A stretch of 31,948 nucleotides of DNA, taken from positions 1 to 31,948 of the IMG/VR virus record IMGVR_UViG_3300032401_000049; one strand, written 5' to 3'. Position 1 is the first letter of the stretch, and the number at the start of each line of letters is the position of its first letter. A program made the translations under genes and the position numbers. Below the pieces are notes generated by a model. That model made no database searches. It worked only from the letters and a program-made list of their open reading frames with translations, and was not told the origin of the DNA. This stretch comes from a virus. Below are positions 1-31,948 of the stretch, in pieces.

Positions 1-726
1 CAATCCGTTCTTGATAGCCAAAAGGTGAAGATGCTCTTGCCCGGCATGACGCAGGGCCAAGCCTTCGAGGCGCAGTATCAGCAGAACCCAACGTCGGACG
101 AAGGCGGGATGTTCCGTCGAGAATATTGGAAGTTTCACAAGATCCCGCCGCAGGTCATTTGGAAACAGTGGACGTGGGATACCGCGATGGAAGAGGGCGA
201 GACAAACGATTACACGGTGGGGGCCCTGCTCTGCTACCACGGGCAAGGCGTGTGCGTGGAGCGATTGGTGCGGGCCCGCATGCAATACCCGGAGCTGAAG
301 CGAACTGTGCTATCGGAGTGGGAAGCGCGTCCCGGCCATATTCTCTTGATCGAAGACAAAGTTTCTGGTAAATCCCTGGCTCAAGATTTAATTCGATCAA
401 CAAGCCTGCCGATAAAGAAAGTCCAAGTGAAGGGAGATAAAGTGTTTCGCGCAAGCTTGGCTTCACCGTACTTCGCTTCGGGCCGAGTTTCCGTTAGAGA
501 AGGTGAAGTTTGGGTTCCAGAATTGATCGAAGAATTTGCGGAGTTCCCAAATTCTGAGTATAAAGACCAGGTGGACGCGATCTGTCAGGGCATCAACGAA
601 TTCTATTTGAACCAACAAAGTCCTGCGGCGATCTTGGTGGGAAGCGGGATTGCTCTCCCCGTTGCCCCGAATGGGAACGGAACAAACGGGAACGGGCATC
701 AAGCCTCTTTCCCCGACTGGATGTAA
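1..726 (+). CDS. terL: Terminase large subunit, C-terminal part (5' end outside window)
   Basis: This is the nuclease half of the motor that cuts and pumps phage DNA into the prohead. The frame is open from base 1, so the ATPase half lies upstream. About 241 residues remain. The opening stretch reading F-E-A-Q-Y-Q-Q-N-P then G-G-M-F is the usual linker before the RNase H-fold nuclease. The expected acidic residues are visible: W-D-T-A (Asp at 178-180), I-E-D-K (Asp at 355-357) and D-Q-V-D-A (Asps at 565 and 574). A Gly/Asn-rich tail ends the protein. The portal gene follows 15 nt later, the normal order in tailed phages. A GTG at 25 is in frame but lies inside the conserved region, so it is not taken as the start. 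Confidence 0.9.
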   Translation, partial: QSVLDSQKVKMLLPGMTQGQAFEAQYQQNPTSDEGGMFRREYWKFHKIPPQVIWKQWTWDTAMEEGETNDYTVGALLCYHGQGVCVERLVRARMQYPELKRTVLSEWEARPGHILLIEDKVSGKSLAQDLIRSTSLPIKKVQVKGDKVFRASLASPYFASGRVSVREGEVWVPELIEEFAEFPNSEYKDQVDAICQGINEFYLNQQSPAAILVGSGIALPVAPNGNGTNGNGHQASFPDWM

Positions 727-741
727 AGGCGAGGTGAAACA

Positions 742-2598
742 ATGAGAAAGAAAAAAATCAATTTGCCGAAGAAATCCACAGCAGGGGATTGGATGGAGTC
801 CTCAAGTCTTTCCGGCAGGCCCACGGGGAAGACGGTGCCACTCAGCATGGACCTCACAAGCTACGATCCTGACAGAGAATTCCTCGACATCCAACAGACC
901 CCCGTCATCAATCCGGTCATCGCTTTCCACGAGAGTCTGCGGGCCGGGAGAGTCCAGGTCGAAGAGGCGTGGCTTTATGAGGGCCGATTCGATGAGCGCG
1001 GCGGGCTTATGAAAGAATCGTCTCACCTTGAATTTAACGATCTCATCGTTCCCTATCGCATCCGACACGTCAAAGGACAGGAATACAATCAAGCTCTTGA
1101 GTCCGCAAAGAATCAGTTCGACTTGATGCCGTCAAAGATTGATCGACTCAACGAGGCCAAGGCGAAACATCTCAACGCTGTCGAATCGCTCAAGAAGGAA
1201 ACGCTTCTCAAAGAAGATTTTAACACCGACCAAATTCAGGCGCCTTACGACGCGAATCAATACACCGAGTATGCTCCGACCTACGGCGGGCCGTTCAACA
1301 AGCAGCTTTATATCTACGACTACCTGACGATGCATGCCCGCGCCTTTGAAGCGAAGAACCACAACCCGCTGGCCAAAAGGATCGTGGACGTTCTCGCGCA
1401 ATACGCTTTCGGGCGACGATTCAAGGTGATCATCAAGAACGAAAAGCAAAAGAAGGTGTGGGAAGAATTCGAAGAGAAATACAAAATCACTCACAAGATT
1501 TCGAAGTTCTGGTCGAGAGAATATCTGACCTTTGGGGAGCTGATGATCGACAAGGCTCGGTGGGATTCCATTGACCCGTCGACGGTGTGGGACATCATCA
1601 CGAATCCAGACGATATCGGCGAAGTTTATTATTACTACCAGAACTATCCGACCGCCTATCAAACTTTCACCGGCTACCGCATCAAGGGAGAACCTGGGTC
1701 AGAAAAGCAGTCGCCCCTAAAATACATCATCCGTCAACTCCCGGCTCACCAAGTCCTGCACATCAAAGCGAATGTCTCATCGATGGAAAAGCGGGGCCGG
1801 TCATTTCTGTTCCCGATTCTCGGATGGTTAAAACGAGTGAAGGATCTCTACAACGCCGAGGTTCTCAAAGCCCAGCTCGAAGCCTCGTTCATCTGGGACG
1901 ATACCATTGACGGCAACGCCGGGGATGTGGCGGCCCATGCCTCGCAGTATTCGACGATGCCGAAGCCCGCTTCTGTGTTCGTACACAACAAAGCCGTGGA
2001 GCGTAAACCCATGCCAGCGATGACGGGGACCACCAGGGGCAGCGTCGGCGTTTCAGACGAGATCCTAGGGTTCATTGCCACGTCGATCGGCATCCCGAAA
2101 GAGTTCTTCAACGTGATGGGCGCGGGGTCCGGTAACCGGGCGACCGCCGTTCAATCAGCGGAACCATTTGAGAAAGTGATCGAAGACCTTCAAGCTGACT
2201 TCGAGCATCTTCTTCACAGCGTCGCAGAGGAAGTCTTTGAGCTTGCCAACGTTCCTTACAAGAAAGGCGATGTCGAATTTGGATTCCCGTCCGTCACCAA
2301 GGACACAACGACCGAAGCGATCAAGAATATTTCCTTTAGTGAAACGATGGGCTACATCGATCACCAAGCGGCTTCTGAAATGGTCGCCGCAGAAATGAAC
2401 ATAACGACCTACGATTACAAAGCGGTGCAGGCCGCCATCAAAAAAGATTCCGTGAACAAGTCCGATCCTCTTATGCCGCCCGCAGGACGGTTCCCGGCCC
2501 CGCCTCCCTCCATGAACGGGGATGGAGATGAACCGGACGGATCTCCCATCAGAGGGAATGGAGCGAGAAAATTAAAGGCGCAACTTAAAACCCTATGA
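742..2598 (+). CDS. Portal protein
   Basis: This 618-residue protein should form the twelve-subunit ring at the capsid vertex through which DNA passes. It is called from size, position between terminase and MuF-like genes, and portal-like content: an N-terminal arm, a mixed core with a Y-L-T-F-G-E-L-M-I-D segment near residue 255, a stem/wing-like region ending in S-I-G-I-P-K-E-F-F-N near residue 455, and a helical, then Pro/Gly-rich C-terminus. AGGTGA lies 7 nt before the ATG. The last 4 nt overlap the next gene (ATGA), so the two are probably translationally coupled. The sequence is divergent and I cannot assign a named subfamily. Confidence 0.82.
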   Translation: MRKKKINLPKKSTAGDWMESSSLSGRPTGKTVPLSMDLTSYDPDREFLDIQQTPVINPVIAFHESLRAGRVQVEEAWLYEGRFDERGGLMKESSHLEFNDLIVPYRIRHVKGQEYNQALESAKNQFDLMPSKIDRLNEAKAKHLNAVESLKKETLLKEDFNTDQIQAPYDANQYTEYAPTYGGPFNKQLYIYDYLTMHARAFEAKNHNPLAKRIVDVLAQYAFGRRFKVIIKNEKQKKVWEEFEEKYKITHKISKFWSREYLTFGELMIDKARWDSIDPSTVWDIITNPDDIGEVYYYYQNYPTAYQTFTGYRIKGEPGSEKQSPLKYIIRQLPAHQVLHIKANVSSMEKRGRSFLFPILGWLKRVKDLYNAEVLKAQLEASFIWDDTIDGNAGDVAAHASQYSTMPKPASVFVHNKAVERKPMPAMTGTTRGSVGVSDEILGFIATSIGIPKEFFNVMGAGSGNRATAVQSAEPFEKVIEDLQADFEHLLHSVAEEVFELANVPYKKGDVEFGFPSVTKDTTTEAIKNISFSETMGYIDHQAASEMVAAEMNITTYDYKAVQAAIKKDSVNKSDPLMPPAGRFPAPPPSMNGDGDEPDGSPIRGNGARKLKAQLKTL

Positions 2599-3593
2599 GA
2601 AAAAACCAAGACCGGACCATTGAGCGACTTCAAATCGAGAACCTTCGGGCCATCGATAAGATCGTCAATATGGGATCGGATGGCGTCAAGGGAATTTGGG
2701 ATGAGGCTAAGGATTCGATGCGGACCGCCGTCATCGAGGAGTATCGAAGAGATTTCGATCGTGGCAATTGGGATCTGACGATGGCCGCCAAGCTGGGGAC
2801 GTTCAACCGTATCGAGAGAAGAATTGCCGGAGTGCTTGGGGCCTTCCATTCGGCCTCGATCTTGATGGCTTCCATGGTTTTCAAGGATGTTTATTTCCAT
2901 GGCGTACTGAGAAACGCTTGGATGATTGATCAAGTCACACCGCCATCTTTCGATGTGAAACTTCCCAAGTCTCCGATGTTCAAAGAGGCTGGTGAGATTT
3001 ATCTGGGCCCCGAATCAGACACGGCATGGAAGGTTCGATGGTCGGCGTGGATGGATGCATACCGAAACTCACTCATGCAGAACCTTCGCCTTGGGGCCAT
3101 GAACGAATCCGAGGTTGACGATGCGAAGGATGAGATAGACGCCACGCGCCCGGGGAGCCCGCAGGCCGACATGTGGGATGCCATTGAGCGAGTCTACGAC
3201 AACCAATCGAACGTGGTCTACGCCTCGGCGCAGTCCGACGTAAAAGAAGCGAATCCTCAGTTTGAAATTGTGGAGATCTGGCAGACCCGCTATTATGATC
3301 GTGTCTGCGACATCTGCGATTCGAACCGTGGATTGACCCGGGACGAGGCGGACGCAGACATTCCCGCCCATCCGAACTGCGGATGCTTCTGGCGGCTCGT
3401 ACCGAAGTCGTGGCGAAGTCTTTTGATGTCGGGAGACATGAATGACCAGGCGATCGCGAAGGCGATGGATGCGTCAGGCGAAGTTCCGAACGCCATGCTG
3501 ATTTTCAATGATGACGGGAAACTGGTCGGATCGACGATCGTTGAGTTTGACAAATGGGCCGAAGAGAAGATGGCCCCGATCATGTCTATTTGA
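2595..3593 (+). CDS. MuF-like minor head protein (SPP1 gp7 type)
   Basis: A minor capsid protein that in Mu and SPP1 relatives sits inside the head, binds the portal and helps head assembly and DNA exit. The 332-residue product ends with the family signature: R-V-C-D-I-C (Cys 238 and 241) followed by H-P-N-C-G-C (His 259, Cys 262 and 264), a probable metal-binding knot. The N-terminal two thirds is helical. The start overlaps the portal stop by 4 nt. No toxin-like domain is fused to the C-terminus, as is sometimes seen in this family; about 65 residues follow the motif without a recognisable fold. Confidence 0.85.
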   Translation: MRKNQDRTIERLQIENLRAIDKIVNMGSDGVKGIWDEAKDSMRTAVIEEYRRDFDRGNWDLTMAAKLGTFNRIERRIAGVLGAFHSASILMASMVFKDVYFHGVLRNAWMIDQVTPPSFDVKLPKSPMFKEAGEIYLGPESDTAWKVRWSAWMDAYRNSLMQNLRLGAMNESEVDDAKDEIDATRPGSPQADMWDAIERVYDNQSNVVYASAQSDVKEANPQFEIVEIWQTRYYDRVCDICDSNRGLTRDEADADIPAHPNCGCFWRLVPKSWRSLLMSGDMNDQAIAKAMDASGEVPNAMLIFNDDGKLVGSTIVEFDKWAEEKMAPIMSI

Positions 3594-3628
3594 AGTAAAA
3601 CTTTAATGCTTCATATTGAGAGGATGAG

Positions 3629-4114
3629 ATGAGTGGAAACGTAGCGGATGTCTTGGAGGGTCGGGCCTCGACTTTATTTGAGAAGATCGCCTCAAACAGC
3701 GCCATCGCCAATGTGATGATGGCTCTCTTGGGCCGCTTGGTGATCATGGCCCAGCAATACGGGAAGCCCATCGAAGGGATTTCTCTCGATGCCCCTATCT
3801 TCTTTGGACGGTCCATTCGGGCGAGGATCAAGTTCAACACGCTTTCCCTGACGCGCTCTCCGCTGGGATTGTGGGCCCCGGCTGATGATCTCGTAAAGTA
3901 TGCTCAATCCCGGTCTGTTCATCTTGCCAAGGTCCTTGAAAGGAACCACGGCGTCCAGATTTTCTTCTCAAAGTTTTGCGAGGAGATCAACAATTTTTGC
4001 AAACACAAACAAATCAAATGGGGCGACCTGAAGGTTGAGAAGGCTCTCATCACTCAAAATAATCTGATGGTCGTGACGTTTTCAAGGGAGCATGTGGGCC
4101 TATGGGAGAGATAG
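3629..4114 (+). CDS. Hypothetical protein in head module
   Basis: A 161-residue protein that I do not recognise. A good AGGATGAG ribosome site precedes the ATG. It is moderately basic, with alternating helical and hydrophobic stretches and two Cys near the middle (F-C-E-E-I-N-N-F-C). No signal peptide or membrane segment is seen. It lies between the MuF-like gene and the capsid protease and overlaps the next gene by 13 nt, so a role in head assembly is plausible from position only. Confidence 0.6.
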   Translation: MSGNVADVLEGRASTLFEKIASNSAIANVMMALLGRLVIMAQQYGKPIEGISLDAPIFFGRSIRARIKFNTLSLTRSPLGLWAPADDLVKYAQSRSVHLAKVLERNHGVQIFFSKFCEEINNFCKHKQIKWGDLKVEKALITQNNLMVVTFSREHVGLWER

Positions 4115-4323
4115 GAGAGTTGACCAAGGATGAGCAAGCGATCGTTTTTGAATATCGAAGGCTCAAAGATATGAGGCACGGAGACTTTATCGTTTCGATC
4201 AAAAACGAAGAAATGGTCAAGTTGTGGGTCACGACCCAGACCGTCAGGAAGGTTGACATCGATGAACTCCGTGGCGGAAAGAAACTTTTGGAGGTGATTT
4301 CCAATGACAAAGCTGGTCATTAA
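4102..4323 (+). CDS. Small hypothetical protein in head module
   Basis: A 73-residue charged protein overlapping its upstream neighbour by 13 nt and its downstream neighbour by 20 nt, which supports real, coupled translation. It reads as a helix-strand-helix mix (for example E-Y-R-R-L-K-D-M-R-H-G-D-F-I-V). No known motif is seen. Position suggests a small head accessory protein; function unknown. Confidence 0.55.
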   Translation: MGEIGELTKDEQAIVFEYRRLKDMRHGDFIVSIKNEEMVKLWVTTQTVRKVDIDELRGGKKLLEVISNDKAGH

Positions 4324-5785
4324 AGCGGTTAAAACCATGTTTCGGGACAACAAAGAAAAGTGCGGTCCGGGTTATGTTTCTCTCGTCGACAAACTGAAGG
4401 ACAATCCCGACGTAGACAATCCCTATGCCTTGGTCCACTACCTCAAAGGCGAGGCCAAAAAGAAAGGGTCCACGCAAGCGAACACGTTGAACACGCTATC
4501 GCAGCTTTTGAAAAAAGGAACGAAGATGCGCTGCTCAGAGTCGGCCAGACTGATCGAACAGGTTTCTCCGACCGAGGCCCCGGAGGGCCACATCTTCAAG
4601 GTGGTCTTGATCACCGAGGGCCTTGGGAATCGGCGGAACATGAATTACTACGGGCCCGAATCAATTGCGACGGCCCCGCCCATCTTTGAAGGCAAGTCGT
4701 GCTTTCTGGACCATCCGAGTGAATCGGAGGACCGTGACATTCCCGAAAGGCGAGTCAAAGACAAATGCGGATATTTTAAAAATGTGAAAGTGGAATCCCT
4801 GGACGGATTCCAATCGGTCACGGGCGAGCTTCACTTCGACCTGTCCGAATCCGGCCAGAACGCTTACCTGAAAGCAATGACCGCCCTTCACTACAAAAAC
4901 GAATTTCCAAACCTCGAAACGGAATACGTCGGCCTCTCGATCAATGCAGATGGCGAATGGGAAGATCGCAGAGTCGAATGGCTCGGCGAGATTCTCGACG
5001 TAAATTATGTCACGCGATTCAAAGATGCGTTCTCGTGCGACATAGTGACGAGTCCGGCGAGAGGGGGAAGATTCCTTGCCTTAGTGGAAAGTGCCGCTGG
5101 GGCAAAACCCGAAAAGGAGGGGAATGCCATGAATGGACTCAAAAAGAGTCTTGAGGCGGCACGAACCGCCCTGGATGAAGCCGTCAAAGAGGCCGACGTA
5201 ATTAAGAAGGCGACTAAAATCGCCGAGGCAAAAAAGCTCTTTGATGATTTTCTGAAAGAAGCGGAGAAAACCGCCATGCAGGATGAAGGCGAGTCCGAAT
5301 CCAAAGCGAAGGAAAAATGCGAAGACGAAGACGAATCAGAGGTCAAGGCCAAGGCTTCCGAAAAAAAGGAAGAAGAAGCCAAGAAAGAAGATGAGTCCGA
5401 GTCGGAGGATGATGCCGATGTTAAGGACGAGGAAAAGCCGGAAGACAAGAAGGACGAGGAAGAATCCGAAGCCGACGATAAAGCAAAAGACGGAGAAGAC
5501 GAGGATGAAGACGAAACCGTCGAATCCAAACGAATCGCTGTTAATGCCTTGATCAAAGAAGCCAAGGTTGATCTTCCAGAAGAAAAGGTGGCCGCGTTAT
5601 CCAAGATGCCGTTGAAGGAAGCAAAAAAAGAAATTGCTTTCATCAAAGGCTTGGTTGAAGCGGTCGCAAAAAAAGTGATCAGCAAAATGTCGGTGCCATC
5701 CGCAAAATTCGCTTCTATGAGCGAGTCTGAACGGAAAGCCGTAGGGTCGAGCAACAATGACCTGTTCGCTGATTGTGTCAGATAA
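4304..5785 (+). CDS. Prohead maturation protease fused to scaffold
   Basis: A 493-residue protein expected to shape the prohead and then digest the scaffold so DNA can enter. Three parts are visible. Residues 1-74 form a small domain with V-D-N-P-Y-A-L-V-H-Y-L. Residues 75-265 form the protease, with F-L-D-H-P (candidate catalytic His137) and Y-V-G-L-S-I-N-A (candidate nucleophile Ser212), the layout of herpes-assemblin-like capsid serine proteases. Residues 276-493 are an extremely Glu/Lys/Asp-rich coiled-coil scaffold. A second strong start within the frame at 5129 would make the scaffold alone. Another in-frame ATG at 4526 has AAGGA before it and might make protease without the N-terminal domain. 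The catalytic residues are my inference from motif layout. Confidence 0.75.
   Translation: MTKLVIKAVKTMFRDNKEKCGPGYVSLVDKLKDNPDVDNPYALVHYLKGEAKKKGSTQANTLNTLSQLLKKGTKMRCSESARLIEQVSPTEAPEGHIFKVVLITEGLGNRRNMNYYGPESIATAPPIFEGKSCFLDHPSESEDRDIPERRVKDKCGYFKNVKVESLDGFQSVTGELHFDLSESGQNAYLKAMTALHYKNEFPNLETEYVGLSINADGEWEDRRVEWLGEILDVNYVTRFKDAFSCDIVTSPARGGRFLALVESAAGAKPEKEGNAMNGLKKSLEAARTALDEAVKEADVIKKATKIAEAKKLFDDFLKEAEKTAMQDEGESESKAKEKCEDEDESEVKAKASEKKEEEAKKEDESESEDDADVKDEEKPEDKKDEEESEADDKAKDGEDEDEDETVESKRIAVNALIKEAKVDLPEEKVAALSKMPLKEAKKEIAFIKGLVEAVAKKVISKMSVPSAKFASMSESERKAVGSSNNDLFADCVR
5129..5785 (+). CDS. Scaffold protein from internal in-frame start
   Basis: Within the protease-scaffold gene, AAGGAGG at 5114-5120 stands 8 nt before an in-frame ATG at 5129 (codon 276). 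This is as good a ribosome site as any in the window and sits exactly at the protease/scaffold boundary. It should give a 218-residue free scaffold with a Lys/Glu/Asp-rich coiled-coil core. Lambda makes Nu3 from inside gene C the same way. The case rests on the ribosome site, its spacing and its position at the domain border; production of the short form is inferred. Confidence 0.7.
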   Translation: MNGLKKSLEAARTALDEAVKEADVIKKATKIAEAKKLFDDFLKEAEKTAMQDEGESESKAKEKCEDEDESEVKAKASEKKEEEAKKEDESESEDDADVKDEEKPEDKKDEEESEADDKAKDGEDEDEDETVESKRIAVNALIKEAKVDLPEEKVAALSKMPLKEAKKEIAFIKGLVEAVAKKVISKMSVPSAKFASMSESERKAVGSSNNDLFADCVR

Positions 5786-5803
5786 AAAAGGAGGTGGCTT
5801 GAA

Positions 5804-6277
5804 ATGTCAACAACGTCTCAAAATAATCAAATTCACAACGAAAGCACACCACTGTATTATCCAGTCCTTACGACTGGTGCGTCTGATATAAACCAAGGCG
5901 ACTTGGTTTATTATGACAGCTCGGCTCACGTCGTAAAGCCTGTTGATACGGATGGACATGCCGCGACCTATGCAGGCGTGGCTTTGCAGCAAAGCAAACT
6001 GAATGTGTACGGCACGGCGGGATACCCGCAGGGCGGCATTCAAGTTGCAACGAGGGGTATCTTCAAGTTCAAAACAACGGCTGGTGATACCTTGAACCAT
6101 GGGGACGCTGTCTATATCGGGGCTGACGCCCAGACAGTGACCAATACAGCCGGGGGATCGACAGCAATCCTCGGATATGTGTGGCTTCGTCCTCAGCAAT
6201 CTGCCGTGACCGGTGCGGTCGGAACAAATATCGAAGTGTTAATCACTCCGAAGTTCCCCGTCGCTGGCGGCCTATAA
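5804..6277 (+). CDS. Probable capsid decoration/stabilisation protein
   Basis: A 157-residue, beta-rich, Gly/Thr/Ala-rich protein directly before the major capsid gene, the usual place for head decoration proteins. The stretch G-D-L-V-Y-Y-D and later G-D-A-V-Y-I-G resemble DUF2190-type capsid-cementing proteins, in which such Gly-Asp turns recur. AAGGAGG lies 9 nt before the ATG. The stop codon overlaps the ribosome site of the capsid gene, so the two are closely coupled. The DUF2190 assignment is by resemblance only. Confidence 0.65.
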   Translation: MSTTSQNNQIHNESTPLYYPVLTTGASDINQGDLVYYDSSAHVVKPVDTDGHAATYAGVALQQSKLNVYGTAGYPQGGIQVATRGIFKFKTTAGDTLNHGDAVYIGADAQTVTNTAGGSTAILGYVWLRPQQSAVTGAVGTNIEVLITPKFPVAGGL

Positions 6278-6290
6278 GGAGGAAATGACA

Positions 6291-7487
6291 ATGCCGAAAG
6301 AAACTCAAGATTCAATCGTCCGGCTGAGTCCTCTTGTAGAGGCCAACCGGAATCTCACGAAGAGAATCCACGAACATAAGTTAACCGGAATGCTGGAAAG
6401 CATCCGTCGCGCTTTTGGAGTGGACTTGGCAGACAAGGCAAGGTTCAACTTTGAAGATCCGTTCTTCTCTTGGATTCAGTTCCGGGAAGCGGCTTACAAA
6501 GTTGCCGAGAGGAAAATGCAGGAATCAAATTCGGAGAATACGTTCTCCCAATTGCTTCGTGCAGGCATCAACATGATCGCCAACAACTGGTATGAATTAG
6601 TCGAGACCAACCACGAACTGGTTGGGGCTTCGACGTTCTCCACGAAGGCGATCGAGCCTTATGCTCCGCTTCATCGCGGCGCGGTTCCTCGCAGAGTGCA
6701 GGCCGGAGGGCAATTCCCCCGGACTCGTGTTGCTGGTCTCGACATCCTGATCACCAATGAAAAATTTGGTGCGATCGTGGATTTTGAAAGAGAACTGTTT
6801 GACGATGATCAAACAGGCCAGATCGCTCAGAGAGCGAAAGACATCGGAGAGAACATGCGTATCCTTGAGGATGCGTGGTTCTTCCAACGGTTCATCGGAA
6901 CCGCCGGAGATTATGCCGGAGATCCGATTCCTGCGTCACAAACCTACACCACGGTGTGGGCACCCGCAACGTCACCCCTCTCCGGGGGCGGATACAATCG
7001 TCCTGCGTCTTATGGGGCGTTTACTCCGGCCTTGATTCAGGCGGCAGACATTGTGCTTATGCAGCAGCTCGACTTGCTCGGAAACAAAATGCTGGTCAAT
7101 CCCAACACGCTTCTCGTTGGGTCCAGCAATAAGTTCTCGGCTCGGACGCTGCTCAATTCCGAATGGTATCCGTCCACGGCGACTGTTAAAGTCGGCGGCG
7201 GAGCAGGCGCAGATACCACGGTCGGAACGACCTTCGCTCGAAACGTGATGGAAGGGCTTTACAACTTGGTTGTGAGCCGATTCCTCCCCGTCAAAGCGTG
7301 GGCCATTGGTGAAGCTGGCAAAGGGATCGTGTTCCAGCGTCGCGATGCTCTTGAGATCATCCAAGAGAATCCGGCTTCCGGGATGGCGTTCTCGAATGAT
7401 GTGTTCCAGTTCCGATCCAGAGCCCGTTGGGAGCCCGATTGGGTTGACCCGCGATTCTGGTTCCTCGGAAACGATGGAAGCGTCTAA
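6291..7487 (+). CDS. Major capsid protein (HK97 fold)
   Basis: The shell subunit: 398 residues, just after protease/scaffold and decoration genes. The N-terminal ~55 residues are helical and may be a short delta-like segment. Then come an E-loop-like beta region (R-V-A-G-L-D-I-L-I-T-N-E-K), a spine-helix-like stretch (A-K-D-I-G-E-N-M-R-I-L-E-D-A-W-F) and a C-terminal P-domain-like part. AAGGAGG at 6276-6282 is only 2 nt from an ATG at 6285 but 8 nt from the in-frame ATG at 6291, so 6291 is preferred; the longer form would add two residues. The HK97 fold is inferred from context and layout. Confidence 0.85.
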   Translation: MPKETQDSIVRLSPLVEANRNLTKRIHEHKLTGMLESIRRAFGVDLADKARFNFEDPFFSWIQFREAAYKVAERKMQESNSENTFSQLLRAGINMIANNWYELVETNHELVGASTFSTKAIEPYAPLHRGAVPRRVQAGGQFPRTRVAGLDILITNEKFGAIVDFERELFDDDQTGQIAQRAKDIGENMRILEDAWFFQRFIGTAGDYAGDPIPASQTYTTVWAPATSPLSGGGYNRPASYGAFTPALIQAADIVLMQQLDLLGNKMLVNPNTLLVGSSNKFSARTLLNSEWYPSTATVKVGGGAGADTTVGTTFARNVMEGLYNLVVSRFLPVKAWAIGEAGKGIVFQRRDALEIIQENPASGMAFSNDVFQFRSRARWEPDWVDPRFWFLGNDGSV

Positions 7488-7513
7488 GGACTGAAAGCAT
7501 TATTTTAATTGAG

Positions 7514-7551
7514 AGTGCGTTTCCCCAACTCGGAAGAGACGGGAACGCGCT
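7514..7551 (+). promoter_or_regulatory. Stable hairpin after the capsid gene
   Basis: The 3' arm at 7541-7551 pairs with 7514-7525 (AGTGCGTT, one bulged T, CCC). Inside is a second small stem, CTC-GGAA-GAG, at 7529-7538, which carries a GNRA-type loop. No T-run follows, so this is not a standard intrinsic terminator. It may protect or process the 3' end of the abundant capsid message, or weaken read-through. Structure is seen by pairing; function is inferred. Confidence 0.5.
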
Positions 7552-7583
7552 ACAGTTAAAAAATAAATCGGGAGGATTCTAAC

Positions 7584-8942
7584 ATGAAAAAGTTTTTAAA
7601 ATGGGCGACGGCCCTTTTAATCCCGTTGGGTGTTGTTGGGGGAATCTATGCCTCCCGTGTGGTTTACAATCAGCTCCTTGTGAGCGAGAGCGCATTGGCC
7701 TACAACAACACATACACGCTTGATTTGGGTTCGAGTGTCCTGCCAAACAGCAATATCGACACTCTTTCAATGCAAGCGGTTTACTCAAGCTCCACAATTT
7801 CAGGAATCAGTTTTACAGACGGAAAGGCTTCAACCGGATCTGTGACCGTGACAAACAATACTCTTTTAATTGGAGTGGCCGGGTCCAACACCATATCCGT
7901 CGCATCGAACACATTCTTGTCTGGGAAAGGATCATATTTCGATTTGAATTATATCCGTTTCCTCGACGGAGATTTGTGGAATGTCGGAGCTTCATCGGCG
8001 GCAACTGCCGTCAGCATTAAGAATGCCATCAATGCTTATGGCGGGACAAGCGGCGTCTTCTCTGCGTCGACCGCAACAGCGGATGGCGTGGTGACAGTGA
8101 CGTGCGTGACTGCCGGGGCGGCTTGCAATAATTACACACTGACATCGAGTACCTCTGCTGCTTTGACTCCGGGTGCCACCACGTTCAGTGGCGGACGAAA
8201 TCATCCGATCCTTATCGTAGCTGGATATCCATTGACAGAAGGAACCGAATGGACCCATGGCGCGACGGCGGCATTAACGGCGAAGTCCATTAGCGATGCG
8301 ATTCAGGCCCAATCGATTCTTGTCGGTCTCATTGCGTCAACATGGACGGCAGGCGGTGTTGTGACAGCCACATCGACTGCGACTGGCTCTGGTAAAAATT
8401 ATGCGCTCTGGTCATCGACCTATTCGTCTCTGACTCCATTCGCCACTCAAATGAAAGGCGGGACGGACTCAGGAATTGAAACCGCGAACAGTAAAATCTT
8501 ATCGACCAACCATGGCTTCTCGACAGCCTTGCCTGTTCTCTTCACAAAATCGGCGGGGACGCCTCCTGGGGCTTTGATTGATGGGACGACTTACTTCGCC
8601 ATCAAGGTGGATGCCAATAGCTTTAAGCTGGCTGCATCGACGGCCAATGCCATCGCGGGGACGGGAGTTTCTATCGGCACTCAAACGGCGCAAGGCGGAG
8701 GAGCATTCGCTCTGGCCCCATTGGGGATCGCCGGGACGCCCGGCTTCAAATGGCAAGCCTCGAACGACGGGACCAACTGGTATGACCTGTCCGTCTCAAG
8801 CGTCACCATGACCTCTCTGGCAGCAGCGTCGACCTTGTGGGACTTCTCAAGCGTGAATTATCGCTACATCAGGCTCAATGTCGTGGCTCCGTCGGCGGGC
8901 GGGATTAATCTTGTTGTGACGGGCGTCGGACGATCAAATTAA
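7584..8942 (+). CDS. Repeat-containing virion-type protein with N-terminal signal/anchor
   Basis: A 452-residue protein with a positively charged start (M-K-K-F-L-K) and a hydrophobic stretch at about residues 7-25, looking like a signal peptide or anchor. The rest is Thr/Ser/Gly/Ala-rich and beta-like. Two tandem units of about 80 residues occupy roughly residues 125-295: each has D-G-x-x-W or E-G-T-E-W, then an S-I-x-x-A-I helix, then G-V-V-T-x-T strands, ending L-T-P-x-A-T. Next is a domain with T-N-H-G-F-S-T, G-T-T-Y-F-A-I and S-F-K-L-A, recurrent in phage tail and virion proteins. The end (Y-R-Y-I-R-L-N) resembles a discoidin-like sandwich. It could be a head fibre or adhesin, or a protein exported during infection. 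Confidence 0.65.
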   Translation: MKKFLKWATALLIPLGVVGGIYASRVVYNQLLVSESALAYNNTYTLDLGSSVLPNSNIDTLSMQAVYSSSTISGISFTDGKASTGSVTVTNNTLLIGVAGSNTISVASNTFLSGKGSYFDLNYIRFLDGDLWNVGASSAATAVSIKNAINAYGGTSGVFSASTATADGVVTVTCVTAGAACNNYTLTSSTSAALTPGATTFSGGRNHPILIVAGYPLTEGTEWTHGATAALTAKSISDAIQAQSILVGLIASTWTAGGVVTATSTATGSGKNYALWSSTYSSLTPFATQMKGGTDSGIETANSKILSTNHGFSTALPVLFTKSAGTPPGALIDGTTYFAIKVDANSFKLAASTANAIAGTGVSIGTQTAQGGGAFALAPLGIAGTPGFKWQASNDGTNWYDLSVSSVTMTSLAAASTLWDFSSVNYRYIRLNVVAPSAGGINLVVTGVGRSN

Positions 8943-8964
8943 AATGACAAAGGAGGATTCAACC

Positions 8965-9384
8965 ATGAACGGACAATCCATTCCAAGACCAACGGCTATT
9001 TTGGCGGTTCCTGGTTCTCGGCCCATCCCGGCTGAGGATCAGGAACAGGTCCAAGAAGAAACCGACAGGCAAATAAGGCGAGAGGAGCTGCGCCGAAGAG
9101 ATATCGTCAAAGGGAACAAGGTCGCACAAATGCTCTCGGCCACTTATTTCATCACCGACAAAACCTTTCCGTTTCTGGCCTACAAGGGAAGGCAGCTTTC
9201 GGTGTCGGAGTATTATCCAGACGAGAAGATCGCCGTCGATAAGTTTTACTTTTCCGAGAAAATCGACCCGAAGGAAATTGAATTCAAAAGAGAGATGTTC
9301 AAAGACAACGGATTTAAATACGGGTTCCTTTCTCCCGATAAAAAGCTGGCTGACTTGGCCGATGAGCTTGGTCTGGCCGAATGA
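8965..9384 (+). CDS. Hypothetical protein in connector region
   Basis: A 139-residue charged protein. An ATG lies at 8944, but AGGAGG at 8951-8956 sits 8 nt before the in-frame ATG at 8965, which I take as the start. The middle has many Arg/Glu residues (E-E-L-R-R-R-D-I), then a Tyr/Phe-rich segment. No known motif. It sits between the capsid-side protein and the connector genes, so a virion or assembly role is possible. Confidence 0.6.
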   Translation: MNGQSIPRPTAILAVPGSRPIPAEDQEQVQEETDRQIRREELRRRDIVKGNKVAQMLSATYFITDKTFPFLAYKGRQLSVSEYYPDEKIAVDKFYFSEKIDPKEIEFKREMFKDNGFKYGFLSPDKKLADLADELGLAE

Positions 9385-9392
9385 GGTGAACC

Positions 9393-10040
9393 ATGACCGT
9401 AAGCATGGCGGATTTAATTACAAAGATGCGGTTGTTCGCTGATGATTCTCCGTCGGCAAACTACATTCGCGGAGAAACGCTTAAGCCGAAACCGGATGGG
9501 GCCCGCGTTCGCTTTTTTCTTGATTATCAGAACATCGCCAAAGACAGCGTATTCATAACCAAGGGAACGGGCGAGGCGAATTACAGGGTCGCGTCTGGTT
9601 TCACCATCGATCTTCAAAACGGGATCGTCACGTTCACGGTGGCTCCGCTTTCCGGCGTGAGCCCGTTTGAGGCCGACTACAATTTCCTTTGGTTCACAGA
9701 TGCCGACTATCAGAACTTCCTAAACAACTCCGCAATTTATTTGGGATCTCCCGATGCCATCAGCGTGATCCCCGGTCTTCAACCGGCTATGTATCAGTTT
9801 GGGATGCATCACTATTGGATTCGAAGAGCCTCTCATTACGCGCACAAATATGCGTCGACCGGCGGCATGGCTTCTCATTCTGTGGATGTGGTCACGAAGA
9901 ATTTTAAGGACCTGGCTGAGTCCGCATGGGAGAAGGGCATCCAGTTCCGCGATGATTATTACAAGAGACTTGGTCAAAGAGAATTGCCAGCCAGCGCGTC
10001 GGAGGCTTACGCCATCGATCCGTTTACTCCGATCAGGTGA
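9393..10040 (+). CDS. Probable head-tail connector/adaptor protein
   Basis: A 215-residue protein placed where adaptor proteins (HK97 gp6 / SPP1 gp15 role) are encoded: after the capsid genes and just before the HK97 gp10-like and tail terminator genes. The N-terminus is helical, the middle beta-rich (N-G-I-V-T-F-T-V-A-P), the C-terminal half helical with a His/Tyr-rich stretch (H-H-Y-W-I-R-R-A-S-H). AGGTGA lies 6 nt upstream of the ATG. The role is inferred from order; I see no decisive motif. Confidence 0.55.
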   Translation: MTVSMADLITKMRLFADDSPSANYIRGETLKPKPDGARVRFFLDYQNIAKDSVFITKGTGEANYRVASGFTIDLQNGIVTFTVAPLSGVSPFEADYNFLWFTDADYQNFLNNSAIYLGSPDAISVIPGLQPAMYQFGMHHYWIRRASHYAHKYASTGGMASHSVDVVTKNFKDLAESAWEKGIQFRDDYYKRLGQRELPASASEAYAIDPFTPIR

Positions 10041-10047
10041 TGGGACG

Positions 10048-10620
10048 ATGCCGGGGCGAGTCACTTTTAAGATAAAGGTCAGGGTCAAAGATGCGGACAT
10101 CTTTCCTGAGCTTCAAGGGAGACTTAAGGATTTCCGGCCTGCCTTTGAGGTGATCATCAAGCAATGGGCCCGGGGAAACGTCGACAAGTTTCGATCCTCG
10201 GTTGGGATGGAGGATACTGGGGCCGCAATCGATCCGAATGTTTTCTGGTCGGCCCTGGCGGAGTCAACGATCCGCGCCAAGCGACGGCATGGGATTTCAA
10301 ACCAGATCATGGTTGAGACAGGGGCTCTCATGCAAGCCCTGACCGATCCTTCGGGATTCTGGTCGGAGATGACGGCCTCCCAGACCGTATTTGGGACTCC
10401 GGGGTCCTTGGAAGACGAGTTGAAGGTCCGGTACAATTGGCAGACGAGACAGGCGATCTTCTTGGGGGCCGATGATCAGGTCATGATCGACGAGAAGGTC
10501 CACAGTTATTTAAGCCTTGGGCCTGATTTTGAAAGGAAGCGATTTTCCGCAGGGTTGGCGGCAGTTTATGATCGGGACTTGGACACAGAGATGAATATGG
10601 ACTTTGAGGGCGAGTCATGA
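10048..10620 (+). CDS. Phage virion morphogenesis protein (gpG/HK97 gp10-like)
   Basis: A 190-residue head-tail joining or tail completion protein. The signature of this family is visible: F-W-S-A-L-A-E-S-T-I, then K-R-R-H-G, then M-V-E-T-G-A-L-M-Q-A-L, corresponding to the usual W-x-x-L-x-x-x-T ... K ... L-x-x-T-G-x-L pattern. A C-terminal segment Q-A-I-F-L-G-A fits the later conserved strand. A longer open frame starts at 9799 but overlaps the previous gene entirely. AGGTGA at 10035-10040 is 7 nt before the ATG at 10048, which decides the start. It overlaps the next gene by 4 nt. Confidence 0.75.
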   Translation: MPGRVTFKIKVRVKDADIFPELQGRLKDFRPAFEVIIKQWARGNVDKFRSSVGMEDTGAAIDPNVFWSALAESTIRAKRRHGISNQIMVETGALMQALTDPSGFWSEMTASQTVFGTPGSLEDELKVRYNWQTRQAIFLGADDQVMIDEKVHSYLSLGPDFERKRFSAGLAAVYDRDLDTEMNMDFEGES

Positions 10621-11129
10621 GCGAGGTCATAGAAACGAACGGGATCACCGTCACCAATCACTTCGACGTGAAGGGGACCGCCATCCGGGATTTGATCAAG
10701 CAATACATCCCCGGTATTCCCGGCGTTTATTACGGCTTCCGAAATCTCGGCGCGAACGATCTTGACTATCCCTGCATCCATATCGATCCCATGAACCAGA
10801 AAGCCGAGATGCTGACGCTTGGAAAATATCACCTGTTTTTAGAATATGGACTTTTCTTTTTTGTGAGAGATAACGATCCTGAAAGCATCGTCACGCTTGT
10901 GACGAGCTTGGCGGAATCTCTCAAAAAGCTGTTCTCCAACAATGCGCTGGGTGATTTATCGACGACACGAACAAACAAGTTTAAATCATACACGGGATTT
11001 TGGATTAACAGTGAGATGGGCCTGCTTGAAATATCGAGAGCCTTTGTCAACGCGACTGCGGATACTCAGGTCCGATATATGAGGGCGGGGCTTCTTCGCC
11101 TCAAAGTCGAAGATGTTGTTTTAATGTAA
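10617..11129 (+). CDS. Probable tail terminator/completion protein
   Basis: A 170-residue protein between the HK97 gp10-like gene and the tail tube gene, the normal slot for the tail terminator (lambda gpU role), which caps the finished tube. It starts in a 4-nt ATGA overlap. The composition (an early helix, several strands, a helix near S-L-A-E-S-L-K-K-L-F) fits an alpha/beta terminator fold, but no clear motif is present. The call rests mainly on order and length. Confidence 0.55.
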   Translation: MSEVIETNGITVTNHFDVKGTAIRDLIKQYIPGIPGVYYGFRNLGANDLDYPCIHIDPMNQKAEMLTLGKYHLFLEYGLFFFVRDNDPESIVTLVTSLAESLKKLFSNNALGDLSTTRTNKFKSYTGFWINSEMGLLEISRAFVNATADTQVRYMRAGLLRLKVEDVVLM

Positions 11130-11146
11130 AAGAGGAGGATATTACT

Positions 11147-12115
11147 ATGCCATACGTTGGACAATTAATGGCGGCAGGATTGGCGAAAGAATCTTCGCTT
11201 GGGGTGCTTCAATCTCCACCGACAGAATTTTTACCGATCTATCCGCCGGATTCTTTCATGCCTGCGATTACCCTTTTGGAATCGACGGCCATCCGGGCCT
11301 TGCCAGACCGGATCTACAAGGCAATGCAGGGCCCCGGGGAAGTGAAGGGGATGAAAACAAAGTGGGAGGCAGAGCCGGAAAACATCGGGAATCTGCTGAT
11401 GGCCTGCTTTGGAGAAGACACGTTGACGGGCGCATTGGCGACCGGCTATACGCACACGTTCAAGAGGGCCATTGTGGCCCAGCTTCCCACCTATTCTTGG
11501 TGGATCGACAAGGGTGCGAAACAATTGCAATTCCTTGGATGCATGCTGAATAAACTCGACATCACGGCCAAGACGAAGGAGTTTGTCTTGGTTGAATCCG
11601 AATGGGTTGGGCTTTCTTATGACGACACAGGGACGGTTCAAGTGCCGACATACTCCGCTATTCCGCCGTGGAAGTTCAACATGGCTGACGTGAAGATCGA
11701 TGCCGGATCAATCCTGAATTATGACAATGTGAAGGTGACCTTCGATAACTTTGTGAAGGCCGACCACGCGCTGTCAGGTTCGATTTATCCAGCCAAGATT
11801 TACAGCGAAGGATTCGAGGTCACGGTCAGCATGGACCTGTTCGTTGAGGATGCGACGGAATATGCGAAGTTCCTCGCGGGGAACTCGACGGCCATTCAAT
11901 TGATATTGACGCACGTCGATAACATCACCGGAGCCGATCCGGCCAATCCGTTCAAGCTGACAATCGACATTCCTGATGCGAAATATTCCGTCGCAAGCTA
12001 TCCGCTTCCGTCTGGAATCATCAAGGTTAGCTTTACCGCAAGAGCGATTTATAATGTGGCGACCACAAAGACAGCATCGGTGGCCCTCATTAATTCCGTC
12101 TCTTCGGCTTACTAA
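11147..12115 (+). CDS. Major tail tube protein
   Basis: The tube subunit of the tail: 322 residues, directly before the frameshifted chaperone pair and the tape measure. The sequence is beta-rich and acidic, with T-Y-S-W-W-I-D-K-G, then L-Q-F-L-G-C-M-L-N-K-L-D-I-T near the middle; this G-x-x-x-N-x-L-x-I pattern is common in phage tube proteins. The length is greater than a single tube domain, so an extra C-terminal beta domain is possible. A GAGGAGG-type ribosome site precedes the ATG. No sheath gene accompanies it, which supports siphovirus morphology. Confidence 0.78.
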   Translation: MPYVGQLMAAGLAKESSLGVLQSPPTEFLPIYPPDSFMPAITLLESTAIRALPDRIYKAMQGPGEVKGMKTKWEAEPENIGNLLMACFGEDTLTGALATGYTHTFKRAIVAQLPTYSWWIDKGAKQLQFLGCMLNKLDITAKTKEFVLVESEWVGLSYDDTGTVQVPTYSAIPPWKFNMADVKIDAGSILNYDNVKVTFDNFVKADHALSGSIYPAKIYSEGFEVTVSMDLFVEDATEYAKFLAGNSTAIQLILTHVDNITGADPANPFKLTIDIPDAKYSVASYPLPSGIIKVSFTARAIYNVATTKTASVALINSVSSAY

Positions 12116-12127
12116 GGGAGGACTCAA

Positions 12128-12496
12128 ATGGAACTGCTGAAACTTGGAGAAAGACCGGCAGAGTATAAGTGGCAGGACGTGACCTTTTTCTTTCGGACGA
12201 AGGTGACGGTTGGCGACAAGTATGAGATTGACACCGCCGGGACGTTGATCGCGGGGAGCAAGGTGACATTCACGCCGTGGAATTTTTACTTGACCATCAT
12301 TCGTGTTTTCGTAACGGGATGGGAAGGCGTGACGGAAGACGGAAAACCTGTTCCATATTCCCTAGAGAATATGACGACTCGTCTTCCCTCTGAGCAATCG
12401 GAAGACTTGATCATGAAACTGGGTGTCCATATTGCCGAGGCCACGGGATTGATCTCAACTGACAAGCAGGAAGGAGAGGGAATAAAAAACGTCTAA
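12128..12496 (+). CDS. Tail assembly chaperone, short form (gpG-like)
   Basis: A 122-residue protein between tail tube and tape measure. In siphoviruses this position encodes the chaperone that coats the tape measure during tail building. GGGAGG lies just upstream of the ATG. Near the stop, the frame carries a canonical A-AAA-AAC slippery heptamer at 12484-12490, so a minority of ribosomes should shift to -1 and make the longer product described separately. The protein is beta-rich at first (V-T-F-F-F-R-T-K-V-T-V), then helical. Confidence 0.75.
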   Translation: MELLKLGERPAEYKWQDVTFFFRTKVTVGDKYEIDTAGTLIAGSKVTFTPWNFYLTIIRVFVTGWEGVTEDGKPVPYSLENMTTRLPSEQSEDLIMKLGVHIAEATGLISTDKQEGEGIKNV

Positions 12497-12822
12497 AGCG
12501 GGCGATCGAATGGCTGGAAACAGCCGGGACGTTCAAGTGTGAACGCTTCGATTGTCCGCAAGTTAAAAAAAAGGATTGCCCGAAATGCGGAATGCCGGAC
12601 ATATCAAAAGACGTGGCTTTCTACCTGAATCTCTATCGGCAATGTTCCACGTGGAATACTCTGCCGGAGAAGGGCGGTTTGTTTGATCAGCGGTGGGACA
12701 TCATGGACATCCTGAACACCATCAGCGCAGAGGTGGAGACGTGGCGAGAGAAGAAGATCGCGGACGAGAAATCAGCGATTGAAAAAAGTCAGATGGCGCG
12801 GGGATTAAATGGCGGACGTTGA
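12128..12822 (+). CDS. Tail assembly chaperone, frameshift fusion (gpGT-like)
   Basis: A -1 shift at 12484-12490 would join the short chaperone to the -1 frame, which is open from 12463 to 12822, giving about 231 residues. The added T part begins R-L-K-R-A-I-E-W-L-E. It then has a Cys-rich knot (F-K-C, F-D-C-P, D-C-P-K-C-G-M-P) that looks like a zinc ribbon, followed by a helical tail. An ATG at 12592 inside this frame lacks a good ribosome site and falls in the middle of the Cys knot, so independent translation is unlikely. In lambda, the correct ratio of G to GT is needed for tail length control. The 3' end overlaps the tape measure start by 14 nt. Confidence 0.75.
12471..12525 (+). promoter_or_regulatory. 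Programmed -1 frameshift signal
   Basis: Three standard elements are in order. A Shine-Dalgarno-like AAGGAG at 12471-12476 lies 7 nt before the slippery site. The slippery heptamer A-AAA-AAC is at 12484-12490, in the correct phase for a -1 shift. A downstream hairpin GGCTG-GAAA-CAGCC is at 12512-12525, with a GNRA tetraloop and about 21 nt of spacing. The zero-frame stop TAA at 12494-12496 comes straight after the slip site. The gap to the hairpin is longer than usual, so the upstream SD-like element may be the main stimulator. Confidence 0.75.
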
Positions 12823-14530
12823 TGCGAACATAAATATCTCGGCCACGGGAGCTGACGAGGCTTCCGCAGCCCTTGGCAAGGTTTCACAAGGCTTTCAGGG
12901 CATTTCTGAGGAGCATGCCAAGCTCGCTGGGAAATTCGGCGAAAGATTTCAACACGTCGGACTTCAGCTCTTCGTTGGAGAGGCTTTAAAGGCTTCCGGC
13001 GTTGGGATGGAGACCCGGGGTGTTCTCAACATCCTGAATCTTGCCCTCACCTCGTTTGGCGTGGCTATGGGTGTGGCGGTCCCCTACATCATCGGCGTAG
13101 CGGCAGCGTTGGCGGTCCTTTACGGGATCTATCAGAAGATTGCCGATGGAACCAAAAAAAGAAAGGACGAGCTTCAAACTCTCCTCACCGATCAAGCAAA
13201 AGAAATCCAGACAATCAACAACAGCATCTCAACTCTTGAAAGCTATAACAAAACCCTTGGATATCTCCCGGAGACGACCAGAAAAGTCATGGAGGCCGAA
13301 AAAGAATTGAGAGATTTTCGGGCCGACGACGAGATGGACACACTTGAGAAGCAGATCGCTGTCATGAAAAAATTGCAGGATCAGGACGAAAAGCTCGTCG
13401 CCGTCTATCAGCAAAACGCCATCGCTCAAAAGAATGTCAATGCAGCTTCCGTTATTTCAGCCGCCGCAACGTCCGGATTGATCGGAGCCGTCGGCGCGGT
13501 CACGATCAAATATACGGATTGGAATAAACAGATTCATGATGCCAAAGGAACGCAGCTAGAACACAACATGGAAATGGCGAAGGCCGTTGATCGATTGTCT
13601 CGGTTGAAAGGCGGTATCACGGAGACTTATGAGGCTCTTGTCAAGAAGGCCAAGGAAGGGAAGGACGAAGCGGAGAAGGCTTCGCGGGAGCAGATCAGTG
13701 CCATCGAGCGAATTGGGAAGGCTGAGGAAGTTTTAAGAGACAAGGAAGCCGGTTATCTGGTGGATGCCGCCCAACAGAACGCGAACTCAATGGCTGAAAA
13801 GAATCGAGCGACCGAGATGTGGTACGAGAAGGAATTGCAAAAGCTCCAAGCGTGGTATGACATGCAGGTCATGTATATCAACAACCACATCAAAGACGTT
13901 CAACTGGCCAATGCAAAGAAAGCCGAGCTTCAAGAACTTTATGGAAAAACTCTTGATGCCCTTGAGAAGGATCGGTCCGCAAAAACTTTAACTGCCGAAA
14001 AGAAAATGTGGACAGAAATCCAAAGCGCGGCGGCAGCGGCCATCGATTCTACAGCAAAGAAGATCGGAGATTCCTTTGCGAAAATGGTGATGGAAGGGAA
14101 AAGTTTCACGGAGAATTTGAAGAATTTGTGGCGAGATATGGCAGAGCAGTTCATCGCGGAGGTAACGCGGATGATTGTTAAATACATGGTTTTTCTTGCT
14201 TTGACAGGTGGAAGCACCGCTTCTCCAATGGCCAAGATGTTTGGATTCGCGGAAGGGGGTTCGATGCTTGTGACTCGGCCCACTCTGATGTTGGCCGGAG
14301 AAGGAGGGGAGCCGGAAGTGGCGACCTTCACGCCGCTTTCAAAGATGCAATCGGCAGGTGGCGGCATATCGCAGATGGGAGGCGGAGGGGCCCCACAGAT
14401 CACGATCGGCGCGGTGGAGACCCATGTCTATGGCGTCACAGATCCATCGCGGATCGCGGATGAGGTGGGAAGGCAGATTGTTCAAAGGATTCGTGGTATG
14501 GGAGAGCTTGATTTTGTGAGGGCGATCTAA
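12809..14530 (+). CDS. Tape measure protein
   Basis: A 573-residue tail-length ruler that also helps DNA cross the envelope. After a short N-terminus there is a hydrophobic block of about 45 residues near residues 68-112 (for example F-G-V-A-M-G-V-A-V-P-Y-I-I-G-V-A-A-A-L-A), able to enter a membrane. Long charged coiled-coil helices follow from about residue 115 to 440. The C-terminus has a second hydrophobic patch and the familiar G-G-S-M-L-V-T-R-P-T ... A-G-E-G-G-E-P-E-V tape measure ending. No peptidoglycan hydrolase domain is seen. It is short for a siphovirus. The start overlaps the chaperone T frame by 14 nt. Confidence 0.85.
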   Translation: MADVDANINISATGADEASAALGKVSQGFQGISEEHAKLAGKFGERFQHVGLQLFVGEALKASGVGMETRGVLNILNLALTSFGVAMGVAVPYIIGVAAALAVLYGIYQKIADGTKKRKDELQTLLTDQAKEIQTINNSISTLESYNKTLGYLPETTRKVMEAEKELRDFRADDEMDTLEKQIAVMKKLQDQDEKLVAVYQQNAIAQKNVNAASVISAAATSGLIGAVGAVTIKYTDWNKQIHDAKGTQLEHNMEMAKAVDRLSRLKGGITETYEALVKKAKEGKDEAEKASREQISAIERIGKAEEVLRDKEAGYLVDAAQQNANSMAEKNRATEMWYEKELQKLQAWYDMQVMYINNHIKDVQLANAKKAELQELYGKTLDALEKDRSAKTLTAEKKMWTEIQSAAAAAIDSTAKKIGDSFAKMVMEGKSFTENLKNLWRDMAEQFIAEVTRMIVKYMVFLALTGGSTASPMAKMFGFAEGGSMLVTRPTLMLAGEGGEPEVATFTPLSKMQSAGGGISQMGGGGAPQITIGAVETHVYGVTDPSRIADEVGRQIVQRIRGMGELDFVRAI

Positions 14531-15192
14531 TGGGATGGCAAACCTTTAAACTGGGACGGCCTGGATATGAATATAGCTTCGACGTGAACCCAGAAGCGAT
14601 GGCCATTGAAGACGGCCCGATCGCTGTGCTTCAGAGAAATTTGGCGGGGGATCTCAAGAAATCCATCATCAAAACGTCGGTCCCGATCATAAAGCTGAAC
14701 TCAAACTATTTGATGATGGCTCAGAGAAATCAATTCGCCAGCTTGGCGGGGATCGCGGACACGTTTCTTTCGTTCATCACCCGTGACGATTGGCAGATTA
14801 TCGCGGAGAAGAATACCCCTCTTAACCTCACTCAGGTGAAATTGCAGAATAACTCCGCGACGAAACTGTCCGCCGCATTGGTGGCAGCCGGTTTTTCATC
14901 GATCATCACCGTCACATCGGCGGCCCAGATTCCGAATGTAACGGCGGGACCCGTGTTTGGCGGCGGCGGATTCGGAGAGGGAGGATTCTCCGGGCCGGAT
15001 TTCTTCACGGGAGGATCTTATGACGACCTCACGAGAACTGTCACTCTCGGAACGACGCTGCCATCTTTGAATCCTGTCTATTTGACGTATACTTATACGG
15101 GATGGCTTGTGAACATGGAAAAGCTATCCCACGCCATCCGGGGGGGATGGATTGACCGATTTACCTACGACTTCGTTCTCACGGGGGCATAG
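14530..15192 (+). CDS. Probable distal tail protein
   Basis: A 220-residue protein starting one base into the tape measure stop (TAATG). Position after the tape measure and before the hub is that of distal tail (Dit-like) proteins, which form the ring joining tube and tip. The sequence begins with beta strands (F-K-L-G-R-P-G-Y-E-Y-S-F-D-V-N-P-E), has a Gly/Phe-rich loop (G-G-G-G-F-G-E-G-G-F) near residue 145, and ends with strands Y-L-T-Y-T-Y-T-G-W. The assignment is by position and beta content. Confidence 0.6.
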   Translation: MGWQTFKLGRPGYEYSFDVNPEAMAIEDGPIAVLQRNLAGDLKKSIIKTSVPIIKLNSNYLMMAQRNQFASLAGIADTFLSFITRDDWQIIAEKNTPLNLTQVKLQNNSATKLSAALVAAGFSSIITVTSAAQIPNVTAGPVFGGGGFGEGGFSGPDFFTGGSYDDLTRTVTLGTTLPSLNPVYLTYTYTGWLVNMEKLSHAIRGGWIDRFTYDFVLTGA

Positions 15193-15241
15193 GCGCACAA
15201 AATAGCCCAAGAATCGATTTAAGGGCACAGGAGGTCTCAAA

Positions 15242-16471
15242 ATGAAGAAACTCGCAGCCTTGGCCATCACGCTAAGCCTCATGGCCCTTGGAATTGAACC
15301 ACAGAACACGTTCGCCGATACAACGACCACGAGATGGGGGATGACCAAGCCGGATGTTGGTTCCACCAATTGGGGACCCAAGATCAACTCCAATTACGAC
15401 ATCATCGACAACGCCGCCGGGGTCGGGATCACCAATACCTTTACCCAGCCCAATTATTTCACAGGGGTTGTTGTGATTGGCGGGACCACATATTCAGGGT
15501 CCGGCGATGCTGAATTAAGAAAAGATCAAAACACGACAACAACCTTTCGCATCACCAATGTCAACAATAATGCCTCAGCCGGAGCAGAGCTTCTTTTGAC
15601 AGCCAATGGGGCCACCTCCAATGATCCGTTCTTGGGATTTGTGACAAATGCTCAAAACTGGGCCATGGGCGTGGATAGTAGTGCTTCAAGCGCGTTTAAG
15701 ATTTCAAAAAATCCAACCCTCGGATCGACTGATCTGTTTATTATTTATCCAACCTGTCAATTCGTAACGGAACTTAAAATCAATAGTATCGAATTTACAG
15801 GAATCACTGGGAGCAATACCAGAAGCGTTTTGGCGAATCCGGGAACGGCAGCGACCGATGGGGCGGTTTATCTCGCCTATGTTCAAGCCGGAACGTCCGG
15901 TGATCCGTACAGTTTGTATTCGATGGGAAATACGTCGTACTGGTCGGCAGGGATGGACAACAGCGACGGCAATTCTTATGTGATTTCCAACTCCTCCACG
16001 CCGGGGACATCGAACGCTTTTAGAGCAACCTTAACAGGCGTATCAATGCTTGGGACTACTACCAATAACAGCGCTGCGTCTGGATGGGTGGGACAATATA
16101 TAAGTTCAACGACGATCATCGCGACCTCCTATCCAACATCGTCACAATACGGAGATTTAGTGGCCCTTGCGTTGACAGCGGGCGATTGGGATGTGACGGG
16201 CGTGATCGGGGCCACTGCGAATGGTGGGACTATTTCACAGATCGCCATAGGGATCAGTTATACTGCTGGAAATTCTTCATTCGCTTTAGTTCAAGGGGAC
16301 AATCTTAATTTTGGCCCTGGACCAACAATCGCTGCCGATGCGGGACAGACTATGCCAAACGTCAGAGTCTCCATTAACACCCCGACAACATATTATTTAA
16401 AATACCGTAGTGATTATTCCGTTGCGACACCCAAAGCAGTGGGAAGGATCAGCGCGAGAAGAGTTCGATAG
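15242..16471 (+). CDS. Tail fibre-like protein with signal peptide
   Basis: A 409-residue protein beginning with a textbook signal peptide: M-K-K, a hydrophobic core (A-L-A-I-T-L-S-L-M-A-L-G) and a probable cleavage site after T-F-A near residue 26. The mature start, G-M-T-K-P-D-V-G-S then N-W-G-P-K-I-N-S-N-Y-D-I-I-D, is a motif common near the N-termini of phage tail fibres and baseplate adhesins. The rest is Ser/Thr/Asn/Gly-rich beta structure. CAGGAGG precedes the ATG. A Sec signal on a virion protein is unusual: it may be exported before lysis, or the hydrophobic start may be used in virion assembly. Confidence 0.65.
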   Translation: MKKLAALAITLSLMALGIEPQNTFADTTTTRWGMTKPDVGSTNWGPKINSNYDIIDNAAGVGITNTFTQPNYFTGVVVIGGTTYSGSGDAELRKDQNTTTTFRITNVNNNASAGAELLLTANGATSNDPFLGFVTNAQNWAMGVDSSASSAFKISKNPTLGSTDLFIIYPTCQFVTELKINSIEFTGITGSNTRSVLANPGTAATDGAVYLAYVQAGTSGDPYSLYSMGNTSYWSAGMDNSDGNSYVISNSSTPGTSNAFRATLTGVSMLGTTTNNSAASGWVGQYISSTTIIATSYPTSSQYGDLVALALTAGDWDVTGVIGATANGGTISQIAIGISYTAGNSSFALVQGDNLNFGPGPTIAADAGQTMPNVRVSINTPTTYYLKYRSDYSVATPKAVGRISARRVR

Positions 16472-16482
16472 GATGCCGATCG

Positions 16483-19400
16483 ATGCTCTCAGTATCAAGC
16501 GCATTTAAGGCGGCGGAGCAGGCCGATGTCAACCAAGTCGCCGCGAATCTTTATCTTGTCCTCGGAAATTATGCGAGTGCATCGGCTTATGGATCTACCG
16601 CATCCGCTTCATCTTCGGATGGAAGCGGAAACTATCCTGCTTCCGGGGCGATTGATGGAGACCGGACAGAGTTAAACGTTGGCCCCGCCTCTTCAGCGGA
16701 TAACGATATCGGCCTTTCATCTTGGCGATCAAGCGTCGCTCCCGACACAACCACGCAAACCCTGACGATTGATTTAGGCGTTTCAAGAATAATCAGCAGG
16801 CTAAAACTCTACCACCTGGCCAGCCATGCCTTAAAATCCTTCAAGTTTTCCTATTCAGTCCTCGGAACCGCTTACACGGACTTCGCGGCCACAACCGATG
16901 TGGGCGGGGCCCCGACTCTATTCGCGACCACAAAGAAGGTCGACACGGTTGATTTTACGGCCATCACAGCCCGATATATCAAGCTCACCATCTCCGCAAC
17001 GGACGTGGCCCTCGACAAGGCAAACGTGGTGGAGCTGGAATTCTATCGAGTGATCGAAGTGTCTGACCGTGTGCTTTCCGCCGAGATGAACCGATCGAGA
17101 GATTACAAGCTGGCCAATCCTCTCGCCTCCACTCTTAAATTAGTCTGCGATAATTCGGACAGGTTTTTTTCTTTTGATCACATCCCAATCGCCGCAGAGA
17201 CGGCTCTTGGATTCGTCAACTCGGAACTTAAACCGAATATCGGCGTGATCGCCAAATATGGATATGCCTATGGCGGAGGAACGCCGGAGACAGCGACCGT
17301 GTTCGTTGGATATCTTGACCGGATCACGATCAGTCCGAAAGACAGAAAGGCAACGCTTGAGTTTCGGGACCCCATGAAAGTTCTTCTCAACCAAACCGTG
17401 TCATCAAAATTAAAAACCAGCATCGATTTATCGACGGCCATGACATATGCTCTCAACCTCGCGAATATTTCAACATGGGAGATGGCCTTCGATGCGACCG
17501 GACTGACGCTTGATTATTTCTTTTTGTCTGGACAATCCGTGGCTTCCGCTGTCAGGGATTTGACGCAAGGAGCCGGAGATGCGATCTTCTATTTCGATGA
17601 GAACGGAATCGCCACCTTCAAAACATTCCTTGGTTCAACGCCACAGCAAAGAACCATCACGTCTCAAGCGGAATGGGAGGCCGGATCGGTTTTCACAAAC
17701 ATCGACACAAAATCGACGCCCGGGCAGATCAATAGAAAGTGGTTTTTGCTTGATGATTTTGCGGACAATAATTTCAATCTCAATCCGGCATGGACGAATA
17801 GGATCGCCACGCAATCATACACGGACACATTGCAGGCGGACTTTCTAGCCGGAACAGTTCTAACGAATATCGACGCGGATTCCTCTCCCGGAGATATCCA
17901 GAGAAAATGGTTTCTCATCGATGATTTTGCGGACGGGAATGCTTCGACCAATCCGGCCTGGGTGCTCAATGTTGCGCAACGTGGGAATTTCCCGCCATTC
18001 GCCCCCAACAACTGGACGGTGACTTCAAATCAGCTTTATTATCAATGCCCCGTCGGATTAAACGCTGGGACCGCATATACGCCATTTAACAAAGCCGTGG
18101 GAACATGGGAAGCAAAAATAAAAATGACAGATAAGAACGGAACGGCCAAATTCGTCTTTATCGCAAATTCAACCGGATTCGATTTCACCACTGTCCTGGG
18201 GAATGGTTATGCTGTTAAAATTTCGCCAAACGGAATAGTCACTCACATGGCAATTACAAAACTTGGTGTTTCTGGTTTTGACACGGAATTGGCTGGTGCT
18301 GATTATGGTTTCACATCCGGGAATTATTTTACCATCAGGGTGACAAGAGATCAGACGGGGAACATGTCTCTTTATGTGAACGGTGTTTTGGTTTGCGCAA
18401 CAAGTTCGCCTGATACTGATTTCAATACAAGTGCCTACGTTGGATTTTCTGCGGTTTCCGCGAGCAGTGCCACACTGTTTTATTTCGACGATATTTATTT
18501 CTCTTACGGGATCAACCCGACGGGGGCGGCCAGCTCCGTTCAATCTGTTTTTGAATCAAGAGTCTTCGATCAATCGACGCAGGTTTTATCTGAGAGCATT
18601 TTTTCTGCCGTTTATTCAACGCCCGCAGGGACAGACCTTCAATTTTGGACGGCGACCTGGGACGGGATTTCTCCCGGATGGGACCCATGGGTTCCGATAA
18701 CAAACGGAGCCTTGATTGGGTCGACAACCAAGCGTTACATCAAATACAAAGCCCTCTTTAATTGCCCTATTGATACGGGGCTTAATAATGCGAACGCAAC
18801 CACGCCCGTCATCTCATCCGTGACCATAAATTACACCGTCGTTGGATGGCAGGCCATCTCGCAATCGCTTAATTATCTCCCCGGATCATCCGGCCTCATG
18901 GCTGGCATCGATCTCCCTTTCAATCAACCCGTTGGGACATGGCGAGGACTTTTCACCTGTACGCCCGGGGCCGGGGGCGGATCGCTGGTTCGGATGTACG
19001 TCGTCACGACCGGGTATAGTATCCCACAGGGAACTTATACGGACGGGTATTATGTTCAGCTTGATCAAAAAAACTCGAAGATCGGTATTTACAAAATAGG
19101 AGCATCAGGAACCCGCACCCTTTTGGCCGAGGTGGCCCAAGCCATAAATACATCGGCTCATTCCGTTCGCATGACAAGAGAGTCGACCGGACAATTGACC
19201 GCCTACTTTGACGAAGTTCAAGTTGTTCAAGTCACCGATACCACCTATACACAGGTGACTGTTTTTTCTTTAGAAGTCGACCCAACGGGCGATAATAATT
19301 CCGTCACGCAAATTGACGATATTTATTTCTCAAAACAAGTCGATGGGACGGGAGCGATCACCAATGTGGCGTCAATTTACGAATCCCAGGTGATTGACAT

Positions 19401-20466
19401 GACGGCTTCGATCGCTCTCCTTGGACTGTTCGAGGCGAACCTTATCACCCCAACAGGAACAAGTCTTCTATTTTACACGGCCACATCTTCAGATGGGATC
19501 ACCTTCGATCCCTATGTGGTGGTTGCCCCTGGGGGCCAAATTACATCAACCGTCAAACGGTACATACAATTCAAGGTTGTTATGGCCGCGCCGGAGGACA
19601 TCGGAACAAAGGCCGACCTGTCCACTCCGGTTGTCACAGATGTCACCATTCACTGGAATACGACAGGCGGGTCCCAGAAATATCCGCAGTCCGTTTCTTT
19701 CACCTTCCGGTACGATGATGTTCTTTTGAATGTCGACCAGCAGATCACGGATAACCTCGGAGGAGATTCTTCCATCGCCAACGATGTGACTGTGCAGGCA
19801 AAGCCCCTCCTCCTTTCGGGGACCAGTGCCGACACAAAGTGGCAGGGAACCGTGGGGACGCCACCCGTTTCTATTTCAGTCACGAATCCCCTCAACGTGA
19901 CAAATGGCCAAGTGTTGACCTACGATGTGGTCGTTTCGGGAGGGATGGACATCTCTTTGATGGCGGGGGCGAGCCCGGCAGGGGCCGTGGTGACATTCGC
20001 AGGAGGGGCGACGGGATCGTGGGTTTTCTCAAGAATCCATCCGACGCGCCCCAAGCTCATCATAACGATCACGGCGTCTGGTACGATCACGGATCTTCGG
20101 ATCGTTGGGAAATCATTCTCAAACTCAAATTATATTCAATCCCAAAATGCCAACAATCCGCAATCGATCCGGCTCTATGGAGATCGACCCCTCCAAATTT
20201 CAAATCAATATATTGTGAACTCCGGCGTGGCCCTGACTATTGCCACGAGACTCTTGGCGAATTATAAAGATCCGACCTCTTTCATTTCGATATGTGAGGT
20301 CAGGCCCACGTTCTCCATGGGTCTTGGAGACCGGATTCGTATCGTTGACGAAAACACGGATATGAACGCCGACTTTATCGCGGTCGGGGTCCGGCAATCC
20401 ATACAGGCTTCCATGTCAAACGGAGAAGCTAAAACAGAATTGACTCTCTTGAGGGTGGTCGTATGA
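16483..20466 (+). CDS. Large tail hub protein with inserted lectin-like modules
   Basis: A 1327-residue tail tip protein. Residues ~30-195 form a discoidin (F5/8-type) sandwich with many R-Y-I-K-L-like strands. Residues ~195-400 look like a hub domain (R-D-Y-K-L-A-N-P, then F-V-G-Y-L-D-R-I-T-I). Residues ~405-515 hold two copies of a 56-residue unit containing R-K-W-F-L-x-D-D-F-A-D. Two larger 276-residue modules follow, each a concanavalin/LamG-like sandwich ending D-D-I-Y-F-S plus a discoidin-like part. From about residue 1070 the hub resumes, with S-I-R-L-Y-G-D-R-P-L-Q-I and L-G-D-R-I-R-I-V-D typical of tail hub C-termini. The inserts probably bind host surface sugars. The start is weakly placed: TAGGA lies about 10 nt upstream. 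Confidence 0.75.
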   Translation: MLSVSSAFKAAEQADVNQVAANLYLVLGNYASASAYGSTASASSSDGSGNYPASGAIDGDRTELNVGPASSADNDIGLSSWRSSVAPDTTTQTLTIDLGVSRIISRLKLYHLASHALKSFKFSYSVLGTAYTDFAATTDVGGAPTLFATTKKVDTVDFTAITARYIKLTISATDVALDKANVVELEFYRVIEVSDRVLSAEMNRSRDYKLANPLASTLKLVCDNSDRFFSFDHIPIAAETALGFVNSELKPNIGVIAKYGYAYGGGTPETATVFVGYLDRITISPKDRKATLEFRDPMKVLLNQTVSSKLKTSIDLSTAMTYALNLANISTWEMAFDATGLTLDYFFLSGQSVASAVRDLTQGAGDAIFYFDENGIATFKTFLGSTPQQRTITSQAEWEAGSVFTNIDTKSTPGQINRKWFLLDDFADNNFNLNPAWTNRIATQSYTDTLQADFLAGTVLTNIDADSSPGDIQRKWFLIDDFADGNASTNPAWVLNVAQRGNFPPFAPNNWTVTSNQLYYQCPVGLNAGTAYTPFNKAVGTWEAKIKMTDKNGTAKFVFIANSTGFDFTTVLGNGYAVKISPNGIVTHMAITKLGVSGFDTELAGADYGFTSGNYFTIRVTRDQTGNMSLYVNGVLVCATSSPDTDFNTSAYVGFSAVSASSATLFYFDDIYFSYGINPTGAASSVQSVFESRVFDQSTQVLSESIFSAVYSTPAGTDLQFWTATWDGISPGWDPWVPITNGALIGSTTKRYIKYKALFNCPIDTGLNNANATTPVISSVTINYTVVGWQAISQSLNYLPGSSGLMAGIDLPFNQPVGTWRGLFTCTPGAGGGSLVRMYVVTTGYSIPQGTYTDGYYVQLDQKNSKIGIYKIGASGTRTLLAEVAQAINTSAHSVRMTRESTGQLTAYFDEVQVVQVTDTTYTQVTVFSLEVDPTGDNNSVTQIDDIYFSKQVDGTGAITNVASIYESQVIDMTASIALLGLFEANLITPTGTSLLFYTATSSDGITFDPYVVVAPGGQITSTVKRYIQFKVVMAAPEDIGTKADLSTPVVTDVTIHWNTTGGSQKYPQSVSFTFRYDDVLLNVDQQITDNLGGDSSIANDVTVQAKPLLLSGTSADTKWQGTVGTPPVSISVTNPLNVTNGQVLTYDVVVSGGMDISLMAGASPAGAVVTFAGGATGSWVFSRIHPTRPKLIITITASGTITDLRIVGKSFSNSNYIQSQNANNPQSIRLYGDRPLQISNQYIVNSGVALTIATRLLANYKDPTSFISICEVRPTFSMGLGDRIRIVDENTDMNADFIAVGVRQSIQASMSNGEAKTELTLLRVVV
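17752..17934 (+). repeat. Tandem 56-codon duplication inside the hub gene
   Basis: The 15-mer GATGATTTTGCGGAC occurs at 17752-17766 and again at 17920-17934, exactly 168 bp (56 codons) apart. The protein units around it match in order: T-N-I-D, S-P/T-P-G, R-K-W-F-L, D-D-F-A-D, N-P-A-W. This points to a duplication inside the gene. Confidence 0.75.
18487..19331 (+). repeat. 276-codon module duplication inside the hub gene
   Basis: The 17-mer GACGATATTTATTTCTC is found at 18487-18503 and 19315-19331, 828 bp (276 codons) apart, coding D-D-I-Y-F-S both times. Flanking protein segments match in order: V-G-T-W near the sandwich start, V-R/R-M-T-R before a T-G-x-x-x-x-Y/F strand, then E-S-x-V-x-D after the repeat. 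Each unit is a lectin-like domain plus a discoidin-like domain. Confidence 0.75.
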
Positions 20467-20909
20467 TCGATCTTATTTTGAAATTGAAGCGAAGATGGTT
20501 GAACGCGAAGGCGACCATTGGAGAGCTTTATGTCGGAGACAATCCTCGCCGCCAATGCTACACGCTTGAGGACAAAATGCGGGAAGGAGAAGAGAAGATC
20601 CCCGGAGAAACAGCCATCCCTCTTGGCCGTTATGAGGTCATCATCACTTACTCGGAGAGGTTCAAAAAGCCCCTGCCGCTTCTGGTTGGGGTTTCGGGAT
20701 TCGAAGGTATAAGAATCCACCCGGGCAATTCTGACGTTGACACGGCTGGCTGTATTCTCGTCGGACGGATGATCATCAATGACGATTTTATAGGAGAATC
20801 AAGGAATGCTTTCAGTGAATTGTTTCCCATCATCGAGGACGGATGCAAGCATGGCAAGATTTTTATCGAAATAACAAAAGAACCCTATGTCTCCACGGAG
20901 GTTGTATGA
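20463..20909 (+). CDS. DUF5675 family protein, possible peptidoglycan-active enzyme
   Basis: A 148-residue protein matching the DUF5675 pattern: T-I-G-E-L, C-Y-T-L-E-D, K-I-P-G-E-T-A-I-P-L-G-R-Y, then G-I-R-I-H-P-G-N, D-T-A-G-C-I-L-V-G. His86 and Cys97 are spaced like the catalytic His and Cys of L,D-transpeptidase (YkuD) folds, which also carry a Gly-Cys turn. It opens the likely lysis cassette, in a 4-nt overlap with the hub gene. No separate endolysin is visible in the window, so this protein may supply that role or modify the cell wall. The family match is by memory of its motif; enzymatic activity is inferred. Confidence 0.7.
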   Translation: MIDLILKLKRRWLNAKATIGELYVGDNPRRQCYTLEDKMREGEEKIPGETAIPLGRYEVIITYSERFKKPLPLLVGVSGFEGIRIHPGNSDVDTAGCILVGRMIINDDFIGESRNAFSELFPIIEDGCKHGKIFIEITKEPYVSTEVV

Positions 20910-21322
20910 CAGATCAAAAGCCGGACGAAACGAACATGGATCTTGTTCTGAAGCTCGACGGTCAGAGAAGGCAAGAAATCGATTCGGTTAAAGACAGGAT
21001 GGACGAATTTCTGCGCGGGCAGATTGAAATCACCCATAAGGTTGATATGATAGGGAAGGGACAAGAGGTTTTGAAAGAAAGATTCGAGATCGGAACGGCA
21101 AGGACTCTCAAGGAATTGAAAGACTCGTTCGATCAGTTCCGAATTGAATGGGGGAAGAAATTGAGCGACGACGAGAACAGAGACAAGTCGATTAAAATGG
21201 TGGAAACGAAGGTGGATAAGGTGGAAGACCGATTCAATAAATATATCCTTTGGCCTGTCATCACATTCTGCATCATGGTATTGTTCGCTGGGTTTTCATT
21301 CTTCATACGGGGCGGAAGATGA
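20906..21322 (+). CDS. Coiled-coil membrane protein (XhlA-like, lysis-associated)
   Basis: A 138-residue protein with a long charged helical region (residues ~10-112, rich in Lys/Glu/Asp heptads) and one C-terminal membrane helix (I-L-W-P-V-I-T-F-C-I-M-V-L-F-A-G), ending R-G-G-R. This architecture matches XhlA-type haemolysin/holin-associated proteins found in phage lysis cassettes. An in-frame ATG at 20843 exists, but GGAGG at 20897-20901 and the 4-nt overlap at 20906 favour the shorter form. It is immediately followed, without any gap, by the cyclase-like gene. Confidence 0.65.
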   Translation: MTDQKPDETNMDLVLKLDGQRRQEIDSVKDRMDEFLRGQIEITHKVDMIGKGQEVLKERFEIGTARTLKELKDSFDQFRIEWGKKLSDDENRDKSIKMVETKVDKVEDRFNKYILWPVITFCIMVLFAGFSFFIRGGR

Positions 21323-22000
21323 ATGGAACGAAAAAGAGTTATTGTCGCCTATGGGGATATCTTTGGATTCGCCCAGTGGATCAAGCGGCCCGCGAACGCA
21401 CCGGAGGATATCCAGGCGTTGATGGAGGATGCTTATGAAGCCTTTACGGATTATTCCGTTTCGATCGGCGGCGTCTCGAAATTCATGGGGGACGGGATCG
21501 TGGTGATCAAGGAATTATCCATCGGTCACAATTGTCGGCTTGTGCTGGACATCATGAGAAAATCTTATTTCTTCACAGAGAAGGTCAACAAAATCATTCA
21601 GAACCATTGGCCGAGGCCACATGGATTCAGGGTGAGACTTGTGGCCGGATATGTTTATAAAAAAATGGTGGATTGTAAAAACTGCATGCAAGGCTTCACG
21701 TCCAACAAAATTAATAACGTCGCAGAATACATCGGTTATCCGATCAATTTGGCCCAGCGTCTTTTATACGTTGAACCGCAGACGTGGTGTATCTGCCACG
21801 AGTCCGTAAAGCAGATCATCGGAGCGAAAAGAAGTGGCGTTAAATTTCACCACATTAAGAACCCGCGCGATAATCCGAGAGGCATCGACAAGGAAGATTT
21901 ACGGAGTTTAATTCAGTTTTCTTTTGATTCAAGGAAATTATCTGAAGGGGAGGACAAAGACAATGGAAACGGAAAAGAAAGAACCTGTCGAAAAGCGTAA
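21323..22000 (+). CDS. Class III nucleotidyl cyclase homologue
   Basis: A 225-residue stand-alone cyclase-fold protein. The class III motifs appear in order: V-A-Y-G-D-I-F-G-F (first metal ligand Asp12), G-G-V-S-K-F-M-G-D-G (second metal ligand Asp57, with Lys53 in the base-binding position), F-R-V-R-L-V-A-G-Y-V-Y (the usual R-x-G-I-x-x-G-x-V strand) and E-Y-I-G-Y-P-I-N-L-A-Q-R-L (Asn142 and Arg146, the transition-state pair). Glu135 stands where adenylate cyclases usually have Asp. Such enzymes make cyclic nucleotides (cAMP, cGMP, or cCMP/cUMP in Pycsar defence) in the cytoplasm. No regulatory domain is attached; the tail is Asp/Gly/Lys-rich. It sits in the lysis cassette and overlaps the next membrane gene by 38 nt. 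Product nucleotide and role are unknown. Confidence 0.78.
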   Translation: MERKRVIVAYGDIFGFAQWIKRPANAPEDIQALMEDAYEAFTDYSVSIGGVSKFMGDGIVVIKELSIGHNCRLVLDIMRKSYFFTEKVNKIIQNHWPRPHGFRVRLVAGYVYKKMVDCKNCMQGFTSNKINNVAEYIGYPINLAQRLLYVEPQTWCICHESVKQIIGAKRSGVKFHHIKNPRDNPRGIDKEDLRSLIQFSFDSRKLSEGEDKDNGNGKERTCRKA

Positions 22001-22289
22001 AAAATATATGCTGGCCCAAGTGGTGGATGTTTTTATCGGGCGACAATCCCGGAAGGTGGCCTTTGGCGTGTGGGGATTCCTCGCCGCGAATTCTCTGATT
22101 GCCAGCGGGAAAATAGACATGATCGTCTATTGGAAGATGTTTTTAACGTGCGCCCTTCTCATTGGGTTTGGGACCATTCTTGATTCTATCGTCGAGAAAA
22201 TCGGGGATCAATTGGCGGGTAAGATAGCAACAAGAATTAAACCGGAGGTGGCAGATGCTAATCCCATCAACCCTGCAATCACTGGTTAA
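21963..22289 (+). CDS. Small two-helix membrane protein, candidate holin or effector
   Basis: A 108-residue protein with a charged cytoplasmic-type start (T-E-K-K-E-P-V-E-K-R-K-K), two predicted membrane helices (around residues 31-50 and 56-80, e.g. F-L-T-C-A-L-L-I-G-F-G-T-I-L), and a charged tail. GGGGAGG about 9 nt before the ATG at 21963 fixes the start; a longer in-frame form from 21924 lacks this. Two helices and a position among lysis genes fit a class II-type holin. Because it overlaps the cyclase gene by 38 nt, an alternative is a membrane partner of the cyclase. It shows no cyclic nucleotide-binding domain. Confidence 0.6.
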   Translation: METEKKEPVEKRKKYMLAQVVDVFIGRQSRKVAFGVWGFLAANSLIASGKIDMIVYWKMFLTCALLIGFGTILDSIVEKIGDQLAGKIATRIKPEVADANPINPAITG

Positions 22290-22755
22290 TAAGAACACGT
22301 TCATCGGCCTGATGATTGTCGTCTCGATCATTTCTTTCGCAGATGCTTACAAGACCCGGCAAGAGGTAAAAAAATTGCAAGCGGTTTATCAGAATCCAAA
22401 GACGGTTGAGGTTATTAAAATCATCAGAGAGAAAGGGCCCGTTCAGATTCGGACCATTATCGTCGAAAAGCCGGGCGGCGAGAAGATCACGACGATCAGG
22501 GAACAACAGGGCGCGAGTCTTGAACAACTCATATCGGGAGCATCTTCTCAACCGGTCCCCGTATCAGAAATAATGCCACCGACACGGACGGATCGCTGGC
22601 TTCTTGGCTTATCTCTGCTTGATTTCTCGCCCCGGGCCATGAATAGCTATACCTTGTGGGGCGGCTACTCTTTTCGGAATCGATTTGATTTGCTCTATGG
22701 GCTTAACTCCAACGATGGGCTCCATCAGAGCATTTTGGGAATTGTCAGATTTTAA
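22255..22755 (+). CDS. Bitopic envelope protein, possible spanin-like
   Basis: A 166-residue protein with an N-terminal membrane helix (residues ~16-30, F-I-G-L-M-I-V-V-S-I-I-S-F-A), a Lys/Glu-rich extended or coiled region, a Pro-rich linker, then a beta-rich C-terminal part (W-L-L-G-L-S-L-L-D, Y-T-L-W-G-G-Y-S, F-D-L-L-Y-G-L). It ends in Phe (G-I-V-R-F), as outer-membrane beta proteins often do. The layout would span from inner membrane to outer membrane, matching the place and job of a spanin in Gram-negative phage lysis, but no lipobox is seen. GGAGG precedes the ATG; it overlaps the previous gene by 35 nt. Confidence 0.55.
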   Translation: MLIPSTLQSLVNKNTFIGLMIVVSIISFADAYKTRQEVKKLQAVYQNPKTVEVIKIIREKGPVQIRTIIVEKPGGEKITTIREQQGASLEQLISGASSQPVPVSEIMPPTRTDRWLLGLSLLDFSPRAMNSYTLWGGYSFRNRFDLLYGLNSNDGLHQSILGIVRF

Positions 22756-22769
22756 TTTAGGAGGATAAC

Positions 22770-24440
22770 ATGAACATTTTAAACTTCGCGAACCTAGATG
22801 CCTACGTCGAATGGTCGCTTCGCAATCTGCCGCACGATTTGATATCCGGATTCACTATTTCCTTTTGGGCCAATATAACAGCGACCGATGCCGGTGGGGT
22901 GATTTTTTCAGAGGAGGTCGCCAGCGGTGCGGATCTAACCGGTCTGACGATGGATTTTGGCGGGTCAAATTTTCTCTACTTCGTGGACAAGGGCGTGAAT
23001 GTTTCTGCTTATGAAGTTACGACCTACGCCGGAGCGTGGCATCATTTCGCCTATGTCTTCACGGTCACGAATGTGTATTTATATATCGATGGCGTTTTAA
23101 CGTTCACCGGATCAGGGCCCCTCACACAGGGATTTAAAAAGGGAAGCAAAATGCGGATCGGAAAGTCCCCCGCTGGAGATCTTCCGTCGTCAATCTTTAA
23201 GATGTGCAATTTCCATATTTATCTCAGAGAGTTGACCGTCACAGAAATAAACAAGATCCTCCGATATCAATCGTATTATTTCGACGATCTTGAAACCTAC
23301 TACAAGCTCGATGTCCTCGCGGGGACATTCGTGAATCCGCTGACTGGGGCCGCCTATCCCTATCTTTCAAGCGGCGTGGTTGTCGAGGCTACGAATGCCC
23401 TTGATATCTATGACTTTAAATATGGGGAGCCTGAGGTTCCGCAGGCGGTCTTTTCAAATGCGTTGAAAGAACAACAGCGAGTGACCATCCCAAAAATGGT
23501 GACAACGGGAGAGCTACTTTTGTTGACGGGGCGAGATTTGACGGGATGCTCAGTCTTGGATTTATTTATCAAAGATTCTGCCGGGAATTTAATCCTTGCC
23601 CCGATTAATCCCCATGTGTGGTATCACTTCAATGAAACTGCCGGAACGTTCGTCGATGATAGTTCGACGAATTTTCGAGACGGCATATTGTTCCCCGGAT
23701 CAGGAGGAGGCTTTACCCCAGGCAAACTGAACAATGCGGTCCTGTTTGTCGGAGACACTTATGTGGACGGTGGAAACATTGCCGACTTTGAATATGACCA
23801 GCCGTTTAGCTTGGAAGCATGGATTTTTTTCACCAATGACGGTTATCCGAGAACCATCATGTCCCGGATAGATCGCACGGCCCAAAACAGAGGCTTTTCG
23901 TTCTTCACGAATGACGGGTTCCCGACGCTTTATCTTTCGAGCGACGAGAGCATTGGGAAATCGATTTATGTGTTTGGGAACGCGCGGGTTCCCGATGCGA
24001 CATGGCACCACGTCGTCGCCACATACGATGGGAGTGGATTGGCCGCCGGGATTAAACTCTACATCGACGGAGTTTCCCAGGTGGTCGGCGTGACGATCGA
24101 TGCTCTGGCCGGAGGAACGATTCATAGTAATGCGAAATTCACCATTGGGTGCGCGAACGCGGTTGACCTTTTTTATTTTGGATCGATCGACGAGGTTGTC
24201 GTCTACACGACCGTTCTCACGCAAGACCAGATTGATTTCCGATATAACGCCGGGCAAGGGACAGAGACTATGATTCCGTCGAGCTTTATCGCGCCCATTG
24301 CCAGCCAAATCTGTTTCCCGATCCCGCCTCCCATCCTTGCAATCCCAGGAACATATCAGGTTCAGCTTAAATTCGGGAACGATCTTTTCGTCGATTATTC
24401 CCCAATCCACACATTGGAAGTTCTCGACACGCTGGATTAA
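22770..24440 (+). CDS. LamG/concanavalin-type adhesin, likely receptor-binding protein
   Basis: A 556-residue protein with two lectin-like jellyroll domains. The first (~residues 10-175) shows F-T-I-S-F-W-A-N, W-H-H-F-A-Y-V-F and V-Y-L-Y-I-D-G-V. The second (~275-495) shows F-S-L-E-A-W-I-F-F, W-H-H-V-V-A-T-Y-D-G and K-L-Y-I-D-G-V, ending with G-S-I-D-E-V-V-V-Y, all classic LamG/Pentraxin-like signatures. A short beta domain (G-T-Y-Q-V-Q-L-K-F) closes the protein. No signal peptide. It is expected to bind a surface polysaccharide or glycoprotein of the host. AGGAGG stands 7 nt before the ATG. Confidence 0.75.
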   Translation: MNILNFANLDAYVEWSLRNLPHDLISGFTISFWANITATDAGGVIFSEEVASGADLTGLTMDFGGSNFLYFVDKGVNVSAYEVTTYAGAWHHFAYVFTVTNVYLYIDGVLTFTGSGPLTQGFKKGSKMRIGKSPAGDLPSSIFKMCNFHIYLRELTVTEINKILRYQSYYFDDLETYYKLDVLAGTFVNPLTGAAYPYLSSGVVVEATNALDIYDFKYGEPEVPQAVFSNALKEQQRVTIPKMVTTGELLLLTGRDLTGCSVLDLFIKDSAGNLILAPINPHVWYHFNETAGTFVDDSSTNFRDGILFPGSGGGFTPGKLNNAVLFVGDTYVDGGNIADFEYDQPFSLEAWIFFTNDGYPRTIMSRIDRTAQNRGFSFFTNDGFPTLYLSSDESIGKSIYVFGNARVPDATWHHVVATYDGSGLAAGIKLYIDGVSQVVGVTIDALAGGTIHSNAKFTIGCANAVDLFYFGSIDEVVVYTTVLTQDQIDFRYNAGQGTETMIPSSFIAPIASQICFPIPPPILAIPGTYQVQLKFGNDLFVDYSPIHTLEVLDTLD

Positions 24441-24459
24441 ATTGTCTACTATCCCGCCC

Positions 24460-24993
24460 ATGCGATCCCTCAGACAGATTATCGACGAGGCTGTTAAAGA
24501 GCAATATGGCGGGATGAGTCCTAGGCCCCGCCCTTTCTCTCCCGGAAACAAGGTTTCAGACCGCGAGAAATATTCAAAAGAATTCCTCTCTCAAATTAAA
24601 AACGCCGGGCTCACCACTCCAATCGAAGAACATCGCTTCCACCCAACCCGGATGTGGAGATTTGATTTCGCCTATGTTGAGCATAAGATTGCCATTGAGA
24701 TCGATGGTGGCGGATGGGGAAGGCCGGTTGTATGCCACCATTGCCGCCAGACCGTCCTCCGCTTTAGCAATGGTCGACCCTATCCGGTCCGGGAAGGCGG
24801 TCGCCATCACACGGCCAAGGGAGCCGAGTCCGACAACGAGAAATTCAACGAGGCGATGCGTTTCGGATGGCGGGTCCTCCGGTTTAATCCTTGCCATATT
24901 AAAAGCGGATACGCCATAGAACTTGTCAAGGAAATCATCGGGACTGGAAATACTCAAAAAAAAGTTCTTGCAATTCCTGAAACGGTTTTGTAG
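24460..24993 (+). CDS. VSR/DUF559-like endonuclease
   Basis: A 177-residue PD-(D/E)XK-type nuclease. The core reads E-E-H-R-F ... W-R-F-D-F-A-Y (Asp69), then I-A-I-E-I-D-G-G (Glu80, Asp82), and later G-R-H-H-T ... D-N-E-K-F-N-E-A ... G-W-R-V-L-R-F, the pattern of phage-encoded VSR-like/DUF559 enzymes. Between the core and G-R-H-H there is an insertion with C-H-H-C (residues 92-95) that may bind zinc together with nearby histidines. An upstream in-frame start at 24298 would overlap the adhesin; ATG 24460 and TTG 24442 are alternatives, and neither has a good ribosome site. It may nick DNA, help packaging or act as a free-standing mobile nuclease. It is the last gene before the terminator. Confidence 0.68.
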   Translation: MRSLRQIIDEAVKEQYGGMSPRPRPFSPGNKVSDREKYSKEFLSQIKNAGLTTPIEEHRFHPTRMWRFDFAYVEHKIAIEIDGGGWGRPVVCHHCRQTVLRFSNGRPYPVREGGRHHTAKGAESDNEKFNEAMRFGWRVLRFNPCHIKSGYAIELVKEIIGTGNTQKKVLAIPETVL

Positions 24994-25013
24994 TTTTTTT
25001 GTCGATATGAAAA

Positions 25014-25085
25014 TGGGGAACAGAAAACATATGAATTTTGAGGTGGAGGGACCTGTTCCCCAGAATAGTTTTACCTTCCACCTCA
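25014..25085 (+). ncRNA. H-type RNA pseudoknot at end of late operon
   Basis: Two inverted repeats interlock. Stem 1: TGGGGAACAG (25014-25023) pairs perfectly with CTGTTCCCCA (25053-25062), 10 bp. Stem 2: TGAGGTGGAGGG (25039-25050) pairs with CCTTCCACCTCA (25074-25085), 12 bp with one G-U. Loops are 15 nt (25024-25038), 2 nt (25051-25052) and 11 nt A/T-rich (25063-25073), long enough to cross the grooves. The block starts 20 nt after the nuclease stop and ends 1 nt before a terminator hairpin, so it would form the 3' end of the late transcript or of a released small RNA. Pairing is seen directly; folding as a pseudoknot rather than alternative hairpins is inferred. Confidence 0.7.
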
Positions 25086-25086
25086 C

Positions 25087-25125
25087 AAATCCCTGCCGGA
25101 GAAATTCGACGGGGATTTTTTATTT
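25087..25125 (+). terminator. Intrinsic terminator with GNRA loop
   Basis: Arms 25087-25100 and 25105-25118 pair over 14 positions (AAATCCC against GGGATTT at the base, one C/A mismatch, two G-U pairs) around a GAAA tetraloop at 25101-25104. TTTATTT follows at 25119-25125; with the last three T of the arm this gives a TTTTTT run. It should end the late (structural/lysis) transcript and separate it from the second operon. Confidence 0.85.
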
Positions 25126-25480
25126 ACAGGGACAGCAATCAATCGACGCTCGACAACCCTTAAAAATGGCGAAGAGACGAGTAGAAACCCAGAAAGATTC
25201 CTTAGCCCGGGCAAGTGATCGGCTTAACCCCCGGCCAAATTCCGTAAGATGTTTTTTCAAATAAACGAATCTTTAACAAAGATTTAGTCTTTCTGGTAGG
25301 CAGGACAAAGCCTTTAAGTATGCCAATACGGAGACTCTCAGAGAAAGGGAGAGAGTGAATAGGCAGGTCGTCATGTAAGTTATCTGATCCTCTTACGGAG
25401 AGGATAAGCCGTAATATGTCCAGACAGAGAAGTTGAAGAAAAAAGACGAAAATTTCTTAAAATTCACGGAGGGAAAAAAC
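25126..25480 (+). other. Non-coding region upstream of the recombination operon
   Basis: About 355 bases without a supportable gene. It holds a short perfect hairpin at 25268-25284 (AATCTTT-AAC-AAAGATT), an ACTCTC/GAGAGT inverted repeat near 25334-25356, a hairpin at 25387-25405 (ATCCTCT-TACGG-AGAGGAT) and a competing TTACGG/CCGTAA pairing at 25393-25414. A motif set is duplicated (next entry). The promoter of the downstream operon must lie here or upstream, but I find no convincing -35/-10 pair. Leader RNA, operator array or replication origin are all possible. A 113-codon open frame crossing the terminator and this region (24923-25264) looks like chance. Confidence 0.55.
25297..25401 (+). 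repeat. Ordered duplicated motif set in the leader region
   Basis: Three short motifs recur in the same order. Copy 1: TAGGCAGG (25297-25304), TAAGTAT (25315-25321), TACGGAGA (25327-25334). Copy 2: TAGGCAGG (25360-25367), TAAGTTAT (25376-25383), TACGGAGA (25394-25401). Offsets between copies are 63, 61 and 67 nt. The sequence between the motifs differs. This fits two copies of a protein-binding or RNA element ahead of the operon. Confidence 0.55.
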
Positions 25481-26314
25481 ATGGAAAACGCGATGGTTCA
25501 AAATGAAAGCGGAACACCGATCGAGCGAGGGCAGGGACCCGCCGCCAATTCAAAAATACTCGAGGTGATGATGGATCGGGCGATCCGCTATCCCCGCGAC
25601 GAATACAAGGCTCTTGAGAAGGCTTTGCAGGAACTCGAAAAGGTCCCCGGGCTGGCAGAGGACGCTTATTACTCGATCCCCTATGAGAACTCCGACACGG
25701 GGAAGAAGGTTCCGGTCGAGGGCCTCACGATCGGTTCATCCCTGGCCCTGATTCGATTTTGGGGCAACGCGGTATCGGGAGGGAGAATCACATCCGAAGA
25801 CGATAAGGGATGGGAGCTTGAGGGATTCGCCTACGATCTTGAAAACAACATCCTGATTCAAAAGCCTTTCCGGGTTTCCAAGTTCTATAAGCCCCGGGGC
25901 GGACAGGGCGTGATGCCCTTGTCGCATGATCGCCGGGTGGTTATTTTGCAGGCCGGTGTCTCGAAGGCTCAGCGCAACGCCGCACTCGCCATCATTCCGA
26001 ATTGGGCCAGAGACGCTTATTTCAACCGCGCCAAACAGCTTGTCTTGAATCCGCCCAAGTCCCATGTGAAGGTCGAGAAGTCCCTTCAAGAGAAAATCAT
26101 CGACGTGAAAAATGCCTTTCGAAAGATGTGGAACGTGACCGATATTGAGATGCAGGACTATATAAACGGCCTTGGTGATGTGGAGACAGATGAGGCTCTC
26201 TACGTTCACCTCGTGGGGCTCGGCAAAGGAATCAAAGAGGGCCGGGCAAACCCTGATGAGGTCTTCGGGCGCGTGAAGGCCCAGCCAGCGATGCCGACAG
26301 AGGTGGACCAATGA
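25481..26314 (+). CDS. Probable single-strand DNA annealing/recombination protein
   Basis: A 277-residue protein heading a cassette with an exonuclease-like partner. Its features match a widespread phage recombination family: A-Y-Y-S-I-P-Y (residues 62-68), V-E-G-L-T-I-G-S-S-L-A near 79-89, W-G-N-A near 94-97, A-Y-D-L-E-N-N near 117-123, and a later G-V-S-K-A-Q-R-N-A-A-L-A-I-I-P-N-W helix (159-175) resembling the R-N-A ... P segment of RecT/Rad52-like annealing proteins. GGAGGG lies 7 nt before ATG 25481; a longer TTG form from 25433 is less likely. The role is inferred from motif resemblance and neighbours. Confidence 0.6.
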   Translation: MENAMVQNESGTPIERGQGPAANSKILEVMMDRAIRYPRDEYKALEKALQELEKVPGLAEDAYYSIPYENSDTGKKVPVEGLTIGSSLALIRFWGNAVSGGRITSEDDKGWELEGFAYDLENNILIQKPFRVSKFYKPRGGQGVMPLSHDRRVVILQAGVSKAQRNAALAIIPNWARDAYFNRAKQLVLNPPKSHVKVEKSLQEKIIDVKNAFRKMWNVTDIEMQDYINGLGDVETDEALYVHLVGLGKGIKEGRANPDEVFGRVKAQPAMPTEVDQ

Positions 26315-26505
26315 CCGACACGAACGGAAAAGAAGCCGAGTTACATTTGCAGGCGACGATGAGCTTGCGCGATTGGTTTGCCGGGCTGGCCATGCAAACG
26401 TTGGTCAGTAACAATCCTGAGACCATCGAAAAGGATATCGCCGAACTGGCTTACAGGCAGGCCGACGCCATGATCAGAAAACTTGAGGGGGATATCGCAG
26501 AATGA
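26311..26505 (+). CDS. Small phage protein, L-R-D-x-F-A type
   Basis: A 64-residue protein of a kind often seen beside phage recombination genes: M-S-L-R-D-W-F-A-G-L-A-M-Q, then a variable region, then E-L-A-Y-R-Q-A-D-A-M-I. The two blocks are predicted helices. The start is in a 4-nt ATGA overlap with the annealing protein gene and the end overlaps the next gene the same way. The function of this group is not known to me. Confidence 0.65.
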   Translation: MTDTNGKEAELHLQATMSLRDWFAGLAMQTLVSNNPETIEKDIAELAYRQADAMIRKLEGDIAE

Positions 26506-26780
26506 AAAGATTCTTCTGGCTTATGCTGATCGTCACCGCCGGGGCCCTGGCTGTCAAATACGGAGTTGAATCCTACCGGGTAAAATATGCTGATCTACGA
26601 AAGATCTACAACGAAACCGCTATCGCCTATATACAATCGCAGGTTGGAAAAATGCCGAAGGAAGAGCTTGACAGGTTGCGGGCTGTTGTAGAAAAATCAA
26701 CGCCCAAGCTCATCACGGAGACCGCTATCGATATCGGGGTTATAAAAGACAAGGCCGGAGAATGGAAGGTGAAATCGTAA
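26502..26780 (+). CDS. Small membrane-anchored protein
   Basis: A 92-residue protein with a short positive start (M-K-R-F-F-W) and one hydrophobic segment at residues 5-20 (F-W-L-M-L-I-V-T-A-G-A-L-A-V). It could be a signal peptide or an uncleaved anchor. A charged helical domain follows (P-K-E-E-L-D-R-L-R-A-V-V-E-K). No known motif. Overlaps of 4 nt upstream and 1 nt downstream show it is part of the operon. Confidence 0.6.
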   Translation: MKRFFWLMLIVTAGALAVKYGVESYRVKYADLRKIYNETAIAYIQSQVGKMPKEELDRLRAVVEKSTPKLITETAIDIGVIKDKAGEWKVKS

Positions 26781-27073
26781 TGGAGATTCTCAAATACACC
26801 GCATGGGCCATCAAAAATTATCGGGCGGTCATGAAAAATAAGAAAGCCAAAAAGGACCTTCAAAAATTCACGATCTCAACATTGGATTTTGATCTCCTCG
26901 TAAAGCTCTCCAAGAAAAAAGCCGAAGTTGATATTCAGCTTTCCAAGGCATGGAAAGAAATCGGCGACAAGAACGGATTCGACTTCCGCACCGTGGTCCC
27001 ATTCCATCCGCATCCATCTCCTGAAATCCTCGCCTTAAAAATATCGCCGACCCTATCCGTTGTGACTCCATGA
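26780..27073 (+). CDS. Hypothetical protein before the nuclease
   Basis: A 97-residue basic protein. The ATG at 26780 shares its A with the previous TAA stop (TAATG); a longer in-frame form from 26762 would overlap more and is less likely. The Lys-rich middle (M-K-N-K-K-A-K-K-D-L-Q-K-F) and helical content might suit nucleic acid binding, but there is no recognisable domain. It ends in a 4-nt overlap with the nuclease gene. Confidence 0.5.
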   Translation: MEILKYTAWAIKNYRAVMKNKKAKKDLQKFTISTLDFDLLVKLSKKKAEVDIQLSKAWKEIGDKNGFDFRTVVPFHPHPSPEILALKISPTLSVVTP

Positions 27074-27666
27074 CTCAGATCGCCTTCGAAGAAGAAACTC
27101 ACACATATTGGCTGAACGGAAAGAAGGCCACCAGCGTCACGGAGGCTCTGAAACTTGCGGGACTCATTGACGGGATTCAATTCGCCTCCGAGGAAGCCTT
27201 ATGGCGCGGGAAAGCCGTCCATGCTGCCATTCACTTTTACCACAAGGGAACTCTCAACTGGGATTCGCTTGACGAAAGGCTGGCCCCTTTCGTTAAGGGA
27301 TATCTAAAATTCATCGAAGACACAAAATTTATTCCGCAGGAATGGGAAAAGCGGGTCTCCATCGACCAGCTAAACCTTGCGGGGACGCTTGATGTGGTTG
27401 GGATCTTCCCCGATGGAAGCCAAGCCCTAATTGATTTTAAAACCGGGATGCAGGCCAACATGAGCGATTGGGTTGGGCTCCAACTTGCCTTATATGACAT
27501 GGCATTGGGACTGGCCGCGCCTCCCCGGAAGAGGTATGGTCTAAAATTATTGGGGGACGGCTTATATAGACTTTATCCTTTCACGGACCCAATGGATTTC
27601 ACCGTCGCCCTTTCTGCTGTAAATATCGCCAATTGGAGGATCTCAAAATATGGAAATATTGGATAA
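27070..27666 (+). CDS. RecB/Cas4-like PD-(D/E)XK nuclease
   Basis: A 198-residue exonuclease-like protein, probably the 5'-3' partner of the annealing protein in phage recombination. All motifs of the RecB-type core are seen: G-K-A-V-H (His51), G-T-L-D-V-V-G (Asp108), A-L-I-D-F-K-T-G (Asp122, Lys124), and W-V-G-L-Q-L-A-L-Y (Gln138, Tyr142). The order H-D-DxK-QxxxY fits active enzymes. No Cys residues of an iron-sulphur cluster are present, unlike Cas4. The N-terminal H-T-Y-W-L-N-G motif is common in phage versions. It overlaps its upstream gene by 4 nt and downstream gene by 17 nt. Confidence 0.8.
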   Translation: MTQIAFEEETHTYWLNGKKATSVTEALKLAGLIDGIQFASEEALWRGKAVHAAIHFYHKGTLNWDSLDERLAPFVKGYLKFIEDTKFIPQEWEKRVSIDQLNLAGTLDVVGIFPDGSQALIDFKTGMQANMSDWVGLQLALYDMALGLAAPPRKRYGLKLLGDGLYRLYPFTDPMDFTVALSAVNIANWRISKYGNIG

Positions 27667-28330
27667 GCTCCCGGAAATCAGGACTGCCAACTTCTCGCTC
27701 ACCGAAAAATCAAAAGCTCTCGCCAGAAATATCATCGATGAAATCTCGTTCAAGGACGCCGGTGCGTTTGTTTTGGAAATCGATCGTAGGCTCAAGTGGT
27801 GGAACGATACCATCAGTCCTGCGGTTGAGGCGGCCCACAACGCGCACAAAGAAATGGTGAAGGTCAAAAAAGAAATCGCCTTTCCTCTTGAGATCGCGAA
27901 GAGCGAGGTCGCGCAATCCATGGGTCGCTTTGATGAAGAGCAAAGAAGAAAGGCCCGGGAGCAGGAAGAGAAGATCCGGCAGGAAATGAAAAAGCAGCAG
28001 GAAGATAATCTTCTCAATGTCGCAGAGGGGTTGGAGAAGACAGGTGACAAGGAAATGGCGGAGGCTGTCTTGGCGACCCCGATCGTGGATATGGCCCCTG
28101 TGATTGAAACGCCGAAGGTCGAAGGGATCTCTTTTCAGACCCGGTATTCGGCTGAAGTCTTTGATCTGATGGCCTTGATTAAGGCTGTGGCAGAAGGTAA
28201 AGTCCCCATCGTTGCTTTGGAGGCCAACACAGTCTTTTTGAATCGGCAAGCCGTGGCCCTCCGGGCGGAGTTTAAATACCCCGGGGTGCGGGTGCTGGAA
28301 AGCAAGGTCCCCGTGACAAGATCGAGATAG
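27650..28330 (+). CDS. Coiled-coil protein of recombination cassette
   Basis: A 226-residue protein with a long Glu/Lys/Arg/Gln-rich coiled coil at about residues 60-135 (for example R-F-D-E-E-Q-R-R-K-A-R-E-Q-E-E-K), then a small mixed domain (residues ~160-226) with V-A-L-E-A-N-T-V-F-L-N and a C-terminal strand pattern. Similar coiled-coil proteins (DUF1351-like) often accompany phage annealing proteins and nucleases; the exact role is not known to me. GGAGG at 27635-27639 is 10 nt before the ATG. It overlaps the nuclease by 17 nt. Confidence 0.65.
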   Translation: MEILDKLPEIRTANFSLTEKSKALARNIIDEISFKDAGAFVLEIDRRLKWWNDTISPAVEAAHNAHKEMVKVKKEIAFPLEIAKSEVAQSMGRFDEEQRRKAREQEEKIRQEMKKQQEDNLLNVAEGLEKTGDKEMAEAVLATPIVDMAPVIETPKVEGISFQTRYSAEVFDLMALIKAVAEGKVPIVALEANTVFLNRQAVALRAEFKYPGVRVLESKVPVTRSR

Positions 28331-28333
28331 GTC

Positions 28334-28537
28334 ATGGGTGAAATGGCGGACGCAATCATCGATGGCGATTACTGCGAAATTTGTGGAGTGTATATAGGAC
28401 CGGGCGATGGATTCCCGCGCCAGTGTTGGGGCTGTACAAAAGAATCTAAAAACGGAGGAAATCATGCCAAGAGGAATACAAAGATCAAAACCAGACACAA
28501 AGACAAAAGAGTTCGATCAAACCAAAGAGACGTTTAA
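28334..28537 (+). CDS. Small zinc-finger-like protein
   Basis: A 67-residue protein with a clear four-Cys zinc ribbon: Y-C-E-I-C-G-V-Y-I-G ... F-P-R-Q-C-W-G-C (residues 14-34). The C-terminus is Lys/Arg/Asn-rich and basic, suitable for nucleic acid contact. The motif with Gly-Phe-Pro before the second Cys pair is recurrent in small phage proteins. Its last 74 nt overlap the next gene in another frame, which is unusually long for this window, so the C-terminal part may be poorly conserved. Confidence 0.6.
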   Translation: MGEMADAIIDGDYCEICGVYIGPGDGFPRQCWGCTKESKNGGNHAKRNTKIKTRHKDKRVRSNQRDV

Positions 28538-28748
28538 TAGCGAATTACATAGGGCCGTTCATGCCCTGTGGTTTAAGAAGGCCCAAGTCGCGGAAATGAA
28601 AGAAGAGCTTGATGTTCTTAGCGGCCACGTTGTCACGGAACTTAAGAAAGCCGGGAAGGATTTCATCCGGGTTCAAATCGACCACTCATTCGTGGAGGCC
28701 GAAATCAAAAAATCCAACGAAAAACTGACACTGAAATCAATAAAATAA
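28464..28748 (+). CDS. Small helical protein
   Basis: A 94-residue protein. GGAGG lies 5 nt before the ATG at 28464; a longer in-frame form from 28407 would lack this site. It is strongly helical and charged (A-Q-V-A-E-M-K-E-E-L-D-V-L-S) with no known motif. The first 74 nt share DNA with the zinc-ribbon gene. Function unknown. Confidence 0.55.
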   Translation: MPRGIQRSKPDTKTKEFDQTKETFNSELHRAVHALWFKKAQVAEMKEELDVLSGHVVTELKKAGKDFIRVQIDHSFVEAEIKKSNEKLTLKSIK

Positions 28749-28761
28749 ACGGGGGGCTTTA

Positions 28762-29091
28762 ATGGCTGGATTTAGGAAGAAAGGCGACACGACATTTATT
28801 CCGCCCATCGTTGTCAAGGAACACAAGATTTACGAGTTCAAAGGCGGAGTGGTGAAGTATTGGACGGTCCGGTGGCACTATGACGGCAAGGCTCTTGATC
28901 CGGTCTTTGAGAAAAGAGACTTCTTTAAAACCGAGCAGGGGCTTCGGATGAACAAGGCCAAGGGCCTGAACCTCGCCGACTTCAAATGGCTTCAAGAAAA
29001 CTGGGAATCGGTTGTCGCCTCAATGACTGGGGGCCCAGTACCGGAATCACAGCCCGAACCAGCGGCAGAACCGCAGGACGTTTTCGCATAG
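28762..29091 (+). CDS. Hypothetical protein
   Basis: A 109-residue protein with strands in its first half (I-Y-E-F-K-G-G-V-V-K-Y-W-T-V-R-W-H-Y), a helix and a Pro/Glu-rich tail (P-E-S-Q-P-E-P-A-A-E-P). A G-rich ribosome site (GGGGGG) precedes the ATG. The start reads M-A-G-F-R-K-K-G-D. An OB-fold-like or other small nucleic-acid-binding domain is possible but not shown. Confidence 0.55.
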   Translation: MAGFRKKGDTTFIPPIVVKEHKIYEFKGGVVKYWTVRWHYDGKALDPVFEKRDFFKTEQGLRMNKAKGLNLADFKWLQENWESVVASMTGGPVPESQPEPAAEPQDVFA

Positions 29092-29104
29092 GAATGCGAA
29101 TGGC

Positions 29105-29123
29105 GGGGGCGGTGCTTTCCCCC
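29105..29123 (+). promoter_or_regulatory. GC hairpin between two small genes
   Basis: GGGGG (29105-29109) pairs with CCCCC (29119-29123) around a 9-nt loop, followed by TTT then AAGG. An overlapping alternative pairs GGCGG (29102-29106) with CCGCC (29134-29138). The T-run is too short for a confident terminator. It sits upstream of a gene that lacks a clear ribosome site, so it may affect that gene's translation. Confidence 0.35.
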
Positions 29124-29155
29124 TTTAAGGTCGCCGCCTCTGCCTCTACTTTCAA

Positions 29156-29479
29156 ATGGAACAATTACTCTTGATCGAATCGCGCCGGATCAAAAAGAAA
29201 CCCAAGAAGACCAACCCCGTCCACATTCTTGTCGAGGTCTGGAAAGACATCGAAGGGGTCCGGGAAAAGGGCGACGCTTATATGAAGATGTGGGATAAGG
29301 AATACTTCTCCCGTCACGCCTACTGGTGCAAAAAAATCCTCAATGTCGTTGGAACGCCTCCCCATGCGGCGGAATGCATGGAGGAGCTGGCAATTTTCTT
29401 CAGGAAGAAAAGGCTGTCCTATACCATCTCGACAGTCCACAAATGGGCCGAGAAATGGTCCACTGGGAAAATAATCTGA
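29156..29479 (+). CDS. Hypothetical basic protein, possible DNA-binding
   Basis: A 107-residue Lys/Arg-rich protein. The start is marked by P-K-K-T-N-P and a helical body (Y-W-C-K-K-I-L-N-V-V-G, then E-C-M-E-E-L-A-I-F-F), ending with a S-T-V-H-K-W-A-E-K-W helix that could be a recognition helix. No clear ribosome site precedes the ATG; the stretch upstream is pyrimidine-rich. Basic charge and helix content suggest nucleic-acid binding, but this is inference. Confidence 0.5.
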   Translation: MEQLLLIESRRIKKKPKKTNPVHILVEVWKDIEGVREKGDAYMKMWDKEYFSRHAYWCKKILNVVGTPPHAAECMEELAIFFRKKRLSYTISTVHKWAEKWSTGKII

Positions 29480-29529
29480 CAACGTGGTGACAGAATCGCT
29501 TCTGCGGGGGGTAGGATCGGCCACGAACG

Positions 29530-29597
29530 GCTTTAAACGCTTTGGCGTAGCAATTTACGGCTGATTCGCCCTGGGCCAACCTAGGGCCATTTAAAGC
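29530..29597 (+). promoter_or_regulatory. Nested inverted repeats in 132-nt intergenic gap
   Basis: GCTTTAAA (29530-29537) and TTTAAAGC (29590-29597) form an 8-bp outer inverted repeat. Inside it, 29568-29587 forms an 8-bp hairpin (GCCCTGGG paired to CCTAGGGC with one G-U) with a CCAA loop. A further hairpin, CAGAA-TCGC-TTCTG, is at 29491-29504. No gene lies between 29480 and 29611. Operator, weak terminator or leader are all possible. Confidence 0.45.
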
Positions 29598-29611
29598 GAA
29601 TTGGGGGACCA

Positions 29612-30265
29612 ATGGAAAACTGGGTCGCAAGGGTGCTTGAGATCTACAGGATGCTGCCGGAAGAGGTGGAGGAGCTCGAGAGGCGCGAAACCGCCGAATA
29701 CCGGGTCTGGGGGTATAACAGGGACAACGGTGAATGGACGGATAGGGAAAAGCGGCCACCATACGCTCTCGGATCTTGGGAGATCCAGCGGCTCTTCCAC
29801 AAGAAAAGCCTCAAGGATTATTATAACCTACAGGGGAAGGGCCTGACCGCAGAAGAGCAAACCCGCGACCGGATGGCCCAGATCTCGGAAGTGGTCAAAG
29901 GGGTCATGCTCCGGGAATCAGGTATCCACGTTGTGATCCTCCGCTGCCGTAAGTGCGATTGGAATCAGACCCGGGCCGATGACCAATATTTTGCCGGGGA
30001 CGACCAGCCTCATAAAGGGGCCAGGTGCCCCGGCGAACCTTTCCCGATCCAAGTCCGGGAAGTAGAGAAAGCCTTCGATTCCGTCCTAAATCGGCTCAAT
30101 GTTCAGGGCTACCATTTACTCCACAAAATGGTCAAAAAGAACCAGGACAACCTATCGGCCAAACTCCATCTTTTTTTATCCTCTAAAAACGTACCTAAAA
30201 ACCGCTATGAAAAGGTATTAGCTGAAAAAGAAAGCCCTTGCGATTCGGATCAATTGCCTATATAA
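29612..30265 (+). CDS. Hypothetical protein with Cys pair, possible regulator
   Basis: A 217-residue charged protein. After a Glu-rich helical N-terminus it shows a C-R-K-C pair (in I-L-R-C-R-K-C-D-W) followed by a Cys about 28 residues later (A-R-C-P-G) and a nearby His, suggesting a zinc site. The C-terminal third is helical and basic (H-K-M-V-K-K-N-Q, then P-K-N-R-Y-E-K-V-L). It follows a 132-nt structured gap, so it may have its own control. A transcription regulator is one option, but there is no diagnostic domain. Confidence 0.55.
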   Translation: MENWVARVLEIYRMLPEEVEELERRETAEYRVWGYNRDNGEWTDREKRPPYALGSWEIQRLFHKKSLKDYYNLQGKGLTAEEQTRDRMAQISEVVKGVMLRESGIHVVILRCRKCDWNQTRADDQYFAGDDQPHKGARCPGEPFPIQVREVEKAFDSVLNRLNVQGYHLLHKMVKKNQDNLSAKLHLFLSSKNVPKNRYEKVLAEKESPCDSDQLPI

Positions 30266-30305
30266 TGGATATAGGAATCGATTGAATACAAAAGGGGGGA
30301 ACACC

Positions 30306-30500
30306 ATGAACAGAGAAAAGATCGTAGAGGCCATCTTGAAACTCGAAGCGGATCACACCGACTACAGGAGCCGAGAATGCATTCGGGAAGCCATTAAACG
30401 AATTGTATCCGACGCATCCCTTATCTGCTTTGCCAGAGATCTTGGGATCGACACGGATGCCGTTCTTAACGAAGGCCAAGCAGAGGCGACGCCATCATGA
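30306..30500 (+). CDS. Small hypothetical protein
   Basis: A 64-residue helical protein. A longer in-frame TTG form from 30282 exists, but GGGGGG about 6 nt before ATG 30306 favours the shorter one. It reads E-K-I-V-E-A-I-L-K-L-E, then C-I-R-E-A-I-K-R-I-V, two amphipathic helices. No known motif. It ends in a 4-nt overlap with the next gene. Confidence 0.5.
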   Translation: MNREKIVEAILKLEADHTDYRSRECIREAIKRIVSDASLICFARDLGIDTDAVLNEGQAEATPS

Positions 30501-30808
30501 ACAAACACACGCCGACACCATGGAAATACGTATCAGGATCAATGAACAATCTTCGTACTGTTGAATATTGTTCTGAAAACCATTTGGGGGATGCTGTCCA
30601 AATTAATATCGGACATATCCACGAAAGAAAAGACGCTGAATTCATTGCCAACGCCGTCAATTCCCACAAGGACCTTGTGAAAGCGGTTCAAGATGCACTC
30701 GCGACCGCAGAATACTTTTCAAAGCATGATGCTCAAGACAAAAGATTGGCATGGGCCCAGCAAGCGGAATCATACAAACGGGCCATTGCAAAGGGGGACG
30801 TGTTATGA
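30497..30808 (+). CDS. Conserved small phage protein (H-T-P-x-P-W type)
   Basis: A 103-residue protein of a common, uncharacterised phage type: it starts K-H-T-P-T-P-W-K and has D-A-E-F-I-A-N-A-V-N-S-H-K-D-L-V-K-A in the middle, both standard marks. The C-terminal half is helical. Function unknown in any phage to my knowledge. It shares 4-nt overlaps with both neighbours. Confidence 0.7.
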   Translation: MNKHTPTPWKYVSGSMNNLRTVEYCSENHLGDAVQINIGHIHERKDAEFIANAVNSHKDLVKAVQDALATAEYFSKHDAQDKRLAWAQQAESYKRAIAKGDVL

Positions 30809-31059
30809 GAAACCGAAATCAAAGAGGCGAAATTATGACAATTACGATCGTCCTGTTTGCGTATGTGTGCGGGCTATTCGGAGCTGCTGCCGGATATATA
30901 TATTCCGGGAAGAAGACCGAAAAAGAATTGGCCGCTGCCGGGATCGTTCTGCCAGATCAGTCTGGCCGATCCTTAAACAACCCCATGGCCCCAAACGGCG
31001 TACGTATCAATAGCAATGCTGTCGATGCGCCGACTGTCTTTGATGGAGAAACCAAATGA
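30805..31059 (+). CDS. Small single-pass membrane protein
   Basis: An 84-residue protein with one membrane helix (residues ~13-32, T-I-V-L-F-A-Y-V-C-G-L-F-G-A-A-A-G) and a polar tail. The ATG at 30805 sits in a 4-nt overlap; an ATG at 30835 would give a 74-residue form starting directly at the helix. The tail (A-A-A-G-I-V-L-P-D-Q-S-G) has no known motif. Function unknown. Confidence 0.55.
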   Translation: MRNRNQRGEIMTITIVLFAYVCGLFGAAAGYIYSGKKTEKELAAAGIVLPDQSGRSLNNPMAPNGVRINSNAVDAPTVFDGETK

Positions 31060-31322
31060 CGGCCCGCTTTGTTTATTGGTGGCCCCAGGCGGGGGATGGC
31101 GAAGATCTCGCCTTCTACCGGAACGATATCGGTTCAGATGTCACCGCCGAAACACTTCTCGCTTCCGGTCAGCCAATCCCACTGACCCCGACATTTTCCA
31201 CATGGCGGGATATGGTTGACCAAAAGTCCCGGTGTGGATTATGCTGGGCTGTTACACGGGGCCGGGATGATTTTAAGAGACACTTAGACTTGAACCACAA
31301 GGCTTTTGGTAAGGTGGCCTGA
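31056..31322 (+). CDS. Small protein with C2H2-type zinc finger
   Basis: An 88-residue protein whose C-terminus fits C-x2-C-x12-H-x4-H: C-G-L-C, then twelve residues, then H-L-D-L-N-H, with a Phe two residues before the core Lys-Arg-His. This is the spacing of a C2H2 zinc finger, more usual in eukaryotes but present in some bacterial and phage proteins. The N-terminus (F-V-Y-W-W-P-Q-A-G-D-G) is a short strand-rich part. It starts in a 4-nt overlap. DNA or RNA binding is inferred. Confidence 0.6.
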   Translation: MTARFVYWWPQAGDGEDLAFYRNDIGSDVTAETLLASGQPIPLTPTFSTWRDMVDQKSRCGLCWAVTRGRDDFKRHLDLNHKAFGKVA

Positions 31323-31323
31323 T

Positions 31324-31593
31324 ATGGTCCCCCTGCCATTCATGAAATGTGGTTGCCAATCCAACGCGCAAGATGCAAAAGGGAATCCCGTTTGTGCGGT
31401 TCACATAGGGTTGGTCGCGGGCGCGACGGTTGTTGATACGTCTCCGCCGGACCTAAAAGGGCGGACCGCTAAATGCGGATGCGGACGGAAGGAAGACTCC
31501 GTGAAATCTCTGGCAGGATCGCTTGCATTTTTTGAGCATCAACCGGAAAGAGAATTCGATTCTTTTTACTGCGGGTGTCGCGGATGGGACTGA
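31324..31593 (+). CDS. Small Cys-rich protein
   Basis: An 89-residue protein with a C-G-C pair near the start, P-V-C-A-V-H later, a second C-G-C-G in the middle and a C-G-C near the end, enough for two zinc sites. AAGGTGG at 31311-31317 is 6 nt before ATG 31324; an in-frame TTG at 31306 is less likely. Such small Cys-rich proteins are frequent among phage accessory genes and are uncharacterised. Its end overlaps the next gene by 10 nt. Confidence 0.55.
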   Translation: MVPLPFMKCGCQSNAQDAKGNPVCAVHIGLVAGATVVDTSPPDLKGRTAKCGCGRKEDSVKSLAGSLAFFEHQPEREFDSFYCGCRGWD

Positions 31594-31859
31594 AACAAAC
31601 ATCATGGATTTATTTTAAGACAGAAGACAATCTATGGACAGTTGGATTTTACGATCCATCGGGCCAGTGGAAAGCGGAGAGCGATCATTCTTCTTGTCAA
31701 AGCGCGGCCCAGCGGGTGCATTTTTTAAATGGCGGAAATCAGCCGATCGTCAACCTTCTTAAGATGGCGAAACAATATCGGATGTTCAATGGCGGAGACT
31801 TGACTATGGTCCAGCTTCGAGAACTTGACAAAATTATTTCTGAAGCAGAAGGTCTTTAA
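31584..31859 (+). CDS. Conserved small phage protein
   Basis: A 91-residue protein with features I associate with an uncharacterised phage group: W-T-V-G-F-Y-D-P-S-G-Q-W, E-S-D-H-S-S, A-A-Q-R-V-H-F-L-N-G-G-N. A GTG start at 31575 is also open. The ribosome site is weak. The fold looks like three strands and a helix. Function unknown. Confidence 0.55.
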   Translation: MGLKQTSWIYFKTEDNLWTVGFYDPSGQWKAESDHSSCQSAAQRVHFLNGGNQPIVNLLKMAKQYRMFNGGDLTMVQLRELDKIISEAEGL

Positions 31860-31880
31860 ATAAACCAAAGGAGATCACAG

Positions 31881-31948
31881 ATGAAATGGACATTCGCGTT
31901 CTTGTCAGTGTTGTTCGTTAGTTTATGTTATGCAGAAGCACCAAAAGC
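31881..31948 (+). CDS. Start of a secreted protein (3' end outside window)
   Basis: Only 22 complete residues are visible. They form a signal peptide: M-K-W then a hydrophobic core (F-A-F-L-S-V-L-F-V-S-L) and a probable cleavage after C-Y-A before E-A-P-K. AAGGAG lies 9 nt before the ATG. The mature protein lies beyond the window. Confidence 0.65.
   Translation, partial: MKWTFAFLSVLFVSLCYAEAPK

Follow-up and report, generated by a model that had tools for sequence, protein, structure and literature searches.

Why should a gene for a tail-fibre-like protein open with what looks like an export signal, when tailed-phage assembly is taught as a cytoplasmic process? The question is raised by a complete gene for a protein of 409 amino acids (15242..16471, + strand) in a viral stretch of 31,948 bases, which we call the window. 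The window follows the usual tailed-phage order, with terminase, portal and head genes (major head protein, 6285-7487) and then tail genes (tail tube, 11147-12115), and the gene in question sits inside the tail module. Before it come the tape measure gene (12809..14530, +; phrog_1716, E 3.3e-5; PF09718, E 0.0037, below the cut-off) and an upstream tail gene of 220 amino acids (14530..15192, +), whose family match is weak (a PHROG without assigned function, E 0.0061) and whose name comes solely from its place, that of Dit, after the tape measure and before the fibre. After it lies the gene for a large tail protein of 1327 amino acids (16483..20466, +), likewise named by position, here that of Tal, with an F5/8 type C domain (PF00754, E 2.8e-13) and a match to a tail protein family (phrog_1887, E 4.4e-8).

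Further along, the gene after the large tail protein (20463-20909) matches DUF5675 (E 9.3e-30), and similar proteins are seen by eye in two related records (L193, L194). The 225-aa product of 21323-22000 resembles by eye a class III nucleotide cyclase (VIVAYGDIFGFAQW...FMGDGIVVIKE), a likeness for which Pfam and PDB sequence searches gave no confirmation. The product of 22255-22755 has an N-terminal hydrophobic segment and may be a spanin-like or envelope protein; by eye, proteins like it follow the tail genes in L193 (~10978-11478) and L194 (10751-11248).

An export signal joined to a fibre anchor

The protein begins MKKLAALAITLSLMALGIEPQNTFA/DTTTTRWGMTKPDVGSTNWGPKINSNYDIID, where the slash marks the predicted cut. 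Residues 1-25 (15242..15316, +) show a K-K n-region, then a hydrophobic core free of charged residues, then a T-F-A/D c-region, with cleavage predicted after A25, that is, after base 15316. Signal calls throughout were made with a rule-based predictor written for this analysis, not SignalP, and the rule describes a Sec signal cleaved by signal peptidase I: a basic n-region, an uncharged core of 8-16 residues and small residues at -3 and -1, all of which this protein has. A Shine-Dalgarno sequence, GGAGGT (15230..15235, +), lies 6 nt 5' of the ATG. Among later in-frame starts up to 15500, a comparable context was seen only at ATG 15341, which falls within the fibre motif described below, and at GTG 15473, and both are weaker. 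A start-site artefact was ruled out: no later start matches the Shine-Dalgarno sequence of the upstream ATG, and initiation at 15341 would cost the anchor its DTTTTRWG. The sole cysteine of the protein is residue 172, and no lipobox with a cysteine at +1 was found.

Given that short hydrophobic stretches can satisfy such a rule, its background rate matters. Shuffles of residues 2-45 satisfied it in 110 of 5000 cases, and 22 of 470 control ORFs did so (at least 100 aa, taken from the family loci and the window, other than the family itself), some of these 22 being adjacent fibre genes that also bear a signal, or genes for proteins resembling lipoproteins. The shuffle rate and the presence of the signal in relatives, described below, together make a chance hydrophobic start unlikely. 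A first, sequence-only reading of this locus had recognised a Sec-type signal (M-K-K, a hydrophobic core and a probable T-F-A cut) on a fibre-like protein; sequence and predictor agree with it, and the view that the protein opens with a putatively cleavable Sec-type signal is supported.

That reading had also placed a fibre N-terminal motif straight after the cut, and alignments bear this out. Residues 26-60 (15317..15421, +; DTTTTRWGMTKPDVGSTNWGPKINSNYDIIDN...; alignments A2, A3 and A5) constitute the anchor motif, and within it residues 26-56 can be aligned to the extreme N-termini of Tunturi_4 ORF112 and of the product of an MW202879 gene (L012, 4001-4870). An IMG/VR scan with the window, Tunturi_4 ORF112 and the MW202879 gene, of which the best 80 further loci were kept, gave together with the latter two a set of 82 anchor genes, and none of these bears a signal among the matches listed. 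They have in common with the window the pattern D-T-T-T-T-x-x-G-L-T-K-P-x-V-G...W-G...N-x-N-x-D-x-I-D, and most of those among the matches listed start M-A-D-T-T-T-T or M-P-D-T-T-T-T. The window protein reads T-F-A/D-T-T-T-T where ordinary fibres read M-A/D-T-T-T-T, and its signal therefore precedes a normal fibre N-terminus. Because anchor homologues in other phages do without it (0/82 among the matches listed), the signal is an added module.

The anchor, like the tip described below and the place of the gene among tail genes, marks the product of 15242-16471 as a probable tail fibre or receptor-binding protein. As a whole it has no Pfam, PHROG or NCBIfam match at E 0.001 (best Pfam row E 0.036, below the cut-off), its variable body (residues 61-262; 15422..16027, +), which differs among relatives, has no family match at the same threshold, a PDB search with the three-sequence anchor profile gave best rows of E 0.23 or worse, and a search of the plasmid collection gave no match. 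In Tunturi_4 (L011, 5446-9119), ORF112 carries the anchor without a signal, and the next genes, ORF113 and ORF114, are signal-like, with 8 and 20 cysteines in their mature parts.

The signal at the same locus in related records

A lineage-specific anchor scan of IMG/VR, made with the window, L033 and L022 and keeping the best 80 loci, contained four genes with a signal among the matches listed (L192, L193, L194 and L239). L192, L272 and L274 are one record, and L193 comes from the same record as L033. In all four related records (L192/L272, L193, L194 and L273) the gene that follows the same upstream tail gene has, in the same position, both signal and anchor. In L192, L193 and L194 the upstream tail gene is 88, 62 and 62% identical to that of the window, and the genes run as in the window, with the tape measure first, then the upstream tail gene, the fibre and the large tail protein (both by tblastn). 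In L273, where identity falls to ~49%, the first three of these genes are in the same order (tblastn), and the gene adjoining the upstream tail gene begins MRRLIPFLIAFIAGVANA/DTTTNRLSLTVPSIGSTGWGPKIN, with GGAGG before its ATG; no large tail protein was found in the piece of the record that was examined, and other fibre-like genes follow the fibre. Three more consecutive genes after that fibre (8541-12279) have hydrophobic starts and 4 to 14 cysteines, and one of the three satisfies the signal rule, from an inner start.

Signals and fibre bodies have diverged among these four records. One member, L192, ends in a C1q-like domain instead of the window's tip (PF00386, E 6.9e-5; its 23.5 bits fall just short of the 23.7 cut-off). 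Across the five lineage members the signal ranges from 18 to 25 residues in length, and in every one the predicted cut abuts the anchor (TFA/D, AFA/D, VFA/D, VLA/D and ANA/D); the cut predicted for L239, VWA/A, likewise lies at the anchor junction. Between the window and L192, pN is 0.049 and pS 0.703 in the anchor, as compared with 0.315 and 0.491 in the signal, which is still signal-like. When 28 random substitutions were placed in 72 nt, 4.3% of sequences stayed signal-like, the observed differences between the two genes being 27 in 75. Since all four records are signal-like despite this divergence and random change leaves so few sequences in that state, we conclude that the signal on the fibre gene is being kept in this lineage. 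The first reading had named homologues lacking the signal as evidence against it: the anchor homologues elsewhere do lack it (0/82 among the matches listed), and the records that share the locus carry it (4/4).

Could the hydrophobic start nonetheless serve something other than export, staying on the protein as a tail-attachment peg or the start of a trimer, or being cut off in the virion? Tail proteins normally assemble in the cytoplasm, and the sampled anchor family works without a signal (0/82 among the matches listed), which would both suit such a role. However, the features of a cleavable signal are present: a basic n-region, an uncharged core, small residues at -3 and -1 and a length that varies. 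The predicted cut falls at the anchor junction in 6 of the 6 members examined, and a retained start would put extra residues before an N-terminus that is usually M-A-D-T-T-T-T among the matches listed. We regard this explanation as improbable.

The fibre is not the only protein of the window with such a start. As the first reading had noted, a second signal-like protein is encoded at 7584 (7584..8942, +). Its gene lies directly after that of the major head protein, and from this position it may be a head fibre or decoration protein. It starts MKKFLKWATALLIPLGVVGGIYA/S, its residues 1-23 (7584..7652, +) are signal-like by the rule, and it has a match to PF00754 below the cut-off (E 1.3e-4). Three of the four related records have the protein, at 78, 60 and 59% identity, and in each of these the start still passes the rule as signal-like. 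In the fourth record, L273, no match to it was found; two small proteins after the head protein replace the 7584-type protein there, and both fail the signal rule.

The tip and its family

Residues 263-409 (16028..16468, +; ending RISARRVR; alignments A1 and A4) belong to a family found at fibre ends. The window sequence alone found no match in the PDB; a profile of 60 sequences (A4) reached one chain at E 0.001, 8vbx_R, Tail fiber (gp47), with E 1.6e-26. AlphaFold2 modelled residues 255-409 as an eight-stranded beta domain (mean pLDDT 87.2). The first rows of a Foldseek search of the PDB were Pgp3, birnavirus VP2, an Omono River virus protrusion and the BC2L-C lectin domain, with query TM-scores of about 0.4-0.5 and with E 0.001 reached by only four rows, all of them Pgp3; a cyanophage short-tail-fibre domain appeared lower down. 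Against the viral library, query TM-scores were about 0.67-0.74 for the top twelve rows, which comprised two proteins of the pectate lyase superfamily, two tail fibres and otherwise uncharacterised or nameless entries. Pgp3 and BC2L-C are TNF-like trimers. We read the tip, from this model and these matches, as a jelly-roll domain that would be trimeric and bind a receptor. The fibres of 8VBX gp47, Pectobacterium phage PPWS1 and Enterobacter phage SDFMU_EhYP (Autographiviridae) share the tip domain with the window but have another N-terminal part, which in PPWS1 and SDFMU_EhYP lacks a signal by the rule (SDFMU_EhYP from an inner start).

The window and the two relatives with the tip (G000, G001 and G002) have one copy each, which is the signal-bearing one, and no tip match was found in the other two related records (G003 and G004); any of these records may be incomplete. 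These counts bear on the suggestion, also made in the first reading, that the exported protein is a decoy: a tip secreted to the periplasm or beyond, outside the virion, would mask the receptor, blocking superinfection or preventing progeny from adhering to debris. By itself a Sec signal takes a protein to the periplasm and not to the outer surface, which speaks against such a role, as does the virion-type anchor, retained as the most conserved part behind the cut. The single, signal-bearing tip copy in the window and in each of the two tip-bearing relatives (possibly fragmentary records) tells against it as well. A dedicated decoy paired with a virion fibre was rejected, because with one tip copy per record no second, signal-less copy was seen in G000, G001 or G002 (possibly incomplete records). 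On the other side stand the combination of a signal with a receptor-binding-type tip and the fact that phages do encode signal-bearing envelope proteins. The passages available on these describe lambda Lom, encoded between the tail spike and the tail fibres (PMC12309495), and the Cor lipoproteins, which inactivate receptors (PMC4936722). Like the window protein these are phage-encoded and signal-bearing, and the Lom gene also lies among tail genes; unlike it, they are an outer-membrane barrel or lipoproteins, with no fibre anchor or tip in those descriptions. Overall, a decoy seems unlikely, though less so than a start with no part in export.

We next turn to how common signals are in the tip family. 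Three scans and six phage records gave 108 tip loci among the matches listed; 10 with an open N-terminus were dropped, and the set with the window counted 99, or 89 after removal of near-copies. Among the matches listed, 28 of the 89 are signal-like and 61 are not, as compared with the 22 of 470 control ORFs. One rule hit, L092, was judged false by eye (27/89 without it), and single calls may be wrong because start codons were picked by script. Explaining the signal on the best tip tree (90 rows, L194 added) takes at least 19 changes, against 24.7 on average for shuffled labels, and 1 to 4 of 500 shuffles were as low as observed; the trait is therefore clustered on the tree, where well-supported branches force only two signal changes. 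On this weak tip tree the signals look like an exchangeable N-terminal module.

Genes beside signal-bearing tip members were themselves signal-like in 6 of 30 cases, against 0 of 63 beside the others (among the matches listed), although one of the six, L102 5643-7415, resembles a membrane protein and not a fibre. Signal-like fibre-type genes lie beside signal-bearing tip genes at L045 3092, L053 5705, L074 2857, L102 3058 and L002 3470, four of these five having A-Q-T-F or G-Q-T-F near the predicted cut.

Signal-like tip relatives also occur in genome contigs of Cupriavidus, Paraburkholderia, Bradyrhizobium and Verrucomicrobia. The named genome matches with a signal belong to diderm phyla, as do three of the four without one, the fourth being a Woesearchaeota bin. 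Signal-like relatives in such contigs would fit a display of the protein on the host, as an adhesin or conversion protein made from fibre parts on infected or lysogenic cells. Yet the protein has no lipobox, and searches of Pfam and NCBIfam to E 0.1 turned up no outer-membrane anchor (an autotransporter barrel, for instance). Its gene also lies between tail genes, and we consider host-surface display very improbable.

Are there cultured phages with the same arrangement? Burkholderia phage BcepC6B gp19 and Xanthomonas phage PBR31 orf035 have the C-terminal tip of the window and a signal-like start; they differ from it in lacking the WG-N anchor and beginning with ...NPAGSTSGQAI..., and they have 4 and 2 cysteines, respectively, in the mature part. 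Bcep781 gp49 of Burkholderia (phrog_33320; its counterpart in Bcep43 is gp48, by database row) was reached through the start of L074, a protein with the window's tip; no direct match to it from the window protein was among the matches listed. Like the fibre gene of the window it lies in a tail cluster and encodes an N-terminal signal, and it is annotated as a tail fibre; unlike in the window protein, another segment follows the cut (QFAPGQVLTAAQLN...) and the mature part holds 14 cysteines. Its record is annotated 'possible tail fiber; possible signal peptide domain', and single cases have therefore already been noticed. In the open-licence literature searched, titles and the starts of abstracts described no signal peptides on tail fibres, and no precedent for an exported fibre was found in searches not aimed at periplasmic docking; the main text of the Tunturi paper makes no mention of mass spectrometry.

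Cysteine content follows the signal to some extent. Mature parts of signal-bearing tip members hold 0.83 Cys per 100 aa versus 0.35 in the others (Mann-Whitney p 8e-5, a statistic that ignores relatedness), and at least two cysteines are found in 20 of 28 versus 18 of 61 (among the matches listed), their number being even in 19 of those 20 and 12 of those 18. The association comes down to two independent pairs on supported branches, where significance is out of reach; the excess in the last 140 aa is not significant (p 0.11), and the control ORFs that lack a signal themselves have 0.90 Cys per 100 aa on average. An excess in signal-bearing relatives would fit oxidative (disulfide) folding in the periplasm. 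For the window fibre this rationale was rejected, because it has only one cysteine; for the relatives it was kept as an idea, weakened by the tree-aware test.

An exported fibre and its meaning

How might these features fit together? Our preferred reading, to which we give a probability of about one half, is that the gene encodes a receptor-binding fibre that is exported through Sec, trimmed, folded outside the cytoplasm and joined to the tail at lysis. The fibre would be made as a precursor, and its signal peptide would direct passage through Sec. Signal peptidase I would then remove the signal, and the mature protein would start DTTTTRWGMTKPDVG, the N-terminus of an ordinary fibre. Outside the cytoplasm the mature fibre would fold into a shaft and a jelly-roll tip, probably as a trimer. 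Once holin and lysis open the inner membrane, the fibre could dock by its N-terminal anchor onto tails built in the cytoplasm. In tailed phages, assembly can end with the addition of fibres or spikes.

This exported-fibre reading draws on the strong Shine-Dalgarno sequence, the good predictor score, the pattern of signal and anchor, the gene order and the homology of the tip, as well as on the excess of signals in the tip family (28/89 among the matches listed vs 22/470) and the signal-like neighbours. Counted against it is the fact that the sampled anchor family manages without a signal (0/82 among the matches listed). The first reading had left the choice between an unusual assembly site and a decoy. 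Because the anchor persists behind the cut under strong conservation, and because the window and the two tip-bearing relatives (possibly incomplete records) show only one tip copy, we favour the assembly site over the decoy.

A broader form of the exported-fibre reading, which we hold more tentatively and rate below even odds, is split assembly. Heads and tails would be built in the cytoplasm, the Sec-precursor fibre and head-side appendages would fold in the periplasm and attach at lysis, and tip modules would move between exported and cytoplasmic fibres. As part of the same tentative proposal, many relatives would have disulfides in their periplasm-folded appendages.

If true, receptor-binding parts could mature in a second compartment that allows disulfides to form, and phages would have a way to keep adhesive parts off the assembling virion until lysis. 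Five related records share a locus at which the signal precedes a normal anchor, and elsewhere signals stand before other fibre bodies. The idea is directly testable in the cultured phages Tunturi_4, PBR31, BcepC6B and Bcep781. It also bears on annotation: in a passage of one paper, the absence of signal peptides was counted as support for a phage origin of variable proteins (PMC6199706). That related phages keep the signal suggests that some phages may export a receptor-binding fibre before the virus is completed.

What the first reader, a model, noticed from the sequence alone, without database searches (positions are those of the whole stretch)
25014..25125. Long interlocked pseudoknot joined to an intrinsic terminator
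Two inverted repeats of 10 and 12 bp interlock in H-type order with loops of 15, 2 and 11 nt. A 14-position GNRA hairpin with a T-tract follows after one base. Chance formation of both long stems is unlikely. It could be a stable 3' end that blocks exonucleases, a phage small RNA, an antitoxin-like RNA (ToxI RNAs are pseudoknots followed by terminators), or a ligand-sensing switch between stem 1 and stem 2. I know no named RNA family that it matches.
Basis: partly seen in the sequence, partly recalled or inferred. Interest (0 to 1): 0.75.

Follow-up and report, generated by a model that had tools for sequence, protein, structure and literature searches.

The report
Pseudoknot-plus-terminator phage small RNA
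Between the late and early genes of an uncultured phage lies a knotted RNA fold joined to a transcription stop signal; a related phage has rebuilt both knot stems with different letters that still pair, so the fold is probably real, but what it does is unknown and no catalogued RNA family matches it.

Summary
Two stems of 10 bp (25014-25023/25053-25062) and 12 bp (25039-25050/25074-25085) interlock with loops of 15, 2 and 11 nt. One base later comes a 14-position GAAA-loop hairpin with a T-tract. No 10/12 pair arose in 20 simulated windows. At the same junction it has 9- and 12-bp interlocked stems, loops 17/1/8, the same 1-nt spacer and the same terminator tip. In a hand structural alignment 21 of 22 pairs are kept and nine are changed on both sides. 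Random sequence fulfils this at that spot 2 times in 100,000. Rfam has no match. There is no type III toxin gene beside it and no tandem repeat, so it is not a ToxIN locus. The best reading is a stand-alone phage RNA of about 115 nt, because a promoter-like TTGCAA-N17-TAnnTT lies at a similar distance upstream in both phages. It is probably recognised by shape. A stabilised 3' end of late mRNA remains the main rival. Directly downstream, 25128-25425 looks like a second, larger structured RNA. Everything comparative rests on a single relative.

The parts
24968..24996 (+). candidate promoter TTGCAA-N17-TAGTTT (weak match to sigma-70; L002 has TTGCAA-N17-TAACTT)
   Evidence: 27/57 identities in the ungapped comparison with L002, best 40-column stretch 24 (0 of 300 shuffles reach it); not found by the consensus scan, so weak. 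The stop codon TAG of the upstream DUF559 gene overlaps it in the window.
25014..25023 (+). stem 1, 5' arm TGGGGAACAG
   Evidence: rebuilt as GGGAGATCC in L002
25024..25038 (+). loop 1 (15 nt) AAAACATATGAATTT; its 3' end TGAATTT is identical in L002 and complementary to the terminator tip AAATTC (possible loop-loop contact)
   Evidence: about -3.5 kcal/mol in both phages; no covariation possible because both sides are invariant
25039..25050 (+). stem 2, 5' arm TGAGGTGGAGGG
   Evidence: AGGGGTG(C)GACAG in L002
25053..25062 (+). stem 1, 3' arm CTGTTCCCCA
   Evidence: GGATCTCCC in L002
25063..25073 (+). loop 3 (11 nt) GAATAGTTTTA
   Evidence: 8 nt AAGAAACA in L002
25074..25085 (+). stem 2, 3' arm CCTTCCACCTCA
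   Evidence: CTGTCCACCCCT in L002
25087..25121 (+). intrinsic terminator: hairpin 25087-25118 with GAAA tetraloop, T-run 25116-25121; tip CGGAGAAATTCG identical in L002
25128..25425 (+). adjacent second conserved non-coding segment (candidate structured leader of the early operon); not part of the pseudoknot RNA

Best explanation
The element is a small stand-alone phage RNA of about 115 nt (about 25005 to about 25121). It has a short 5' leader, an H-type pseudoknot of 10 + 12 bp and a terminator hairpin one base behind it. Shown by comparison: both pseudoknot stems and the terminator are maintained as structure while the stem sequences drift. Inferred: it is transcribed from its own promoter, and it ends at the T-tract as a compact, exonuclease-resistant RNA. 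Also inferred: it works by its shape plus the conserved single-stranded loop 1 and terminator tip, most likely by binding a host or phage protein rather than by pairing with an mRNA through the stems.
For: Exact structure and low chance probability. The relative L002 keeps the same architecture at the homologous junction with rebuilt stems: 21/22 pairs kept and nine double changes in a hand structural alignment. Chance of such a structure at the spot in random sequence of the same composition is 2/100,000. Terminator tip and the 3' half of loop 1 are invariant while the stems change. TTGCAA-N17-TAnnTT lies 46 nt (window) and 43 nt (L002) before stem 1. The element is not tied to the upstream stop codon: about 20 nt after it in the window, about 171 nt in L002. 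L002 also has a separate GC-rich hairpin followed by UUAUUUU between that stop and the element, so late transcription may end before the small RNA starts. The possible ORF is not kept in frame: the terminator block is in phase 0 versus 1.
Against: Only one relative was found, so covariation rests on a single comparison. The promoter match is poor: 4/6 and 3/6 to sigma-70 hexamers, and not flagged by the scan. Its 60% identity over the best 40 columns is no higher than the flanking gene region (66%), so it may be ordinary homology. No expression data exist, the host is unknown, and no partner was identified. The window lacks a separate upstream terminator, so here the element could equally be the end of the late mRNA.
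Confidence: 0.48

Rival explanations
1. A reinforced 3' end and insulator. The pseudoknot plus terminator ends the late-operon mRNA, blocks 3'-to-5' exonucleases, and keeps late transcription out of the early operon on the same strand.
For: Location at the end of the late cluster directly before the early cluster, same strand. Spacer of exactly one base between S2 and the terminator in both phages. Shape kept, sequence not, as expected for a mechanical block.
Against: An intrinsic terminator alone normally suffices. In L002 another terminator-like hairpin precedes it and it lies about 171 nt from the gene. The conserved promoter-like motif and invariant loop 1 end are unexplained.
Confidence: 0.3
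2. A conditional attenuator. The pseudoknot senses something and controls termination, and so read-through into the 25128-25425 leader and the early genes.
For: In the window the terminator is followed after only about 6 nt by a conserved structured leader, and no separate promoter for it is evident. Loop 1 TGAATTT could pair with the terminator tip.
Against: No anti-terminator pairing competes with the lower terminator stem, and loop 1 pairing with the tip is only about -3.5 kcal/mol. Stem sequences and most loops are not conserved. In L002 more than 100 nt of unrelated sequence separates terminator and leader.
Confidence: 0.1
3. A ToxI-like decoy: a phage pseudoknot that neutralises a host type III (ToxN/CptN/TenpN) toxin.
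For: Type III antitoxins are H-type pseudoknots followed by a Rho-independent terminator (PMC5086642). The title and abstract of PMC3475682 report a phage that evades ToxIN through RNA mimicry.
Against: No tandem repeats. Stems of 10 and 12 bp are much longer than those of ToxI (the latter from memory). ToxI model RF02519 does not match the element in either phage; the only ToxI hit, at E 1.9, is elsewhere in L002 on the other strand. No toxin gene found.
Confidence: 0.06
4. Chance complementarity with an ordinary terminator.
For: Interlocked stems of 8-9 bp are common by chance in this window.
Against: 10/12 bp did not occur in 20 simulated windows, and the relative independently has interlocked stems with rebuilt sequence.
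Confidence: 0.03

Closest known systems
Type III antitoxin RNAs (ToxI, CptI, TenpI)
   Same: H-type pseudoknot of an RNA upstream of a Rho-independent terminator
   Different: single copy, stems of 10 and 12 bp, no repeat array, no toxin gene, flanked by late and recombination genes; no ToxI model match in the element
Phage-encoded small RNAs as a kind (e.g. DicF, c4, STnc6030, reviewed in PMC12197685)
   Same: small non-coding RNA in a phage genome ending at an intrinsic terminator (inferred here)
   Different: those described in the passages read act by antisense pairing; this one puts most bases into a pseudoknot, leaving only loops free; no homology found
Rfam RF01470 rli38 (Listeria sRNA)
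   Same: best sub-threshold match: leader and terminator hairpin in similar places
   Different: 25.7 bits against a cut-off of 49, E 0.23, and 20 bits in L002; treated as chance
Pseudoknot riboswitches (preQ1-II/III, SAM-II; from memory)
   Same: H-type pseudoknots near expression platforms
   Different: no Rfam match; no conserved ligand core; the stems are not mutually exclusive with the terminator

Membership tests
Type III toxin-antitoxin RNA (ToxI/CptI/TenpI) | H-type pseudoknot | tested here: met
Type III toxin-antitoxin RNA (ToxI/CptI/TenpI) | tandem array of nucleotide repeats (PMC5086642) | tested here: not met
   no tandem repeats in 24900-25500
Type III toxin-antitoxin RNA (ToxI/CptI/TenpI) | toxin gene directly after the terminator | tested here: not met
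   the next gene is phrog_3657; no PADLOC toxin among 8 nearby proteins. The PF13958 search was empty but its control genomes were empty too, so that part is inconclusive.
Type III toxin-antitoxin RNA (ToxI/CptI/TenpI) | match to the Rfam ToxI model (RF02519) | tested here: not met
   none in window up to E 5; E 1.9 in L002, minus strand, outside the element
Any Rfam 15 family | score above the curated gathering threshold | tested here: not met
Phage small RNA (as a kind) | conserved RNA structure | tested here: met
   one relative only
Phage small RNA (as a kind) | own promoter and 5' end | tested here: inconclusive
   conserved TTGCAA-N17-TAnnTT; weak consensus
Phage small RNA (as a kind) | expression as a discrete transcript | not testable with these tools
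   needs RNA-seq or Northern blot of infected cells

The most novel reading that the evidence does not exclude
The junction is a phage non-coding RNA island: an unnamed pseudoknot small RNA built to bind and block a host protein (for instance a defence ribonuclease), next to a second, large pseudoknotted RNA of about 300 nt that leads the early operon. Neither belongs to a described family.
Probability: 0.12. Interest if true: 0.8.

Novelty: new variant of a known kind. Interest (0 to 1): 0.5.

Why it matters
If expressed, this would be a phage RNA whose maintained feature is a long H-type pseudoknot fused to its terminator, a layout shared in outline with antitoxin RNAs but without toxin or repeats. 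It would give a compact test case for how phages use pseudoknots (protein decoys, exonuclease blocks) outside type III systems. It also shows that a first-pass reading of raw sequence can pick out a structure that comparison supports and Rfam does not contain.

Tried and rejected
More relatives were sought without success. Eight viral-contig scans (proteins of both flanking genes, alignments, three DNA patterns) returned only contig IMGVR_UViG_3300035659_000453 as a true relative. Two genome-contig scans gave nothing related. Distant blastn against phages and plasmids found nothing. L006 and L013 are judged chance matches to the short patterns. Distant relatives of neighbouring genes (L009, L010, Paenibacillus phage Lilo L012) lack the element. 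Reading as a small protein from ATG 25007 was rejected: the conserved terminator block is in a different phase in L002 and the two translations do not match. tRNA and tmRNA: none. AlphaFold of the downstream phrog_3657 protein had pLDDT 47 and was not used. A stem-1/stem-2 switch was rejected because the stems are compatible. MAFFT misplaces the 3' arm of stem 2, so pairs were counted on a hand structural alignment, which chooses the register in the structure's favour; the simulation is the fairer number (the positive-control line and 9/12 run used a wrongly cut region and were redone).

Full report
The window is a 31,948-base record of an uncultured virus. Its genes read left to right on the plus strand: terminase, portal, head and tail genes, then a DUF559 gene ending at 24993, then from 25481 a gene of family phrog_3657 followed by a PD-(D/E)XK exonuclease and further early-type genes. 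The finding lies in the large gap between the two clusters.

Stem 1 pairs 25014-25023 with 25053-25062 (10 bp). Stem 2 pairs 25039-25050 with 25074-25085 (12 bp, one G-U). The loops are 15, 2 and 11 nt, and after C25086 a hairpin 25087-25118 with a GAAA tetraloop and T25116-25121 follows. Interlocked stems of 8 bp occur about 11 times per strand by chance in sequence of this composition and of 9 bp 0.6 times, but a 10/12 pair did not occur in 20 simulations. A scan for a pseudoknot directly before a terminator finds only this place in the window, on both strands. Rfam has no match at its curated thresholds; sub-threshold matches are weak.

One relative was found, contig IMGVR_UViG_3300035659_000453 (L002 and other loci), 89% identical in the phrog_3657 protein and about 66% identical in DNA over most of the late genes before the junction. 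At the same junction it carries stem 1 at 2417-2425/2457-2465 (9 bp) and stem 2 at 2443-2449 plus 2451-2455 with 2474-2485 (12 bp, one bulged C). Its loops are 17, 1 and 8 nt, with a C spacer and a terminator with the identical tip CGGAGAAATTCG. In a hand structural alignment 21 of 22 pseudoknot pairs remain standard pairs and nine have both sides changed. Because a hand alignment favours the structure, a second test asked how often random sequence with the same dinucleotide make-up has such stems ending at that spot: 2 in 100,000. I take the pseudoknot as real, with the caveat that this is one comparison.

What is conserved in letters is instructive. The arms of both stems differ, while the terminator tip and the 3' part of loop 1 (TGAATTT) are unchanged. 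These two segments are complementary (about -3.5 kcal/mol in both phages) and might touch; invariance means covariation cannot test it. A promoter-like TTGCAA-N17-TAnnTT lies 46 and 43 nt before stem 1 in the two phages. It is a poor sigma-70 match and the consensus scan does not report it; its identity is no higher than that of the flanking homologous DNA, so it is only a lead. In L002 the element lies about 171 nt beyond the DUF559 stop, and a strong hairpin followed by UUAUUUU sits between them, which suits an independent transcription unit. A small protein is unlikely: the frame is not kept.

Mechanism. Shown: conserved pseudoknot plus terminator on the plus strand. Inferred: a discrete RNA of about 115 nt, resistant to 3' exonucleases, recognised by shape with loop 1 and the terminator tip as likely contacts, most likely by a protein. 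The main rival is a reinforced 3' end and insulator of the late mRNA. A switch is disfavoured because the two stems can coexist, share no bases with the terminator stem, and are not conserved in sequence. ToxI membership fails on repeats, toxin gene and model match (definition from PMC5086642), although working like a protein-blocking pseudoknot is not excluded.

Beside the finding, 25128-25425 (L002 2656-2940) is a second conserved non-coding segment. It includes a block of about 54 identical bases and helices kept in both phages: 25189-25199/25286-25296, with a matched one-pair deletion in L002; 25240-25249/25391-25400, with one compensated pair; and 25220-25226/25405-25411. The first crosses the other two. 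Its minimum free energy is not better than shuffles, and interlocked 9-bp stems occur in 4% of random sequences of its length, so the evidence is moderate. No Rfam family matches it convincingly even at E up to 5; the only hits touching it are a weak human lncRNA match at its 3' flank and a weak minus-strand ToxI match in L002. It may be a structured leader of the early operon and deserves its own study.

Noticed in passing
window 25128-25425; L002 2656-2940: Highly conserved non-coding segment before the early operon, with a block of about 54 identical bases and long-range crossing helices kept in both phages (one compensated pair, one matched pair deletion). Candidate large structured RNA or leader without an Rfam family.
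   Followed up: partly
window 25387-25414; L002 2909-2933: TTACGG (25393-25398) can pair with CCGTAA (25409-25414) or, as part of TCTTACGGAG, with TTCCGTAAGA (25240-25249). All three segments change together in L002 (TCACGG, CCGTGA, TTCCGTGAGA), which suggests alternative structures.
   Followed up: partly
L002 2315-2357: Strong GC-rich hairpin followed by UUAUUUU between the DUF559 stop and the pseudoknot element; terminator-like, absent from the window.
   Followed up: partly
window 24451-24993: DUF559-family (phrog_503) protein at the end of the late cluster; its last codons in the window overlap the promoter-like motif, whereas in L002 the gene ends about 128 nt before the motif.
   Followed up: no
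window 25481-26311: phrog_3657 protein of unknown function, near an exonuclease gene here and beside AAA ATPases and a PD-(D/E)XK protein in Paenibacillus phage Lilo, a position typical of a recombinase or single-strand DNA binder.
   Followed up: partly
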